This document shows, in pieces, positions 1 to 64,000 of a stretch of 64,000 bases of DNA (positions within the stretch are counted from its first letter, which is position 1; each line of letters opens with the position of its first letter). A program made the translations under genes and the position numbers. Source of the DNA: Labilibaculum sp. (GTDB taxonomy: Bacteria; Bacteroidota; Bacteroidia; Bacteroidales; Marinifilaceae); NCBI GenBank assembly GCA_016342745.1, contig JAEINT010000002.1:186001-250000 (forward strand). The letters are read 5' to 3'. The notes beneath the pieces were generated by a model. It was not told the DNA's origin and did not search any database. It was given only the letters and a program-made list of their open reading frames with translations.

Positions 1-189
1 TCTTAACAATCGATCTTGAGTATTCTGTATATTGGCGACTTTTTTATTTCCCAATGAGCTAATTTCATCCCATCTTAAGAGTTCACTAGCTGTAATGTGA
101 TTTACATCGTGAGTTTTCACAATTTCTTTACAAATTGTTCCTTTACCAACTCCATGTATTCCTCCAATAAAATAGATATCCTTATTCAT
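1..189 (-). CDS. P-loop kinase/ATPase, partial (C-terminus beyond window)
   Basis: Reading leftward from the ATG at 189, the first 63 residues begin MNKDIYFIGGIHGVGKGTIC. GGIHGVGKGT is a Walker A loop of the nucleoside/adenylate-kinase type (GxxGxGKGT). The frame is open to the window edge, so the protein is truncated here only by the window. It starts 11 bp after the stop of the HNH endonuclease gene on the same strand, so the two are probably co-transcribed. The substrate cannot be told from the N-terminus; kinase-like ATPases of this kind often accompany restriction or repair nucleases. The frame and motif are certain; the function is inferred. Confidence 0.75.
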   Translation of the reverse strand, partial: MNKDIYFIGGIHGVGKGTICKEIVKTHDVNHITASELLRWDEISSLGNKKVANIQNTQDRLLR

Positions 190-200
190 ATTAATATTTT

Positions 201-965
201 TTATAAAATATTCTCCCTATGCCATCCCAAAAACTCCCTACTCGGTAATCCTCTTTCAGGCAAAATCATATCTTGCCCTTCCAGTTTGCCAAAATGAGTT
301 TGGTAATAATCTTTGGTGCAATGTTCCTTTAGGTTTGTTGAAAGAATCATGCGATAATCTTCATCGAAACTAATTAGGTGTTTATCGAATGCTTTATCGT
401 ATAAGGCCGAAAGGCAAATGCCATTGGCAGGGTTGAGGCGTTCTTCTTTGTTTTCTGCCCAAGGTAAAATGTGGCTAGCAATTAAAAGCTGCGGTAAGTC
501 AATACCAGTTACCGCACATTTGCTGTGGTAGTTTGCCAGTATCACCTGTCTAAAGAAATTTTGGTTCACACGGGTCTTTACGTAAGTCGAACGAGTTTCA
601 CCTACTAAATTACCTAGTTCGGGCAGTTGTGCTTCATATTTGTTTTCAAGTGTAAGGCCTTGCAGGTCGGCAAGTATGTTTTCACTCTCAAATATTAATG
701 CTTCTCTGTTATTTTGGAATTCATCAAAGATCAAACGGTCACCCTTACCCGCATTTTTCATCCCTTTTATACCTCTCGCTTGCAAGTCTGGATCGAAACT
801 AGCTAGGTTCGAGAGCTTTAAGCCAACTGCACTAGGTGTACGGCCAATCATTTCAGCCAACTGAATAATTTGTGGATTCGATTTGGAAATTTTTCCAAAA
901 GGTATTTTACAATAGAGGTTAAAAGCGAGGATGAGTTGCTCTCTTGTCCAGTTTGGGCTGCGCAT
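201..965 (-). CDS. HNH endonuclease (putative restriction type)
   Basis: The protein has 254 residues. The C-terminal half holds an HNH nuclease core: CAVTGIDLPQLLIASHILPW, then NPANGICLSALYDKAFDKHL, the arrangement seen in putative-restriction-endonuclease HNH proteins where a conserved SHI(L/K)PW stretch carries the metal-binding His. The N-terminal 60 residues (WTREQLILAFNLYCKIPFGK, then IGRTPSAVGLKLSNLASFDP) look like a small helical DNA-recognition domain found in the same family. No methyltransferase is visible nearby, so this could be a stand-alone or modification-dependent nuclease. The start at ATG 965 fits the family N-terminus. It is followed at once by the P-loop protein at 1-189. 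Confidence 0.8.
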   Translation of the reverse strand: MRSPNWTREQLILAFNLYCKIPFGKISKSNPQIIQLAEMIGRTPSAVGLKLSNLASFDPDLQARGIKGMKNAGKGDRLIFDEFQNNREALIFESENILADLQGLTLENKYEAQLPELGNLVGETRSTYVKTRVNQNFFRQVILANYHSKCAVTGIDLPQLLIASHILPWAENKEERLNPANGICLSALYDKAFDKHLISFDEDYRMILSTNLKEHCTKDYYQTHFGKLEGQDMILPERGLPSREFLGWHRENIL

Positions 966-1200
966 TTATTATTGTTTATAGGTTTGGGTTGAGTAAAAGT
1001 AAGGAAAATATCATAATAATAGCTTTGGGAAATACAATACTTCTTTCTAATCGTTTATCCCTTTGTTTGCCCTTCTAGTATCTAGGAAAATAATCTGTTA
1101 AACAAGAAAAATCATAAATAATATTATTAAAATACTTATTGTTGATCATATTTTACTTAAATTCATTACTCAATTTAAAATAATGTTGAGGAGTGGGAGT
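966..1200. other. AT-rich intergenic stretch
   Basis: This stretch lies upstream of the minus-strand HNH gene and before the 21-bp array. I see no gene, RNA or clear palindrome in it. Confidence 0.5.
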
Positions 1201-1411
1201 TGTAAGGTGAAGGAAATGAGCTGTAAGTGGAAGGAGTAGGGATGCAGGCAGAAGCAGGAGAGAGGTAGATAGAAACAACAGCTTTGTAAGCCGAAGCAAC
1301 AAACATGTAGGTCGAAGCAGAAGAGATGTAGGTGGAAGCAACAGACATGTAGATCGAAGCAGAGGAGATGTAAGCGGAAGCAACAGACATGTTAACAGTA
1401 GCAATTAAACT
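1201..1411. repeat. 21-bp tandem array (10 units), intergenic
   Basis: About ten head-to-tail units of exactly 21 bp begin at 1201, 1222, 1243 and so on. Most start TGTA(A/G)G and contain GAAGCA. The best-preserved units (1285-1389) alternate between a form ending AAGCAACAGACA and a form ending AAGCAGARGAGA, which gives a 42-bp higher-order period. The array ends 34 bp before the ATG of the gene at 1445. On the minus strand the 21-bp period gives a spurious heptad peptide (LLLRPTC type). 21 bp equals two DNA helical turns. A second 21-bp array lies at 34607-34880. Confidence 0.85.
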
Positions 1412-1444
1412 GTAATTAGTATAAACTTTAAAAAAACAATCCTC

Positions 1445-2104
1445 ATGGGAACAAGACCAAAAACTTCCGAGTCAACAACATTAGAAGACTACCGCATCGC
1501 ATTAGACAATGCAGAAGCCCAACCCGTAATTTCATTTGTAATGACCGAATTGGGTTACGATTCGGAAGAATTGGCAAAAGGCAAAAGATTATTGGCCACA
1601 ACCCGCCAAGCCTACGATGCAAACAAAACCGAAGACGATGAAACCAGCGAGGCCTATGCCGATTTCTCTCACAAAAGAGCTTTACTCGACGATGTTTTTA
1701 CCATGCACCGTAAAAAAGCCAAAGTGGTATTTCGCAACGATCTGCTAACCGCCGATAAATTGGGCATTACCAATGCAAAACCTCGTAGCTACGTTAAATG
1801 GATCGAAGCAGCTAAAAATTTCTACAACTTAGCCTTAAGCAATACCGAAATTCAAGCCAAATTAGGCCGCCTAAAACTAACAGCTAAAGATTTAAAGGGT
1901 GCCAGCAAGTTAATCAGCGAAATAGAAACAGCACGTTCGCTATACCTTCAAGAAAAAGGGGAATCGCAAGAAGCAACCCAAATAAAAGACGAAGCCTTTT
2001 ACCAAATAGACGATTGGATGAGCGAATTTTTTGCCGTTGCCAAAATCGCTTTGGAAGACAAACCTCAATTGTTAGAATCATTAGGCAAAATCGTAAGAAA
2101 CTAA
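1445..2104 (+). CDS. Conserved hypothetical helical protein
   Basis: The protein has 219 residues with no signal peptide or membrane segment. It is rich in Lys, Glu and Ala and predicted largely helical (for example YRIALDNAEAQPVISFVMTELGYDSEELAKGKRLLATTRQAY, then AKLGRLKLTAKDLKGASKLI). I do not recognise the family with certainty; proteins like this recur in marine Bacteroidota without assigned function. Its G+C is a little higher than its surroundings and its codon use is regular, so it is a real gene. It stands alone, preceded by the 21-bp array and followed by a terminator at 2157. Confidence 0.8.
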   Translation: MGTRPKTSESTTLEDYRIALDNAEAQPVISFVMTELGYDSEELAKGKRLLATTRQAYDANKTEDDETSEAYADFSHKRALLDDVFTMHRKKAKVVFRNDLLTADKLGITNAKPRSYVKWIEAAKNFYNLALSNTEIQAKLGRLKLTAKDLKGASKLISEIETARSLYLQEKGESQEATQIKDEAFYQIDDWMSEFFAVAKIALEDKPQLLESLGKIVRN

Positions 2105-2156
2105 AAGCCTACGCAGTAAGAATAATTAGACTACTACATTTACATACAACCAACTC

Positions 2157-2186
2157 AAACCCCTTTGGAATCCCAAAGGGGTTTTT
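2157..2186 (+). terminator. Rho-independent terminator
   Basis: The stem ACCCCTTTGG/CCCAAAGGGG with a short loop is followed by TTTTT. It lies 55 bp after the stop of the gene ending at 2104. Confidence 0.85.
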
Positions 2187-2253
2187 AATTCTCAAGTCAT
2201 ATTCTGACGATAAGCAAGCCGCAAATGTCAGGTTATGACTAAATTCTTGGCAA

Positions 2254-2320
2254 TCCCTTTTAAGCCCCTTCAGGGGTTTGGGGTTTTAAAGTCTCCCCTT
2301 CCAAGGGGAGATTCAGAGGG
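2254..2320. repeat. REP-like palindromic element
   Basis: Two adjacent G/C-rich palindromes lie here: CCCCTTCAGGGG with a trailing TTTGGGG (about 2264-2283), and TCTCCCCTT/AAGGGGAGA (2292-2311), followed by TTCAGAGGGATG. This resembles the short REP-type palindromes scattered in Bacteroidota intergenic DNA. No REP transposase is in the window. The remainder of the 2187-2446 gap holds nothing else I can identify. Confidence 0.55.
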
Positions 2321-2446
2321 ATGTTAAGCCAATACAAAACCTCCTGTTTTCACAATTTCCACTCGTATAAGTAATCGAACATCAAAACTGAGGATTAATA
2401 AGTATATTTATTCGCAGCTAATTGTTAATCAGATACAAGAGATATT

Positions 2447-3583
2447 ATGACTTACCCTAAAGTATACCTAAGTTTTGGATTCTTACTTTTACCTTTTTTA
2501 GTATTGGCACAAAGCATTGATACCCTTTATCTGCATCAAGCTGTTTCGTATAAGGATACCATAACCTACAAGCGGATCATTGAATACAAAGAGAGTGATT
2601 CCTTGTATCATGTTCAAGATTATTACCCGAACGGTTCCATTCAAATGATGGGCACTTACAGCGCTTTGGATAAAAATGCAAAAGAAAAAAGCCTTTGGTG
2701 CAATTACAAAACAAATACAAAGGAGGGAGAATTTAGGACTTGGTATAAAAATGGACAATTGGAGAGAATAGCCTCTTATTCGAAGGGTTTACGGCATGGC
2801 CTTCATCAATATTGGTATTCAAACGGAGAAAGAGAGTCCGTTCAGCATTACAGAAAGGGGCAAAAACATGGGGAGTGCACATGGTGGAACAAGGATGGAT
2901 CTTTGCAAAACAAGTTGGTATTCGATAGTGGCCTTAATCAAAATCCACGAGATACAAACTACCATTACATATTCTACACGCCCAAAGATTACAAAGTCGA
3001 TAGCCTAAAAAAATGGCCATTGATAATTTTCCTTCATGGAGGCTCGTCTCGAGGAACCGATACCTTAAAACTTTATACCTATGGCATTCCCGATCAGATT
3101 TGGAGAGGACGAGAGTTTCCTTTTGTGATTGTTGCACCCCAATGTCCTATAAACCAACGTTGGTCTACCGACAATTGGTTCGATAATTTCTATGAAGAAA
3201 TCAATGCCAAATTTCGCATAGATACAAATCGGGTTTACCTTACCGGATTAAGTTTGGGAGCTTCGGGCACATGGTATTTAGGCATGAAACACCCCGAAAA
3301 GTTTGCGGCCATTGCGCCTATGAGTGGTTTTACACGCCATATTGAATACATCAAGAACAACACAGATAAATTGGCCGACATGCCCATTTGGGCTTATCAT
3401 GGCAAGTTAGACAAGATAGTTGAGTTTGAGGATACAGAGTGGATGGTTAATCGGCTAAAAGAGAAAAACAAGAAGGTAAAATTCACCATCATTCCTAATG
3501 AAGGCCATGGTATTCATTGGTTTGAGTATCGCAAACAAGAATTGTACGATTGGTTTTTACAACACAATAAAACCGAGCGCTAG
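2447..3583 (+). CDS. Secreted alpha/beta-hydrolase (esterase) with N-terminal MORN-type repeats
   Basis: The protein has 378 residues with an N-terminal signal peptide (cleavage near LVLAQ-S, residue 22). Residues about 55-160 hold YwqK/MORN-variant repeats (YYPNGSIQMMGTY, WYKNGQLERIASY, WYSNGERESVQHY, WWNKDGSLQNKLV). Residues 170-378 form a dienelactone-hydrolase/phospholipase-like esterase domain with the oxyanion segment IIFLHGGSS, the nucleophile elbow GLSLGASG (Ser269), a likely acid Asp322 and catalytic His354 in NEGHGIH. It probably acts in the periplasm or outside the cell on an ester of unknown type. The MORN-esterase fusion is unusual. The gene stands alone. Confidence 0.85.
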   Translation: MTYPKVYLSFGFLLLPFLVLAQSIDTLYLHQAVSYKDTITYKRIIEYKESDSLYHVQDYYPNGSIQMMGTYSALDKNAKEKSLWCNYKTNTKEGEFRTWYKNGQLERIASYSKGLRHGLHQYWYSNGERESVQHYRKGQKHGECTWWNKDGSLQNKLVFDSGLNQNPRDTNYHYIFYTPKDYKVDSLKKWPLIIFLHGGSSRGTDTLKLYTYGIPDQIWRGREFPFVIVAPQCPINQRWSTDNWFDNFYEEINAKFRIDTNRVYLTGLSLGASGTWYLGMKHPEKFAAIAPMSGFTRHIEYIKNNTDKLADMPIWAYHGKLDKIVEFEDTEWMVNRLKEKNKKVKFTIIPNEGHGIHWFEYRKQELYDWFLQHNKTER

Positions 3584-3618
3584 CAAATATACTACTGCAC
3601 TTACGCAAACCCATTTGT

Positions 3619-4365
3619 CTATTCAATAACCGTTTCCAATGTAGTACGATTATAGATCACTGGCATTTGCCCTTTCCAAGTAGCCCACGAGTTTTCATCG
3701 GTAATTAAATCAGCCATAAAGTGACCAACATTTATTCTACTTGTTTGCCCCGCATTAAAAATAGCACTTCTCGTGGGTGAAGGATGAATCTCGTAAGGAC
3801 TAACATTTTCATGATCAACCAAACCATCCGGACGAACAGCAGCCCATTCTATTGCCTTGTTGTTTTGTCCAATCTGAGTTCGTAAATAATCAGCAGCCTG
3901 CTCATTGTCAACATGCGGAGGTAACAACAGGCGAAGAAGGCCAATCACACACTTCTGTCCAAAAGAGATCGCTTCCTTTACGTCCCGATTTCTATTGCCA
4001 GTGGTATTCATCAGCACAAATTTAATGGGCTTTTCCGAATCATTTGCCTTTACCGCTTGGCACAATCTGCGGGTAGCATCGGTAACCAATCTACGAGGTT
4101 TTCCATAAATACCTTTCCAAGTAAGATTATGCCCCAAACAGGAAGCAAGCGCATCGCAAGTGCTTACGAACTGTTCCAAATCGGCATCGCTAAGCTCAGA
4201 TATAGCCGCTTCTTTTACACTTAAGTTTTCCTGATTTTTCAAAAAATCCGGCAGGCTATCAGCCGACCGAACAAGAATTTTAACCTGATGTCCATCATCA
4301 AGCAATTGCTTAACCAATAATCTTCCTGTTGCTCCACTTGCTCCAACCACTGCTATTTTCATCAT
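3619..4365 (-). CDS. NAD(P)-binding SDR/NmrA-like oxidoreductase
   Basis: The protein has 248 residues. The N-terminus MMKIAVVGASGATGRLLVKQLL is a Rossmann fold with the GxxGxxG dinucleotide motif of the atypical SDR (NmrA/SDR_a5) group, followed by RS at the end of strand 2, which suggests NADPH. Motifs later in the chain (VLMNTTGNRN, WAAVRPDGLVDHE) fit this family, whose members are reductases or NADPH sensors. The canonical YxxxK pair is not clear, as is usual for this subgroup. The substrate is unknown. Two adjacent ATGs (4365 and 4362) could serve as start. Confidence 0.8.
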   Translation of the reverse strand: MMKIAVVGASGATGRLLVKQLLDDGHQVKILVRSADSLPDFLKNQENLSVKEAAISELSDADLEQFVSTCDALASCLGHNLTWKGIYGKPRRLVTDATRRLCQAVKANDSEKPIKFVLMNTTGNRNRDVKEAISFGQKCVIGLLRLLLPPHVDNEQAADYLRTQIGQNNKAIEWAAVRPDGLVDHENVSPYEIHPSPTRSAIFNAGQTSRINVGHFMADLITDENSWATWKGQMPVIYNRTTLETVIE

Positions 4366-4435
4366 CTATCTTTTAAAAAAATGGATTTTATTTCTGTCTA
4401 ATAAAACTAATTCCATTCAAGTTACACTTTCTGAT

Positions 4436-5137
4436 TTAGGAATTATAAAGTTTGCTAACCAAACTTTTATAGGTTTGACCAATGGGAATTTCATGCTCCT
4501 GAATGCGAAGTCGGTTGCCCTCAATAAATTTAATTTTATCCGTTGCCACGATAAAGGATTTATGAACCCGCATAAACTGATCGCTAGGCAGCAATTCTTC
4601 TAAAGCTGAAATTTTCTGATTGCTCAGGATCATCTCATCCTTTAAATAGACTTTCGTATAATGCCCAAAAGCTTCCACAAACAAGATGTGATCCCATTGT
4701 ATCTGGTGGAATTTTTTATCTCCCTTTAAAAAGAGCGTAGACTTTGTATTGGCAACAGGAGAAAGGGGTGCTGCAGCTTGCGACATCGTTTTACTAAGGG
4801 CCTTGTTCACCGCTTTTACAAAACGATCAAAAGCAAAAGGCTTCAACAAATAATCGGCAACATCCAAGTCGTAACTTTCTAGGGCAAACTCGGCATAAGC
4901 CGTTGTTACAATTATTTTTGGCGGATTAGATAGTGTTCTTAAAAAATCGAAGCCTGAAAGTTTGGGCATGTTCAAATCGAGAAACAAAAGATCAACATCC
5001 TGTTCGTTTAAAAGCTGCATGGCTTCAAAAGCATTGTAGCAATTTCCCTTCTTCTCCAAATGCGGCAAATCGGCACAATATTTTTCGATTATCCGATGCG
5101 CAATGGGCTCATCATCTATAATAACATATCTAATCAT
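4436..5137 (-). CDS. LytTR-family response regulator
   Basis: The protein has 233 residues: a receiver domain (DD at 8-9, phospho-acceptor Asp54 in FLDLNMPK, Thr in VTTAYAE, Lys in LLKPF) followed by a C-terminal LytTR DNA-binding domain (about 130-233) with the hallmark VEAFGHYTKVYL and MRVHKSFIV. Its ATG overlaps the stop of the histidine kinase gene by 4 bp (ATGA), so they form one two-component operon. Regulators of this class bind paired direct repeats; the target is not evident. The divergent protease/WD40 operon at 6477 is a plausible candidate by position only. Confidence 0.93.
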   Translation of the reverse strand: MIRYVIIDDEPIAHRIIEKYCADLPHLEKKGNCYNAFEAMQLLNEQDVDLLFLDLNMPKLSGFDFLRTLSNPPKIIVTTAYAEFALESYDLDVADYLLKPFAFDRFVKAVNKALSKTMSQAAAPLSPVANTKSTLFLKGDKKFHQIQWDHILFVEAFGHYTKVYLKDEMILSNQKISALEELLPSDQFMRVHKSFIVATDKIKFIEGNRLRIQEHEIPIGQTYKSLVSKLYNS

Positions 5138-6258
5138 AGCTTTTGTAGTTCTAATCTAATTTTGAAATTGGTTTTCCCTTTTTCAATGCTTAGTTGGTGT
5201 TGGTTTGGATAAATCAATTGCAAGCGTTTCTTCAAATTGTCCAATCCAATGCCAATTGTGGCTGCCTTTTTTGTTTGCTCATAGTTGTTCTCAATCTGAA
5301 AGATAAGGCTGTCCTTGGTACTTTTCAAATCAATATGAACATAGGCCTCATTGGTTAAACTCTCAACTCCGTGCTTAAAGGCATTTTCTAGCAGAATGAT
5401 AAAAAGAAGGGGAGCAATTTTCAGATCTGTCGCGATTTCCTTATCAAAACGAATATCCACTTGTTTTTGGTACCTGATTTTATGCAGGGAAATGTAATTT
5501 TCCAGGTAGCTCACCTCATCCTTCAAGGCTACACGATCTTCTTTGCCTTTGTAAATGGTATAGCGCAACATATCCGATAGCTTTAGCACAACTTCGGGCG
5601 CTTCATCGGCTTTTTCAACCGTTAAGCCATAAAGGTTGTTCAGGGTATTAAAAAGAAAATGTGGGTTAACCTGATTTTTTAACAACTCCAATTCGGCTTT
5701 CCCCTTTTCATTTTTAAGCTGCTCCATTCCTTTCCATTGCTGATAAGTCCACAAATAAATAATGATAAAAAAGGGAGAGAGTAAAAGGATAAAAATTTCT
5801 TTCTGCTGCTGAAAGTAAACCGAACTATCAGCCGTAAAAACCCTTAGGTACATAAAATAGGCAAGCACCAAGCCATAAAATAAAAGAAGGGCATATTTGT
5901 ACTTGAACAGAATCTTTGGTGCTAACATCAGCAAGCTAAGCGCTCCCCAAACAACAATCAGAACGATCGTTACCGGATTGTCCTCAATTCTCATGTGGTT
6001 GTCTATGGTGAGAATCAGCACAAGCGAAAAGAGCAAGCCGAATACTTTCAATACAAAGGCTTTGTTCGCAATAATATAAGGCGCTTTGTAAATCAGGATG
6101 CTGATAAGTGAACACAAAAAGCCAAAGGCCATAACATTTGCCAATATTTCAGTTTTGTCGATTAAGATTGCATCAAAAATGTCGAGCAAAAAGACCAGTA
6201 AGGCACTTATAAGGAAGCCGAAAACAATGCTTTTGTATTTTCTGAGAAATGATATCAT
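5134..6258 (-). CDS. LytS/YehU-type sensor histidine kinase
   Basis: The protein has 374 residues. The N-terminal 170 residues carry about six transmembrane helices with no evident ligand domain. Next come a short coiled linker and the His_kinase domain with the phospho-acceptor motif NQVNPHFLFNTLNN (His200), and a HATPase with N-box FIILLENAFKHGV and G-box GIGLDNLKKRL. This is the inner-membrane sensor partner of the LytTR regulator encoded immediately downstream. The membrane domain is presumably the sensor; the signal is unknown. Confidence 0.93.
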   Translation of the reverse strand: MISFLRKYKSIVFGFLISALLVFLLDIFDAILIDKTEILANVMAFGFLCSLISILIYKAPYIIANKAFVLKVFGLLFSLVLILTIDNHMRIEDNPVTIVLIVVWGALSLLMLAPKILFKYKYALLLFYGLVLAYFMYLRVFTADSSVYFQQQKEIFILLLSPFFIIIYLWTYQQWKGMEQLKNEKGKAELELLKNQVNPHFLFNTLNNLYGLTVEKADEAPEVVLKLSDMLRYTIYKGKEDRVALKDEVSYLENYISLHKIRYQKQVDIRFDKEIATDLKIAPLLFIILLENAFKHGVESLTNEAYVHIDLKSTKDSLIFQIENNYEQTKKAATIGIGLDNLKKRLQLIYPNQHQLSIEKGKTNFKIRLELQKL

Positions 6259-6476
6259 AGGATCAAATTAAAGCTATTTACAGCTCATTTTATAACAATT
6301 TGAATGTACTGCCCAATTTTCTACACGAACAGGTCTATTTTCTGCACAAGTTGCTTTTGAGTGGAATAAAACACTGTGTGAATGCTCTAAAGCTACGTTT
6401 GTGTATAAACTTAGGAGCATTAGAAACAGAGCCTTAGGTTTACAGGAAAATAAAGGTAAACCAAAAACGGGAAAGA

Positions 6477-7742
6477 ATGAAAACACAGATAAAAGCACTA
6501 CTGATACTATTGATAATGGGACTTTCGAGCAGTTCCATTGCACAAAACAAGCCTGTAGAACTAAAGAAAACTGAAATTGTAAAGATTATCGATACGGTAG
6601 AAAAGCAGTTGCTAGAACGATATGTCGATTTGGATGTGGCAAAGAAGATGTCGGCAGCCATTAAAAGCAATTTAGCATCGGGAGACTACGATGGAATTAC
6701 CAGCTCGAAAGTTTTTGCTAAAAGATTAACGCAAGACCTTCAAGGCATTAGCAAAGACAAGCATTTAAAGTTAAATTTTGAACCCCGACGAATTGCAAAC
6801 AGCAAAAGAATCCTAAGCTCGGCCGATAGTGTAAAGCAGGCAAACAAGATGCGCAAAGGCATGCAATGTTCCAACTACGGCTTGCAAGTTGCTAAGGTAA
6901 TCGAAGGGAATATTGGCTACCTAAACATCAAATATTTTGCCGATGCAGCATTTGCAAAAGAAACCTATCAGGCAGCACTTGCATTTCTAAGCAATACCAA
7001 TGCCTTGATTATCGATTTAAGAGAGAATGGGGGAGGTCAGCCGTCTACTGTGAAGCTTTTGAGTAGTTATTTCTTTGAACAACAAGAAGTGCTCTTAAAC
7101 ACCTTCTATTCTCGATTCAATAAGGAGACAGAAGAGTTCAGAACAGAAAAAGAGATCGATGGCAAACGACTACCCAACATGAAACTCTTTATCCTGACAA
7201 GTGAGAAAACATTTTCGGCAGCCGAAGCTTTCGCTTACAACCTAAAACATTTAAACCGCGCGCTTATCATTGGGGAAACAACACGAGGCGGAGCGAACAG
7301 AACCAAACGCATGCCAATCAATCAGAACTTTAGCATTTCAGTTCCTTATATCCAAGCAATTCACCCAGTCAGCAAAAGCAATTGGGAAGGCGTGGGCGTA
7401 ATTCCTAACATCGAAAGCACATCAAAAGAGGCGTTTGCATCTGCCTATGTCGAAGCAATCAACCAAACCATGGGAAATCATCCAGCAAAAAATACGATCT
7501 TGAATCGTGCGGGTTATTCTTTTCTAAACAGCAATGCCTTTACCGATGCAATTGGCATTTTAAAGGCTAATGCAGAATTACATCCTACCGATGCCAATGT
7601 GTGGGACAGTTTGGGCGAAGCCTACCTAAAAACTGGCGATAAAGAAAAGGCTTTACAATGCTACAAAAAAGCTTTGACCATAGATCCAACATTGCCTTCA
7701 GCAATAGAAGTGGTAAACAAATTGGAAACAAAAAATCAGTAA
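6477..7742 (+). CDS. S41 family peptidase with C-terminal TPR
   Basis: The protein has 421 residues with a signal peptide (MKTQIKALLILLIMGLSSSSIAQ). An N-terminal IRBP/S41-associated helical domain (30-110) is followed by a tail-specific-protease core: DLRENGGGQ (180-188), the nucleophile region TSEKTFSAAEAFA (Ser247) and GETTRGGAN (Glu267). This is the arrangement of the C-terminal-processing/IRBP-like subgroup without a PDZ domain. Residues 360-421 form at least one and a half TPR motifs (NVWDSLGEAYLKTGDKEKALQCYKKALTIDP). It is probably periplasmic. It shares an operon with the WD40 gene, which starts 3 bp after this stop. Confidence 0.9.
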   Translation: MKTQIKALLILLIMGLSSSSIAQNKPVELKKTEIVKIIDTVEKQLLERYVDLDVAKKMSAAIKSNLASGDYDGITSSKVFAKRLTQDLQGISKDKHLKLNFEPRRIANSKRILSSADSVKQANKMRKGMQCSNYGLQVAKVIEGNIGYLNIKYFADAAFAKETYQAALAFLSNTNALIIDLRENGGGQPSTVKLLSSYFFEQQEVLLNTFYSRFNKETEEFRTEKEIDGKRLPNMKLFILTSEKTFSAAEAFAYNLKHLNRALIIGETTRGGANRTKRMPINQNFSISVPYIQAIHPVSKSNWEGVGVIPNIESTSKEAFASAYVEAINQTMGNHPAKNTILNRAGYSFLNSNAFTDAIGILKANAELHPTDANVWDSLGEAYLKTGDKEKALQCYKKALTIDPTLPSAIEVVNKLETKNQ

Positions 7743-7745
7743 AGC

Positions 7746-8786
7746 ATGAAAAAGAAATACAAGATACTCGGACTTTTATTCATTGGTATGCTAGCATTGA
7801 TTTACCAACAATTGTTCCATCAAGCAAAGCTTGTGGATGCTACTTACCTCACGCTTAATCAGGAATTCACAAAACATGCCGATGAGGTTTGGGAGGTAAA
7901 GTTTGGCCCCAATGATTCCCTCATGCTTAGTGGCGGATTAGAGAACAATGTGAAAATTTGGTCAAGACAGAATGGGAAAGTGATCCACAATTTAAAACAC
8001 CCATACGGAACACCATCCATGGATTTTAGTCCTGATGGAAAGACGGTTTGTACAGGTTCTTACGATGGAAAAGCAAGAATATGGGATGTGCAGTCGGGGA
8101 AATTGCTACAGGTGCTAGAGGGAAACGAAGGAACCTTATGGTCGGTAATTTATCACCCTTCTGGGGATTTAATTGCTGCAGGAGGCAACGACAACAAAGT
8201 AACCATTTGGAATGCGAATACGGGCGAAATTGTTCATGAGTTTCACGACTCGGAGCATGATGTTTGGGAAGTTGTTTTTAATCCTTCAGGGGAACTCTTG
8301 CTTAGCGCAGGGAATGATGATTTCATTCGAGTTTATGAAGTTGAATCGGGCCAATTACTGCATACCATTGAGGCACATACTCAAAGCATTCTAAGTTTAG
8401 CCTTTAGCCCAGATGGGAGATTGCTAGCAAGCGGTGCCGACGACAAAAAGGTGAAAATTTGGGATACCAGGAACTGGGATTTACTGCATACGCTTAAAGG
8501 TGAAAATCAGGCTCTCCATTCAGTTGTCTTTATCGATAACAATCGACTTGTAGCAGGAGGAACCGATAAGAAAATGCTCGGGGAAGTGTTGGAATATCAT
8601 TTTGGCTACAAAGGAGCTGTAAATAATATTGTAGCCACTCTTTGGGACATTAAAAGCGAGACAATTCTGCAAACCATCACCCAACACAATGATGATTTGG
8701 CCTTAGGCTGCGATATCAGTTCCAATGGAAAGTGGTATTCAACTGCCAGTAGCGATCATACCGTTAAAATATGGGATGTTGAGTAA
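7746..8786 (+). CDS. WD40-repeat protein with N-terminal membrane anchor
   Basis: The protein has 346 residues. Residues 7-23 form a hydrophobic signal anchor (ILGLLFIGMLALIYQQL); the rest is a WD40 propeller with about seven blades (repeated GH-like and W/IWD ends: VKIWSRQNG, ARIWDVQSG, VTIWNANTG, IRVYEVESG, VKIWDTRNW, ATLWDIKSE, VKIWDVE). It probably forms an exported, membrane-tethered interaction platform. It lies 3 bp downstream of the S41 peptidase and is co-transcribed with it, which suggests a functional partner or substrate-presenting scaffold (inference). Confidence 0.9.
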   Translation: MKKKYKILGLLFIGMLALIYQQLFHQAKLVDATYLTLNQEFTKHADEVWEVKFGPNDSLMLSGGLENNVKIWSRQNGKVIHNLKHPYGTPSMDFSPDGKTVCTGSYDGKARIWDVQSGKLLQVLEGNEGTLWSVIYHPSGDLIAAGGNDNKVTIWNANTGEIVHEFHDSEHDVWEVVFNPSGELLLSAGNDDFIRVYEVESGQLLHTIEAHTQSILSLAFSPDGRLLASGADDKKVKIWDTRNWDLLHTLKGENQALHSVVFIDNNRLVAGGTDKKMLGEVLEYHFGYKGAVNNIVATLWDIKSETILQTITQHNDDLALGCDISSNGKWYSTASSDHTVKIWDVE

Positions 8787-8904
8787 GGTTGCGAAGAACA
8801 AAAGCCGAAGTAAAATGTTATTTCTAGGTTAATTATTCTTTTTAAGACTAATTATAAATAATAAGTTATATTTTTAATGCTTTAAATAAAATAAAAGCAA
8901 CAAC

Positions 8905-9822
8905 ATGAAAAGAAATAGAATCCTAAATACAATATTGGTCGTAGCATGCTGCGTGTTTGTTGCCTGTTCAAGTGACAGCAACAGTCCAGATCCGGAAGAA
9001 GAGTTATACATTGCCATTCCCGATGCTAGTTTTGAATCGAAACTAATCGAGCAAGGCATTGATTCCGATGGGATCGTAAACCAAAAGATCTTAAAAACAG
9101 ATGCTGAAAAAGTGAATCGTTTGGATTTAAACCTTACGGCTAGCTTTGGTAAAATAGCTGCTTTAACGGGAATCGAAGCTTTCGAGAATCTGAAATTTCT
9201 TTCTGCGGCTAACCAAGAAATAGAGAATATCGATTTAAGCGCCAATACCTTATTGGATACGATTTACCTTATCGGAAATAGACTTTCCAGTATTGACCTT
9301 AGCAAGAATACCAATTTAATTTTTGTTGATATGCAGTCGAATGAATTTACCTTAAGCAGCTCAATTGTTGGACTTTCGAATGCGACAAACCTAAGAGATT
9401 TGGATTTATCGTGGAATTACCTGGAGGAGTTCAGTATTCACAATGAATCATTAGAGGTTCTGCACATGAGAAATAATGATTTGAAATCCTTAGATACCGA
9501 TGGAGTTACCAATCTTAGAAATGTTTTATTGACATCTAATAAGCTCGAAACGGTTGACTTTACGACCAATACAGCAATAGAAACTTTGTTGATCTCTGAT
9601 AATAAACTTGAAAACATTAACCTGGAATACAATGGAAAGCTAACGCACCTATACATTTCTAGTAACTCACTTTTTGACCTTGATTTGAGTAATAATCTTG
9701 ACTTGGTGGAAATAAAGGTAGACAGGAACGAAACATTAACCTGCATTAAAATCCTGGATACACAAAACATTCCAAGTGCATCCTTATCGGATTATCAGGA
9801 ATTAAATACAGTATGTAATTAA
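8905..9822 (+). CDS. Leucine-rich-repeat lipoprotein
   Basis: The protein has 305 residues. The signal peptide ends in a lipobox, probably VFVAC-S with Cys21, so it is a lipoprotein. From residue 70 onward it has irregular leucine-rich repeats of about 21 residues (NLKFLSAANQEIENIDLSAN, TLLDTIYLIGNRLSSIDLSK, TNLRDLDLSWNYLEEF), like the BspA/internalin-type surface LRR proteins of Bacteroidota. The likely role is binding at the cell surface. It is monocistronic or grouped loosely with the membrane gene at 9875. Confidence 0.88.
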   Translation: MKRNRILNTILVVACCVFVACSSDSNSPDPEEELYIAIPDASFESKLIEQGIDSDGIVNQKILKTDAEKVNRLDLNLTASFGKIAALTGIEAFENLKFLSAANQEIENIDLSANTLLDTIYLIGNRLSSIDLSKNTNLIFVDMQSNEFTLSSSIVGLSNATNLRDLDLSWNYLEEFSIHNESLEVLHMRNNDLKSLDTDGVTNLRNVLLTSNKLETVDFTTNTAIETLLISDNKLENINLEYNGKLTHLYISSNSLFDLDLSNNLDLVEIKVDRNETLTCIKILDTQNIPSASLSDYQELNTVCN

Positions 9823-9874
9823 TTGCTTTTGTAGTTTCAGTGACTGTAAACTTATTAAAACAAACACAAATAGA

Positions 9875-10198
9875 ATGAAATTAAGCACAATTCTTGGTCA
9901 GCTACGTATTCTGGCTATTCTGGAAGGAATCTCTTTCCTCTTATTAATTCCAACCATTATTCTTAAATATGGGTTTGAGATGGGTTTACCAAATAAGATT
10001 GTCGGAAGCATTCACGGCATATTGTTCATCTTATATAGCCTTTGGGTAGTCTATTATGCCATAAAAAAGAAGTGGAATTTTATGAAGACACTCATTTGTT
10101 TAGCTGCATCTTTATTTCCCATTGCTACATTTATAGTAGATCAAAGAATTCTTAAAAAGGAAGCTGAAGGTGAATTGCAAGCCTCTGCGAACAACTAG
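9875..10198 (+). CDS. DUF3817 membrane protein
   Basis: The protein has 107 residues with three transmembrane helices. It shows the DUF3817 pattern: an N-terminal RxxAxxEGxSFLLL (LRILAILEGISFLLL), a central K/GxxHGxLF (IVGSIHGILFILYSL), and a C-terminal helix ending FIVDQRILKKE. It is an inner-membrane protein of unknown function. A terminator follows at 10221. Confidence 0.88.
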   Translation: MKLSTILGQLRILAILEGISFLLLIPTIILKYGFEMGLPNKIVGSIHGILFILYSLWVVYYAIKKKWNFMKTLICLAASLFPIATFIVDQRILKKEAEGELQASANN

Positions 10199-10220
10199 TC
10201 ATATCAAGTTATAATACTCT

Positions 10221-10252
10221 TAAAGCCATTCTCTTCGGGGAGTGGCTTTTAC
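10221..10252 (+). terminator. Rho-independent terminator
   Basis: The hairpin AAAGCCA-TTCTC/GGGAG-TGGCTTTT with a TTCG-type loop ends in a T-rich tract. It ends the gene at 9875-10198. Confidence 0.75.
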
Positions 10253-10363
10253 TTTTGTATTCATATTGAAAAGGTTCTTAAATTGTTAGATGAGTTGATA
10301 TAGTGCAAATCATTTCTAAATAATATTCTTAACTTGTATAAATCATTTTGAAATTAAATAGGT

Positions 10364-12397
10364 ATGAAATTTAACAAAGGGAGATTTCACGAAAGCAATC
10401 CTGAAGGAGAAGCTACAAATTTGGGCTACGATTTTAAAGATATTTTCGATTCTATGATTGTAATGTTTCAGGTTATTAAACTTACCTACGATAAAAATGG
10501 CAATGCAATCGACTATTCTTATTTGGAAGTAAATCCTGCCTTTGAAAAATTGGTAAACAAAAAAAGATCAGAACTAATTGGTAGATGTGCCAAAGATATT
10601 TTTGGAGTTGTTGAAGATCATTGGCTTAAAACCTACCAAAATGTTGACCAATCGGGGAAACCAGTTACTTGTGAAAATTATGGTGCTGAATTGGATCGTT
10701 ATTATAACATCAATGCCTGGAAAGTTGGCGACAATCAAATAGCAATTGCCTTTACGGATATTACCGATCGCAAACAAATGGAAGTTAAATTAAAGGACAG
10801 TCAGAACCATTTGTCAGCGATATTTAATAACACCCAAGATTCGCAACTATTGTCAAAATATCTTGGGCATAAGAACTTTGAAGTTGTTGCCGCAAATAAT
10901 TCGTACATCAATAAAATTAATCAATTTGGTTTGAATCTTACTGAGAAGGATTTGGTTGGGCAGAGCCTAAAAAATTTAATTGTAGAAGTACTTTTTTTAG
11001 ATCGGAATGTCCTTGATTATACAATCGATTATTACCAACAAGCAATTGATAGTCAAAAACAAATAGAGTATACAGAAAGTATAGCGCTTAACGGGAAAGT
11101 ATATCATTCCAAAACTACTTATATTCCAATAGTTAATTCGGAAGATGGGGAAAGTTATTTGCTTTACAATTCTCATGATATTACAAAGGAGCAAGAAACG
11201 ATTGGAAAGCTGAAAAGTAGCGAAGAACGATTTGCCTTGGCCGTAAAAGGTTCAAATGATGCCATTTGGGATTGGGATGATTTGGCAAGTGATGAATATT
11301 ATTGGTCCGATCGTTTGTATGAAATTTTAGGTTATAAACCTGATGAGGTGGAAGCTCGAATTTCAAATTGGGTCAAGTGGATGCATCCTGATGATTCTGA
11401 TAAGGTTACGGAGGTCTTGCAAAACCACTTTGAAAAGAATCTTCCTTATCGAGTTGAATTTCGAATGAAAAAGAAGAGTGGAGACTATGTTTGGTTATTT
11501 GCTCGAGGGGAATCTGTTCGAGATAAAGATGGAAAACCGATTCGCGTGGCTGGATCAGTATCCGACATTTCGGAAAGAAGAAATGCTGAGTTAATACTGC
11601 AAGCGCAAGCAGAAGAGATTTCTAATCAAAACGAAGAATTGAATCAAACCAATAAGCAATTAACAAATGCAAAAGAACAAGCGGAAGAAAGTGATCGTTT
11701 AAAATCTGCTTTTCTTGCCAATATGAGCCATGAAATTCGAACACCAATGAATGGTATTTTGGGTTTTGCAGAATTGCTTAAAACACCAAAGCTTAAAGCG
11801 GATAAGAAAAAACGATACATCGATATCATTGAGAAAAGTGGTGAGCGGATGCTAAATATCATCAACGATATTATCGACATTTCAAAAATCGAATCGGGAT
11901 TGATGGAATTAGAGATGGGTGATGCAAACATTAATGAACAAATTGAATACATCCATAGCTTTTTTAAGCCCGAAGTCGAAGAGAAGGGAATGATACTTAG
12001 CTTTAACAATACATTGAACTCAAAAGGTTCAATTGTAAAAACAGATCGAGAGAAGGTTTTTGCCATTTTAACCAACTTGGTTAAGAATGCAATAAAATAT
12101 TCCAATAATGGATCGATAGAATTGGGTTATCATCGAAAGAATGACATGCTGGAATTCTATGTGAAAGACACAGGCATTGGAATTCCGAAAGAACGGCAAG
12201 AAGCCATTTTTGAAAGGTTTATTCAAGCAGATATTGAAGATGAAATGGCCCGTCAAGGAGTTGGACTTGGTTTAGCCATATCTAAATCGTACGTGGAAAT
12301 GCTTGGTGGTAACATTTGGGTTGAAAGTAAAGAAGGGATAGGTTCTACATTCTATTTTACCTTGCCCTATAAACCTCAAGAGCAAATAATGATTTGA
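10364..12397 (+). CDS. Multi-PAS sensor histidine kinase
   Basis: The protein has 677 residues and no transmembrane segment, so it is cytoplasmic. PAS domains lie at about 25-135 and 150-275, and a PAS_3/PAC domain at 285-405 (YYWSDRLYEILGYKPDEVE, then WMHPDDSDKV). A coiled coil (405-445) links to HisKA with the H-box SAFLANMSHEIRTPMNG (His456), then a HATPase with N-box NLVKNAIKYSN, G1 VKDTGIGIP and G2 GVGLGLAISKS. It has no receiver domain and no adjacent response regulator, so it is an orphan kinase. The ligand of the PAS domains cannot be inferred. Confidence 0.93.
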   Translation: MKFNKGRFHESNPEGEATNLGYDFKDIFDSMIVMFQVIKLTYDKNGNAIDYSYLEVNPAFEKLVNKKRSELIGRCAKDIFGVVEDHWLKTYQNVDQSGKPVTCENYGAELDRYYNINAWKVGDNQIAIAFTDITDRKQMEVKLKDSQNHLSAIFNNTQDSQLLSKYLGHKNFEVVAANNSYINKINQFGLNLTEKDLVGQSLKNLIVEVLFLDRNVLDYTIDYYQQAIDSQKQIEYTESIALNGKVYHSKTTYIPIVNSEDGESYLLYNSHDITKEQETIGKLKSSEERFALAVKGSNDAIWDWDDLASDEYYWSDRLYEILGYKPDEVEARISNWVKWMHPDDSDKVTEVLQNHFEKNLPYRVEFRMKKKSGDYVWLFARGESVRDKDGKPIRVAGSVSDISERRNAELILQAQAEEISNQNEELNQTNKQLTNAKEQAEESDRLKSAFLANMSHEIRTPMNGILGFAELLKTPKLKADKKKRYIDIIEKSGERMLNIINDIIDISKIESGLMELEMGDANINEQIEYIHSFFKPEVEEKGMILSFNNTLNSKGSIVKTDREKVFAILTNLVKNAIKYSNNGSIELGYHRKNDMLEFYVKDTGIGIPKERQEAIFERFIQADIEDEMARQGVGLGLAISKSYVEMLGGNIWVESKEGIGSTFYFTLPYKPQEQIMI

Positions 12398-12703
12398 AAT
12401 ATTTGTTCGTTCCTATGCGATTGATTAGTGTTGTTTTTGTAATCTAAAAGCATCATTCAGAGCGGTATGGAAGACTTTATTAAAGCTATTTTTGAAAATT
12501 TGTAAGGGAATAGGTGAAATTTGAAAAGATGAAATAATAATGCGGACAGTTTGGTCATCGTTTTTTTCTAATCGTAGTAAGCAATTGCTTTGGAGTAAAA
12601 GTACTTTGTATTTATTTTTAATCGAAAAATTGACTCCAGAGGCAGATGCAATGAATACAAATGGTAAATTTAATTTCTAAATAGTACAAATAGCTTTTAA
12701 AAA
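12398..12703. other. Intergenic stretch without identified feature
   Basis: This is about 300 bp of AT-rich DNA between the histidine kinase stop and the bidirectional terminator. I see no gene or repeat. Confidence 0.5.
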
Positions 12704-12752
12704 TAATTCGCTAAGGATACAATATTGCTTGTATGCTTAGCGAATTTTTTAT
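12704..12752. terminator. Bidirectional terminator
   Basis: A long hairpin (arms AATTCGCTAAG and CTTAGCGAATT, with inner GATACAA/TTGTAT pairing) has T6 after it on the plus strand and A5 before it. It serves the convergent kinase (plus) and opine-dehydrogenase-like (minus) genes. Confidence 0.85.
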
Positions 12753-12771
12753 GTGATCTAGATCCTACAAA

Positions 12772-13986
12772 CTAGTTGACAATTTGATCCAAGCTAGTGA
12801 TTCCATAAACTGGTGGAATTCCAGAGATGAACTCTTTTGTTAGGCTTTCACTATCCAATAGCATTTTTTTTCCTTCGATGATTTCCTCACCACGCAATTC
12901 TTGAGCCCATGAAATGATGTTGTCGATAGTAGGAACCTCAAGTACCAACTGATCGGCAAGCCATTTTGCAATGCACAGGCCATAGTGAATATCGTCCGTA
13001 AAAAAGCGGTGATCTTTGTCGATAACCCATTCGCTACTTTCCAACTGTACGGTAGGAGGTTTAATGGCGCCTAAAGTATGCGAAGTAGTAAAAGACTCAC
13101 GAATATCAGTGTTTTCTGATTTGTAAGTAAGTCGTTCCAAACTTATGTAATCAAGCATATACTTAAATTCCTGCTTAGGATACTTTACTTTGATTGCTTC
13201 TCTAATTAAAGAGTAGTCCTTGTCTAAGTCTTGCAATAAATCAGCTGATTTTTGATCGTAGTCGCGATAGAAATAAGGAATATCTTCTTTCTTATCCCAT
13301 TTGCCATCGCATTTAAGTGCAAGGCCATAACAGCGTGATGGGTGAATAATTTGGTTATCGACCGATAAGGTTAGTGATAAAAAGTTGTCAGCCTGCACAA
13401 AAGCACCCTTTTTCAACCATCTATTACAGATATTGTCTAAGAATTGTTCGTTTAGTTCGGTGAAACGATCTGCTGGCGATACTGCTACCAAGTTTACTTC
13501 CTTACAGCCGTAGGTCACACCGATTTTACCATATTCAATAATTCTGCAAATCCATGGAATCAAACCGATAGCAAAAGTTGTGATCTTGCTTAAATCAAAT
13601 TTTTTCGTGATCTCATCTACCATCCAGTTAAAACCTGCCTGTCCGTAGATTGTTCCTACAAATACTTCTTTGTCTTTCGCAAGATGAGGCGCGAGATTGT
13701 GAAGCGCAATGCGGTATTTGCATACTGGCATGCACAAAATTACAAAGCTGGCCTGTGGTATAACTTCAGCAGGATCTGAACTAATTTTTGAGAGTTTGCC
13801 ATTAAATTCTTCTTGAATCTCTCCATGAATAGAATGCAATTGAACATCTACATTCTTGGACCAATCCGTTGGTTTTCTGGTGAGAATATTAACTGTGAAA
13901 CCCGCCCCGGAAAGAAAAGGAATCAAAATATGTGCGCTACTACCTCCGCCAACAATGGTTACTTCTTTTTTTCCTTGTACAGTCAT
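12772..13986 (-). CDS. NAD/NADP octopine/nopaline dehydrogenase family protein
   Basis: The protein has 404 residues. The N-terminal Rossmann domain starts VTIVGGGSSAHI (GGGSSA, residues 13-18). The C-terminal all-helical domain (about 190-404) matches the opine dehydrogenase fold, with the family's catalytic His in DNQIIHPSRCYG (His215). Such enzymes reductively condense an amino acid with an alpha-keto acid using NAD(P)H. Related proteins act in anaerobic redox balance or in building opine-type metallophores. No metallophore transporter or synthase lies beside it, so the product is unknown. It is monocistronic, with a shared terminator at 12704. Confidence 0.85.
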   Translation of the reverse strand: MTVQGKKEVTIVGGGSSAHILIPFLSGAGFTVNILTRKPTDWSKNVDVQLHSIHGEIQEEFNGKLSKISSDPAEVIPQASFVILCMPVCKYRIALHNLAPHLAKDKEVFVGTIYGQAGFNWMVDEITKKFDLSKITTFAIGLIPWICRIIEYGKIGVTYGCKEVNLVAVSPADRFTELNEQFLDNICNRWLKKGAFVQADNFLSLTLSVDNQIIHPSRCYGLALKCDGKWDKKEDIPYFYRDYDQKSADLLQDLDKDYSLIREAIKVKYPKQEFKYMLDYISLERLTYKSENTDIRESFTTSHTLGAIKPPTVQLESSEWVIDKDHRFFTDDIHYGLCIAKWLADQLVLEVPTIDNIISWAQELRGEEIIEGKKMLLDSESLTKEFISGIPPVYGITSLDQIVN

Positions 13987-14567
13987 GTTTTAACTTTTGG
14001 TTTGTAAATTTTTTATAGAGACAGGACTTCTTGATTGAGTACCTGTTAGGTGTGATTATTACAATAATTCAGCTCCAATTTTCTATTCGAAACGGAGCAT
14101 GGCAAACTGCTGATCAAATCAGTAAAATGATATAAATGAGTATTGAAAAATCGAAATGCTCAGAGAAAGCATCGAGTAGAAAGGCATGAAGAAAATAGGC
14201 GATTTCCTATTCCTGTTGTAAGAAGTAATGATGTGGTGATGTAATTGTCGCCAGAGTAATCTTTCGAATTACTATTCATACTTATTCAATTGGTGTCATC
14301 AAAATGAACGTAAACACTTTGCTAAAAGTCCTTAGGTGTACTAAATTTTAGTACTCTGATGGAAGGATTGGTTACTGATAACTCAACTATAAATATGAAG
14401 TCTGCTAATGTGATGATAGATTGCTATTTAAAGCTCATCAACAAAAATAATAGTGAATGATTGATATCAAAAGATATGTAATCCGTTTATAAAGGTACCT
14501 GAATATTTTATACTTGCTATTAATTGCTTTCTTTTTTATTCTGAGCACTTTCCGTTTAAGAATAGGA
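13987..14567. other. Long intergenic stretch (581 bp)
   Basis: This stretch separates two minus-strand genes. Short frames are broken by stops and I see no tRNA, strong hairpin or repeat. It presumably contains the promoter of the opine-dehydrogenase-like gene, but no clean TAnnTTTG box is visible close to the start. Confidence 0.45.
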
Positions 14568-15794
14568 TTATATTTTTACAAACTCTTTGTCTCGATATTC
14601 CTCCATTTTTTGCATCATTAAATCCTTAAAAGGTTTTAATTCTTTTTGATGTTCTTGCAGGAATGAGAATCGAAAAGGAGCATGTTTCTCTATTTTTTGA
14701 ATAAACTCGGAGCTAAAATCGTCTTTATTTTCAAAAACCGAAGCGATAAACAGCAAGCCAAAACTCCTTTTAATTAGCCCTTGAAAAGCAATTTCGTTGG
14801 GATAAAGATCCTGTAAAGTCTGATGGAATTTTTTTCCAAGAGAATAGGTTTTGCACAGCATTTTATCCAAATCGCCGTAAGGTAAATTACTCGAGAAACA
14901 GGTTTTAATATCGTCGAGGTAATCTTGTCGAGCATCTTGTAGATCATCGAGGATTTGAAGGTATGCTCCGTATTCGAAAAGAAAATGAAACTGTTTTTCA
15001 TTCAAATCTCCTAAAACCAAATAGCCATCTGCAATAACCGAGCTAGCACCTTTTTCGATGCATATTTTCATGCATTCTGTATCGCTTATTAGTTCTTTAT
15101 TATTCACCAAGGTCAAGCTTTGGGTTTGGGCTTCATGAATGGCAAGTAAACTTTCATAAACCTGAGGGAATTCTTGTCGCTCATATTCTCCTTCTATCAT
15201 CTTTACCAAATCGTAAATTTTTTCTTCCAATACCGATTGGGCATGAACTTGTTTTCCTGAAAGACGAGCAGCAAATCGTTCAGAGAATTCAAGTTTTTCA
15301 ATCTTGCTGATACTTGCATCATCTATTAGGTTGTCGGTATAAGGATAGAGTAGGCTGTAAGCTAAAAAGGATGGTGTTATTTGTATTTTTTTTCCAAAAA
15401 ATGATTGCAATCCTAGCATGATCCAAACATTCCGGAGAGCCTGAAAAAGTTCTTCGTTTCCTAAATTAGAATCGAATTCCCAGGCTTTTTGAATGAAACT
15501 TTTTGTGGCACAAAGCATGTCATCCGAAAAAATGAAATGCAAATGCTCGTTAGAATAGTTTAGTGCTTCTCTAAAAAACGATTGGACTTGTTGTAATAAT
15601 CTATTTTTGTCAGGATGTTCATTATTCGCTTCTTTTTTTATCACATGAAGGAAACGATCAAATTTCATTTCCCAAATTCGTTTTTCGAAATAGGAAAAGC
15701 GTTTCCCGGATACAGGGAATTGTTCCGAACAGATTGTCCAGTTTTGAAGGTATTGCTTCTGAAGTTTCTCGTAAAGAGCTGAATGTTTGATCAT
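14568..15794 (-). CDS. Divergent class I isoprenoid synthase-like protein
   Basis: The protein has 408 residues, is all helical and has no signal peptide. Two Asp-rich motifs lie about 125 residues apart, as in trans-prenyltransferases and class I terpene synthases: YPYTDNLIDD (Asp154, Asp158, Asp159) and LQILDDLQDARQD (Asp283, Asp284, Asp287). The second is a canonical DDxxD. The overall chain does not look like ordinary polyprenyl diphosphate synthase, as the GK(x)R N-terminal and lysine motifs are not obvious; it fits the poorly characterised 'class 1 isoprenoid biosynthesis enzyme' group. It is monocistronic with no terpene-tailoring neighbours. The substrate is unknown. Confidence 0.7.
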   Translation of the reverse strand: MIKHSALYEKLQKQYLQNWTICSEQFPVSGKRFSYFEKRIWEMKFDRFLHVIKKEANNEHPDKNRLLQQVQSFFREALNYSNEHLHFIFSDDMLCATKSFIQKAWEFDSNLGNEELFQALRNVWIMLGLQSFFGKKIQITPSFLAYSLLYPYTDNLIDDASISKIEKLEFSERFAARLSGKQVHAQSVLEEKIYDLVKMIEGEYERQEFPQVYESLLAIHEAQTQSLTLVNNKELISDTECMKICIEKGASSVIADGYLVLGDLNEKQFHFLFEYGAYLQILDDLQDARQDYLDDIKTCFSSNLPYGDLDKMLCKTYSLGKKFHQTLQDLYPNEIAFQGLIKRSFGLLFIASVFENKDDFSSEFIQKIEKHAPFRFSFLQEHQKELKPFKDLMMQKMEEYRDKEFVKI

Positions 15795-16078
15795 ATCCTT
15801 ATCTTTTTATGGCTGTTACCTACAAATAGAAAGAAAAAAAATGAAAACAGAAATTTAAATCGTTCAATCGGGAATTACACATGATCAAATTGAATTGTTC
15901 ATTGAATATATTATCAGCTTGATCTTTTGTGTTTCGTTTTTGGATCAAGCCAAAAAGATGAAGTCGAGTTTAGACAGATAGCCCAATTCTATAAAAAATC
16001 TCATGGTTCATATCAAAAATTAAGGATCTATTATTACTTTAGATCGCAATTAAGAAATCAATCAAATACTTCAGAATA

Positions 16079-17023
16079 ATGAAATTTTCTATACTTGAAC
16101 CCATTGGAATTACAGCATGTAAATATGAACAGTTGCGTGTTGAATTTGATAAGTTAGGACACGAATTGATATTTTTTACCGACCGAAATGAGGATGAGGA
16201 AGAGTTGATTAAAAGGGCAGAAGGTGCTGATGCAGTTATTGTGAGTAACATTCCGCTTCGGAAGAGTTTTATTGCAGCTTGTCCAAAACTTTCGATGATA
16301 TCGGTTGCTTTTACAGGAGTCGATCATATTGATATGGATGCTTGCAATGAGCGTAACATTTTGGTTAGTAATGCTGCAGGATTTTCTACAGAATCAGTAG
16401 CTGAGTTAACGATTGGAATGATCTTATCGCTTTATAGAAAAATAGTTGCTGGAGATGCGATCACTCGTTTTGGAGGCGATAGAGCTGGCTTTTTGGGAAC
16501 CGAATTAAATGGCAAGACACTTGGGATTATAGGAGCTGGTGCAATTGGGCTTAGAGTGGCCGAGATTGCAAGGGTTTTCAACTGTAGAGTGATTGCCTAC
16601 AATAGAAGTGAAAAGAGCGTAGAAGGCGTTGAATTCGTTTCTATGGAGGATTTACTAAAGGATTCAGACATTATTTCTCTGCACGTACCATTAACCGATC
16701 AAACCAAAGGATTTATTGGTAAAGAGGAATTCAAAAAAATGAAGCCTTCGGCTATTTTAATAAATACGGCTCGCGGGCCAGTTGTAAACAGCGAAGCACT
16801 GTGCGAAGCATTGGAAAATGGTGAAATTGCAGGTGCCGCAGTAGATGTTTATGAGAAAGAACCACCATTGGAGAAGGAGCACATTCTTTTTACTGCTCCC
16901 AATTTGATTATGCTTCCTCATTTGGCCTTTGCAACAAACGAGTCCTTCGATAAACGAATTGAAATTGTAGTGGAGAACATTCGTTTGTGGTTACAAGGAA
17001 AACCAAGAAATATAATGAATTAG
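16079..17023 (+). CDS. D-isomer-specific 2-hydroxyacid dehydrogenase
   Basis: The protein has 314 residues. The NAD-binding domain has GAGAIG (152-157). The catalytic triad is visible: Arg232 in NTARGP, Glu261 in VYEKEPP and His281 in LPHLAF. It belongs with glycerate/hydroxypyruvate/phosphoglycerate-type dehydrogenases. It lacks the extra C-terminal ACT domain of SerA, so it is more likely a 2-hydroxyacid reductase of unknown specificity. It is monocistronic, with a hairpin terminator after it. Confidence 0.9.
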   Translation: MKFSILEPIGITACKYEQLRVEFDKLGHELIFFTDRNEDEEELIKRAEGADAVIVSNIPLRKSFIAACPKLSMISVAFTGVDHIDMDACNERNILVSNAAGFSTESVAELTIGMILSLYRKIVAGDAITRFGGDRAGFLGTELNGKTLGIIGAGAIGLRVAEIARVFNCRVIAYNRSEKSVEGVEFVSMEDLLKDSDIISLHVPLTDQTKGFIGKEEFKKMKPSAILINTARGPVVNSEALCEALENGEIAGAAVDVYEKEPPLEKEHILFTAPNLIMLPHLAFATNESFDKRIEIVVENIRLWLQGKPRNIMN

Positions 17024-17035
17024 GAAGTCTAAAGT

Positions 17036-17094
17036 AAAAAGGAGAAAGTTAAAAGTGTCCCTTTCTCCTTTGAACTTTTTTACTTTATGATCTT
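17036..17094 (+). terminator. Terminator-like hairpin
   Basis: Arms AAAGGAGAAAG (from 17038) and CTTTCTCCTTT (to 17071) are followed after a few bases by a T-rich run. It sits between convergent genes and overlaps the end of the minus-strand gene. Confidence 0.6.
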
Positions 17095-17769
17095 AACGAG
17101 TTCTGTAACCGTATCTAATTTTCCTTTCTTGTTGTACGATTCACTTCGAATGGTACCAATATCCTTAACAATCCACGCAACATTGTGCAATTGCACTTTT
17201 ATAAAGCCCATTTTGCTTTGCACATCTTCTGATATTTTGTAGCATTTAAATGTACCTGCAGCTGTTGTGATATTTTCAAGCGCATCTACTTTTCGATTAA
17301 GAATGTTGGTTGTCATATTCATAATGCCATTGCCAATTTCAAGATTGATAGAGCCATCCTTTAAAGTCATTCCTGGTGATAGATTAGGTGGATAAATTAA
17401 ATCGTCAGTGGTGATTTTTACTTCCATTCCTTTGAAGCCTTCCATCTGTTTCTGATTCAGGTATTTTTCCATATCGATATAAAAAACATTGTCTTTGCAT
17501 CTAAAGCTGATGGTATCTTTGATGATGATTTTTTCAGAATCTTTTGGATCCTTATGGGTTTGTAACATTTCATAAATGGTTTCGCCACCATTTTCTTTGA
17601 TGGAAATCATTTTTTGAGAATAAATGCCTTGAACTTTCCCCTTTGCGTTGGTCATTTGATAATGAAGTTCAGTGCCTACATCACTAGGAATATAAATTGT
17701 ACAATCTTGAGAAATGGCGCTTGTTGAAAAAAAAGCCATTATCGTGCATAGAATAAGAAGTCTTTTCAT
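17080..17769 (-). CDS. Secreted TapB/DUF3108-like protein
   Basis: The chosen ATG at 17769 gives MKRLLILCTIMAFFSTSAISQ, a clean signal peptide. An upstream in-frame TTG (17841) and ATG (17802) would put 11-24 polar residues before it and are rejected. The mature part (about 210 residues) is beta-rich (GTELHYQMTNAKGKVQGIYSQK, then GTFKCYKISEDVQSKMG, then YNKKGKLDTVTELVKI) and resembles the TapB/DUF3108 periplasmic lipocalin-like proteins of Bacteroidota. The function is unknown, possibly binding at the envelope. Confidence 0.75.
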   Translation of the reverse strand: MKRLLILCTIMAFFSTSAISQDCTIYIPSDVGTELHYQMTNAKGKVQGIYSQKMISIKENGGETIYEMLQTHKDPKDSEKIIIKDTISFRCKDNVFYIDMEKYLNQKQMEGFKGMEVKITTDDLIYPPNLSPGMTLKDGSINLEIGNGIMNMTTNILNRKVDALENITTAAGTFKCYKISEDVQSKMGFIKVQLHNVAWIVKDIGTIRSESYNKKGKLDTVTELVKIIK

Positions 17770-18002
17770 TTGTGATGAATTGTTTTTTGCAATTGAATGC
17801 ATAGGTTTTAGTGAATAAAGATTATAGAGTCGTTTAAACAATTTTAGAGAGAAAGGAGCCTCACTTTATTGATAATTAAAATTACGGAATTGTTAGCGAA
17901 GGAAAAAATAAATAAGAGATCTAGGTCTTTTTTGTCTTGTATCGCTAAAAAATGAATGAAATTTGATATTTTTACTTAGCAAAGTATAATTGGAAATAAG
18001 AA

Positions 18003-18434
18003 ATGGAATTAAAAATAAGTGATTATCAGTTTGGTGAAAGACCAGAAGTAACAAAACCAAGTCCAGAAATATTAACAGTTTTGGGCGAAAGTGGAATCAG
18101 GAAATTAATTGATGAGCATTACAATTTACTTAAATTGAGCAAGTTCAATCCTTTGTTTCCACAAGAAGATGAGGAGTTCGAAGCCGCTAAATTACGTTCG
18201 TCTGATTTTTTTATACAGATATTGGGTGGTCCTGAGTATTTCAATAAGAATAGAGGCCAACCAAAAATGATTAATCGTCATGCGAATTTTAAAATCACGA
18301 AAGAAGCAAGAATTGTTTGGTTGGAGTGTTACCAGATACTTTTACCAAAATTAGATATGTCAGAAGAGTTGATTCTGTCCTTTTGGAATTACTTGAATGT
18401 TTTTTCATCTTGGATGGTAAATTCTAAAGAATAA
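18003..18434 (+). CDS. Truncated haemoglobin (bacterial globin)
   Basis: The protein has 143 residues with the trHb pattern: helix B/E region IRKLIDEHYNLLKLSKFNPLFP, the FFIQILGGPEYFNKNRGQPKM segment, and the proximal haem ligand in INRHANFKI (His93), followed by WLECYQ. These proteins bind O2/NO through haem and are linked to NO detoxification or redox chemistry. It stands alone between its own start and a strong bidirectional terminator. No partner reductase is adjacent. Confidence 0.9.
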   Translation: MELKISDYQFGERPEVTKPSPEILTVLGESGIRKLIDEHYNLLKLSKFNPLFPQEDEEFEAAKLRSSDFFIQILGGPEYFNKNRGQPKMINRHANFKITKEARIVWLECYQILLPKLDMSEELILSFWNYLNVFSSWMVNSKE

Positions 18435-18470
18435 AAAAAGGGAGATCAAATTATTTGATCTCCCTTTTTT
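18433..18470. terminator. Bidirectional terminator
   Basis: A perfect stem, AAAAAAGGGAGATCAAA pairing with TTTGATCTCCCTTTTTT around TTA, lies between the convergent globin and TM2 genes. Confidence 0.95.
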
Positions 18471-18483
18471 AGTTTAAATAAAC

Positions 18484-18714
18484 TTATGCTTTTATATATA
18501 GTCCGTTGCTATCCTTAAAGCTTCCAACTATTATAATAATTAAATCAATTAGAGTCCAGATACCTAATCCACCTAAAGTTAATAGCATTAATACACCAGT
18601 TCCTATTTTACCTGTATAAAAACGATGTACACCTAATCCTCCTAAGAATAAACATAAAAGTAAGGTTGCTACAAAATTTTTATCACTATTCTGAAGGGTA
18701 ATTTGATTTTCCAT
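18484..18714 (-). CDS. TM2 domain protein
   Basis: The protein has 76 residues. After a short polar N-terminus it has the TM2 signature: [22 protein letters not shown], a turn, then [22 protein letters not shown], two hydrophobic helices with the conserved G-x-H-R-F-Y and W-x-x-(I/L)D motifs. It is a small inner-membrane protein of unknown function, common in Bacteroidota. Monocistronic. Confidence 0.92.
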
Positions 18715-18791
18715 ATCTGTTTTAAATTATTATTAATAAGTGTTAGCTAATATAATAATAATTTAAAAAACGAATACTGTTTAGTGTAAAT

Positions 18792-18832
18792 AAAAAAAAG
18801 CTGTTGAAAATGAATTCAACAGCCTTTTTTTG
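18792..18832. terminator. Bidirectional terminator of the queA operon
   Basis: The stem GCTGTTGAA/TTCAACAGC (18800-18808 with 18815-18823) is flanked by A8 on the left and T7 on the right. It lies just after the queA stop on the minus strand. Confidence 0.9.
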
Positions 18833-18846
18833 AAAGTATCTTTTGA

Positions 18847-19896
18847 TTATATAATCAACATTGCATCACCATAAGTTCCGAAACGATATTTTTCTTTGAT
18901 TGCTTCTTCGTAAGCAGCCATTACATTATCGTATCCTCCAAAAGCACAAGCCATCATCATTAAAGTAGAAAGAGGCAAGTGGAAATTGGTTACCATACTA
19001 TTTGGTACATGAAAATCGAATGGAGGGAAAATAAATTTGTTGGTCCATCCTTCAAATGGTTTAAGCGTTCCCATAGTAGAAACAGAGGTTTCTAAAGTAC
19101 GAACAACAGTTGTACCTACGGCACAAATGTTTTTCTTCTTTTTCTTTGCTTTGTTTACTTTTTCAACCGCCAAATCGTTAATTTCGATTTGTTCTGAGTC
19201 CATTTTGTGCTTGGTTAAATCTTCCACATCAACGCTTCTGAAATTTCCCAAACCAACATGCAAAGTAACTTCTGCAAAATCGACTCCTTTAATCTCTAAA
19301 CGTTTCATTAGCTCACGGCTAAAGTGCATTCCAGCAGTTGGAGCAGCAACAGCACCTTCGTGCTTAGCAAAAATAGTTTGGTAGCGTTCAGCATCTTCTG
19401 GCTCAACAGCACGATCTATAAATTTAGGAAGAGGTGTTTCACCTAATCCGTAAAGTGCCTTTTTAAAATCTTCGTAAGGTCCGTCGTATAAGAAACGAAG
19501 TGTTCTTCCTCTTGAAGTTGTATTGTCAATTACCTCAGCAACTAATAAATCATCATCTCCAAAATACAATTTGTTACCAATTCTGATTTTACGAGCAGGA
19601 TCAACCAATACATCCCAAAGTCTTTGCTCACGATTTAATTCTCTAAGCAAAAATACTTCAATTTCAGCACCTGTTTTTTCCTTGTTACCATACAAACGAG
19701 CAGGAAAAACTTTGGTATTGTTAAAAACCATAACATCTTCATTGTCAAAGTAATCGATAAGATCTTTGAAAATTTTGTGTTCGATTTTTCCAGTTTCCTT
19801 GTGAAGCACCAATAAGCGAGATTCATCTCTGTTGTATGCTGGATGTAAAGCAATAAGTTCGCTAGGTAATTTATATTTAAACTTCGATAACTTCAT
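18847..19896 (-). CDS. queA: S-adenosylmethionine:tRNA ribosyltransferase-isomerase
   Basis: The protein has 349 residues, the usual QueA length. It starts [31 protein letters not shown]. Conserved blocks include [30 protein letters not shown] and [13 protein letters not shown], then [17 protein letters not shown]. It transfers ribose from SAM to preQ1-modified tRNA to make epoxyqueuosine, the penultimate step of queuosine synthesis. It is the last gene of the ftsX-DUF3098-uppP-truB-queA group, 82 bp after truB, and is followed by a terminator. Confidence 0.97.
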
Positions 19897-19978
19897 AATG
19901 CAGTATGACTTTTATTTTTGGTTTTTTGTTAATAGGAAAGGGCAAAGCTTCCCTTTTTACGAAAAGATCGCAAGATAG

Positions 19979-20683
19979 TTATAAATTTTCTAAGAATTTT
20001 ATAAAATCTTCAATTTCAAGGGCATCGTTGATGTGAAAATCGCCGATTTTAGTTCTTTCCAATGCAGTTAAGTGTGCGCCACTATTCAGTTTTTGGCCAA
20101 TATCGCGGGCTAAGGCTCTTATATAGGTTCCTTTGCTGCAAACAACTCTTATTTTTAAGCTGTTTTGATCAAATTCTAAAACTTCGATCTCATCGATCGC
20201 TAAAGTTTTCATCTTAATTTCTACCTCTTGTCCTTTGCGAGCATATTCGTAAGCTCTCTTGCCATTTACTTTTACAGCAGAATAATCGGGAGGTCGTTGC
20301 TGAATTTCACCAATAAATCCTTTTAAGGTTTCATTAATCAATTCTCTGGTAATGTGTTCTGTCGGGTACTTTTCATCTATTTCGGTTTCGAGATCGAATG
20401 ATGGAGTTGTAGCACCCAATTGCAAAGTAGCAATGTATTCTTTTACCTGAGATTGGTAGGAATCTATTTTTTTGGTGTACTTTCCTATACAAACAATTAA
20501 GAGCCCAGTTGCTAAAGGATCTAAAGTTCCAGCATGTCCAACTTTAATTTTTTTGAAGTGATATTTATGCTTGATTTTGAATTTTATTTTATTCACTAAA
20601 TCAAACGAAGTCCATTCATAAGGCTTATTGAAAAGAAGTAATGCCCCTTCTTGAAAATCATTATCAGTCTCAAATTGAATCAT
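19979..20683 (-). CDS. truB: tRNA pseudouridine(55) synthase
   Basis: The protein has 234 residues. The N-terminus FNKPYEWTSFDLVNKIK and the catalytic block HAGTLDPLATGLLIVCIGKYTK (catalytic Asp near residue 54) are diagnostic. PDYSAVKVNGKRAYEYAR and SKGTYIRALARDIG follow. It makes the universal pseudouridine 55 of tRNA. It lacks a long C-terminal PUA domain, as in other Bacteroidota forms. It lies between uppP and queA on the same strand. Confidence 0.97.
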   Translation of the reverse strand: MIQFETDNDFQEGALLLFNKPYEWTSFDLVNKIKFKIKHKYHFKKIKVGHAGTLDPLATGLLIVCIGKYTKKIDSYQSQVKEYIATLQLGATTPSFDLETEIDEKYPTEHITRELINETLKGFIGEIQQRPPDYSAVKVNGKRAYEYARKGQEVEIKMKTLAIDEIEVLEFDQNSLKIRVVCSKGTYIRALARDIGQKLNSGAHLTALERTKIGDFHINDALEIEDFIKFLENL

Positions 20684-20720
20684 CTATAATCGGATTAAGT
20701 GGGAGAACCCATTTTTTAAA

Positions 20721-21509
20721 TTAGGCTGCAAAAATAGCAATAAGTCCGATAAGAAGGCAATAAATTGCAAAATAGATTAGTTTTCCTTTTTTCACCAACT
20801 TAATCATCCAGCTACAAGCCAATAAACCAGATAGAAATGCGCCAATAAAACCAACAACAAGTGGCATTAATTCTATCGATCCTTGTGATGTATAGGTTCC
20901 TTTAAAAATACTAAGTATGTTTTCCCCAATAATAGGAACCAAAACCATTAAGAAAGAGAACTTAGCAACTTCAGATTTCTTATTTTTTAACAATAAGCCA
21001 GTTGCTATGGTTGCTCCAGATCTTGAAATACCAGGAAGAATAGCAAAAGTTTGGGCTATGCCGATAAGTAGAGCATCACGAAAGGAAATCTCTTTTTCTT
21101 TTTGTTTGGCGTAGTAGGTAAAGGCTAAGAATGTGGCCGTAATTAAAAGCATAAAGCCAACCACGAATAAAATTCGGTCGGTATTAAAGATTGCCTCTAC
21201 TTCGTCTTTAAAAAACACACCAACAATTCCTATTGGAATCATAGAAATGGCAATTTTAGAAACGTATTGGGTCGACTCGTTCCATTGGAAACAAAAAAGA
21301 CCTTTTAGAAGTTCCCAAATATCTTTACGAAAGACTATGATGGTACTTAAAACAGTTGCGCCATGAACAACAACTGTAAAGGCTAAATTATTTTCGGCGT
21401 TAACACCTAAAAGTACTTTGCCAATTTCCAAATGGCCACTGCTACTAACCGGTAAAAATTCGGTCAATCCTTGCAGTAAACCTAGAAGTAATGCTTCAAT
21501 CCAGTTCAT
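20721..21509 (-). CDS. uppP: Undecaprenyl-diphosphate phosphatase
   Basis: The protein has 262 residues and about eight transmembrane helices. Motif 1 is LLQGLTEFLPVSSSGHLEIGKVLLG and motif 2 is AILPGISRSGATI, both signatures of the BacA/UppP family. It recycles undecaprenyl diphosphate to the monophosphate lipid carrier for peptidoglycan and surface polymers. It lies 37 bp upstream of truB in the operon. Confidence 0.97.
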   Translation of the reverse strand: MNWIEALLLGLLQGLTEFLPVSSSGHLEIGKVLLGVNAENNLAFTVVVHGATVLSTIIVFRKDIWELLKGLFCFQWNESTQYVSKIAISMIPIGIVGVFFKDEVEAIFNTDRILFVVGFMLLITATFLAFTYYAKQKEKEISFRDALLIGIAQTFAILPGISRSGATIATGLLLKNKKSEVAKFSFLMVLVPIIGENILSIFKGTYTSQGSIELMPLVVGFIGAFLSGLLACSWMIKLVKKGKLIYFAIYCLLIGLIAIFAA

Positions 21510-21574
21510 ACAATAATAAATAGAAGGCTAACCAATTGAAAAATTGGCAGCTATTAGAATGTTATTAAAAAGAT

Positions 21575-21817
21575 TTATTGTTTTTTAGGCTTTTTCATGA
21601 TGGCGTAGATTTCAAAAGCGAAACCAAACAAGACCACCATCGGCGCTAAAGTAATTCTTCTAAAACTAAAAATGCTTTCATCAAAGACATTAGGATCATC
21701 CGATCCGCCTCCCATCATCAATAGAAATCCTACAATAATAATTACGAAACCAATTACAATTAGCTTGTAGTTTTCTTTTGAAAGGGCAAAATCGAGTTTT
21801 TTATCTTGATTGTTCAT
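21575..21817 (-). CDS. DUF3098 membrane protein
   Basis: The chosen ATG at 21817 gives MNNQDKKLDFALSKENYKLI, the usual N-terminus of the family; an in-frame TTG nine codons upstream is rejected. The protein has 80 residues and two transmembrane helices around a short GGGSDDPNVFDESIFSFRRITLAP loop characteristic of DUF3098. It nearly always sits between ftsX and uppP in Bacteroidota, which suggests an envelope or division role, but the function is unknown. Confidence 0.92.
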   Translation of the reverse strand: MNNQDKKLDFALSKENYKLIVIGFVIIIVGFLLMMGGGSDDPNVFDESIFSFRRITLAPMVVLFGFAFEIYAIMKKPKKQ

Positions 21818-21935
21818 GTGTGAAAATTTTGTCTGTTTTGACAATTAGAGATCAAAAATACAATAAACTATTTAAAGTGCCTTATGTTATAGCAAATGCG
21901 ACCAATAAGATCGGTATTGCAAATCAAGGCAATTG

Positions 21936-22808
21936 CTAATACAAAGATCTTGATTCTAGACTTAAGTATTTATTTACAGCAAATAAGGTTGATATCCAGG
22001 TAATAAAAAGCCCCATCAATAAAATGATTAGAAACAAGGCACCAATCATTTCAACATTAGTAAAATTAATAACCTGTCTTAATTCTTTTTGTGAAAAATA
22101 GATTACACCTAAAAGCATTGCATTGGCAATTAATGCACCCAATATTCCTTGCATTAGGGTTTTAGCCATAAAGGGTTTGCGAATAAATCCACGAGTGGCA
22201 CCAACCAATTGCATGGTGTTAATAATAAATCGCTGTGCATAAATGGAAAGGCGAATGGTGTTGTTAATCAGTGTAAAAGAGATAATGAAAAGCAATGCGC
22301 TAAAGCCTAAAATAATTAAACTGATGCGTTTTACATTCTCGTTAACAAGGTGTACCAATGATTTTTGGTAAGAAATCTCCTGTACTTGGCTGAATTTTTT
22401 AAAATCTTTTTCGATTACTGCAATACTGTCTGGGTTGGCATATTCAGCGTAAAGTTTTACATCAATTGAAGCGAGTAGGGGATTGTAACCTAAAAAGGAG
22501 ATAAAATCTTCGCCCAATTCCGCTTGAAGCTCTTTGGCAGCTGTTTCCTTATCGACAAATTCAGTTGATTTTACATAGCTTGTTGCATCCAATGTTTTTT
22601 GCAAACGACGTGTTTCTACTTCTTTAACATTGTCTTTTAGGATTATAGAAACACCAATATTTTCTTTCACATAATTGGATAGTTGATTGGCGTTTAGGAT
22701 CAGTAAACCCATTAATCCTAGCATGAAAAGAACCAATGAAATACTAATAACCGAAGTAATATATGAGGAACGAAGTCTACGTTTTGTACCTTTTTCTTTG
22801 TATGTCAT
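21936..22808 (-). CDS. ftsX: Cell-division protein FtsX
   Basis: The protein has 290 residues with a four-helix FtsX topology. A cytoplasmic N-terminus and TM1 (YITSVISISLVLFMLGLMGLLIL) are followed by a periplasmic domain (NIGVSIILKDNVKEVETRRLQKTLDA, then ELGEDFISFLGYNPLLASIDVKL) and three C-terminal helices with the NTIRLSIYAQRFIINTMQLVGATRGFIRKPF segment. With FtsE (not in this window) it forms an ABC-like complex that controls septal peptidoglycan hydrolysis. It is the first gene of the minus-strand group that ends with queA. Confidence 0.96.
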   Translation of the reverse strand: MTYKEKGTKRRLRSSYITSVISISLVLFMLGLMGLLILNANQLSNYVKENIGVSIILKDNVKEVETRRLQKTLDATSYVKSTEFVDKETAAKELQAELGEDFISFLGYNPLLASIDVKLYAEYANPDSIAVIEKDFKKFSQVQEISYQKSLVHLVNENVKRISLIILGFSALLFIISFTLINNTIRLSIYAQRFIINTMQLVGATRGFIRKPFMAKTLMQGILGALIANAMLLGVIYFSQKELRQVINFTNVEMIGALFLIILLMGLFITWISTLFAVNKYLSLESRSLY

Positions 22809-23015
22809 TCTAAACGAAATTAAAGAATTGTATTTGATTTTTAGATCAAATGTTAAGCAAAATTTGACTGGATGTCATGCGAAAATACAATTTTTCATTC
22901 AAAATATATCATTACGTGCTTGAATTTGAATGAGACTCTCATTTTGAAACGCTTTCACAAGAAATCTATTTTGTTAAATTTGTAATTAAATCCATTTCTA
23001 ATTCAATTCTACAGC

Positions 23016-24485
23016 TTGGGAATCATTCGTCAACAAACTATAAAAGGAACTGTGGTTTCCTATATTGGAGCCATTTTGGGGCTTGTAAATACAGGCATTC
23101 TCTTTCCTAAATTTTTTGCAACCGATCAAATTGGATTGATTATATGGCTGGGTGCTATAACAACTGTTGCGGCCCAGTTTTCTACGCTTGGCTTTAACAA
23201 TGTAACTGCTCGATTATTTCCTTATTTTCGCAACGAAAATGTAAACCATAACGGCTATCTCTTTATTTTGTTTTGGGTAGGAATGGCAGGTTTTGTACTT
23301 TCTTTAATCAGCTATTTTATCTTGCAACCTGTTGCGGTAAATATGTATAGTGAAGAATCGCCATTGTACTTAGATTACCTTATTTACTTGATTCCATTGG
23401 TGTTTTTCACCTTGTTTTATAATCTTTTTGAAGGCTATAATCGGGTCATGTATGATGCAGTTTCGGGAACAATGTTAAGAGATATTGTATTTAAATTATT
23501 CAACCTCAGCTTTATTCTATTGTTTGTTTTTGAGCTGATTGATTTTTCTCAATTTGTTTTTTATTACGTTTTGGCTTACTGTTCTCCTACGGTATTTTTG
23601 TTTATGCTATTGTGGTGGAGAGGTCAGATTTCTTTTGCATCCAATTTAAAATTTATAACTCCTGAACTTAGAAAATCCATCACCAGTGTGTCTTTGTATG
23701 GAATTCTGAATGGTTTGAGCGATAAATTGGCCAATCAGATCGATCGAATCATGATTGTAAGTTACATTGGCTTAGGAGCAAATGGTATTTTTGGTATCAT
23801 GTCTTATTTTGGCGTGTTGGTTTCTATGCCAGCGAGGACTTTACGGAAAATATCGAGTACTGTAATTGCCGAAGCATGGAAAAGGAACGATTTAAGTACA
23901 ATTTCGCAGATTTACTCTCAAAGTGGTTTGCATCAATTTATGCTTGGATGCCTCTTGTTTATTGGGATTTGGGTAAATATCGATAATGTATTCGAAATTG
24001 TAACTGATAAATTTGTAGATGGTAGGTACGTCGTATTTCTTATTGGCCTCGCTCATGTAATTCAGATGCTTTCTGGAGTGAGTGGAGTGATCATTCAATC
24101 TTCTCCCTACTACAAAATGCAGACAGTTTTTATGGGATCATATAGTCTATTAGTGATCATCACAAATGCAATAATGATACCAATTTGGGGAATAAATGGT
24201 GCAGCTATTGCTTCCTTGTTATCAACCCTAGTATTTAATTTGGCGAAATATTTATTTCTCTATAATAAGTACCAGCTACAGCCGCTCAATAGAAAGTACC
24301 TTTTGGTTGTATTGATTTCCTTAGTCGCTTATTATTCTGGTTACTTACTCCCACGAATGGACTCTTATTTTGTGGATATTGTACTTCGTTCAAGTCTAGT
24401 TGGAGGATTGTATGTTGCACTTTCTTACGCATTACACATCTCCACAGACTTTAATGAGTTTGTGAAAAAGCAATTGAAATTTTAA
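23016..24485 (+). CDS. Polysaccharide flippase (MATE/Wzx-like)
   Basis: The protein has 489 residues with about 12-14 transmembrane helices. The start is a TTG at 23016: the N-terminus it gives (GIIRQQTIKGTVVSYIGAILG) is the conserved beginning of this Bacteroidota flippase family, and no in-frame ATG is near. It is related to oligosaccharide/lipid-carrier flippases that export polymer repeat units. It converges with the tagD gene, 11 bp between stops, and beside the TagD/TagF-like genes it probably exports the same surface polymer (inference). Confidence 0.88.
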   Translation: MGIIRQQTIKGTVVSYIGAILGLVNTGILFPKFFATDQIGLIIWLGAITTVAAQFSTLGFNNVTARLFPYFRNENVNHNGYLFILFWVGMAGFVLSLISYFILQPVAVNMYSEESPLYLDYLIYLIPLVFFTLFYNLFEGYNRVMYDAVSGTMLRDIVFKLFNLSFILLFVFELIDFSQFVFYYVLAYCSPTVFLFMLLWWRGQISFASNLKFITPELRKSITSVSLYGILNGLSDKLANQIDRIMIVSYIGLGANGIFGIMSYFGVLVSMPARTLRKISSTVIAEAWKRNDLSTISQIYSQSGLHQFMLGCLLFIGIWVNIDNVFEIVTDKFVDGRYVVFLIGLAHVIQMLSGVSGVIIQSSPYYKMQTVFMGSYSLLVIITNAIMIPIWGINGAAIASLLSTLVFNLAKYLFLYNKYQLQPLNRKYLLVVLISLVAYYSGYLLPRMDSYFVDIVLRSSLVGGLYVALSYALHISTDFNEFVKKQLKF

Positions 24486-24496
24486 ATGCTAAAGAT

Positions 24497-24886
24497 TTAT
24501 TCTTTAATGATTTCGATTATTTCGGTAGTAGAAATAGATGGAGTGCGTTCAAGATAAACAACCTCACAAAGCGATTTGAATTCGTCGAAACGGCCTTCCC
24601 AGTCGTTTCCCATTACCAAAACATCTGCATTAAATTGTTTGATGTAATCTCCTTTAAGCTCTAGCGACTCTTCGTAAAAAACTTCGTCAACTACTTTAAG
24701 CGATTCAATAATACGCATGCGATCTTGTTGAGAATAGATCGGGTTTTTCTGTTTTTTGGAGTAGTTCAAAGCATCAGTTGAGATACCTACGATTAAGTAA
24801 TCACCTTGTGCTCTAGCACGTTCCAATATTTTTAAATGCCCGATGTGAAAAAGGTCAAATGTTCCAAAGGTGATGATTCTCTTCAT
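24497..24886 (-). CDS. tagD: Glycerol-3-phosphate cytidylyltransferase
   Basis: The protein has 129 residues, the full TagD length. The nucleotidyltransferase motifs are GTFDLFHIGHLKIL (HxGH) and the C-terminal RTPSISTTEI (RTxGISTT form), with VMGNDWEGRFDEFK between, typical of glycerol-3-phosphate cytidylyltransferases. It makes CDP-glycerol from CTP and sn-glycerol-3-phosphate. It lies 9 bp after the stop of a CDP-glycerol-dependent transferase, and the two transferases would use its product. Confidence 0.92.
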   Translation of the reverse strand: MKRIITFGTFDLFHIGHLKILERARAQGDYLIVGISTDALNYSKKQKNPIYSQQDRMRIIESLKVVDEVFYEESLELKGDYIKQFNADVLVMGNDWEGRFDEFKSLCEVVYLERTPSISTTEIIEIIKE

Positions 24887-24895
24887 AGTTTTTCT

Positions 24896-26131
24896 TTATT
24901 GGTTCTTGCGAAGATAATGTTCCTGAATGAAATTAAAAATTCTTTGAGAACTGTTATCATCTGTATTCAAGTACGACTTCTCGATTATTCTAGTTCTTTC
25001 TTGTACAAATTCATCCTTTTCTGTGAAGCTATAAAGCAAATCTTGTTTTAATTTTTCCTGATTTGTGGAAATCGATCCTACAAGGAAATCATTAAAGAAA
25101 GTGTGCAATTCTCTGTCCTTAGTTTCATATTTCTCACGATCATACAAAAGGAAAAAGATGGGTCGATTTAAAAGAATATAATCCATATAAATGGAAGAGT
25201 AATCACTAATCATTCCATCTACTTCTGGTAGAAAAGGATAAACATCTTTTACATTATCGTACCAAATAATTCGTTCGAAATCGCCGCTAATCGACTTGTA
25301 TTGTGGCAGTGGATGCAGTTTAAATACAAAAACAAAGCCATTGTCTAAAGCAAACTGGTTCAGCTTTTCCAGATCTAAAATGCCATCAGAAATGCCATCG
25401 CCACCAGTATCGCGAAATGTGGGAGCGTAAAGAATCGATTTAATTCCATTTTTTCGCATCTCAGCCACTTTATTAATGGTTTCAACATCTGAGTTGATTA
25501 GTGCATTTTTATACTTATCAGGATTTACAATCACATCATTTCTAGGATAGCCAGTGTCAATAAAATGATCGGATAGAAAGGCAGGTTTAAAAAATTCTTT
25601 TGTGAAAAATTCACCTGTTGAGATGAGGGCTTGATATTTTGGTAATTTACCAACAAAATTTAGAATAAAACGACGATATAAGGAGCTGGTTTCCTGAATA
25701 AAGAACTTATTACTGCGCTGTATTTTTTTGAAGCCAATGCCATGCCAAATCTGAATGATTTTAGCTCGCCAAAACAATTGAAATCGGCAGTTGTCCATCC
25801 ACGAAAAATTGTCAACAACAAAAACTTTGCTTTGAAGCATAATCCAGTAAGCTTTCGCTGATGGATAATACAGAATATTGTCATATTCCTTGCACAGCGT
25901 GTCGTAGGTATCTTTGTTGGCGGTTAACAAATAGAAGTCCTGATCTTTTTCTTTTTCGGATAAATAAAGAAAAAAGAATTTTACGTTATCGATAAAAAAA
26001 CCATCTTTTGCGCCCATAAGCACCATTCGATTTCTTTTTTTCGGAATCAAAAAAGTGAGGGGAACAATAAAGATCCATCCCAAAAGGGTGGTCAAGAAAA
26101 TTATTGGTTTGGAGTATTTGTTTAGGTTCAT
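24896..26131 (-). CDS. CDP-glycerol glycerophosphotransferase family protein
   Basis: The protein has 411 residues. An N-terminal hydrophobic segment (PIIFLTTLLGWIFIVPLTFLIP) anchors it to the inner membrane. The rest is a GT-B-like glycerophosphotransferase domain with KIIQIWHGIGFKKIQRS, SILYAPTFRDTG, FVFKLHPLPQYK and the signature MISDYSSIYMDYILLNRPIFFL (SDYSS). It resembles TagF/TagB-type enzymes that add glycerol phosphate (or another polyol phosphate) to a lipid-linked acceptor. Its ATG overlaps the stop of the preceding paralogue by 4 bp. Confidence 0.9.
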   Translation of the reverse strand: MNLNKYSKPIIFLTTLLGWIFIVPLTFLIPKKRNRMVLMGAKDGFFIDNVKFFFLYLSEKEKDQDFYLLTANKDTYDTLCKEYDNILYYPSAKAYWIMLQSKVFVVDNFSWMDNCRFQLFWRAKIIQIWHGIGFKKIQRSNKFFIQETSSLYRRFILNFVGKLPKYQALISTGEFFTKEFFKPAFLSDHFIDTGYPRNDVIVNPDKYKNALINSDVETINKVAEMRKNGIKSILYAPTFRDTGGDGISDGILDLEKLNQFALDNGFVFVFKLHPLPQYKSISGDFERIIWYDNVKDVYPFLPEVDGMISDYSSIYMDYILLNRPIFFLLYDREKYETKDRELHTFFNDFLVGSISTNQEKLKQDLLYSFTEKDEFVQERTRIIEKSYLNTDDNSSQRIFNFIQEHYLRKNQ

Positions 26132-27351
26132 TGATTCAATTTTCTAATTTCCTGAAAAACTCGTTCACAGCTGTTGTCATCTTGATATGTGTGATACAAA
26201 TCACGAATTTTCTTACGCCATTTCGCATGAGTTTGTGGTTTGTCGAAATATCGATGCAAATGTGTTATAAACTCTTTCTGATTTGATGGTTTTGCACCAG
26301 GAGTATTCTCATCAAAATCAATAAAGAAGCCTTTGTATTCGTTGTATTCCTCCAAATCGTAAGGTAAATATACAATCGGCCGATCCAAGAGTAAATAATC
26401 AATCCATAGAGAGGAATAGTCGGTTATCAATACATCAACGTAAGGCAACAGTTGGTACACATCTTCAAAGCGATCCTGATCTGCTTTTATGACTCGATCA
26501 ATTGCGAAAAAATCATGTGTTTTCTCAACAGTATTTCTCTTAATGTCTTCTTTATGACCGCGAACTAAAATGTAAGCATCTTCTTTTTCTAGAAAAGCGG
26601 AAAGTCTTTTTGCATCAAAATCTTCGAAAGGGAAAAAGTGTGTTTTATGACCTTCTTCGCGCCAAGTTGGTGCATATAAAATGATTTTTCGATCGAGAAT
26701 TGGATTGGCAACTAATAGTTCGGGGTTTAAACTAATATCCTGCAGCAAATAATCATTTCGAGGCAAGCCACTTACCCAAACATTGTTCATGTCGATATTG
26801 AAACCGGCTGCATGGATCATCTGTTCGAGTGGAGAACTGCCCACCATATACGTGTATTTCTGTAATTGACGTTCTTTCCCATATTTCCGCCACACAGGAG
26901 TTTGTAAACCCATTTTTTTCATTGGTGTACCGTGACCAAGATAGATAATATCCTTACACTTTTCATGCAAGTAATAGGGTTTAAATGCCGCAGCACTAAT
27001 GCCATATGAAAGAATCACATATTTACTCCTCAAGAACAAGAAAAAGCTCTTTAAGGACCAGGCATAAACTACTTCGCCAGGGAATTTTTCATTCAATTCT
27101 CGATACAAGGATTTGTGCGAAGTGAATAAGATACTGTTGAAATCATTTTTCTCACGCATGTATTCAAAAAGGTATCTCGAATTATCGAAATAGTGCTTTT
27201 CAGTAAGAAAAAATAAGGCAATGCGTTTATCTTTTCGGATTAGTTTCTCCAGTAAAGAATAGAATAAGCGCATTATAAATAGTACAATATGCAAAAAGAC
27301 AATTTTCTGCATAAAGTTGACAAACTGTTGTGTTCGTGTGTACCTACTCAT
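26128..27351 (-). CDS. CDP-glycerol glycerophosphotransferase family protein (paralogue)
   Basis: The chosen ATG at 27351 gives MSRYTRTQQFVNFMQKIVFL; an in-frame TTG at 27393 would overlap the yfhO-like gene and adds a poor N-terminus. The protein has 407 residues, with a membrane-associated N-terminus and a glycerophosphotransferase domain: DIIYLGHGTPMKKMG, IILYAPTWREEGH, ILVRGHKED and the signature VLITDYSSLWIDYLLLDRPIVYLPY. It is paralogous to the next gene; two such enzymes often act as primase and polymerase of a polyol-phosphate polymer. It starts 1 bp after the YfhO stop. Confidence 0.88.
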   Translation of the reverse strand: MSRYTRTQQFVNFMQKIVFLHIVLFIMRLFYSLLEKLIRKDKRIALFFLTEKHYFDNSRYLFEYMREKNDFNSILFTSHKSLYRELNEKFPGEVVYAWSLKSFFLFLRSKYVILSYGISAAAFKPYYLHEKCKDIIYLGHGTPMKKMGLQTPVWRKYGKERQLQKYTYMVGSSPLEQMIHAAGFNIDMNNVWVSGLPRNDYLLQDISLNPELLVANPILDRKIILYAPTWREEGHKTHFFPFEDFDAKRLSAFLEKEDAYILVRGHKEDIKRNTVEKTHDFFAIDRVIKADQDRFEDVYQLLPYVDVLITDYSSLWIDYLLLDRPIVYLPYDLEEYNEYKGFFIDFDENTPGAKPSNQKEFITHLHRYFDKPQTHAKWRKKIRDLYHTYQDDNSCERVFQEIRKLNQ

Positions 27352-27352
27352 T

Positions 27353-29962
27353 TTAAATCTTCTCTTTTCTGATGTTTTTAAAACTAATAACAATTCCTCC
27401 TGCTAACAGCAAGAAGAACAGAATCATACTTGCCAAAGAAATATTTTCACCTATAAAATAGGCTTTTGGTTCAAATTTGAATTCTATTTGATGCTTTCCT
27501 GCAGGCAGTCGCATTCCTCTCAATACATAGTTTGCTCTGAAGTGTTTGGCTTCTTTTCCATTAATATATGCATTCCAACCAGGTTGGTAATACATTTCTG
27601 AGAATACCGCTATTTGTTCCGATTTTGCACTGTAATCGTAAGTAATTGCATTTGGCGAATATTCAGTCATTTTAATACTTGCAGTAGAATCTGAAACGAT
27701 ATTTAATCCTTGCAACTGATCTTCAAATCGTTTGTCAACCAAAGCTTCTATTGCAGGATTAAAAGCGTGTAAGGCCATTATTTCTTCGTTCGAGTTGGCT
27801 ACAGTTTTATACGAATTAACCAACCAAACAGCGCCTAAAGCATCTGGGTTGAAATTGGCTTGCAATCCCTTTTCACCTTGTGTAATTAGGTAGCGAGCGT
27901 TAAGCATGTTCAAAACTTTCCCATTGCCTTTTTCGATGTGATAATCGTACAATTCCTGAATACGACGAAGTTTAGCTCCATGGTAACCTCCTATTGACTT
28001 GTGATAGTAAGAAGTTCGTGCATTTTTGAATGGTGAACCTGCTTTTTCAAACACACGATAATTGGTATTGTAGGTTACTGCCCAAAGCTGCGCAGCTACT
28101 TTTTCGTAATCACTCGACTTTTTATGCTCTCGTGTATATTTCGTTACCGCATCCTTAACGATTGATTGCAGCTCAGGTTTTTTCTTTATTTCAGATTGAA
28201 GGATTTGATAATCAGCCATGGTTGGCATGTAAGCTAAATTCAAATCTTTCTTATCAACAAAATTGTCATTTGTAGTAAATCGCTTATTGATTGGATACAA
28301 GTCGGCCACAATAAGAACAATAAGCGCAACAATAAAAAGCTCTGCTTTGATGTATTTTTTGTAGAAAACGAATAAAGCAATCAAGGCAAGACCAATGAAA
28401 AGGATAGTTCTTAAGGCATCGGCCCTAAAAATAGCTATTCTGGCATCAAGCAAATCGTTTTGGATTTGAGTAATAAATGCCATCGCATTTGGATTGGCTT
28501 GACTAATTTGTTGGAAATAACCTTGCTCGAATTCACTCAGAAAGTCTAATCCTAAAGTAGGTAACAGGTAAAGTAGTAAGGAAAGTCCAGCAGTTAAGGC
28601 TGCAGGAATAACGAGTACATTTACTTTTAGAGATGAGATGTTTATTTTGCTTTTTAAAACTTCTGGTTCTTCAAGAATTTTCTTAACCGCAAGTATGGCC
28701 AATAAAGGCATGCAAAGCTCAACAATGATAAGAATTGACGAAACAGCCCTAAATTTATTGTACAAAGGAACGTAATCGAAAAAGATTCCTGTTAATCCCT
28801 GAAAATTATGTCCCCAAGAGAGCATTATTGCCAGAATGGTAGCTGTTAATAATCCCCATTTTAAACGACCACCAACAATAAATAAGCCTAAAAAGAAAAG
28901 GAAAATAATGATTGCTCCGATGTAAACAGGCCCAACTGTAAAAGGTTGATTTCCCCAATAATGATGGTTGTCAACTTGTTCTAGGCCGTAATAATCGCCA
29001 ACACTTTTCATTTGGCCACTGTTAATGTAATTCAACACTTGCATGCCTTCTTGTGGAGAACCGCCTCCACCTTTTACATTCGGAATAAGAAAGCTTAAAG
29101 TTTCCTGAATACCATAACTCCAAGAAGTTCCATAATCTTTATCTACTCCAGCAGTTTTGTTGTCTTTATCGCCTAAGGTAAGTTCTGATTTCCCGCGAAT
29201 TGTTGATTTCGTGTAATCGTATGAGTTGTATAAGTTGGTGAAATTAACACCCAGTGCAATAATAGATGCGATGGCTAATATACCAATAGCTTTAAAGAAA
29301 TGGGCTAAGTTCTTTTGTTTTAATTGATAATAGAATTCAAAAATGACCAGACACAATACCATGATCACAAAATAGTAGGTCATCTGAATGTGGTTGGAAT
29401 ACAATTCCATGATGAGAAAGAAAGTTGCGAGCAGACCTCCCCAAAGATACTTACCCCGGAAAACCAATAAGATCCCCGCAAGGGCAGGTGGGATAAAGGC
29501 CAGCGCATTTACTTTCCATAAATGACCAGCACCAATAATAATGACAAAGTAGGTTGAAAAGGCGTAGGCAATTGCGCCTGCTATGGAAAGCCATGGATTT
29601 ACTCGTAAACTAATTAAAAGAATGTAAAAGCCGATCATGTAAAGGACAAGGAATTTTACTGGATCTGGCGTGTTAAATTCCATCATTTGCTTAAAGACAG
29701 ACATGTCCTTAGCACGATAATCTACATTGATGTGGTAAGAGGGCATACCTCCAAACATAGAATTGGTCCACAATGCATTTTCGCCTGTTTGCTTGCGATA
29801 ATCAATGATTTCCTTCTTTGCTCCCCAAGCATTTATCGAGTCCCCTTTTTTATACACTTTTCCTTCCAACGCAGGCTGAAAATAAATGAATGCTATAATT
29901 ATAAAGGCAATGATGGAAACCAGATGTGGTAATGCGGACTTAAATATTGACTTAAAATTCAT
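27353..29962 (-). CDS. YfhO family membrane glycosyltransferase-like protein
   Basis: The protein has 869 residues. About 13 transmembrane helices (residues 10-560) form a GT-C-like core, followed by a periplasmic domain and a final helix (ENISLASMILFFLLLAGGIVISF). The C-terminal FSEMYYQPGWNAYINGKEA and GMRLPAGKHQIEFKFEPKAY are hallmarks of YfhO proteins, which glycosylate lipoteichoic acid in Firmicutes. In Bacteroidota it is a conserved large membrane protein, presumably decorating envelope glycans. It is first in an apparent operon with the two glycerophosphotransferases and tagD. Confidence 0.88.
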   Translation of the reverse strand: MNFKSIFKSALPHLVSIIAFIIIAFIYFQPALEGKVYKKGDSINAWGAKKEIIDYRKQTGENALWTNSMFGGMPSYHINVDYRAKDMSVFKQMMEFNTPDPVKFLVLYMIGFYILLISLRVNPWLSIAGAIAYAFSTYFVIIIGAGHLWKVNALAFIPPALAGILLVFRGKYLWGGLLATFFLIMELYSNHIQMTYYFVIMVLCLVIFEFYYQLKQKNLAHFFKAIGILAIASIIALGVNFTNLYNSYDYTKSTIRGKSELTLGDKDNKTAGVDKDYGTSWSYGIQETLSFLIPNVKGGGGSPQEGMQVLNYINSGQMKSVGDYYGLEQVDNHHYWGNQPFTVGPVYIGAIIIFLFFLGLFIVGGRLKWGLLTATILAIMLSWGHNFQGLTGIFFDYVPLYNKFRAVSSILIIVELCMPLLAILAVKKILEEPEVLKSKINISSLKVNVLVIPAALTAGLSLLLYLLPTLGLDFLSEFEQGYFQQISQANPNAMAFITQIQNDLLDARIAIFRADALRTILFIGLALIALFVFYKKYIKAELFIVALIVLIVADLYPINKRFTTNDNFVDKKDLNLAYMPTMADYQILQSEIKKKPELQSIVKDAVTKYTREHKKSSDYEKVAAQLWAVTYNTNYRVFEKAGSPFKNARTSYYHKSIGGYHGAKLRRIQELYDYHIEKGNGKVLNMLNARYLITQGEKGLQANFNPDALGAVWLVNSYKTVANSNEEIMALHAFNPAIEALVDKRFEDQLQGLNIVSDSTASIKMTEYSPNAITYDYSAKSEQIAVFSEMYYQPGWNAYINGKEAKHFRANYVLRGMRLPAGKHQIEFKFEPKAYFIGENISLASMILFFLLLAGGIVISFKNIRKEKI

Positions 29963-30011
29963 TTTGTAATTCGTAATTGCTAATTCGTAATTCTCAATTT
30001 AAGGCTCTAAA

Positions 30012-30048
30012 ATACAAAAAGCACAGAACAATTTTGCTCTGTGCTTCA
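30012..30048 (-). terminator. Rho-independent terminator
   Basis: On the minus strand the stem AAGCACAGA/TCTGTGCTT is followed by a TTTTTG tract. It lies after the stop of the C45 hydrolase gene. Confidence 0.75.
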
Positions 30049-30162
30049 CTTAATATTTTTTAGTACCTAAAGTATTTAAAGTGTCTTGGGTACTTAAAGT
30101 TGTAAGATGTCTAATTTTCCAAAGAATTGGATATAAGAGAAACTTAAACACTCAATTCTTAT

Positions 30163-31401
30163 TTACTTATTAATTTTTAGATATTCCTTTGCATCAATTA
30201 TTCCACCATAGGTGTCTAGAGTAAATTTATCCAATAAATTGTAGAATTCTTCAATATCTTGTTTTGAAACTTTCTTTGAGCGCCACTTTTCTTGATTCAG
30301 TTCAGTAAATTTGAATAGCTCTTTTTCGGCATATTCCAATTTTTGGATGATACCTGTTTTCTCTGAATTGATTAGTTCTGAAATATTTAGGTATTTGTAA
30401 CCTGCTGATCGATTAATTGGGTAGCACTTGTTTTTTAGTTCCATTGCCATCGCATTTAAAGGACAGTTTTCTTTTCCTTTAGCCAATAGCACTTTCGGTA
30501 GGTTTTCTCCACCTTTTACCCAAACGGGTAGTGCAATTGAAGTATTTGGGAAACCAATCTGAGCCCAAATTGTATTCATATTCGCTTCTTCGCCTTTTTT
30601 AATTCCTTCAATTAAGATCATTGATGAGGATCCGTGACGAGTGATTAAATCTCCTGAGTTCACAAAGTTTTGACCATAAGGAACAGTCTCAAACTCTTTT
30701 CTGAAATCTCTTTTCAATACAGGATGCTTTAAACATCTTGAAAAATTCTGAATGATTGTCTGAGCACTCATATTACCGCAAGCATCGGCTTGATAAAAAA
30801 TATCTTGAGCAGTTTGAAAGCGAATAAAGCCGTAGCCAATGTCTTTTTTACCAGTAAATGAATAATTTGTTCTTAGGATATAGCCGTTTGGTGCTTGAGC
30901 AGGATCATTCGCGTCAAATTTGGTAAATGTTTGGTTGTTAACTTCATAAAAAGCAACATTACCATCAGCATCTAAAACACCAAAGTGTGCAGCTAGGCCC
31001 ATTGGTTTCTCTCTGTCTTTTAACAATTGCTCAAATTCTTCTAGGTTAGCACATTTCTGCAGTGCAAGCTTCATGAACCTTCCTTCTTGATCCTTAAAAG
31101 AAGTCGTATCGCTCATGTTTACATTGAAAGATGCTGAGTTCATGATCGCAAAACCAACAGAATTGGAGCCCCCCCAAACTTGTTCTCCCTTTTCATCATT
31201 GGAGTTGATCATGCCGATATATGGATATTCTCCATCGGTAAAGTATTTCATTTTGTTTTCGAAACTTTCGGTGTCGCGTAGTTTCCAGATCATTGGGCGA
31301 CCGTCTTTGGTGTGTTTACCAGAGATAACCGCAGTAGTACAAGCTGCAGATTGCCATGTAGATACTACTAGTATTAGTAGTAGGCTGAGTAAGTTTTTCA
31401 T
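30163..31401 (-). CDS. C45/linear-amide C-N hydrolase (Ntn hydrolase), secreted
   Basis: The protein has 412 residues. The signal peptide (MKNLLSLLLILVVSTWQSAA) ends directly before Cys21 of CTTAVISGKHTKDGRPMIWKLRD. In choloylglycine-hydrolase/acyl-coenzyme A:6-aminopenicillanate acyltransferase-type Ntn hydrolases this Cys becomes the N-terminal nucleophile. Family features include the Arg/Asp near WKLRDTE and the central GSNSVGFAIMNSASFNVN. It probably hydrolyses an amide in the periplasm; the substrate is unknown. Monocistronic, with a terminator at 30012. Confidence 0.82.
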   Translation of the reverse strand: MKNLLSLLLILVVSTWQSAACTTAVISGKHTKDGRPMIWKLRDTESFENKMKYFTDGEYPYIGMINSNDEKGEQVWGGSNSVGFAIMNSASFNVNMSDTTSFKDQEGRFMKLALQKCANLEEFEQLLKDREKPMGLAAHFGVLDADGNVAFYEVNNQTFTKFDANDPAQAPNGYILRTNYSFTGKKDIGYGFIRFQTAQDIFYQADACGNMSAQTIIQNFSRCLKHPVLKRDFRKEFETVPYGQNFVNSGDLITRHGSSSMILIEGIKKGEEANMNTIWAQIGFPNTSIALPVWVKGGENLPKVLLAKGKENCPLNAMAMELKNKCYPINRSAGYKYLNISELINSEKTGIIQKLEYAEKELFKFTELNQEKWRSKKVSKQDIEEFYNLLDKFTLDTYGGIIDAKEYLKINK

Positions 31402-31483
31402 TGTTAGTGTGTGATTTAGTGTGATTGTGTTTAAGTGGCACTAAAATAATTATTTATTCTGATCTGGAGTATGAAATTAATCA

Positions 31484-32284
31484 TTAATAATTATTCTTCC
31501 TGTCTTCTCTAAAGCGATATTTTTCACGCACTTTACGGATTACTTCGGTGTCAATTTCCCCAATAATAACATCTTCATTATCCTTTAAAATGGTAGGTGA
31601 GGTGTTGTAATCGATCCATGGAGGACAAAATTGAGAATTACCATATTCTGCTCCCGCTCGATTTAAACTAAGCAGGTAGATTTGATTTTCGAGTGCTCTG
31701 GTGATTACAAAATGAGACCAGCTTGGAAAGCTGTTGTCTTTTGAAAAAGCAACCGGATGAAGTAAGAAATCAATCTCATGCTCTAAGGCCATTTTTCTTG
31801 ATAATTCAGGAAAACGCATGTCGTAGCAAATCATCATACCGATTTTTACGCCTTTTATTTCGAAGCTGATGGTTTCATCTCCACGCTCAAAAAATTCCTT
31901 TTCCATCGAATTTCCGAATTGCGCCATGTGTTGTTTCGAGTAGATCACTTTAATATCTCCAAATGGATTAATAACGGCTTGGGAGATATAGTATTTGCCA
32001 TTCTTTTTCTGGGGAAAGCCAAAACATATGTGACAATTTTTGGCTTTAGCCAATTCAGAGAATACTCGAAAACTCTTTCCTTGTTCATCATCGGCCAACA
32101 CTTCTAAATTGGCAAAAGTTTCACGAGAATATCCACAGGTGAAAAGCTCAGGAAGTACTATTAAATCAACAGCTTCAAGCTCATTAATCAGTTGGCTTGC
32201 ATGCATTAAATTTGCATCCCGTTCTTGAATGTTTTTTGCATCAATAGTATTAATTTGAATGCCTGCGAATTTTAGTTTGGTCAT
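31484..32284 (-). CDS. Nitrilase-family amidohydrolase (omega-amidase-like)
   Basis: The protein has 266 residues. The carbon-nitrogen hydrolase triad is clear: Glu46 in VLPELFTCGY, Lys117 in YSKQHMAQFG and Cys153 in MMICYDMRFPELSR. The length and motifs fit the YafV/omega-amidase branch that hydrolyses alpha-ketoglutaramate or alpha-ketosuccinamate, linked to methionine salvage. It is cytoplasmic and lies on its own, about 80 bp upstream of the C45 gene. Confidence 0.88.
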   Translation of the reverse strand: MTKLKFAGIQINTIDAKNIQERDANLMHASQLINELEAVDLIVLPELFTCGYSRETFANLEVLADDEQGKSFRVFSELAKAKNCHICFGFPQKKNGKYYISQAVINPFGDIKVIYSKQHMAQFGNSMEKEFFERGDETISFEIKGVKIGMMICYDMRFPELSRKMALEHEIDFLLHPVAFSKDNSFPSWSHFVITRALENQIYLLSLNRAGAEYGNSQFCPPWIDYNTSPTILKDNEDVIIGEIDTEVIRKVREKYRFREDRKNNY

Positions 32285-32399
32285 GTAGGTAGAGATTAGC
32301 TATTTAAAGATATATAAAAACAGTGGATCCTCTTCGAGGAATTGTTTCAACTTATGCTTGGGAGCTACAATAATATAACAACTACGTTGTATTTATAAT

Positions 32400-32434
32400 G
32401 AAAAAATGGCCATCCTCAAGAGAATGGCCATTAT
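32400..32434 (-). terminator. Rho-independent terminator of glyQS
   Basis: The stem AATGGCCAT/ATGGCCATT (32405-32413 with 32424-32432) has a T6 tract on the minus strand. It is 20 bp past the glycyl-tRNA synthetase stop. Confidence 0.88.
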
Positions 32435-32452
32435 TATATCTGTAATAAAAGA

Positions 32453-34006
32453 TTATTTCAATTGCTTGAATAATTTTTTCATACTTACTTCATTTTCAAT
32501 GATATCGTGCAATTTAGAAATCTCAACACGCTCTTGTGCCATAGAATCACGATGACGAATAGTAACCGTATTGTCTTCTAAAGATTGATGATCAACAGTT
32601 ACACAGAAAGGAGTACCAATAGCATCCTGACGACGGTAACGTTTACCAATTGAATCTTTTTCATCGTACTGGCAGTTGAAATCGAATTTCAAGTCGCTGA
32701 TGATTTCACGAGCTTTATCAGGAAGACCATCTTTCTTTGTTAATGGCATTACACAAAGCTTAACTGGTGCTAGAGCAAGAGGTAAACGAAGAACTACACG
32801 CTCATCTACCTTGCCATCTTCTTTCTCAATTTTTTCTTCCTGATATGCTTCCGACATAATTTGTAGGAACATTCGGTCAACACCAATTGAAGTCTCAACT
32901 ACATATGGTGTATAGCTTTTGTTTAATTCAGGATCGAAGTATTGAATTTTCTTACCCGAAAATTCTTGATGCTGCTTCAAATCGAAATCAGTACGAGAGT
33001 GAATTCCCTCTACTTCTTTAAATCCGAATGGGAATTTAAATTCCACATCGGTAGCTGCATTTGCGTAATGAGCCAATTTATCGTGATCGTGGAAACGGTA
33101 TTTGTCTTCGCCAAACCCAAGAGATTTGTGCCAGCTCATACGTGTTTCTTTCCACTTATCGAACCATTTCATTTCCTCGCCCGGACGAACAAAGAACTGA
33201 AGCTCCATTTGTTCAAATTCACGCATACGGAAAATAAACTGACGAGCAACAATCTCATTACGGAATGCTTTACCAATTTGAGCAATTCCGAAAGGAATTT
33301 TCATACGACCTGTTTTCTGTACGTTAAGGTAGTTAACGAAAATACCTTGTGCAGTTTCCGGACGAAGGTAAATTTTGCTACTACCATCAGAAGTAGAGCC
33401 CATATCTGTTGAGAACATCAAGTTAAATTGACGAACATCAGTCCAGTTTTTAGTTCCTGAAATAGGACAAGCAATTTCATTATCGATAATGATTTGCTTT
33501 AATTCAGCTAAATCATTTTTATCTAAAGCTTCAACGAAACGAGCATGCACAGCATCCATCTTTTCTTTGTTAGCCAATACACGAGGATTGGTTTCACGGA
33601 ATTGAGCTTCGTCGAAACTCTCACCAAACTTCTTCTTAGCTTTGGCAACTTCCTTGTCCATTTTTCCTTCGTACTTCGCCATCAAATCTTCAATTAAAAC
33701 ATCAGCTCTGTAACGTTTTTTAGAATCTTTGTTGTCAATCAATGGATCATTAAAAGCATCAACGTGGCCCGAAGCTTTCCAAATGGTAGGGTGCATAAAA
33801 ATTGCAGAATCGATACCAACTACGTTTTCGTGTAGTTTAACCATTGAATCCCACCAGTATTTTTTAATGTTGTTTTTCAATTCAACGCCCAATTGTGCGT
33901 AATCGTAAACTGCACTTAAACCATCATAAATTTCTGATGATTGAAACACGAATCCGTATTCTTTGCAATGAGCTACCAGTTTTTTGAAAACATCTTCCTG
34001 AGCCAT
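32453..34006 (-). CDS. glyQS: Glycyl-tRNA synthetase (single-chain, alpha2 type)
   Basis: The protein has 517 residues with the class II core of eukaryote/archaeal-type GlyRS: motif 1 region YDYAQLGVELKNNIKKYWW, KIYLRPETAQGIFVNYLNV, motif 2 FGIAQIGKAFRNEIVARQFIFRMREFEQMELQFF, and motif 3 VVETSIGVDRMFLQIM, followed by an anticodon-binding domain (LALAPVKLCVMPLTKKDGLPDKAREI). It charges tRNA-Gly. Monocistronic. Confidence 0.97.
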   Translation of the reverse strand: MAQEDVFKKLVAHCKEYGFVFQSSEIYDGLSAVYDYAQLGVELKNNIKKYWWDSMVKLHENVVGIDSAIFMHPTIWKASGHVDAFNDPLIDNKDSKKRYRADVLIEDLMAKYEGKMDKEVAKAKKKFGESFDEAQFRETNPRVLANKEKMDAVHARFVEALDKNDLAELKQIIIDNEIACPISGTKNWTDVRQFNLMFSTDMGSTSDGSSKIYLRPETAQGIFVNYLNVQKTGRMKIPFGIAQIGKAFRNEIVARQFIFRMREFEQMELQFFVRPGEEMKWFDKWKETRMSWHKSLGFGEDKYRFHDHDKLAHYANAATDVEFKFPFGFKEVEGIHSRTDFDLKQHQEFSGKKIQYFDPELNKSYTPYVVETSIGVDRMFLQIMSEAYQEEKIEKEDGKVDERVVLRLPLALAPVKLCVMPLTKKDGLPDKAREIISDLKFDFNCQYDEKDSIGKRYRRQDAIGTPFCVTVDHQSLEDNTVTIRHRDSMAQERVEISKLHDIIENEVSMKKLFKQLK

Positions 34007-34035
34007 AAATCTTATATTTTGAGGTTAATTTTTTA

Positions 34036-34220
34036 AGCTATTAGCTTTTAGCCATTGGCTATTAGCATTGTATATTTTCCAAAATGAAAGGCAAAAATAC
34101 GATTCAATGGATTTACATCCAATTAATTTATAGCGTTTTTATAGATATTTTGAATAATAAATTTAGGTGAGTGTAATGTTAAAAAGCTAATGGCCAACCA
34201 CCAACAGCTATTAGCTTACC
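34036..34220. repeat. Repeated AGCTATTAGCTT motif
   Basis: AGCTATTAGCTTTTAGCC followed by ATTGGCTATTAGC (near 34036-34066) recurs as AAGCTAATGGCCAACC and AGCTATTAGCTTACC near 34181-34220. These are short, degenerate direct and inverted copies in the glyQS/DUF4834 spacer. Confidence 0.5.
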
Positions 34221-34222
34221 AT

Positions 34223-34471
34223 TTATTCATCTACTTCTTCAAAATCAACATAGTCGCCAATGTCTTTTTTGTGAGGGTTTCCTACTGTGTCAGAAGGTTT
34301 TTCAATGGTTACTTCACCTTCTTTTTTGCTTGGCTGTTGTTGCTGCTGCTGTTGATTAGCTTTTTCCTGCATTTTATTAACGGTTTTTTGAACCAAAAAT
34401 GGGAAAATTGCTTTCAGAATCCACTTCAATAGGTAAAAGACCCCAATCGCTATGATTATAAATTTGAACAT
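34223..34471 (-). CDS. DUF4834 small membrane protein
   Basis: The protein has 82 residues: an N-terminal transmembrane helix (FIIIAIGVFYLLKWILKAIFPFL), a Gln run (Q7 with QQ), and an acidic tail ending IGDYVDFEEVDE, the DUF4834 pattern of Bacteroidota. The function is unknown. The second 21-bp tandem array lies upstream of it, between this gene and the terminator of the gene at 34962. Confidence 0.85.
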   Translation of the reverse strand: MFKFIIIAIGVFYLLKWILKAIFPFLVQKTVNKMQEKANQQQQQQQPSKKEGEVTIEKPSDTVGNPHKKDIGDYVDFEEVDE

Positions 34472-34606
34472 ACTTTTCTATTTTGAAAGGCAAATATAAG
34501 CATTTCATTTTTTTTTCAACTGTTCTTTGGCATTGTCTTTTAGACCTTGTGCATTAGTAGGGGGATAGTTTTCTGCAATAAGTTTTTTGTTCAAGTTTTC
34601 AAATGC

Positions 34607-34880
34607 ATTGTTTTCTCCACAATCGTATTTATTCCTTTCACAGATGCCTTGTGCGGTTCCTCAACCCTTATTTTTCCTTTTGCAATTGCATTATTTCCAA
34701 AGCAAACGGACTTTTTCTTCTTGCAAATGCTCTTTGCACTTCCGCAATCGCATTATTTCCTTCTGCAAACATTGTTTTTCCTTCCGCAAATGCATTATTT
34801 CCAACGCAAATGGTCTTTTTCCTCTTGCAAGTGCTTTATGCATGTTCACAAACACAGTTTTTCCTTTCGCAATTACTATC
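34607..34880. repeat. Second 21-bp tandem array, intergenic
   Basis: About 12 units of 20-21 bp are marked by GCAA at near-constant spacing (for example GCAATCGCATTATTTCC..., GCAAACATTGTTTTTCC..., GCAAATGCATTATTTCC...). On the minus strand each unit reads roughly TTTGCRGAAGGAAATAATG. Units ending CATTATTTCC and units ending TTTTTCCTT tend to alternate, giving a 42-bp period. All three plus-strand frames are open over parts of it and give Phe/Cys-rich low-complexity peptides, which I do not regard as coding. The unit length matches the array at 1201-1411. Confidence 0.8.
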
Positions 34881-34881
34881 T

Positions 34882-34909
34882 AAAAAAAAGACCGCCCCGA
34901 AAGGCAGTC
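34882..34909 (-). terminator. Rho-independent terminator
   Basis: On the minus strand GACTGCC-TTTCGGGGC-GGTC is followed by T8. It ends the DUF5723 gene and separates it from the 21-bp array. Confidence 0.85.
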
Positions 34910-34961
34910 CTGAATTTGAATTAATGTAAATACCCCCATAGGGAGTTTCTTGAATTTTTTT

Positions 34962-36434
34962 CTACTTGTACAAACGCTTTTTCTCGTTTTTAATCTCATC
35001 CTCGAAAGAGCAAGAATTCCTTACTATTGTTTTGTCTTTACAGCCAAATAGGAAGTTGATACCAAAACGAATATTTGCCAAATGAGCACTGTTTGGCTTC
35101 ATTGCAGCCATAACATTATCGCTAACAACATAAAACTGTGTTGGACCTAATTTGGTCGATAAGCCGAATCCTATGTTATTATAAGAATTGTTTACAACCG
35201 AATAACTAAGCGATGTACTTAGGTTTTTAAAGAAGCGAGCATTTGCTGAAAAAGTTAATGCTGATTGCACTTTCCCATTAAATATTTCGGTACGACTTAA
35301 TGCACCAACATTAAGCTTTTTATTTAGTTGATGCGTTCCTCCTAAATAGATTTTTGTTGGCAAGCCAACAGAATAACTATCGATATTGTTCGAAACTCGA
35401 AATTGATCAGCAATAGAATCACTTAAATCTTCGAAAACATCTTCTATTTCTTCGTAATTAGGATCATTTGAATTTCCCGATTGCGACCAATCTGCACCTG
35501 TCCAGGTAAACGAACCATCTTGAGAAAATTCGTGACCATCTGTTTTCCATTTAATAGATCCAATATCCAATATACTTGCGTATAAACGAGTTTTTTCGTC
35601 CATTTGATAAGTCATACCCAGATCGACAGCAAAACCTTTATTGCTTGTGTTTGCAAAGAAATCTGCATCGTAATCATTCCCGTCAATATCAATATCATTA
35701 ACGAATCCGTCAGAATCGATTCCGATTTGATTAATTGGCATGGAAGCACGAAGGAGATGCTCTGATTTGAGTACAATCTCATTTCCTGTAGCGGAGGTGA
35801 AAACGGACATGTCCGAATTTTCCATGTGAAGGTTGGCAACACCGAATAAAATTTTTCCTTTGATCCCAACAGTCCACTTATCATTGACTTGTTTAGACAC
35901 GCCAAGTGCAACTTCATGGTAATAACTTGCATCTAAACCAAGGCCTCCCCAGTTAGCAGTACGTCCTCTAAAATCGTAGTTCCCGTCTTTTAGAAAAGTG
36001 ATCATTTCTTTGTCGAAGCTAAAGCGAGTATCTTGTTTTTCGATTATGTCTAAAGTGAAAAAGTACTTTTTAGCCCGAATTCCAAGTGCAAAAAGAGTCA
36101 ATTCGAATTGTTCTGATATAAAATTGGTTGTTTTTAAGGCATCGTGGAAACCATTGACATCAACTACCAACGAATCTTTTCTGATACCTGTTCCATCGGT
36201 AATAATATCATTGTAGCCAAAGCTACTGTTGCTATAATTTAAATAAACAGAGCTTAATGCGGGAAAGCCAACAAATACTTTGCACTCAGGTTGAATCGCT
36301 GGATTTAATTGATTTGCTTGAGGAGCATTTTGCAAAAAATACAAAGTGCTGTTCATTTTTTGTGCCGATGCAGGAACTGCAAGCAGTAAAAAGAATAATC
36401 CAGCTAAAATAGTTTTACTAATAGATTTAATCAT
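34962..36434 (-). CDS. DUF5723 outer-membrane-like protein
   Basis: The protein has 490 residues with a signal peptide ending VPASAQ-K. Family features of DUF5723/PorV-like beta-barrels are present: STLYFLQNAPQANQLNPAIQPECKVFVGFPALSSVYLNYSNSSF near the N-terminus and alternating aromatic beta-strands to the C-terminus (NIRFGINFLFGCK). It is probably an outer-membrane beta-barrel. It lies 21 bp after the stop of a lipoprotein gene on the same strand, so the two are likely one operon. Confidence 0.82.
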   Translation of the reverse strand: MIKSISKTILAGLFFLLLAVPASAQKMNSTLYFLQNAPQANQLNPAIQPECKVFVGFPALSSVYLNYSNSSFGYNDIITDGTGIRKDSLVVDVNGFHDALKTTNFISEQFELTLFALGIRAKKYFFTLDIIEKQDTRFSFDKEMITFLKDGNYDFRGRTANWGGLGLDASYYHEVALGVSKQVNDKWTVGIKGKILFGVANLHMENSDMSVFTSATGNEIVLKSEHLLRASMPINQIGIDSDGFVNDIDIDGNDYDADFFANTSNKGFAVDLGMTYQMDEKTRLYASILDIGSIKWKTDGHEFSQDGSFTWTGADWSQSGNSNDPNYEEIEDVFEDLSDSIADQFRVSNNIDSYSVGLPTKIYLGGTHQLNKKLNVGALSRTEIFNGKVQSALTFSANARFFKNLSTSLSYSVVNNSYNNIGFGLSTKLGPTQFYVVSDNVMAAMKPNSAHLANIRFGINFLFGCKDKTIVRNSCSFEDEIKNEKKRLYK

Positions 36435-36455
36435 GGTCGGTAATGGTTAGTGCGA

Positions 36456-38126
36456 TTAGTTATTAAGGTCGATTTGTGCCTGAACAGAGAGGGTGAATTT
36501 CAATTCATAATCTCCCTTTAATTTAACGGGAACTCCACCATTACTTGTGCTCACACTAGCGTTAATAATTAGGTTTTCGGTTTTATTTAGATTTTCGATC
36601 TGTGTTTGAGTCAATTTAATTTGATGTTCAACTTCCTTAATAGAACTAGGATCAACTTCACCAATTTTTGCTCCCGTGGTAAATACAGTAGCTGCATCTA
36701 TCACCTCATTGTCTGTAATTTCATCAATTATATTGTATGCTGCATCCGTAAAGTAAATTTTATCAATCATTACGTCAAGCGGATATCCATTTTCAGTAAC
36801 AATAACCACGGCTGCATTCATTATTTTATCAGCATCGCTAACGTCAAGATCCTCAATAGTGTCTCTCAGCATTAGTTTGTTTGCAGTAAAATCCAAAGGA
36901 ATATCAATTTCAATATCAACACCAATAGCTGAATTATTACTAATTAGGTTTGGAGTTGTTGGGGTAGGAGCAATTGCACCTACAGGATTTAAGGTAATAT
37001 CGCCCATGTACTCTAATCTGTCTGATGGTGGTAAAGCCATTAGATCAACAATATCGGAGTTGTTTTTATCATAGGTAATGATTTCTGTTATTGCATCAAT
37101 CGCCAAAGGATTGGTTGCTGAAACAGCATTAGGATAGTTTGGTTGCAATGCGTCAGGATTCAATGCAGCACTGGTTCCATCCGATGCGTAGCCAATTATG
37201 TCAGCATTTATTTGGAAAGGAACACCAACCGAATTCTCCATGTGTAGAGATATTTGAGGATTGGCAAATTGATAATCTCCTTCTATATCATCCCAAAAAT
37301 CAACATCCATATCAATGTTTCCAGCATCAAGAAGAATGCTTTGGTTGCCAAAATCACCTTGCGCCAATTCAAAATCAAGATTTTGAACCTCAAGATTGAT
37401 TCCAAGATCTCCAGTGCTTGTTATGATGCCACTTCCATTATTTAGGATGTTTATATCAAAAGTGATATCCACATCATTATTGGTCGTGTATGGTGTGTTG
37501 AAAAGTAAATTTAGATCTGCAAGATTTAATATTTCTACTTGATTTGGAATGTTAGGAGATAGCGTAAATGTTTCGTTAATAGGACTTCCTCCTGCAGTTC
37601 CGTTTGGAATCGAAACCAAAAGTTCTACTGTTGTGTTTAGCGGATTTGATAAGGTAAAACGGATATCGGCATTCAGATCTAACTCATAAAGTGTGATAGC
37701 CGTTGAGCCGCCTGTTGTAATTTGAATTTGATCGGTTTGAGGAGAGAATGTAGGTAGTAATCCGTAATCTATTCCAACACCAAAACTTGGTAAAGAATAA
37801 GATAAGTTAAGGGCCGATTGAGCTGGAAAATCCAAAACATCAGCAACATTATAAGTAAAAATATCTTCTTCCAAATACTTAATGTGTAAAAAACCTTCAG
37901 CATCTAACATGATGGTTTGATCGGCAGGGTCCGCTTCGTGTTGGTTTAATAAATACCATAAAGTATAAGTACCGTAACCAGCAGGGACAATCATATTCGG
38001 TGTCCAGTCAACTTGGTCAGATAGCTTATCCATATCGTAATCGTCTCCATCGAAACAAGATTGAGTGGATAAAGCTAAAATGCAGGCAAGAAGAAAAGGA
38101 ATCAGTGATTTAAATTTAAGTATCAT
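36456..38126 (-). CDS. Large envelope lipoprotein, unknown function
   Basis: The protein has 556 residues. The signal peptide MILKFKSLIPFLLACILALSTQSC ends in a lipobox with Cys24, followed by FDGDDYDMDK. The chain is beta-rich, with repeated Ig-like or jellyroll-like segments (LNADIRFTLSNPLNTTVELLVSIPNG, VDITFDINILNNGSGIITSTGDLGINLEVQ). I recognise it only as a Bacteroidota-type hypothetical lipoprotein. Its likely partner is the DUF5723 barrel encoded immediately downstream. Confidence 0.8.
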   Translation of the reverse strand: MILKFKSLIPFLLACILALSTQSCFDGDDYDMDKLSDQVDWTPNMIVPAGYGTYTLWYLLNQHEADPADQTIMLDAEGFLHIKYLEEDIFTYNVADVLDFPAQSALNLSYSLPSFGVGIDYGLLPTFSPQTDQIQITTGGSTAITLYELDLNADIRFTLSNPLNTTVELLVSIPNGTAGGSPINETFTLSPNIPNQVEILNLADLNLLFNTPYTTNNDVDITFDINILNNGSGIITSTGDLGINLEVQNLDFELAQGDFGNQSILLDAGNIDMDVDFWDDIEGDYQFANPQISLHMENSVGVPFQINADIIGYASDGTSAALNPDALQPNYPNAVSATNPLAIDAITEIITYDKNNSDIVDLMALPPSDRLEYMGDITLNPVGAIAPTPTTPNLISNNSAIGVDIEIDIPLDFTANKLMLRDTIEDLDVSDADKIMNAAVVIVTENGYPLDVMIDKIYFTDAAYNIIDEITDNEVIDAATVFTTGAKIGEVDPSSIKEVEHQIKLTQTQIENLNKTENLIINASVSTSNGGVPVKLKGDYELKFTLSVQAQIDLNN

Positions 38127-38296
38127 AGTCGTTTAATTAAATATACATTTTTTTAAGATGTACCGATTTATGGATCACAAACCCTAATCGTACATTCTCA
38201 AATAACAAGTATTTATTCAAGATAGTAAGAAAATCAAAGACTTAAGTAAGTTGATTTTTTTAATAGATGAATGGCTCGTTATTCTTGATAAAGCGA

Positions 38297-41059
38297 TTAT
38301 TGTACGGAATAGTTTAGAAGGAAGTTTCGATTGTCTCCAACATAAAGGTTAAAGGATTTATTGCCTGTTTTAGAAAATCCAATTGAGAACTCCGTATTTC
38401 CTTTTAAAGGAAATCCTTTGTGCTTGTTTCCACTTGGGTCAATAAGGAATATTTTATTTTCGTTTTCTAGACAAATTCCAATTTCAATATTTCTTCTAGA
38501 GAATTGATAAACATTCGGTTTGAAGCTAATGCTAGAATCAAATTTTTGATCTAATGTTTGCTTGCCAGCTGGATTAAATATCTTCAAAAAGTTGTAATCT
38601 GCAAATAGGTATTCATTTTTGCCATCGGCATTTAGGTCGGCCGCAGTAAAAAAATGAGCTTCGGAAAGTTGTGTGAAAGATTTCTTTTCAACTTTACCGT
38701 TTAAATAGCAGTAATAAATGTTTCCATTGTTGTCTGTCGTTACCAATCTGTCGCTAATATTACCAACTGCTTTTTCAAGATAAAAAGGATTGTTCACTGA
38801 TTTTGAAAACTGCACTTTTGGTTTAATTCTCTCTTGCCCACGACGGTTTAAAATATAGAATCTATACTTGTCGGCGTATACAATATAATCTTTGTTCTTA
38901 ATTCTAAAATGTTGAATCTCACCGGTTATTTCATTTTCAGATTTAGCAGGATTCCAACCAGTTAATGATTTTCCTTCTTTGGTATAAGCATATATCTTTC
39001 GATCCTTACAAGGAATAAAAAAGCGGTAGCTTTTATTTTTATCGTAGTCGAAAATAGAAACGCCACGAACAGCTTCTGCCTTAAGCTTTACAGGATAATT
39101 ATTGACATTATTTCCATTTCTATCGACCAAATGAAGTCTATTTTTCGTTGTGAAAAGGTATTGTAGTTTTCTATTTTTAAACAAATCGATCTGATGAACT
39201 TTACCAATAATTTGAGATTCCAGTTCTTTTTTCCATAAAACACGCCCCGACGGATTCAAAAGATGCAGCTGGTTGTTTATGTCCTGAACCAGAATTTCAT
39301 TCTCTTTAGTGTAATGATTTTGAACCAGGTAGGGTTTGTGTGCAAAACAAGTGTCTAGTCTCGATTCCCAATCGGTTTGAGGAGCTAATTCCAGAACTGG
39401 GTCGTATTCAATAAATAAATTGTTGTAAATCAAATTTCGATTTGAGCTTAGCTGTAAGCCAATTGCCTGAAATTTGTTTACACTTTCTTTGTTGTTTTTT
39501 ATCTCTTTCTGTAAATCAGCATTTAAAAAGCTTGAAATAAAAGCATTCGCCTTTGGTGTTGAGGTATAAAAATAGAAGTTTGCTTTGTTGGATAAATACT
39601 CCTTGTTTTCCTGATAGCTTTGGTTGGTGTCAAGCGTTTTTCCCAAAACTGATTCCTGAATGAATTCCGATAAGGAAGCGATGCTCGGGCCCATTATCAT
39701 GTAATTCTCAATAAAGGTGAAATAAGACGATGAGGCATCCGTAAAGAAGCTTCCAAATAACTTTTCAGGAATGCGATCTTCAGGTAATCGAAAAATATCG
39801 AAACTAGTTTCTTTGTCGAGCTGATATGTTCGTTTGTAATATGCTAATGTGCGTTGTTGTTTTTTTGCATAACCGTTAATCATTTTAAGCATCTTTTCCT
39901 TTGCAATGCTTGCACTTTTGGTTCTAATAATGGTAAAACGCTTGTTGGTTAATCCTTCCGAAAAGGCAAGTCCAATCTCTTTGTGAACAATCGAATAAAT
40001 GGCTTCTTCGTAATCAACGCCAGTTTTCTTTTTAATCTCGTTAATGTTTTTTTGATATTCAGACAATTTCCCCATCTGATCGAGAAACTTACGATACTTT
40101 CCTTTGTGCAAAGGAGCATCATCTATTCCCAAAATACTTAAAATGCTGGTACTCGATGGAATGATGGATTCCATTTCCATTTTAACTGGCTCTTGTTGAA
40201 GAAAAAGATTCATCAGGTTGCCTTGCTGAGGATCGCTATAAGTAAATCCGTTAAGCAGAATGATACGATTTCTGAAACTGAGATCTAGTTCGGTCCAGTT
40301 TGCCAGATTCGTATAATTGCGAATGAACTTACTGTATTGTTTATCTAAGGATAAAGAAACTTGCTTAGGATAGGTTTTTAGGTTAAAAAAGAGGTTTGCA
40401 TCAACATTTTTGCCAACTGTTCTTCTAATTTGTTCAAAACCTTTCGACTTGGAAATTGAGTTCTCGGTACTTAATTGGCGAAGCGAATTTTCTACCAATA
40501 ACATTGATCTACTGGCAACAAATAAGCCTTTCGAAAATGCAAAGTGTATTCCTTTTGCTTTAGGATCTTTTAAAGGAATACTGAACAAGGTTGTGTTGTG
40601 ATAAGATCGTTCTTTAACGGGTGATTCTAGTCCAACCCAATTGATAATCGAATTCTGAAGTTTTTTCTCTTCTAAATAGTCCGTTATGGGAAGGATGTAG
40701 AGGTATTCGATTTCATTTTTACCTTGCAGATGACTTGCCATGGTAAAGGATCGATCTAATGAAAAAGCTCCTTCAGAGCTAAAATTGCTTACCAGACTAT
40801 CAAGAAATTGAAGGTTCTTGTTAATATTAGCAATATCATCAAATTTGCTTAGCTCTTGCCAAACCCCTGTATTGTTCTCCAATTTTGAAATTAATTGTTC
40901 TAAACTTTCAAATTGAATAATCATTTCTGAGTTTACCGGAATTGCTGAGAAAGGATCAACACCTTTGTAAACCTTCTGCTTTTGAAGGTACAAGTAGCCT
41001 AAAACAATGATTGCCAGAAGAAATACGATTAAAAAAGAGCTTAGGATTTTTTTCAGCAT
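38297..41059 (-). CDS. Large membrane-anchored DUF3352/FG-GAP-like protein
   Basis: The protein has 920 residues with an N-terminal transmembrane anchor (SSFLIVFLLAIIVLGYLYLQ). Residues 30-540 resemble the DUF3352-type repeated alpha/beta domain (VPVNSEMIIQFESLEQLISKLENN, then FAFSKGLFVASRSMLLVENSLRQL). Residues 570-920 form a beta-propeller-like part with FG-GAP-like strands (AADLNADGKNEYLFADYNFLKIFNPAGK, LVTTDNNGNIYYCYLNGKV). It probably faces the periplasm. The function is unknown. Monocistronic. Confidence 0.78.
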   Translation of the reverse strand: MLKKILSSFLIVFLLAIIVLGYLYLQKQKVYKGVDPFSAIPVNSEMIIQFESLEQLISKLENNTGVWQELSKFDDIANINKNLQFLDSLVSNFSSEGAFSLDRSFTMASHLQGKNEIEYLYILPITDYLEEKKLQNSIINWVGLESPVKERSYHNTTLFSIPLKDPKAKGIHFAFSKGLFVASRSMLLVENSLRQLSTENSISKSKGFEQIRRTVGKNVDANLFFNLKTYPKQVSLSLDKQYSKFIRNYTNLANWTELDLSFRNRIILLNGFTYSDPQQGNLMNLFLQQEPVKMEMESIIPSSTSILSILGIDDAPLHKGKYRKFLDQMGKLSEYQKNINEIKKKTGVDYEEAIYSIVHKEIGLAFSEGLTNKRFTIIRTKSASIAKEKMLKMINGYAKKQQRTLAYYKRTYQLDKETSFDIFRLPEDRIPEKLFGSFFTDASSSYFTFIENYMIMGPSIASLSEFIQESVLGKTLDTNQSYQENKEYLSNKANFYFYTSTPKANAFISSFLNADLQKEIKNNKESVNKFQAIGLQLSSNRNLIYNNLFIEYDPVLELAPQTDWESRLDTCFAHKPYLVQNHYTKENEILVQDINNQLHLLNPSGRVLWKKELESQIIGKVHQIDLFKNRKLQYLFTTKNRLHLVDRNGNNVNNYPVKLKAEAVRGVSIFDYDKNKSYRFFIPCKDRKIYAYTKEGKSLTGWNPAKSENEITGEIQHFRIKNKDYIVYADKYRFYILNRRGQERIKPKVQFSKSVNNPFYLEKAVGNISDRLVTTDNNGNIYYCYLNGKVEKKSFTQLSEAHFFTAADLNADGKNEYLFADYNFLKIFNPAGKQTLDQKFDSSISFKPNVYQFSRRNIEIGICLENENKIFLIDPSGNKHKGFPLKGNTEFSIGFSKTGNKSFNLYVGDNRNFLLNYSVQ

Positions 41060-41165
41060 GGTAAATTCGGTTGCATGGTATAGTGATTGATCAAAATTAA
41101 CAATTTATCGATTGTTTTAAAATTATGTGTAGGATATTCTGAGATCTTATTGAAAGCAATTTTAT

Positions 41166-41201
41166 GTGCAAAAAAATACCCCGACAAGTGCCGAGGTATT
41201 T
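41166..41201 (-). terminator. Rho-independent terminator
   Basis: On the minus strand AATACCTCGG-CACTTG-TCGGGGTATT is followed by T7. It ends the aldehyde dehydrogenase gene. Confidence 0.85.
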
Positions 41202-41235
41202 TCCTAATAAAAAGTAAGTGTTTGGTGTGTTGTGT

Positions 41236-42768
41236 CTAAAAATCAAACTTAATTCCTTGTGCTAATGGCAAATCTTCACCATAATTAATTGTGTTGGTTT
41301 GTCTGCGCATATAGGTCTTCCAAGAATCAGAACCAGACTCTCGTCCGCCACCAGTTTCTTTTTCTCCTCCAAAAGCACCACCAATTTCGGCACCTGAGGT
41401 TCCGATATTTACGTTGGCAATACCACAATCGCTACCAACAGCAGAGATAAAGGTTTGAGCTTCACGCATGTTCATCGTAAAAATAGAAGATGAAAGTCCT
41501 TGAGGAACATCATTGTGCAATTGAATTGCCTCGTCTAAAGTTTTGTATTTCATGATGTAAAGAACAGGAACAAATGATTCATCCTGAACAATTTGCCAAT
41601 GGTTTTCAACCTCGCAGAATGTTGGTACAACAAAGTTACCATCCAATACCTTATCGCCAAAGATAATCTTGCCACCGGCTTTTTTAACTTCGGCAATGGC
41701 ATTCTTGTATACTTCAACAGCACCTTCATCAATAACAGGTCCAACCAATGTTTTTTCGTCAAGCGGATTTCCAATTTTGCCTTCCACTTGCTTGTAAGCA
41801 TTTAGCAAACGGTTTTTTACATCATCGTAAATATCTTCGTGTATAATTAGGCGTCGGGTAGAGGTACATCTTTGTCCCGCAGTTCCAACCGATCCGAAAA
41901 CAATACCAGGAATTGCCAAGTCTATATCAGCAGATGGTGCCATGATTATTGCATTGTTACCACCCAATTCGGCAATTGTTCTGCCCAAGCGAGCACCCAC
42001 CTTTTCAGCAACTCTTTTACCAATTGCCGTTGATCCGGTAACGGAAATTAGCGGAACTCTTTTGTCTTCGATAAAATTATCGCCCATAACCGATGATTTG
42101 GCTACTACCAAATTGAAAACACCTTCGGGTACGTTGTTATCTTTTAATACTTTTTGAATGATATTATGGCAAGCTAGTGCACACAAAGGAACTTTTGAAC
42201 TAGGTTTCCAAATAATTACATCGCCACAAACTGCAGCAAGCATTGCGTTCCAGGCCCAAACAGCAACAGGAAAGTTAAAGGCTGAAATTACGCCAACAAT
42301 TCCCAAAGGATGATATTGATCCATCATTTTGTGATCTGGACGCTCAGAGTGCATGGTAAATCCGTAAAGCATACGTGATTGACCAACAGCAAAATCGCAA
42401 ATGTCGATCATTTCCTGTACCTCACCAAGTCCTTCTTGGTAGATTTTCCCCATTTCGAGACTTACCAATTTGCCTAAATCATCTTTGGCATCTCGAAGTG
42501 CATTTCCTATTTGTCTAACAATTTCACCACGTTTTGGTGCAGGCATTTTTCGCCACACTTGAAAGGCTTCTTGCGCAGTTTCAAGAACTTTTTCATAATC
42601 ATCTCGATCAGCATTTTTAACTTTTGCAATAAGAGATCCATCAATAGGAGAAATCGATTCGGTTACAGCTCCATTGCATTCAATCCATTTTGATCCGGTT
42701 GAAACCCCTTGGTTAATTTCTTTTATGCCTAATCTTTGTAGTGTTTCCTGAACGCCAAATTCTTTCAT
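41236..42768 (-). CDS. ALDH7-family aldehyde dehydrogenase (aminoadipate-semialdehyde type)
   Basis: The protein has 510 residues, the length of antiquitin/ALDH7A1. Catalytic Cys301 lies in GTAGQRCTST and Glu267 in AELGGNN; the cofactor segment is SVTGSTAIGKRV. The stretch GTSGAEIGGAFGGEKETGGGRESGSDSWKTYMRRQTNT is characteristic of the L-aminoadipate-semialdehyde (piperideine-6-carboxylate) dehydrogenase branch, which completes lysine degradation to 2-aminoadipate. No other lysine catabolic gene is in the window. Confidence 0.9.
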   Translation of the reverse strand: MKEFGVQETLQRLGIKEINQGVSTGSKWIECNGAVTESISPIDGSLIAKVKNADRDDYEKVLETAQEAFQVWRKMPAPKRGEIVRQIGNALRDAKDDLGKLVSLEMGKIYQEGLGEVQEMIDICDFAVGQSRMLYGFTMHSERPDHKMMDQYHPLGIVGVISAFNFPVAVWAWNAMLAAVCGDVIIWKPSSKVPLCALACHNIIQKVLKDNNVPEGVFNLVVAKSSVMGDNFIEDKRVPLISVTGSTAIGKRVAEKVGARLGRTIAELGGNNAIIMAPSADIDLAIPGIVFGSVGTAGQRCTSTRRLIIHEDIYDDVKNRLLNAYKQVEGKIGNPLDEKTLVGPVIDEGAVEVYKNAIAEVKKAGGKIIFGDKVLDGNFVVPTFCEVENHWQIVQDESFVPVLYIMKYKTLDEAIQLHNDVPQGLSSSIFTMNMREAQTFISAVGSDCGIANVNIGTSGAEIGGAFGGEKETGGGRESGSDSWKTYMRRQTNTINYGEDLPLAQGIKFDF

Positions 42769-42914
42769 GTTGTATTCGTTTTTTGCTTTGACAAAAGCTT
42801 GATCTTAGTCAAAAGTGGTTTGTGTTTTTGGATTTTTTACATCCTTTGAACAAGATAACAAATGAAAGCCCAATGGGCTATGATTTTTATCATATATCTA
42901 GTCTAAATAAAGGC

Positions 42915-42948
42915 AAGAAAAAACCCGAATTGTTTAGATTCGGGTTCT
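42915..42948 (-). terminator. Rho-independent terminator
   Basis: The stem AACCCGAAT/ATTCGGGTT is followed by TTTTTTC on the minus strand, 36 bp past the DHODH-like gene stop. Confidence 0.88.
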
Positions 42949-42983
42949 GATGATATTGATAATTAAAATTTGAGACTTTTTAT

Positions 42984-43976
42984 TTACATCACGAAGTTTC
43001 TGAATTGCTTCATGAATTGTACTCTTTCGAATGCCGCAGGATCGTTTGATTTACTTTGGCTCATCTTCCCCTTAAATTCTTGAAGACTCTTGAAACCTTG
43101 CTTTTCCATCCATGAGAAAATTTCCTTGTTAAGGATGTCGATATACTCAGGGCCATTTTTATACAAGATGGAAGCCAGTTGAACTGCATCAGCTCCAGCA
43201 AGTATGTGTTTAATAATGCTTTCGGATGTGTGAATTCCAGTTGTTCCAGCAATAGAACATTTTACGCGTTCCGACATAATTCCTGTCCATCGCAAGGAGT
43301 TTTTGTAATCGTCAGAGCTTGATAAAACTTGTCCGCTTGTTACGGTCAAATTATTAATGTCAAAATCAGGACTGTAAAAGCGATTGAACATCACTACACC
43401 ATCAACAGCCATTTCATCTAATCGACTAATAAGATTAGATAAGTTTGAATGATATGGGCTTATTTTTAATGCTACTGGAATGGCAACTTGTTCTTTGACC
43501 GTTTTTAATACGTCGTAATAAATTTGCTCGTTTTCATCACCTGTTCTGTTCATGTCAGTTGGCAATACAAACAAGTTAATTTCAATGGCATCAGCTCCGG
43601 CTTTTTCAATTTCTTGAGCAAAATAGGTCCATTTTTGAGCGCTAACACAGTTTATACTTGCTATAATTGGAATCGAAACAGCTGATTTTGCTTCTTGAAT
43701 TAACCTCAAATATTTGCGTACGGTATCTTCCTTAGGATCTTCATCCATATAATCGAAGGTTTCAGGATAAACATACGGACGACTGGTCATGGCAAGCATT
43801 TGCTCATCCATTTCCATAATGATTTCTTCTTCGAATAAAGATTTTAATACGATAGCACCGGCTCCATGAACTTCTAATTCAATTAATTTTTCAATTGAAT
43901 CGGTTAGTCCAGAACTTGCTGCAATAATTGGACTACTTAGGTCCAATCCAAGATAGTTCGTTGTTAAATTTGGCAT
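42984..43976 (-). CDS. Dihydroorotate dehydrogenase-like FMN protein
   Basis: The protein has 330 residues, a TIM barrel starting LTTNYLGLDLSSPIIAASSGLTDSIEKL. The FMN-phosphate region is near IAGTTGIHTSESIIKHILAGADAVQLAS. In true PyrD the barrel contains an ELNxSCPN segment; here the equivalent reads AIEINLFVLPTDMNRTG, so the usual Cys/Asn motif is absent. It is therefore best called a DHODH-like protein, a family conserved in Bacteroidota and anaerobes with unknown substrate, not PyrD. Monocistronic. Confidence 0.85.
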   Translation of the reverse strand: MPNLTTNYLGLDLSSPIIAASSGLTDSIEKLIELEVHGAGAIVLKSLFEEEIIMEMDEQMLAMTSRPYVYPETFDYMDEDPKEDTVRKYLRLIQEAKSAVSIPIIASINCVSAQKWTYFAQEIEKAGADAIEINLFVLPTDMNRTGDENEQIYYDVLKTVKEQVAIPVALKISPYHSNLSNLISRLDEMAVDGVVMFNRFYSPDFDINNLTVTSGQVLSSSDDYKNSLRWTGIMSERVKCSIAGTTGIHTSESIIKHILAGADAVQLASILYKNGPEYIDILNKEIFSWMEKQGFKSLQEFKGKMSQSKSNDPAAFERVQFMKQFRNFVM

Positions 43977-44273
43977 AATTAGGATAGTTTGATTATGTTT
44001 TTGTTGTTATTTGTTATCAAATGTAGTTTCGTAACTAGATTATAACAAATCAATAATCTTTATACTAATATAGAAAATACTTATCTATTTACAGTTGGAA
44101 TTACGGGTAAATGATAGTGCTTAGGAAATTACCTATTAAATCTAAGGCTTGTTTTGCAAACGATTTCAGCTTTGATTGAAAAATGAATTTGCAGTATCTT
44201 TCAATTTTCCCTTTTTTTGTAATTCAATCTTAAAAAATGATTTGTAAAATCAAATCTTAACCTACTAACTAGC

Positions 44274-45812
44274 ATGCAAAAAACAAACAAAAAAAGACGA
44301 AGCTGGACAGATCGTTTTTTAACTGTGACGGAAAAATTTGGGAATGCACTTCCACATCCCGCAACCCTATTTGCAATATTTGCCTTATTAGCGATTTTAT
44401 TATCAGGCTTGTTTTCTCTCTTGGGTTGGCAGGCTGTTCATCCAGGAACTAAAGAAACCATCGAAGTTGTTAATCTTTTATCGATAGAAGGACTGCATCG
44501 CATTCTAATTGAGATGGTGGACAATTTTACGGGTTTTGCACCTTTGGGCATTGTTATGGTTGCTATGTTAGGAATTGGTATTGCTGAAAGTAGTGGACTA
44601 ATTGGAACGCTTATTCGTAAACTGGTATTGTCTGCACCGAAAAAGTGGTTGACTTTTGTACTTGTTTTGGCGGGTATTTTGTCAAATACTGCTTCGGATG
44701 TAGGCTACGTGCTTTTAATTCCTTTGGCTGGAATTATTTTTGTTGCTGTCGATCGTCATCCAATTGCGGGTATGGCTGCTGCTTTTGCCGGGGTGTCAGG
44801 GGGATTTTCAGCAAACCTAATTTTGGGAACAATTGATCCTTTATTAGCGGGTCTTTCGCAGGAAGCTGCTCGAATAGTAGATCCAACAGTTGTCGTAAAC
44901 CCAACAGCCAATTATTATTTTATGGTGGTTTCAACTTTTGTTATTGCAACGGTCGGAACGCTTGTTACCGAAAAAATTATAGAGCCTCGTCTTGGTGTAT
45001 ACAAAGATGCTGCCGATCACAAAGAAGAAATTCATGAATTGAATGATTTAGAGCGACGTGGATTGCGTTGGGCTTTATATGTAGTTCTTTTCCTTACTGC
45101 CATTACCATTTGGGGATTAGTTCCAGAAAATGGATTTTTCCGCGGACCAGATGGCGGATTCTTAAGCTCACCACTAATTAAAGGAGTTGTTGCGATATTG
45201 TTTGTAGGAGCAGGTGGATGCGGTATTGCTTACGGATTTGGAGCTAAGGTTTTTAAGTCCGATGCGGATATAATGAAGGGAATGGGGAAATCCATGGAAA
45301 CCCTTGCGGGATATTATGTACTTGTCTTTTTTGCGGCACAATTTGTAGCCTATTTTAAATGGTCGAACTTAGGAGTAATCATGGCTATTAAAGGTGCAGG
45401 AGCACTAATGGCTGCTGATATTGGTATGATACCATTAATGATCCTTTTTGTACTGTTATCGGCTCTAATAAATATGTTGATGGGATCGGCTTCGGCAAAG
45501 TGGGCGATTATGGCTCCTATTTTTATTCCGATGTTTATGCTGATGGGATATTCTCCAGAACTATCGCAAGTGGTGTATCGTATTGGTGATTCTGTAACCA
45601 ATGTAATTTCCCCAATGATGAGTTTCTTTGCACTAATTATTGCTTACGTTCAGAAATACGATAAGCAATCGGGTATAGGAACCATTATCGCAACCATGTT
45701 ACCCTATTCGGTGGCTTTCTTTGTCGTATGGGTAATATTATTGATGGGATGGATATTGTTAGGCTTACCATTAGGACCAGGAGCAGGCTTAGAATATACA
45801 ATGCCAAATTAA
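44274..45812 (+). CDS. AbgT family transporter
   Basis: The protein has 512 residues and about 11-12 transmembrane helices. The N-terminus [40 protein letters not shown] and later [49 protein letters not shown] are typical of AbgT/MtrF proteins. Members import p-aminobenzoyl-glutamate or export sulfonamides. No amidohydrolase (AbgA/B) lies beside it, so import or efflux cannot be decided. Confidence 0.93.
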
Positions 45813-45827
45813 ACTAATAAAGTGAAA

Positions 45828-45872
45828 CTCAGCACATCGGCCGTGTACTGTCTTTTGTGCTGATTTTTTTCT
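45828..45872 (+). terminator. Rho-independent terminator
   Basis: The arms TCAGCACA and TGTGCTGA enclose about 19 bases and are followed by T7 with further T-rich sequence. It lies after the AbgT gene. Confidence 0.8.
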
Positions 45873-45904
45873 TTTACTTTTTTTCAAAAAAAGATAGATT
45901 TTGT

Positions 45905-45935
45905 TTTGCGAGAATGAAACAATTATCTACATTTG
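45905..45935 (+). promoter_or_regulatory. Promoter of tRNA-Leu (Bacteroidota -33/-7)
   Basis: TTTG (45905-45908), a 19-bp spacer and TACATTTG (45928-45935) match the Bacteroidota consensus exactly. The tRNA begins 20 bp downstream. Confidence 0.85.
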
Positions 45936-45954
45936 CATCGCATTCAAAAGCAAT

Positions 45955-46036
45955 GCCCAGGTGGCGGAATTGGTAGACGCGCTGGTCTCAAACACCAGTG
46001 GGGCAACCCGTGCCGGTTCGATCCCGGCCCTGGGTA
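45955..46036 (+). tRNA. tRNA-Leu (anticodon CAA)
   Basis: An 82-nt class II tRNA. The acceptor GCCCAGG pairs with CCTGGGT (with a G-U end pair). The anticodon stem CTGGT/ACCAG has loop CTCAAAC with CAA at 45989-45991, reading UUG. A variable arm (TGGGGCAACCCG) and the T arm GCCGG-TTCGATC-CCGGC follow. CCA is not fully encoded. Its 3' 13 bp form the left att core of the mobile element, and the integration keeps the tRNA intact. Confidence 0.96.
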
Positions 46037-46037
46037 C
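46025..46037. repeat. attL core (direct repeat in tRNA 3' end)
   Basis: CGGCCCTGGGTAC is identical to 62451-62463. The repeat spans the T-stem/acceptor 3' part of tRNA-Leu, a classic target of tyrosine integrases. Flanks of the two copies differ (AAAAACCC here against TGAAAGTG at the right end), so the identity ends sharply at 13 bp. Confidence 0.88.
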
Positions 46038-46038
46038 A

Positions 46039-46080
46039 AAAACCCTCGTAGACAGCAATGTTTACGAGGGTTTTAATTTT
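46039..46080 (+). terminator. Element-borne terminator after tRNA-Leu
   Basis: The stem AAACCCTCGTA/TACGAGGGTTT is followed by TAATTTTT. It replaces the native tRNA terminator, which the insertion moved to 62475. It sits immediately inside the left att core. Confidence 0.85.
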
Positions 46081-46082
46081 TA

Positions 46083-46102
46083 GGGGAACGAATGGGGGAA
46101 CG
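46083..46102 (+). promoter_or_regulatory. Paired GGGGAACG sites, left end (likely integrase arm sites)
   Basis: GGGGAACG occurs at 46083-46090 and 46095-46102, same orientation, 12 bp apart. The same pair with the same spacing occurs at the right end (62326-62345). Position inside both att sites suggests arm-type binding sites for the integrase or its accessory factor. The 46103-46317 stretch holds nothing else clear. Confidence 0.65.
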
Positions 46103-46317
46103 TTTGAGAGTATTAAAATTTCAATAGAGAATTGCTGGATAAGCTCAAAAGTGAACTTTTTGATCCTTTTTAAGAATCCATTTAAGGCGGTTTGTAACTC
46201 TTTAACGGGATAACACACTCTAAATCTCAATGCAATCATTCAAAGCCTCCCAAAGAACTATACAGGTCTTTGATTCTATAATTAAAGCGATAAGACTTCT
46301 CAGCAACATTATCACCT

Positions 46318-46356
46318 AAAAAACAAATCCCCACAAGAAAACTGGTGAGGATTTAG
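46318..46356 (-). terminator. Terminator of the DUF6119 gene
   Basis: On the minus strand AAATCC-T-CAC/GTG-G-GGATTT forms a hairpin followed by TTTGTTTTTT. It lies about 150 bp past the DUF6119 stop; the stretch between is AT-rich, with an ATT-repeat near 46400. Confidence 0.7.
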
Positions 46357-46502
46357 GTTGTAGTCCTAACAGAACCCAATTTAAAATTCTCAACTTACTG
46401 ATTGTTATTATTATTATTATTTTAATGGGTTACTCCTTAGTGTAATATGATTTGGGTTATAGCTTAATAGGTGAGTACCCTTAATGATAGCACAAGCGAT
46501 AT

Positions 46503-48275
46503 TTATTCTCTTTTGATCTGACAAACTAATAAGTCATAATAATTAGCTCTCATTTCACTTGAACATTGAATCATTGAAAACCTAGCAATATTCGAATCAA
46601 ATCTCTCGATATTATTTTCAACACAAAGATCTTCATTTAAGTGTGAAGTGAATGCAAGAACATAAGTTATCTTTCTCGTAAATAACTGTTTAAAACCTTC
46701 CAAAGAAAGATCATTAACTGAGCGACCTTTTCCTATGATTTTATCGTATTGTTGCTCAATAAATTTACTGTCACTACCAGACATAGCCTCCTTAAGTCTT
46801 CTTGCCGAGATCGTTATTTGATTTGTCAATTCTCTCATTTTAGCACTAAATCCATATTTAACATGAATTAAATATAAGTTTTCATCATCATAATAAAGTA
46901 AGTCGCACAATTCAACCCCATCTACGATTATAGTATCAATTACGATATATCCTGAATTGTTATCGTAACTTTCATTGTAAGCTTTTTCGGTTCTTAAAGT
47001 CGATTTATTCCATGGTTTTTCCAATATATATTCAGGTGCTTTATAGGTTTTCAAAACATGTTTGACACTAATAATTAAATCCTTAACAAAAGAATCTCTT
47101 AAACTATACCATTTAGTATCAATCAAAAAATATGGCGTACCATCTAATTGAAATTCAGTTGAAATATGATAGAGAAAACTAGAACCAATTGTTTGTTTCT
47201 TATTTTGAACACAGGTTATTCTTACCCCTTGAAGAAATACTTGAAAACTGAAACTATTACTTGTACCACACACCTCCATGGCTCTTTTCATAACATTCTC
47301 ATAAATATCTTTTCTGTCAGTGACTGTTTTAAAAATACGATATCTATTATTTTCTGACTTTTCTTTCAATTTATATTCATCTGCCTCGTAAAAAAGTTCA
47401 ATATTGTTAGGATTACAAAAGTCATGCTCAAAAACTTTATTAAATATTGGGTTAATACCTTCAATATTTCTCGTGTCTTCTAGTAATCTTCTTATTAATT
47501 CAGGTCTTAATTTTTGCTCTATTGTATTTGTATCAGTTATTTCCTTATATGAGCTTAAATAATCAGAAGGAGAAAGTTCGGATATTACACCAAGCTCCAA
47601 TATGATTCTATGTAAAGTTTTAAAATTTACACCTTTCTTTATTTTTATAGCTTTCCCTGCATATATTTGCATCCTTTCTCCCTGCTTATTTTGTAAAAAG
47701 AAAAAATGCAAATTCGATATTTCAGTACTCAACTTTAAATGAATCTCTTTAGGAATTTTACCAAACTTGATAAAATCAATTATTTTATAATTATCTCTAA
47801 ATTGTTCACTAATCCCTGCTCTCGCACCAGTTATACCTCTCGATCTTATTGAAGCTAGTTCATCCTCTTCAGGTTTCATTATACGTGCATATGTATTTAA
47901 TCCAAAAGAATGATCAATGAAAGGAACAATTATTTGATATGCACTTCCTCCAATTACGCAGTACATATCATATTCTGTTTCAATGAAAAGAATTAAAGAT
48001 AGTTTCTGTTGAGTAAAATCTTCACTACGGCCTAATTCATTTGGGAGAAAATCTTCCCAGTCAGAAATAATCTCATTAGTATTATAAGTATACAGGAAGT
48101 AAGTAATTCCGTCTTTCTTTAAACTTTTAATCTGTTGAATATCAAATGTAGTTTTCAATCCATTTTTCTTAATAGAAAACTCTATAATAACTTTGATAAT
48201 TTTTTTAGAATCGGTAATTCCTTTGAAAAGTCTATGACCTTTATTTATTGCGTAAATTTTAGGATTGTGAGCCAT
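46503..48275 (-). CDS. DUF6119 / TIGR04141-type sporadically distributed protein
   Basis: The protein has 590 residues. Family features: a central YARIMKPEEDELASIRSRGITGARAG segment, then SLRDSFVKDLI, and a C-terminal domain with DTIIVDGVELCDLLYYDDENLYLIHVKYG. In that last segment Glu455, Asp458 and the HVK (471-473) resemble the D...(D/E)xK-type order of PD-(D/E)xK nucleases, though the fit is imperfect (inference). The family occurs patchily, often on mobile elements and near defence genes, with no established function. It lies 94 bp after the OLD-like gene on the same strand and ends the cargo operon. Confidence 0.78.
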   Translation of the reverse strand: MAHNPKIYAINKGHRLFKGITDSKKIIKVIIEFSIKKNGLKTTFDIQQIKSLKKDGITYFLYTYNTNEIISDWEDFLPNELGRSEDFTQQKLSLILFIETEYDMYCVIGGSAYQIIVPFIDHSFGLNTYARIMKPEEDELASIRSRGITGARAGISEQFRDNYKIIDFIKFGKIPKEIHLKLSTEISNLHFFFLQNKQGERMQIYAGKAIKIKKGVNFKTLHRIILELGVISELSPSDYLSSYKEITDTNTIEQKLRPELIRRLLEDTRNIEGINPIFNKVFEHDFCNPNNIELFYEADEYKLKEKSENNRYRIFKTVTDRKDIYENVMKRAMEVCGTSNSFSFQVFLQGVRITCVQNKKQTIGSSFLYHISTEFQLDGTPYFLIDTKWYSLRDSFVKDLIISVKHVLKTYKAPEYILEKPWNKSTLRTEKAYNESYDNNSGYIVIDTIIVDGVELCDLLYYDDENLYLIHVKYGFSAKMRELTNQITISARRLKEAMSGSDSKFIEQQYDKIIGKGRSVNDLSLEGFKQLFTRKITYVLAFTSHLNEDLCVENNIERFDSNIARFSMIQCSSEMRANYYDLLVCQIKRE

Positions 48276-48369
48276 TCTAAGAAATTAATATTTGTTATTA
48301 TGAATTGTGTAAAACTCCTTGCTACCGCACGATTATATACTACACGATGCAGCCATGCACCAACGGGGG

Positions 48370-50331
48370 TTAATTATTTTTTTCAATGAATTTATATATT
48401 AGCCTTGTTATACATTTTGATTCCTCAGATAAATCCGACCAAATATTTAAATTACGAACTGCTGTTTTAGTAAATTGAGATTTGTTATATATTTTCCCCG
48501 TCTTGTTCTCATCAGAAATTGATGCTAATTTTACTATATCATCTAAGCTAACAATTTCATATATAAATTCAGCTATTGGTTTATCCTTGTAATCTGAATA
48601 ACTATATTCTTTTAAAAAACTTACATTATCGACACCTTTCCTCTTAAATGCTTTTAAAGTTTCTTTTAAGACTTTTGGTGTGAGTAAGTTTTCAATCTCT
48701 AAACAGTCCAAGCAATAATAATTATCTCCTAGTGATTTTTGTAACTTAGAATGACGTAATTGCTTGCCTGTATCTCTATCGGTTATCAAAAATATTCTAT
48801 TACTAATACTTGAATAATTGATATTCGGAAAATTTTCGTCAGAATTTTCTAAAAATGACCAATGTGCAATATTTGCTCCACTATATTCGATAAAGGAATA
48901 ATTTATATCTTCTTTATACCTTTTGAAGTTTTCTATGTTATCAGGGTTTTCATTTTGATACATTTCCAGAAACTTCCTAAAATATAATCTTTCTGAAATA
49001 CCTTCAATCCAAATTGTACAATTCGTTAAAAATACAGATGAGTTCTTAACGCCTAATAAATCAAGCACTTCAAACGATGGTTCAGTAATTGTCCTTATTT
49101 CAAATGATTTATTTTGGTCAGCATTAGTTTTATTAATAGAAAAAACAGAAATATTTTGACTATTCTCAATTGATAAATCCAATAAATGATTTGAATGAGT
49201 TGTAATAAATGCTTGAGTATTTGGAAACTCCCGAAGTGTCTCTATAAATATCCTTTGCATTCCAGGATGCAAAAATAGTTCTGGTTCCTCAATAAATATG
49301 AAATTCTCAACATCTGCTTGTGCAAAAAGAGGAAAAGTCAATATTATAATTGACTGAATACCATCACCTAAATTAAAAATTGGAAATTCTTTTTCGGCAC
49401 CAATTTTAAAATAGATTTCATCTTCATTATTGTGAGTAAGAGCATTGATCTCTACTTTTTGATTATTGAAAAAATTTTTACTTAAAAAACATTCAAAATC
49501 TATTAACTTTTGCCTCTCTTCTTCTTTTGAATTTCGCAAAACTTTTATTTTATCAAATAAATCTTCGCCTGTGAAAATATTTTCAATTTCTTCAATAAAA
49601 TAGTCAAAACAGACTCTTTCCTTAAGAGTTTCATTGTTATAATAATCAAAACCTGTAATTTTGTGCTCTTCACTAAACGAATACTTATCCTCTTCAATTT
49701 TAAACGAACCGAATTTCCTTAAGCTTCTATGCGGAGGAATAAAAGTCGTTCTAAACACTTGATTATTTTTAGGTATTCTAGCAATAACCTTTTGCCTGAA
49801 ATCTAATAAAATCTTTTTTAGTTCATTAAAAACACCTCTGATTTCCTTTGGGAATTTACTTTCATTTGTATACTGTAATTTAGGATATTCTATATAAAGT
49901 ACTTTCGCAAATATTTTCTCAACAAATTGAATAACCTTATGTATCTCATTCTCAGAAACAAAATCGCATTCTTTATTTTTTAATGTATTTTCAAATATAG
50001 TTTTCTGCTCAGTCAATTTACCGATAGCATTTTCATTTGATAACTTGCTCTGAATTGATTTTGAAAACTCTGTAAAATAACTAAACAAATCATCATTTGG
50101 AGTTAAATAAAAACGAATACTATTTTCGTTTAGTCCTCCAAATGGCAAATCGTCAAGCCTACAGTTTGTGAAAGATTTAAATACCTCTCTAGTCAATCTA
50201 CTCTTGCCAGAGTTATTCGAACCAATAAAAAGATTTATTTGATTCAATTCCAATATAGTATCATTGGAATTATCCATGTAGTAATTTTTAAATATTTCGT
50301 TTTGTTTTTCTAAAAGTATGCTCTGTATCAT
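48370..50331 (-). CDS. OLD-family ATPase with C-terminal TOPRIM
   Basis: The protein has 653 residues. The ABC/SMC-like ATPase has Walker A GSNNSGKS (37-44), a signature-like LGDGIQSI (321-328), Walker B IFIEEPE (345-351) and switch His in TTHS (377-380). The C-terminal TOPRIM region has WIEGISE (Glu443), LITDRDTG (Asp518, Asp520) and LEIENLL (Glu545), the metal-binding set of OLD nucleases. This is the architecture of GajA and other OLD-family defence nucleases, but no UvrD-like GajB is adjacent; DUF6119 takes the partner position. The 116-bp repeat array lies 284 bp upstream of its start. Confidence 0.85.
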   Translation of the reverse strand: MIQSILLEKQNEIFKNYYMDNSNDTILELNQINLFIGSNNSGKSRLTREVFKSFTNCRLDDLPFGGLNENSIRFYLTPNDDLFSYFTEFSKSIQSKLSNENAIGKLTEQKTIFENTLKNKECDFVSENEIHKVIQFVEKIFAKVLYIEYPKLQYTNESKFPKEIRGVFNELKKILLDFRQKVIARIPKNNQVFRTTFIPPHRSLRKFGSFKIEEDKYSFSEEHKITGFDYYNNETLKERVCFDYFIEEIENIFTGEDLFDKIKVLRNSKEEERQKLIDFECFLSKNFFNNQKVEINALTHNNEDEIYFKIGAEKEFPIFNLGDGIQSIIILTFPLFAQADVENFIFIEEPELFLHPGMQRIFIETLREFPNTQAFITTHSNHLLDLSIENSQNISVFSINKTNADQNKSFEIRTITEPSFEVLDLLGVKNSSVFLTNCTIWIEGISERLYFRKFLEMYQNENPDNIENFKRYKEDINYSFIEYSGANIAHWSFLENSDENFPNINYSSISNRIFLITDRDTGKQLRHSKLQKSLGDNYYCLDCLEIENLLTPKVLKETLKAFKRKGVDNVSFLKEYSYSDYKDKPIAEFIYEIVSLDDIVKLASISDENKTGKIYNKSQFTKTAVRNLNIWSDLSEESKCITRLIYKFIEKNN

Positions 50332-50614
50332 TTAAATATTGATGGATGGTTGTTATTTCCTGTAGAAAGTTGTTCGGCCTTATTGGTGGGATAACAGCAA
50401 CTAATTATTATTCATTTTAAATATCTGCATAAAACCACGATTAAATTCTTACTAAAGTATTAAATCTAAATTAAGATTCATACTGTCAAATCTGTCAACT
50501 TTACTAATTCAGATAGATTCCATTTAAAATAAAATAATTGTTTCAATAATTGGACAAACAAAATCATAAACAAGGAGAAGTATATTTTCATTTGGCATAA
50601 TTTTCAATTTAGCG
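50332..50614. other. Leader between repeat array and OLD-like gene
   Basis: This 283-bp AT-rich stretch has no gene. It contains an imperfect hairpin near 50370-50403 (GTTGTT...AACAGCAAC) with GGGATAAC at 50388-50395. Close to the array (about 50590-50615) is ATTTGGCATAATTTTC then AATTTAGCG, part of which recurs just beyond the far end of the array as ATATGGCAATTTAGCG (about 51490-51506). Confidence 0.5.
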
Positions 50615-51450
50615 GTCTAGTAGGATAAATATGGAATATCTATTGGGAAAAGGCTCTTGTGCCCTTAAAACAGGGGCTTTACTGATAACAATACCCGACC
50701 TTAAACTCCTTCTAATATGGTTAATAAACGGCTAGACGGATAAATAGGTAGTCTCTGTTGGCAAAAAGGCTCTTGTGCCCTTAAAACAGGGGATTTACAG
50801 ATAATAACACCCGACCGTAAACTCCTTCTAGGACGGCTAATAAACGTTTAGACGGATAAATGAGTAGTCTCTGTTGGTGAAAAGGCTTGTGTGTCCTTTA
50901 AACAATGGTTTTCCTGATAATCATACCCGATCGTAGACTCCTTATAAGACGGATAATAAACGGCTAGACGGATAAATAAGTAGTTTCCAGTCGAGAAAAG
51001 GCTTGTGTGCCCTTTAAACAATGGTTTTCCTGATAATCATACCCGATCGTAGACTCCTTATAAGACGGATAATAAACGGCTAGACGGATAAATGAGTAGT
51101 TTCCAATGGTGAAAGGCTTGTGTGCCCTTTAAATAATGGGTTTCCAGATAATCACACCCGCCTGTAAGCTACTTCTAAGACGGCTAATAAACGGCTAGGC
51201 GGATAAATAAGTGGTTTTTATTGGTGAAAAGGCTCTTATCCCTTTAAAACAGGGGGGCAGATAATTATATCTGACCGTAAGCTACTTCTAAGACGGGTAA
51301 TAAATGGCTAGACGGATAAATAAGTAGTTTTTTTTGGTGAAAAAGCTTGTGTACCCTTAAAACAGGGGATTTACAGATAATCATTCTCGACCGTAAGCTA
51401 CTTATAAGACGGCTAATAAACGTTTAGACGGATAAATGAGACATTTGGGG
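50615..51450. repeat. 116-bp tandem repeat array, seven units plus a partial, non-coding
   Basis: Units start at 50615, 50731, 50847, 50963, 51079, 51194, 51307 and 51423 (partial), with lengths 116,116,116,116,115,113,116. Each has three conserved blocks: AGACGGATAAAT; AAAAGGC-N6-GCCCTTT; and CCGACCGTAAGCTACTTCTA followed by AGACGGCTAATAAACG. Two short hairpins are conserved despite base changes: AAAGG/CCTTT, and CCGT/ACGG (CCT-TA/TA-TGG in the first unit). Three ACGG(C/A)TA heptamers cluster at each unit junction. Units two and three from 50847 are nearly identical; the outer ones have diverged. Stops interrupt all frames, so it is not coding. Confidence 0.9.
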
Positions 51451-51689
51451 TAGTATCCTATTGGCGAGAACTTTCATTTTACAAACGAAATATGGCAATT
51501 TAGCGAATAAAAGCCCAATCATTAAAGCGATAGCTATAGCTGTGTCTGAATAAGAAAACAATAAGTATGAAAATTAAAAATCATTCAATATCTAGGCACA
51601 CTTAAAAAATTCTGGTTTGATTCTTATTTTAAATGGTTTAATTAAAAGCAACCTAAATATTATTTTTGTAAAATCACTTTGAAATATTA
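51451..51689. other. Spacer between repeat array and PP2C gene
   Basis: This 239-bp AT-rich stretch has no gene. ATATGGCAATTTAGCG near 51490 echoes the sequence before the array's other end. The stretch GCGATAGCTATAGCTGTG near 51530 is a small palindrome-rich spot. I see no strong terminator for the PP2C gene, so transcription from the kinase/PP2C operon may run into the array. Confidence 0.45.
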
Positions 51690-52394
51690 CTAAATAATTT
51701 CAGCAATAATAAAAGTTGTATTATCAGTTATCTTTTTACTTTTTAAAGTCTCAATAACATTCCTTCCAAAGTCATTAATACTAACTGATTTTAGAGATAA
51801 ATCCCGAAACTCTACTTTACTAATTACATCATGAACCCCATCAGAAGTAATCAAAATTCTATCTCTAGAATTCACTTTAAATTTAATTTTTTGAATTTTT
51901 GGAATACCTCTAATTCCAATCGCGCTATCTAAGACATGTTTCCGAGGATAATCCTCTATGTCTTCTCTCCGTATTTTACCAGATTTTAGTAATCGATTTA
52001 CTTCGGTGTGATTTTCAGAAAGTTGTTGAATTCCATTACGCCTTAAAATACACAAACGACTATCTCCACAGTGTACTCCTGTTAATATATTATCTTCAAT
52101 GACACATCCAGTAAAAGTTGTTGCCATACCTTTGTATATCACATCTGAATTTTGTTTCTCTTGGAGTCCATTGTGAATTGACAATAGAATATTATTTAAA
52201 TCACATTTTGAATTAGTTACCTTCTTAATAAATTTTTCAACACTGAGAGAAGAAGCCAGTTTTCCAAAATTTTCTCCACCTACACCATCTGCAACGCAAG
52301 CAACAAAAATATCATTGTAGTTTTTAACTTCAAAAGAATCTTGATTTTCAGGTCTAGGCCCAGTCTCTGAATAATGGAAAAATTCAAATCTCAT
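51690..52394 (-). CDS. PP2C-type serine/threonine phosphatase
   Basis: The protein has 234 residues covering a minimal bacterial PP2C. The metal-binding motifs are RPENQDSF (Asp19), ACVADGVGG (Asp36), GVHCGDSRLCIL and LITSDGVHDV, with TDNTTFIIAEI at the C-terminus. It removes phosphate from Ser/Thr, most simply opposing the kinase encoded just upstream. The ATG shares one base with the kinase stop (TAATG), which implies translational coupling. No transmembrane or extra domain. Confidence 0.93.
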   Translation of the reverse strand: MRFEFFHYSETGPRPENQDSFEVKNYNDIFVACVADGVGGENFGKLASSLSVEKFIKKVTNSKCDLNNILLSIHNGLQEKQNSDVIYKGMATTFTGCVIEDNILTGVHCGDSRLCILRRNGIQQLSENHTEVNRLLKSGKIRREDIEDYPRKHVLDSAIGIRGIPKIQKIKFKVNSRDRILITSDGVHDVISKVEFRDLSLKSVSINDFGRNVIETLKSKKITDNTTFIIAEII

Positions 52395-53719
52395 TAGCTT
52401 ATTTTATTTAAAGCATCCCTTAAAATTGGATGTAAATTATCTTCATCAAAACTGATAGAAATTCCCAAATGTTTAAATGCTCTTTTAGCAGTTCTACCAT
52501 CTACAATTATTTCAATACCTAACCTTTTAGCTAAATTGGTATCTAACTTTTCATCAGTAATACTTACAAATTTTCTTTCTACATACCAACGGTTATGATC
52601 TGTACCAAGATAGAGCATAGCCATTAGACATTCAGATTGCACTTCAATACCACAATTATTGATAAATTTATGTAATCTTATTGAGAGACCATCACATTCT
52701 TCAAAATTAAAATTATTCTCTCTTATCCATTTTGCATATAAAAGCCCCATTTTTGAGCCAATAGCTGGATGATTTTTAAGAACATGATCAATATGTTCTA
52801 ATGATAATTTCCTTAGAACAACAATAGAATCTTCACTATCATATTCGTCCTCCACAAAATTCACGATTGATTTCCAATCGTCCTCTGTTAACTCTTCAAT
52901 ACCTTTTTCAAATAATAAAGATATCTCTGCACCTTGTTCTGTAGTAGCCTTAGCTGTCACATCTCCAAGTGACAATAGTGCATCACGCAACATAGTAACA
53001 GATTTAAATCTTCGATTAGGATCTCTTCTGGTACAATTCAAGAATATTCCACCAAAATCACCCTTTTCATTAATCTCGCCACAAGGAATTCTCTCTTCCT
53101 CTCCAATAAAATCATGAAGAATACAACCAATTGAATAAATATCTGATTGTGCACTTGCATTTTTTAATTCTTTTACAATTTCTGGAGCAGTATAATAATC
53201 GGACCCCATCTTCATTCCAGCTTGAGTCAGTGCAGATAGTGTAGTTTGATTTACAGACATCAAACCAAAATCTCCAACGGCATAATATTGTTTTTTCCCT
53301 TTTCCGAACCTTAAGATATTAGCTGGTTTTAGATCTCTATGAAAAATATCCATCGAATGTAATTCTTCCATTCCTGCAATAATATCCATTATGGCATTCA
53401 TGAAATTTCCATCAAGAGTTTTACTAACTCTCATATCATCTTCCATAGAGCTCTTAGCCAGTGGCATTAGAAAAAAAGGTGGCTTGGCATCTAAGAATTT
53501 ATCCAGAATTGGAACAATATTGACATGAGAAATTGCTCCTTGAACATTTGCTTCACGAATAAATCTTTTTTTAACGTTACTAGCTAATTTTTCAGAAAAC
53601 CCTGCACCTTGGTTAATGAGAAACGTTTTACGGGCACAAACTCCAAATTTCTCAACTTGAACCTCGTCAACCTTTCCGAATCCTCCTTGACCAATATTTT
53701 TAATAAATTCAATGTCCAT
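52394..53719 (-). CDS. Hanks-type serine/threonine protein kinase with helical C-terminal domain
   Basis: The protein has 441 residues. The kinase domain (1-265) has a Gly-rich loop GQGGFG (10-15), Lys31, the catalytic loop FHRDLKPANIL (Asp129, Asn134), VGDFGLMS (Asp150) and TAPE (177-180), so it should be active. Residues 270-441 form a cytosolic helical domain (TEQGAEISLLFEKGIEELTEDDWKSIVNFVEDEY) with no transmembrane or PASTA segments, unlike housekeeping PknB. It opens the cargo operon of a mobile element, where such kinases act in phage defence (for example Stk2-like abortive infection); that role is inferred here. Confidence 0.92.
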   Translation of the reverse strand: MDIEFIKNIGQGGFGKVDEVQVEKFGVCARKTFLINQGAGFSEKLASNVKKRFIREANVQGAISHVNIVPILDKFLDAKPPFFLMPLAKSSMEDDMRVSKTLDGNFMNAIMDIIAGMEELHSMDIFHRDLKPANILRFGKGKKQYYAVGDFGLMSVNQTTLSALTQAGMKMGSDYYTAPEIVKELKNASAQSDIYSIGCILHDFIGEEERIPCGEINEKGDFGGIFLNCTRRDPNRRFKSVTMLRDALLSLGDVTAKATTEQGAEISLLFEKGIEELTEDDWKSIVNFVEDEYDSEDSIVVLRKLSLEHIDHVLKNHPAIGSKMGLLYAKWIRENNFNFEECDGLSIRLHKFINNCGIEVQSECLMAMLYLGTDHNRWYVERKFVSITDEKLDTNLAKRLGIEIIVDGRTAKRAFKHLGISISFDEDNLHPILRDALNKIS

Positions 53720-53739
53720 TACTAAAAAAAATTAAGACA

Positions 53740-53747
53740 CAAATTTA
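53740..53747 (-). promoter_or_regulatory. -7 box of the kinase/PP2C operon
   Basis: On the minus strand TAAATTTG fits TAnnTTTG exactly, 21 bp before the kinase ATG. A TTTG lies 15 bp upstream, shorter than the usual spacer. Confidence 0.5.
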
Positions 53748-53891
53748 GAAAATTTTATCGAGCAAACTTAAAATAATACTCAAATCTATACACATATTCA
53801 ATAAAAATACACCAAATCAATATATTAAGATGATAATATCAATAAATAATGTGATATAAGCTTGGTTTTCGTTTTTTTTCCACCATTTTAA

Positions 53892-54566
53892 CTAAACATC
53901 TTCGTTTTCCTTGGATTGCATCATATAGGCTTGTAAGGTGCTGAATATCTCCAATTGTTCTTCATGTGTTTTTGCAAAGAGGAAATAGAGCATTTGTACC
54001 AAACTGCTTTGTGCATCGGCTTGCATTTTTCGAATGGCATCAATAATCTGTTTTTCCTGTATATTGAATTGATCTTCTACTCCGTTCAAAGAATTATTTT
54101 TACTTGGAATTAAATTATTGGCAAAAGCCCCTAATACGGATTGAATGGCTGGCATTTGAGAAATAGCGGTAACCGTTTCTTTGGTTGTATTGGTATTTGC
54201 TTCGGCAATATCAATAGAGTGTTTTTCCTTTAATTCGCTGATTTTATCATTAAGCCTTTCAATGGTAAATTCATTCTTTAATTTAGTATCCTCTAGAGCT
54301 CTGATCTTATCCCCATAATCACTTTTTAAATCAAGAATTGTATTGAAATGTTCTCTTTCTACTTTTCTCAGTTCTTGCGCTGCATTTGGTATCTCGGGCC
54401 TTGCTTCGGGAATTTCAATTTCATTAACTGGGTATAGTTCTTCCAGTTCACTAAGTTGTTTTTCGCTTGTTCTCATTTGATATGCCTTATTCCTACAAGT
54501 GGCAGAACAGTAACGACTGTCAGATCGTTTACCTGTTATTGGTCTATTACATACTTCACATTCCAT
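53892..54566 (-). CDS. Zinc-finger and coiled-coil protein of the element
   Basis: The protein has 224 residues. The first 40 form a Cys4-type finger (CEVCNRPITGKRSDSRYCSATCRNKAYQ), followed by a coiled coil (about 60-125, KVEREHFNTILDLKSDYGDKIRALEDTKLKNEF) and a helical C-terminus. The finger is clearly homologous to residues 348-386 of the replication initiator at 55986 (shared D-S-[KR]-Y-C-S-x-x-C-R-x-K-A-Y and S-E-K). This suggests a shared DNA or protein target in replication or partition. Function otherwise unknown. Confidence 0.75.
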   Translation of the reverse strand: MECEVCNRPITGKRSDSRYCSATCRNKAYQMRTSEKQLSELEELYPVNEIEIPEARPEIPNAAQELRKVEREHFNTILDLKSDYGDKIRALEDTKLKNEFTIERLNDKISELKEKHSIDIAEANTNTTKETVTAISQMPAIQSVLGAFANNLIPSKNNSLNGVEDQFNIQEKQIIDAIRKMQADAQSSLVQMLYFLFAKTHEEQLEIFSTLQAYMMQSKENEDV

Positions 54567-54647
54567 TTTCTGGTTTTTTTAGTTGTTGATTATTTTGAAT
54601 TCTTACAATTATTGTCGGGTTTGTTTTGTTTAAAAAACTTTGCTTGT

Positions 54648-54890
54648 TTAGTCACCAAAACTGTTTTTTCGTGGGCATCTTTTGTTGGGGTATCCTTGCT
54701 CAATTTCCCAAGGAGTTCTCCACTCGATATTATCATGAATGTATTTGATTTCATTTTCGAAAAGCAATGATCGGTTTTTGATGTGTTTCAAAAAGTCAGG
54801 ATTCAATTTTTTCATTCTTCGCGAAAGGGTTGACTTGGAAATATCTAATTCCATTGCAAGCTCTTTCTTGTTCATTGTTCTGTATTCCAT
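54648..54890 (-). CDS. Small helix-turn-helix protein
   Basis: The start is taken at ATG 54890 (MEYRTMNKKELAMELDISKSTLSRRMKKL); a TTG 36 codons upstream gives a basic non-conserved extension and is rejected, and ATG 54875 is also possible. The 80 residues hold an HTH (ELAMELDISKSTLSRRM) followed by a conserved-looking tail (FLKHIKNRSLLFENEIKYIHDNIEW). It probably binds DNA as a regulator within the element. The same-strand order is resolvase, this gene, then the zinc-finger gene. Confidence 0.65.
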   Translation of the reverse strand: MEYRTMNKKELAMELDISKSTLSRRMKKLNPDFLKHIKNRSLLFENEIKYIHDNIEWRTPWEIEQGYPNKRCPRKNSFGD

Positions 54891-55033
54891 ATTGAAATTT
54901 TGTGGTCTGGTAATTAGTGATTGTGTTTTTTCTGTGTTTGTATTCTTTTTAGAGTGTACCCTGTTAGGCTCATAGTGAAAGCATCTTTTTTGCCTCAATT
55001 TGCTGTATTCATTCTCACACCCTTAAATGAATA

Positions 55034-55639
55034 CTAGTTTTGAGCTTCAATGAACTTTTTTACTCGCTGAACTGTCGAAACGGATTTCTTAACCAATTTT
55101 GAAATATTCCGAATTGACTTTCCATCGTTTAAAAGTTCAATAATGTCAGAATGTTGTTCCTGGTACTTTTCATCTGTCATTTTTCCTTTTCCAGCATGAA
55201 GCTGATAAATGCCTTTTGCTTTTGCGACTGATATTCCTTGACGTTGTGCTTCTCTGTTACTCATGTAATCCATTTCAGCAAGTGAGGCCATAATTCCAGT
55301 CATGAGAGTAAAAAAGAAATTATCCTTTCCTTTGGTTTTACTGATTAGATTGTGCCTTACAATTTCAATCGTGCAATCCTGTTTGATAAGGGTATTGATT
55401 GTTTCAAGAACATCGAACGTGTCTCTTCCAAGTCTGTTTATGTCTTCAACGATAAGGTAATTGATCACTTTGTTTTTTGCATCGGCCAGAAGTTTTGAAC
55501 CTTGCTTTCTTTCTTTAAAGGGGATTCGTCCACTTATCTTTTCAATGTAGGCTTTGCCTTGTATGATTTCCTCTTGTCTGCCTGTGTTTTGTCCATCGGT
55601 GGAAACACGAACATAGGTTGCTTTTTTTTCTTTATCCAT
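55034..55639 (-). CDS. Serine recombinase (resolvase/invertase)
   Basis: The protein has 201 residues. The catalytic domain starts KKATYVRVSTDGQNTGRQ with nucleophile Ser13. The Arg-containing EDINRLGRDTFDVLETI and LASLAEMDYMSNREAQRQGI are typical of the small resolvase/invertase group. The C-terminal HTH is GKSIRNISKLVKKSVSTVQRVKKF. It may resolve multimers of the excised element or invert DNA. No clear inverted-repeat res sites are seen. It lies 17 bp after the stop of the 108-residue gene. Confidence 0.93.
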   Translation of the reverse strand: MDKEKKATYVRVSTDGQNTGRQEEIIQGKAYIEKISGRIPFKERKQGSKLLADAKNKVINYLIVEDINRLGRDTFDVLETINTLIKQDCTIEIVRHNLISKTKGKDNFFFTLMTGIMASLAEMDYMSNREAQRQGISVAKAKGIYQLHAGKGKMTDEKYQEQHSDIIELLNDGKSIRNISKLVKKSVSTVQRVKKFIEAQN

Positions 55640-55656
55640 CTGGGTTGTTTTAAGGT

Positions 55657-55983
55657 TCAGGAAGCTTTTAATTGGGGAAACTGTTTTAGATTCTCTCTGA
55701 TCTGATCATCGAATTTATTGTAGATCAAAACTGCGGTATCCCTGTTTGTATTTTCAATACCAATGTACTTGTCAAATGTTGCCATGAATTCATCTGTTAG
55801 GTGTTCATTCTGCTTTGTGGTCTTGTCAAAGTCAATTCCCATTAAATAGGTAATGGGATACCAACTGTTAATAACCAGACCCGATGAATCCATTACTTTT
55901 TCAATGTTCTCAAGAATTCTAGAAGCAACTACGGTATCTTCTATCAGATCAATTATGACATTTGTTTTTCTCTTTGTACTCAT
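55657..55983 (-). CDS. Hypothetical 108-residue element protein
   Basis: The protein has 108 residues, acidic and helical (NVIIDLIEDTVVASRILENIEKVMDSSGLVINSWYPITYLMGIDFDKTTKQNEHL). It starts 2 bp after the initiator stop and ends 17 bp before the resolvase, so it is translated from the same transcript. I do not recognise the family. Position suggests a replication or copy-control accessory. Confidence 0.65.
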   Translation of the reverse strand: MSTKRKTNVIIDLIEDTVVASRILENIEKVMDSSGLVINSWYPITYLMGIDFDKTTKQNEHLTDEFMATFDKYIGIENTNRDTAVLIYNKFDDQIRENLKQFPQLKAS

Positions 55984-55985
55984 CT

Positions 55986-57416
55986 TTAATATTGTTCTTG
56001 TTCAAGCCTTGTATCATCAGGGCATTGGGTTAATAATTCGGTTTTAGTTCTCTTATCAAATTCATTGAGGAAGAAACGGGCATCAGCACCGTGATAATAT
56101 TTTTTCTTTCCTGATATGGTTGCGATGATCGAAGTCTTTCGACTCGCAGCTCCTTTTATCTTTTTTCTGTTTGGGTTGGTAGTTCTAATCAGGTTGAATT
56201 CATTTCCTAAATCTTTAATCAGGTTAATAATCTCTTTTTGCTTTTGGTTTCGTTTGGCTTGTTTCTTTTCTGATACTTTCAGGTTGTAAGCTTTATCTCT
56301 ACATTTTCTGTTATCGGAACAGTATTTTGAATCTTTTTTCTGGTGGGTAATCTCTTTTCCACATACAGAGCAAAATTTTGCTTTAACCGTGTCCAATGTC
56401 TCGGCACGGTTGCCGCTAACAATACATGCGGCAAACATCCCCCTATTTTTCTGCGTGTTTAATTCGTTTTGCTCAATAGCTGCATTAAATTCATTTACTA
56501 GTTTTTGTTTGAGAATTTGCTTGATATCGTACTGAGCATGCTTTGTAATTAGCTTTTCGAAGCTTATTTTTTGGCGGTTACGGGTTTTTGCAGTCATTTT
56601 CTGTTCTCGCCACCATTTGGGATTACGAAAATTCAAAAACCTTCTTTTCTGGGTATGAGGTAGTTTGTTGGTATTTGGAAGAGCTTTCCAGTCTAATAGA
56701 ATGCTTTCATCAACTGATTTTAAAAGCTTCTTATCAAACAACTGAATTAGATTATTCCTATCGGTCAGATCATTAAGAGTCTCAATACCTAATCGTTTCA
56801 AGAGTCTCATTCTTCTAAAACGTAGCTCATACCTAACTATTTCGGTAGTGTTTTGCAGTTTAGCTTGTTGCTTTTTATCGTAACTCTTAACGGCCATATC
56901 TTCAGTTGTAAACTGTTTGCCGATTAGGTTATTTCCATCATCACTCATGCATTTTTCAATCTCTCCTGATCTGTAAATGATTGAATTGTAAAAGCTTTTA
57001 GCGGTTAATTTCTTTTCTTGAATGGGAAGGTTTAAGCCAAATTCGAAGCTTTTTAGTATGGCTTTTTTCGGATCGATACCAAAGTCTTTAAGCTCGTTAA
57101 CCGCTTTGATAAACTTGGTATAAGTAAAGCGGTCCGCATTGTTGCCGCCTGCATTAAAGAATCTATGAATTGAACCTTTTACAAAGCATTGCCCTGAAAG
57201 TGTGTGAACAAAGTCTAAGCCCATATAGTGGGCTATATCGCTACTTGTCTGAATAACATTGCCGTCCTTATCCAAACTATCAGATATTTTGAACTCAAAT
57301 AACAAACGAGAATCAGAAAGCCAAGTTTGATAATTAAAGTCCTTTAATGATATGTTTATGTAGTCGATCAATGCGGTTAGAGAGTGGAAGTTTTGATTCT
57401 GAAAATAATGCGGCAT
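55986..57416 (-). CDS. Replication initiator, filamentous-phage/plasmid (gpII/RstA-like) type
   Basis: The start is ATG 57416 (MPHYFQNQNFHSLTALIDYINISLKDF), preceded by AGGGG; an in-frame TTG at 57497 is the likely relic of a duplicated start (see the repeat entry). The 476 residues include LDFVHTLSGQCFVKGSIHRFFNAGGNNADRFTY and AILKSFEFGLNLPI, then VRYELRFRRMRLLKRLG, the pattern of Bacteroidota phage/plasmid replication proteins that nick DNA for rolling-circle copying. A Cys zinc finger lies at 348-386 (FCSVCGKEITHQKKDSKYCS). It implies that the element can replicate when excised. Confidence 0.75.
   Translation of the reverse strand: MPHYFQNQNFHSLTALIDYINISLKDFNYQTWLSDSRLLFEFKISDSLDKDGNVIQTSSDIAHYMGLDFVHTLSGQCFVKGSIHRFFNAGGNNADRFTYTKFIKAVNELKDFGIDPKKAILKSFEFGLNLPIQEKKLTAKSFYNSIIYRSGEIEKCMSDDGNNLIGKQFTTEDMAVKSYDKKQQAKLQNTTEIVRYELRFRRMRLLKRLGIETLNDLTDRNNLIQLFDKKLLKSVDESILLDWKALPNTNKLPHTQKRRFLNFRNPKWWREQKMTAKTRNRQKISFEKLITKHAQYDIKQILKQKLVNEFNAAIEQNELNTQKNRGMFAACIVSGNRAETLDTVKAKFCSVCGKEITHQKKDSKYCSDNRKCRDKAYNLKVSEKKQAKRNQKQKEIINLIKDLGNEFNLIRTTNPNRKKIKGAASRKTSIIATISGKKKYYHGADARFFLNEFDKRTKTELLTQCPDDTRLEQEQY
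56428..56455. repeat. Origin-like motif, copy inside initiator gene
   Basis: This copy has GCGGCA, then CATCCCCCTATTTTT and CTGCG. It matches the copies at 57410 and 57491 upstream but lies within the coding sequence, in a different reading frame. Confidence 0.55.
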
Positions 57417-57517
57417 GCGTACCCCTATTTTGTGCGTTTTCGCTTGCTTAACTTGAAAAAATTTAAACATTTCCACACTGAAAAAAAAGTGCGGCAAATA
57501 TACCCCTGTTTTTTGCG
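57410..57517. repeat. Two 27-bp origin-like motifs at the initiator start
   Basis: The copies at 57410-57436 and 57491-57517 share GCGGCA, TACCCCT, TTTT and GCG at identical spacing and are 81 bp apart. Read on the minus strand each gives AGGGGTA-N4-TGCCGCA, so the upstream copy carries TTG-CCG-CA(Y) where the downstream copy carries the ATG-CCG-CA(Y) start. This is a duplicated start/leader or an iteron pair. A weaker copy is at 57615-57641. Likely uses are initiator binding (origin or autoregulation). Confidence 0.6.
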
Positions 57518-57666
57518 TTATTTCTCTTGAGTCATATTGTTTTCGGGCTTTGTAGAGCTTTTGAAGTTGTACGATAAAATTGAATGATTACCCAAATATT
57601 GAGAGTAAAAAAATGGTGTATTCGTACCTCTTTTTGCTGCGTGTATTGTTCTATTAAGTCAGTATT

Positions 57667-58008
57667 CTAAATGTTTAAACTTACCTGAGAATCCATCCTT
57701 TCAAATAGGACCAAATCAAACTTTTGACTACTGTATAGAAAAGCTCTATTTCTGTATAGCCTTTTAATTAGATTAATGAATTCTCGTCTGGAATATCCAG
57801 AATCGAGCCTTGCTTCAAATTCCGTGATTTCATTCAAGCACATTGTTTTTACAGTAATGACCTTTGCATTCACAAATAGTTTTCCATCAACCTCTACTGA
57901 AAAAATAGTTCCTGCCCTGAATTTTAAAGGATCATGCACTCGTAAAGTTGTGAAAGATTGATTGTTTAGCTTCCCATTCCAGTTAGTTGAAAACCTTATT
58001 GTTGACAT
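57667..58008 (-). CDS. ASCH-like hypothetical protein
   Basis: The protein has 113 residues. The segment DPLKFRAGTIFSVEVDGKLFVNAKVITVKTMCLNEITEFEARLDSGYSRREFINLIKRLY has the order of ASCH-superfamily proteins (a K-x-G-D/T-x-F strand, a beta-barrel pair, then L-x-x-I-T and a D-x-G-Y-S turn). ASCH domains bind RNA or modified nucleotides. The assignment is tentative. It overlaps the preceding small membrane-protein gene by 26 bp and is part of the early minus-strand operon. Confidence 0.6.
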   Translation of the reverse strand: MSTIRFSTNWNGKLNNQSFTTLRVHDPLKFRAGTIFSVEVDGKLFVNAKVITVKTMCLNEITEFEARLDSGYSRREFINLIKRLYRNRAFLYSSQKFDLVLFERMDSQVSLNI

Positions 58009-58165
58009 GTTTTTCTGTATTTGGGTTTTTACAAAATGACTGAATTATCAAGCAAATAGCCAGAGTAACAAAATGAAAATATGCACCTAGTATAATACCG
58101 AAAAGGGCCATAAGGGAAAGAAGTAAGAATATCACTCGAAATGCCTTATTTATTCGTTTTTCCAT
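57983..58165 (-). CDS. Small two-helix membrane protein
   Basis: The protein has 60 residues with two hydrophobic helices (VIFLLLSLMALFGIILGAYFHFVTLAICLII) and charged ends. It starts 4 bp after the HTH gene stop and overlaps the ASCH-like gene by 26 bp. Its position in a tight operon supports it as a real gene; the function is unknown. Confidence 0.55.
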   Translation of the reverse strand: MEKRINKAFRVIFLLLSLMALFGIILGAYFHFVTLAICLIIQSFCKNPNTEKHVNNKVFN

Positions 58166-58169
58166 ATGG

Positions 58170-58466
58170 CTAAGCTGTTTTTCTTCTTAGTTGTTTTTTA
58201 AGCTGCACAAAATCGATTTTCAGAACGTAAGACAAGCGGAAGAAATACTTTTTACCTGTTCGTGGTTCGCAATCTATAAGTCCATCATTAACGTAGTTCA
58301 AAACAGTTTTTTCGCTTACCTTGTGGATATCTGCGACTACATTTGTACCGACAATTACATTGTAGAATTTGTTGTAGATTTTACTTTCGATTTCTGTCTC
58401 TCGGATCTCATTCATTGCCTGAATCAGATCATCTTTATTCATATTGTAAGTAATCAAAGTTTCCAT
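58170..58466 (-). CDS. Excisionase/MerR-like HTH protein
   Basis: The protein has 98 residues. The HTH_17-type segment GTNVVADIHKVSEKTVLNYVNDGLIDCEPRTGKKYFFRLSYVLKID is the winged-HTH pattern of excisionase and plasmid regulators. It lies in the early operon under repressor control, where a recombination-directionality factor would be expected. It could bind the att arms or regulate the initiator. Confidence 0.72.
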   Translation of the reverse strand: METLITYNMNKDDLIQAMNEIRETEIESKIYNKFYNVIVGTNVVADIHKVSEKTVLNYVNDGLIDCEPRTGKKYFFRLSYVLKIDFVQLKKQLRRKTA

Positions 58467-58490
58467 ATTGTTGTTTTTTTAAGTTTGGGG

Positions 58491-58700
58491 TTATTTTAAT
58501 CTGGTAATGATGATGACTTTGCCATTTTCTGGTACGGAAGTAGTGAATTCGTAACCTTTCTTTTTTACTTCGAAACAAGTATTTCTTATTCTTTGAATGA
58601 CATTTGCATTGGTAATGTTGTGAGTCATAGTTTCTCCAGTCTCTAATTGTAGAATGCTCGCATTCCAATCGATTTTACTTATTGGTTTTTTGTTATTCAT
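58491..58700 (-). CDS. Hypothetical 69-residue protein, first gene of the early operon
   Basis: The protein has 69 residues (ISKIDWNASILQLETGETMTHNITNANVIQRIRNTCFEVKKKGYEFTTSVPENGKVIIITRLK), small and probably alpha/beta, with a basic C-terminus. It is the first gene to the left of the repressor, 35 bp from the -7 box at 58735, and begins the minus-strand operon. Related short proteins precede HTH genes in Bacteroidota phages, but I cannot name a family. Confidence 0.6.
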   Translation of the reverse strand: MNNKKPISKIDWNASILQLETGETMTHNITNANVIQRIRNTCFEVKKKGYEFTTSVPENGKVIIITRLK

Positions 58701-58734
58701 GTTATTTTATCTAATTTGTGTTCGTATTGAAGCA

Positions 58735-58790
58735 CAAACATAGAGAATATAATCTCAAAAAGAGAAAATATTCTCAATGAAATGAGAATA
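58735..58790. promoter_or_regulatory. Early promoter with repressor operators
   Basis: On the minus strand TATGTTTG (58735-58742) is an exact -7 box for the early operon. Directly behind it lie two near-palindromes, GAGAATATAATCTC (58743-58756) and GAGAAAATATTCTC (58762-58775), 19 bp apart centre to centre, and a half-site GAGAATA (58784-58790) just before the repressor start. These are the expected CI-type operators between divergent genes. Confidence 0.8.
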
Positions 58791-58798
58791 AAACACGC

Positions 58799-59467
58799 AT
58801 GGACTCACTAACAAATAGATTATCAGTATTTTTAGATTTAAAAAAAATTTCGATTTCTGAATTTGAAAAGGTAATATCTGTATCGAATGGATTAATTAGG
58901 AAAGCCATTAGAGGAGAAAAATCTCTTGGTTCTGATAAATTAGAGAAAATATTCTTCAGTTATCCTCAGATTAATCCAACTTGGCTGTTGACAGGAAAAG
59001 GAGAAATGTTATTTAGTGAGAATAAGGTAGGAAATGATTTAACTCCATTTGTTAGTTCCGAACCTAAATTAGGAGTTCCATATTACGATGTTGATTTTTC
59101 GGGTGGTTTTAATTCAATTTTTAATAATCAGACTTTATTACCTGATTATAACATTGTCTTTGAGCCGTTTAAAGAAGCTCAGCTGTGGTGTAATGTGACG
59201 GGTAACTCAATGGCTGAAAAAATAAACCATGGGGATATTATTGCACTTAAGGAATTGAATAATTGGGAGGAGAATATATTGTTCGGGGAAATATATGCCG
59301 TAGTGACTGATCAGCTAAGAACAATTAAAATAATTCGCAAATCGAATGACAAGGATATTTATAAACTTGTTCCAATAAATACTCAGGATTTTGATGCAAA
59401 CGAAGTGCGAAAATCTTCTATACAAAGAGTTTTTACAGTACTAGGGGCTATAAAGAAATTTTTTTAA
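58799..59467 (+). CDS. CI-like repressor with S24 (LexA-type) peptidase domain
   Basis: The protein has 222 residues. The N-terminal HTH is LKKISISEFEKVISVSNGLIRKAIRG. The C-terminal S24 domain has the nucleophile in VTGNSMAEKINHGDIIAL (Ser137) and the lysine base at Lys177 in LRTIKIIRKS, 40 residues apart as usual. YYDVDFSGGF, just before it, is typical of Bacteroidota phage repressors. It should repress the divergent early operon through the operators at 58743-58790 and be relieved by RecA-stimulated self-cleavage, coupling excision to DNA damage. Confidence 0.92.
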   Translation: MDSLTNRLSVFLDLKKISISEFEKVISVSNGLIRKAIRGEKSLGSDKLEKIFFSYPQINPTWLLTGKGEMLFSENKVGNDLTPFVSSEPKLGVPYYDVDFSGGFNSIFNNQTLLPDYNIVFEPFKEAQLWCNVTGNSMAEKINHGDIIALKELNNWEENILFGEIYAVVTDQLRTIKIIRKSNDKDIYKLVPINTQDFDANEVRKSSIQRVFTVLGAIKKFF

Positions 59468-59474
59468 ATGGATT

Positions 59475-59603
59475 ATGACCGATATAGAAAAAAAAATTGC
59501 TGAAAATTAAAAATGGAATTTCATTTTATTTCTGATTATTATCGGGATTATCGGAATTTGGTATGCTGTGAATATCCTCCTAGAATATTGGGGATTATTT
59601 TAG
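59475..59603 (+). pseudogene. Small membrane-protein ORF broken by an in-frame stop
   Basis: ATG at 59475, 8 bp after the repressor stop, gives MTDIEKKIAEN, then TAA (59508), then in the same frame KWNFILFLIIIGIIGIWYAVNILLEYWGLF and TAG. Without the stop this would be a 42-residue single-helix membrane protein. A CAA-to-TAA change (Gln to stop) would explain it. It could be a recent nonsense mutation, a readthrough product or chance; the strong hydrophobic helix and operon position favour a decayed gene. Confidence 0.5.
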
Positions 59604-60044
59604 TTTATATTTCTTCTTCTTTTTTGGAGGTATTGTGTCAGCATCGGCAATTACTGAACGAATTGTATCAAGCTCTCTGTCTTCAACTTGACCCATAAAT
59701 GTAGAGGATTCTTCCAGAAGAATTTCTTTTAAGTTTTCGGTTGGCCATTCAATAAGATCTGAGCAATCAACGGTTGAATCCCACTCAAGAAATTTATTCC
59801 CTTTTGATTTAATAAAATAGCAAAGTTTCTGTTCGTTATAATTACGATAAAAATTGGGGTTTTTTTTGGAATTAATTCTGACGGTAGCAGTTGCAATTTT
59901 GCCGTTGTCAAAACCAACAATTATATGTCTTTTAATTTTCTTGGCATCTTCATCATAAATAGAAACAACAGAGCCGAGAAATAAAATATTCTCGGCAAGT
60001 TTAATTCTTGTGTTTTTTGGAATTAGATCTCCTAGTGCACCCAT
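59595..60044 (-). CDS. Putative toxin partner of the Panacea protein
   Basis: The protein has 149 residues. The central part is beta-rich (ENILFLGSVVSIYDEDAKKIKRHIIVGFDNGKIATATVRINS), and the tail is acidic then strongly basic (PPKKKKKYKLK). I do not recognise the family. Its ATG shares one base with the stop of the Panacea gene (TAATG), the tight coupling seen in Panacea toxin-antitoxin pairs, so by position it is the candidate toxin. Alternatively it may be a DNA- or RNA-binding accessory. Confidence 0.6.
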   Translation of the reverse strand: MGALGDLIPKNTRIKLAENILFLGSVVSIYDEDAKKIKRHIIVGFDNGKIATATVRINSKKNPNFYRNYNEQKLCYFIKSKGNKFLEWDSTVDCSDLIEWPTENLKEILLEESSTFMGQVEDRELDTIRSVIADADTIPPKKKKKYKLK

Positions 60045-60583
60045 TACGCTTGAGCTAGTCTGATATCTTCTAGTTTTTCCTTAATGTATGCTTCCATTTC
60101 TATATCCGCTCCAGCTTCACGAGCCATTAGTTTTACGGAAATATCATTGTTTGTGCAAGCCTTTTGCCAGGCTAGGCCATGTGATTTATCAGTAAGTTGA
60201 TGGAATGATAAGCCAGAATTTTCTTTAATTGATTCAAGTAAACATGTAATGTCACTTTTAGAAAGTTCATCCATGTCAGGACCTAGTTTTGCTTCTATGA
60301 AAATGTTTGATGTCTTTATCGCAGAGTCAAAGAGTTCAAAAGAATACATGCTTGATGGCTCAGCAACAGATTTAATTGCATCGTAGATTTTAGATGGAAC
60401 AGGACCATTTTTCATAGCAATGTATCTATCTCCAATTACAGGTCTTCCATATTGCGCTAGATGTTTTTGATCTGCGAAATACAAAATCTTAAATAGTTCG
60501 TGTCTGCCTATTTTTCCTCTTTCTTGAAGAATAAATAAAACTGTAGCAACAGCCTTATTTTCATCAAATGGAAAATTTCTCAT
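60044..60583 (-). CDS. Panacea-domain (SocA/DUF4065-like) antitoxin
   Basis: The protein has 179 residues. The segment NKAVATVLFILQERGKIGRHELFKILYFADQKHLAQYGRPVIGDRYIAMKNGPVPSKIYDAIK is the signature of the Panacea/SocA antitoxin-like domain (GxxxxxKLLYFAxxxHL..YGRP..GDxY.AxxxGPVP). In SocAB and PanAT systems this domain neutralises very different toxins encoded next to it. It is upstream of and translationally coupled to the gene at 59595, so the pair is a likely addiction or defence module of the element. Confidence 0.85.
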   Translation of the reverse strand: MRNFPFDENKAVATVLFILQERGKIGRHELFKILYFADQKHLAQYGRPVIGDRYIAMKNGPVPSKIYDAIKSVAEPSSMYSFELFDSAIKTSNIFIEAKLGPDMDELSKSDITCLLESIKENSGLSFHQLTDKSHGLAWQKACTNNDISVKLMAREAGADIEMEAYIKEKLEDIRLAQA

Positions 60584-60726
60584 CAGTTATAGTTATTGTG
60601 AATTCTGTGTAAAACTATAAAAAAAATAATTAATACAACTTTTATTGTTATTATTTAACGTTATCCCACTTAATAAGTTACGGAATGTTTTGCTAAATAC
60701 AAACTTTAAGAATGCATGCTAACAAG

Positions 60727-60993
60727 TTACTTTGTCAAGAATTCATAAATTTGTGGATTAACTTCCTTAATAATACTCAACATTTGAAAAGCAAATTCCT
60801 CTTCATTGGCTTTACCTCTCTTTTTTTTATAAGTCATATAAAATATTGATAGTATATTTTTATTGAGTTTATCTAAGGAATCTAATTTATACTCCTTAAA
60901 GTGATTAGCTAGGATTAAATGATATTCCTGAATCATTTTAAAAGGGATATCGGAAGTGTCTGGATTATATTCTTGATCTTTATTTTCTTGCAT
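60727..60993 (-). CDS. Hypothetical 88-residue protein coupled to the integrase
   Basis: The protein has 88 residues, helical (FKMIQEYHLILANHFKEYKLDSLDKLNKNILSIFYMTYKKKRGKANEEEFAFQMLSIIKEVNPQIYEFLTK). It begins 2 bp after the integrase stop, so it is translated with it. I do not know the family. It may be a directionality or stability factor for the integrase. Confidence 0.6.
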   Translation of the reverse strand: MQENKDQEYNPDTSDIPFKMIQEYHLILANHFKEYKLDSLDKLNKNILSIFYMTYKKKRGKANEEEFAFQMLSIIKEVNPQIYEFLTK

Positions 60994-60995
60994 GA

Positions 60996-62279
60996 TTATT
61001 TTTTAAAAAATGGATGATCGGATAAGCTTTTTGCATTTTCTTCCTGTGATATTTTAATATACTTCATAAATGCTTTTTCTGTTTTATGGCCTGTAATTTT
61101 CATTATTCTAATGGTAGGAATTCCAGCATTAAACATGTTTGTCGCACCTGATCTTCTAGCGGTGTGGGTAGTTATTAATTCAAATTTTGGTTTTACTGTT
61201 TCAACTAATTTTCCTCCTTCGGTTCGGGAAGATGAAACAAGGTTTTTGATATCTGCCATTTGGCAAATTTCCTTAATGTGTTTGTTAATCTTTTGATCTG
61301 AAATTGATTTTGTAAGGTCAAATCCGTTTTCAAGGATTTCTTTAATTATCCAGTGAATGGGGATAACTACATCATCATTTTTTCTAATTGTAGCACCTTT
61401 CGCTGGTTTTATCCTGATAAAATTATTATCAAGATTTATTTCTCCCAAACGGTTAAAGTCGGATACTCTCAAAGCTGTGTAGGCCCCAATTAAAAACCTG
61501 TTTCGTACATGGTTTAAAGCTTTAATTTTCCGTTCAAGATTTTGAGCTCTGATATCCTTATAATCTTCAATATTTCTTATGAGATCCTCTGTGAATTCCA
61601 GATTGTATATTTTTAAAAGTTCATCCTCAGTAAGGTAAACAGAATCGGCAGTTTCAGTAACAGTTTTAAATTTTTTGTTTCTGTATTCGGTAGAGTTGTG
61701 TAAACCTTCCTCTTTTGATTCTTCCATGAAAAGCTTAATGTTTTTTATCATGGTTCCGAAATAGTTCTTAGACCGTCCTTTGTTTTCAATGTAGTCTTTG
61801 AATGTATTGTAGAAAGCCATATCTATACTTTCGAAGTGAAGTTTTGATCTGGTTTCATTCTCGTAATCTATGAGTATGTTTTTTGTTGATCCATAACCAA
61901 GCTTAGTACGGCTAGTTCTTCCGCATCTAGGAATGAATTCTTTGATATAATCAATGAATAGGGTGGAGTTTTGTTCTTTTTTATTTTGCTTATTCTCTAA
62001 GGCATTAATAAATTCATCTTTAGTTGGAACTTTCATTTTAATTGAAAACTCATTTAAAACATTATTAAGAGTATTTTCCCATAGGTCTAAGCGGATATTT
62101 ATTTCTGCGGATTCTGGATATTTTCTTAATTCTCGAAGTCTTTTTTTATCACTATTCCAATATTGAGTTTCAATAGTCTCTCCTAAACTTATTTTGTAAC
62201 GTTCTCCTTTGTATCTTGTGATTGCATAAATAGAAGTACGCTCTTTATTCTTATCTTTAAGAATGAAATTTACACTCAT
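60996..62279 (-). CDS. Tyrosine-type site-specific integrase
   Basis: The protein has 427 residues. An N-terminal arm-binding-like region (1-90) leads to a SAM-like core-binding domain (about 105-200) and a catalytic domain with Arg271 (GAYTALRVSD), His372 and Arg375 (THTARRSGAT), His398 (ITGHKT) and nucleophile Tyr407 (FMKYIKI). This matches Bacteroidota phage/ICE integrases that use tRNA 3' ends. Its start is 47 bp from the GGGGAACG pair and about 170 bp from attR, which identifies it as the element's own recombinase. Confidence 0.95.
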   Translation of the reverse strand: MSVNFILKDKNKERTSIYAITRYKGERYKISLGETIETQYWNSDKKRLRELRKYPESAEINIRLDLWENTLNNVLNEFSIKMKVPTKDEFINALENKQNKKEQNSTLFIDYIKEFIPRCGRTSRTKLGYGSTKNILIDYENETRSKLHFESIDMAFYNTFKDYIENKGRSKNYFGTMIKNIKLFMEESKEEGLHNSTEYRNKKFKTVTETADSVYLTEDELLKIYNLEFTEDLIRNIEDYKDIRAQNLERKIKALNHVRNRFLIGAYTALRVSDFNRLGEINLDNNFIRIKPAKGATIRKNDDVVIPIHWIIKEILENGFDLTKSISDQKINKHIKEICQMADIKNLVSSSRTEGGKLVETVKPKFELITTHTARRSGATNMFNAGIPTIRIMKITGHKTEKAFMKYIKISQEENAKSLSDHPFFKK

Positions 62280-62325
62280 TTTTTGTGTTTTGGGTTCCCA
62301 AGTAAAGATATAAAAAAGGAAATAA

Positions 62326-62345
62326 GGGGAACGTATAGGGGAACG
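62326..62345 (+). promoter_or_regulatory. Paired GGGGAACG sites, right end (likely integrase arm sites)
   Basis: GGGGAACG occurs at 62326-62333 and 62338-62345, same orientation and 12-bp spacing as the left pair. It lies between the integrase start and attR, so the protein could also autoregulate its gene from here. The following 62346-62450 stretch shows nothing else. Confidence 0.65.
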
Positions 62346-62450
62346 ATTAAATTACCTAAAGCGGATTATTAAGTCAAAAGCAATCTGTAGACCCTTTAAA
62401 TACTACTGTTTTTACTGGTGTTTTAAGAGGGAGTGAAAAAATATGTACCT

Positions 62451-62463
62451 CGGCCCTGGGTAC
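62451..62463. repeat. attR core
   Basis: CGGCCCTGGGTAC is identical to 46025-46037. It is followed by the native downstream DNA of the tRNA gene, including its terminator at 62475. Confidence 0.88.
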
Positions 62464-62474
62464 TGAAAGTGCCT

Positions 62475-62506
62475 AAACCCTCAGTTTTTACTGAGGGTTT
62501 TTTTTA
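62475..62506 (+). terminator. Original terminator of tRNA-Leu, displaced by the insertion
   Basis: The stem AACCCTCAG/CTGAGGGTT with loop TTTTTA is followed by T8. It lies 12 bp after attR, the position expected for the tRNA terminator before insertion. Confidence 0.88.
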
Positions 62507-62630
62507 TGGAAAAAATTTCAGTTTAAAAATTGAACCCACTTAAATAAGCATTGTTTTAATTCTAGCTTTATTTAAAGGATTCAGATTCTTATAAATTTCT
62601 TAAGTACCCTCCTCAAATCATAGAGATACT

Positions 62631-62638
62631 GTATATTT
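62631..62638 (+). promoter_or_regulatory. -7 box of the gene at 62687
   Basis: TATATTTG fits TAnnTTTG, 48 bp before the start codon. No clear -33 TTTG is seen. Confidence 0.5.
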
Positions 62639-62686
62639 GTATCAACAACAATAAACACAAATACGAACAAACCTTAAACGATTAAG

Positions 62687-63364
62687 ATGAGTATGGATCT
62701 TATATTTATGTTGACTAAAAATGATCAAACGATACCCGACGCTAGAAAATATGTGAAGGAAATTGTTGCAGAAGGTGTAAAACATATAGGCTTTAAGGAT
62801 GTTGGCTTGCCTTTTAGTGAGTTGAAAGAACTAACATCTGACTTAAGAAAAGAAGGTGTTAAAGTTTATTTAGAGGTGGTAAGTTTAGATGTTGATAGTG
62901 AAAGAAAATCTGCAATGGCAGCTATGGAGCTTAATGTAGATTTTTTATTGGGAGGAACAAGACCTAGTATTATTGCGCCCATTGTAAAAGATCATCCTTT
63001 AAAATACTATCCTTTTGTTGGAAGTATAGAAGATCACCCAAGCATATTAAAAGGAACAATTTCTGAAATAAGTTCGCACGCAGAACAAATTACAAGTATT
63101 GATGGGGTTGATGGTCTGGATTTATTGGCTTACCGATTTACTGGCAATGATATTCCACGCTTAATTCATGAGGTGTGTAAATCATCTAAAAAACCCGTTA
63201 TTGTTGCTGGTAGCATCAATAATAAGAACAGGATAGAGGTTGTTAGGAAATCAGGATCTTCCGCTTTTACAGTAGGAACAGCAGCATTTGATTTAGCTTT
63301 TGCTGCTGATAAGCCAGGAGTAGGAGGACAGGTAAAAAGTATCTTGCAAATTAGTGGTCAGTAA
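62687..63364 (+). CDS. HisA-like TIM-barrel protein
   Basis: The protein has 225 residues. It reads as a beta/alpha barrel: DLIFMLTKNDQTIPDARKYVKEIVAEGVKHIGFKDVGLPF, then VKVYLEVVSLD, and a phosphate-binding C-terminal part (VIVAGSINNKNRIEVVRKSGSSAFTVGTAAF). Such GS(I/V)NN...G(T/S)A loops bind a substrate phosphate. It lacks the conserved catalytic Asp pair of HisA/HisF at obvious places, so the reaction is unknown. The start could be ATG 62687 or 62693. It is transcribed away from the element. Confidence 0.7.
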   Translation: MSMDLIFMLTKNDQTIPDARKYVKEIVAEGVKHIGFKDVGLPFSELKELTSDLRKEGVKVYLEVVSLDVDSERKSAMAAMELNVDFLLGGTRPSIIAPIVKDHPLKYYPFVGSIEDHPSILKGTISEISSHAEQITSIDGVDGLDLLAYRFTGNDIPRLIHEVCKSSKKPVIVAGSINNKNRIEVVRKSGSSAFTVGTAAFDLAFAADKPGVGGQVKSILQISGQ

Positions 63365-63416
63365 ACTTTTTAGCATTCTTTAACACTTGTTGCGGTTTGT
63401 TAACTGCTTTATACTA

Positions 63417-63503
63417 TACCTTTAGAATATAGATTTAGATTAGGTTTTTCATAGATTAAGATTAGATAAGTTGATACCCGGCCGAACACCGGGTTTCTTT
63501 TTG
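63417..63503 (+). ncRNA. Candidate small RNA 1 (promoter-leader-terminator unit)
   Basis: A -7-like box TACCTTTA (63417-63424) is followed by TTTTTCATAGATTAAG (63445-63460) and a hairpin ACCCGG/CCGGGT with TTTCTTTTT (63476-63503). The predicted transcript is about 75 nt and holds no credible ORF. The unit after it (63592-63700) has the same layout and shared leader. Confidence 0.45.
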
Positions 63504-63591
63504 TCTAATAAATTCACTCCCTAGGTCATTTTCAGACCGTAAATTAAGCTTCTTTAACTTCTTTTTCAGACTCTTAACAGATTAATTTTGT

Positions 63592-63702
63592 ACCTTGATA
63601 AGTGAATAAAACAAGTAGTAGTTTTTTTCATAGATTAAAGATTTAGGTTAGTAATTAGTGGTTAGTGGAAAAGTCTGGTGTGATGCCCAGACTTTTTTCT
63701 TT
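63592..63702 (+). ncRNA. Candidate small RNA 2 (paralogue of unit 1)
   Basis: A -7-like box TACCTTGA (63592-63599), the shared leader TTTTTCATAGATTAA (63626-63640) and a strong hairpin AAAGTCTGG/CCAGACTTTT followed by T-rich sequence (63669-63702). No coding frame is visible. The rest of the 63365-63884 gap has an inverted repeat TTAAGAATA/TATTCTTAA at 63759-63796. Confidence 0.45.
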
Positions 63703-63802
63703 TATAGTGTAATTGGTCATGTTTTACCGCACTTATCGATATTTTTTAGCAAGTAGATTTAAGAATATTAAAATGAATTATTTTAAGTATTCTTAATCAA
63801 AA

Positions 63803-63835
63803 TTGTGAAAGTCTTTATCATATTTTGTAGCTTTG
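63803..63835 (+). promoter_or_regulatory. Promoter of the gene at 63885
   Basis: TTG (63803-63805), a 22-bp spacer and TAGCTTTG (63828-63835), an exact -7 box. The start codon is 49 bp downstream. Confidence 0.6.
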
Positions 63836-63884
63836 ATCATATTTTTATTTGAAAATTATCAAATTGAATCTGAAAAATTATACC

Positions 63885-64000
63885 ATGAAAAAATCTATTC
63901 TTATATTTTTTGTACTTGCAAGTTTAACGCTAAGCGCTCAGAATACTAAAGTTGAAGTATTAAAGGAATTTCTTAAAGGAAGCATTGAATTAAGTGCTAG
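63885..64000 (+). CDS. Secreted protein, N-terminus only
   Basis: The ATG at 63885 gives a signal peptide MKKSILIFFVLASLTLSAQ with cleavage likely after SAQ, followed by NTKVEVLKEFLKGSIELSA, where the window ends. The frame is open to the edge. The family cannot be judged from 38 residues. Confidence 0.75.
   Translation, partial: MKKSILIFFVLASLTLSAQNTKVEVLKEFLKGSIELSA

Follow-up and report, generated by a model that had tools for sequence, protein, structure and literature searches.

Paired direct repeats at both ends of a tRNA-Leu-integrated Labilibaculum element as probable arm-type sites of its tyrosine integrase

Analysis of a 64,000-nucleotide stretch of Labilibaculum sp. DNA (the window) indicated that an element integrated at a leucine tRNA gene carries a pair of copies of the 8-mer GGGGAACG near each of its ends. 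To judge from the sequence, the two pairs are very probably arm-type binding sites of the element's own integrase. Pairs of other words recur with a similar geometry around the cores of related elements. The features of the window are listed in Table 1.

Table 1. Features of the integrated element and its junctions in the 64,000-nucleotide window
Feature	Position	Strand	Basis
tRNA-Leu (caa), target gene, intact at left junction	45955..46037	+	ARAGORN; Rfam RF00005
Integrated element, ~16.4 kb between cores	46025..62463	.	Core repeats and empty site
Left copy of 13-bp att core CGGCCCTGGGTAC, tRNA 3' end	46025..46037	+	G050 empty-site overlap
Element-borne terminator-like hairpin in the interval between tRNA and left pair, followed by T-rich run	46039..46074	+	Fold -24.2 kcal/mol, z -8.1
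Left putative arm pair GGGGAACG-AATG-GGGGAACG	46083..46102	+	Exact match
Left-end sequence in which no gene was called	46103..46395	+	85-90% match to G031 and G032 beside their tRNA-Leu
Small helix-turn-helix protein (HTH_17, below cut-off)	58170..58466	-	Pfam profile
Tyrosine integrase, 427 aa: Arm-DNA-bind_5, Phage_int_SAM_5, Phage_integrase	60996..62279	-	Pfam, AlphaFold, Foldseek
Codons of N-terminal arm-binding domain, ~residues 1-87	62019..62279	-	PF17293 and predicted structure
Right putative arm pair GGGGAACG-TATA-GGGGAACG	62326..62345	+	Exact match
Right copy of 13-bp att core CGGCCCTGGGTAC	62451..62463	+	Sequence match
Terminator-like hairpin and T run past right core	62475..62505	+	Same sequence 3' of tRNA in empty site

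The initial annotation had located the 8-mer at 46083, 46095, 62326 and 62338, and all four positions were recovered on the + strand. Scanning both strands of the window revealed these four copies and no others; the mean expectation was 0.37, and none of 100 dinucleotide shuffles reached four or more copies. The impression that these were the only such pairs held for the whole genome (5,369,517 bases; 5.37 Mb), where GGGGAACG-N4-GGGGAACG occurs exactly twice, once per element end, and the reversed-pattern control gave 0 matches. The pairs share the same orientation, and their four spacer bases differ, as had been noticed. Upstream of the integrase gene, the right pair occupies the interval 47-66 bp from the start codon. 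In the predicted excised circle the pairs are ~183 bp apart, start to start; the gap between core and right pair is 105 bp, as first reported, and the left gap (46038-46082) is 45 bp rather than 46.

An empty site was found in G050, a genome of the same species, where the left flank of the element matches C1:2890192-2890832 and the right flank 2889255-2890204. These flanks overlap by exactly 13 bases, which correspond to the core. Read base by base, the junction consists of the tRNA, the core and the right flank, without any pair; both pairs therefore arrived with the element. A direct-repeat core in a tRNA 3' end, combined with an empty site elsewhere, identifies the insertion as a tRNA-targeted integrative element. 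In the window, the element's hairpin occupies the former place of the host terminator, which now lies beyond the right core. The tRNA was the only Rfam family above gathering threshold on the left end, and the left-end sequence from 46103 to 46395 is partly doubled in G032:C5. The cargo between 46503 and 53719 resembles defence genes (DUF6119, an AAA ATPase like AriA/GajA, a PP2C phosphatase and a kinase like PD-T4-6), with diverged direct repeats of ~116-bp period at 50647-51454 between the AAA ATPase and phosphatase genes. A gene of 503 aa contains three iteron-like 24-bp repeats (56426, 57408, 57489), two of them at the gene start. PHROGs searches with ten element proteins matched only an integrase, a repressor, an HNH endonuclease family and families of unknown function, and Pfam searches with 16 element proteins returned no virion structural family.

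The integrase has the domains expected of an arm-binding enzyme. PF17293 (Arm-DNA-bind_5) covers residues 10-87 (E 1e-05, 26.4 bits against a cut-off of 22.6), and PF13102 and PF00589 score above cut-off, so that SAM-like core-binding and catalytic domains are present. The AlphaFold model (pLDDT 92.3, pTM 0.73) predicts strands at residues 3-7, 14-23 and 26-37 and a helix at 56-80 in the N-terminus. XerA was the best solved fold in Foldseek, followed by lambda integrase (1z1g); the Tn1549 integrase was also retrieved. R271, H372, R375 and Y407 are invariant, and H398 is conserved in at least 90%, of 45 aligned proteins chosen from those fetched; K299 is conserved in at least 90% of a 14-protein alignment but is absent from the conserved list of the 45-protein alignment. 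The catalytic pentad R-K-H-R-H is described in PMC8138268, and by our own assignment of positions the pentad and the tyrosine appear to be present here. Because the enzyme has an Arm-DNA-bind_5 domain, the natural reading of the GGGGAACG pairs is that they are putative arm-type sites.

Similar pairs were found upstream of many related integrases. We collected 189 integrase loci, made up of 29 from the window family (own included), the best 80 of 574 from named genomes and the best 80 of 162 viral loci. Of these, 169 were counted, the window included; 20 with fewer than 130 bases upstream were omitted. L135 was left out as the same contig as L235. Dropping repeats of the first 60 residues left 164 loci. 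Start codons were assigned mechanically, that of L217 falling too far upstream, and exact 8-mer direct repeats were sought from -150 to +20 of the integrase start. Among these best-matching named and viral loci plus the family, a displacement of 12 was found in 88 of 164 loci (shuffle mean 0.45), 11 in 9 (shuffles 0.45) and 10 in 15 (shuffles 0.65); all other displacements from 8 to 40 occurred in 0 to 2 loci each, except 20 (5 vs 0.4 in shuffles). A pair at pitch 10-12 preceded 100 of 169 integrases and was seen in 65 of 108 clusters at 60% identity, with displacement 12 in 55 of the 108; by source, it was present in 15/29 family, 62/78 named and 23/62 viral loci. As a control, the upstream regions of 1115 other mechanical ORFs from the named and viral loci contained 20 repeats at 12, 9 at 11 and 6 at 10. 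The words themselves vary among loci (ATTCGTCCCCT, CCGGCAACA, TACCCTCAACCC, GTCGTGCAA and more). An exact 8-mer pair at pitch 10-12 was not found for 69 of 169 integrases; part of these misses are imperfect pairs or pairs lost to the complexity filter (at least one exact pair, in L136), and others may truly lack pairs.

Sampling across the phylum gave 57 Arm-DNA-bind_5 matches in 27 of 60 genomes, 50 of which were analysed (one of the seven omitted was the window's own). A repeat of at least 8 at 10-12 was present in 20 of the 50 and lacking in 30, and a far pair and core at 115-141 and 35-59 bp were detected in six, two of them with 7-letter repeats. The 50 included seven others from the window's genome; three of these had such a repeat, and no far pair matching the repeats of the seven was found within 20 kb. 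Seven isolated phages with distant integrases (22-25% identity) were fetched, and the four scanned showed no upstream 7-mer pair at displacements 9-13. The pair rule is strong among relatives of this integrase, weaker over Arm-DNA-bind_5 proteins at large, and not universal.

A second pair matching the upstream one was sought at the 100 loci with a repeat of at least 8, allowing at most two mismatches in all. It was found at 34, and each listed match was co-oriented; reversed words gave 2/100, and swapped words 0/85, 0/82, 1/89, 1/78 and 0/76. The second pair lay 3.3-11 kb downstream in 26 loci, as in integrated elements, and 176-228 bp upstream in 8 loci (seven viral and one short genome contig), as expected for an undivided attP. 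The 66 misses in 100 say little because flanks end at 10 kb or sooner. Longer DNA, up to 60 kb, was searched for 16 of the 29 family-genome integrases, allowing a far pair up to 3 mismatches in the same orientation. A repeat of at least 7 was present in 13 of these 16, and a far pair and core in 9 of the 13, at 110-141 and 32-70 bp; of the remaining loci, three reached the contig end and G040 had no far pair in 60 kb. The nine include G033 and G034, which differ little from one another. The window's genome itself supplies two others of the nine, with the words TACGGGTACAA and AGGTGGGGATG, and the occurrence of three distinct words in three elements of a single genome argues against recognition by a host protein.

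The core takes up a similar position across these elements. Measured in 27 integrated elements, the window's included, the gap between core and integrase-side pair was 105-135 bp (median 116) and that between core and far pair 43-60 bp (median 56), a range that is not independent of the search, which admitted cores at 90-150 and 30-75 bp only. Widening the search to 220 bp on each side returned, as the longest shared repeat, a core in the 105-135/43-60 range for 25 of the 27 second-pair elements; the exceptions were L160, where a terminator repeat came first, and L207, with a 63-bp repeat. The window element, at 105 and 45 bp, is at the short side of this geometry. A tRNA gene was present at the far end of 33 of 36 elements (27 integrated and 9 from longer DNA), and the distance from far-pair start to tRNA 3' end was 55, 64-68, 75-82 or 91 bp. 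Anchored on CCC, the far-pair distances were 48-50 (3), 60-63 (17) and 66 (1). These clusters fit steps of about one helical turn, which is suggestive only as the register of the words is ambiguous; Rayleigh lengths were about equal for periods of 10 to 14, with no single period favoured. Between tRNA end and far pair, a hairpin stabler than shuffles (z below -1.5) was found in 26 of 27 elements (mean z -5.1), and in 3 of 27 in a control stretch of equal length on the opposite side of the core. The window element seems to restore both the tRNA and the tRNA terminator.

The initial annotation had proposed searching related elements for the pair, and had held that absence from close relatives would count against it; the outcome was mostly favourable. 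Ten relatives from the best-matching loci were judged, each with at least 41% identity (best tblastn segment) and upstream sequence; L139 and L218 begin at a contig end and were left out. A CGTTCCC-type pair was present in five of these ten closest listed relatives (L136, L216, L217, L219, L220), with a partner pair 174-186 bp off, as in an undivided attP, in four of the five. L221 had a weaker form, L138 and L204 a different word, and no pair was visible upstream in L222 and L223, both fairly close relatives. The Sunxiuqinia assembly locus L136 (47% identity), the closest named relative with upstream sequence among the best 80 of 574, contains an exact CGTTCCCC-N4-CGTTCCCC 50 bp before its integrase. 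In more distant relatives the geometry is kept and the words differ. Taken with the arm domain, these pairs and their geometry support the earlier suggestion that the placement is that of putative integrase arm-type sites.

Over 90 loci, word similarity correlated with identity of the arm domain at 0.50, of the catalytic domain at 0.46 and of the core-binding domain at 0.23. The partial correlation was 0.30 for the arm domain with the catalytic domain fixed and 0.22 for the reverse, each reached in 0 of 300 permutations. This covariation favours the arm domain as the part that would read the word; because word similarity also follows the catalytic domain, shared descent probably explains part of the link.

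Exact GGGGAACG pairs were found in 6 of 56 family genomes. Besides the window's own genome and G023 there were five matches, four of which start 46-47 bases past the last base of a tRNA-Leu (G001, G004, G031, G032). The remaining match forms the right end of the G001 element. This element (L131, G001:C10, ~6672-11696) is 5.0 kb long and bears a 15-bp core and a GGGGAACG pair at each end; its genes include one for a TonB-dependent receptor and a DUF4249 gene, and no integrase related to the window's was detected in it. It fits the description of CIMEs, which have lost integration and transfer genes and kept attL and attR (PMC5704250), a likeness that belongs to this G001 relative and not to the window element, which retains its integrase. 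In G004, G031 and G032, the sequence examined held the left end only. Near copies of terminator and pair (1-3 mismatches) follow tRNA-Leu (taa) in G027, G028, G030, G033, G034 and G035 (L443-L456), and the ~40-60 kb searched at those six loci yielded neither a right pair nor a repeated core nor a related integrase. The DNA downstream is alike at 86-100% identity in G028, G030, G033, G034 and G035. We read the solitary near copies as remnants of left ends, or possible docking sites. G023 contained 35 exact pair matches against 2 in the reversed control, many of them in 12-bp tandem arrays (L005, L009-L030), which we set aside as unrelated to the element pairs. The word was also present in 70 viral stretches, where neither tblastn nor a profile, both at 1e-3, detected a related integrase; in the viral contigs L063 and L100, many copies occur in both orientations within repeated coding DNA of primase-like genes. 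These 70 stretches rule out the exact word as a universal arm signal.

Other explanations of the pairs were considered. Excisionase sites are often direct repeats close to the core, and the small helix-turn-helix protein at 58170-58466 is a possible excisionase candidate, which raises the question of whether the pairs serve as sites for such a directionality factor instead of the integrase. We regard this as unlikely: in the cases found the pairs flank both sides of the core, and the word tracks the arm domain of the integrase a little more closely than it does the other domains. It is also highly improbable that the right pair is a mere operator in the integrase promoter and the left pair incidental. 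The right pair is placed before the start codon as an operator might be, and KplE1 intS is described as negatively autoregulated, with attL overlapping its promoter (PMC2951348). The same word, however, stands at the other end, with 45 bp between it and the core, and no gene of a known family starts there; the core is at 105-135 and 43-60 bp in 25 of the 27 elements selected for a second pair; an operator role would in any case be compatible with an arm role.

The solitary terminator-plus-pair copies after tRNA-Leu in six genomes could mean that the left pair is native to the host locus and used by the integrase because it is present. There is little to recommend this, as the same-species empty site has no pair after its tRNA, other elements bring their own words to the same place, and in G001 each end is present with its pair. 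Chance, or a general 12-bp genome repeat, would account for the word in unrelated settings such as the G023 arrays and the viral stretches. For the element itself we give this almost no credence: no shuffle reached four copies, the only two pairs in the genome fall one at each element end, and relatives show a similar geometry.

If the pairs are arm-type sites of the integrase, the excised attP would consist of the left pair, 45 bp with the terminator-like hairpin, the 13-bp tRNA-Leu core, 105 bp, the right pair and the integrase gene. We propose that on either side of the core the N-terminal arm domain would hold a pair of neighbouring sites, spaced by about one helical turn, while the catalytic domains occupy the core, and that attP would be folded into an intasome as in lambda. 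Because the right pair lies so shortly before the integrase start, integrase bound there could also repress its own gene. A 1716-bp fragment carrying the integrase gene and a single 53-bp repeat is described as having integrated in Riemerella (PMC6764341). If that fragment was without the far arm, the far arm may not always be required.

Repeated arm-like sites on both sides of the core are the arrangement of lambda- and mycobacteriophage-type attP, and lambda integrase stands near the top of the PDB fold matches to this enzyme. Compared by description, the window's attP is set apart by its four co-oriented copies, the 12-bp pitch and the hairpin between core and left pair. NBU1 likewise has paired direct-repeat arm sites. 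Its integrase, IntN1, is described as an IntCTnDOT-subgroup Bacteroidota tyrosine integrase with the first catalytic Arg (PMC8138268), and its core as overlapping a leucine tRNA 3' end (PMC10865867); the likeness is one of description, in subgroup, first Arg and leucine-tRNA core. IntDOT belongs to the same subgroup and has an N-terminal arm-binding domain, but is reported to miss the first catalytic Arg (PMC8138268), which here is R271, invariant in 45 aligned proteins. The phages of PMC10865867 are described with putative arm-site pairs flanking the core. The CTnDOT integrase is reported to bind subterminal arm sites (DiChiara 2007 and Wood 2010, cited in PMC8138268), so that the earlier statement on the scarcity of defined arm sites in Bacteroidota is fair, though with exceptions. 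The kind of site is known already from lambda and from NBU1/CTnDOT-type arm sites, and the shared geometry is the new part; a literature search, with most subscription papers outside it, did not find this geometry stated for Bacteroidota.

Collectively, the data make it reasonably likely that one standard attP module serves a large share of the arm-domain integrases in Bacteroidota. It would comprise two tandem arm pairs with four co-oriented copies at mostly 12 bp pitch, distances from the tRNA crossover stepped by about one helical turn, and a built-in replacement terminator; the geometry would be kept as the word changes along with the N-terminal domain. Without footprinting, arm sites are difficult to locate, and if this is true, integrase arm specificity could be read from DNA alone. 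Should the rule hold, the word before an integrase gene would predict where an element of a Bacteroidota genome has its far end, where its core lies and how large it is, even for elements whose integrase was lost. The resulting natural series of protein-DNA pairs could indicate how arm domains choose their word, and may be useful for orthogonal integration tools.
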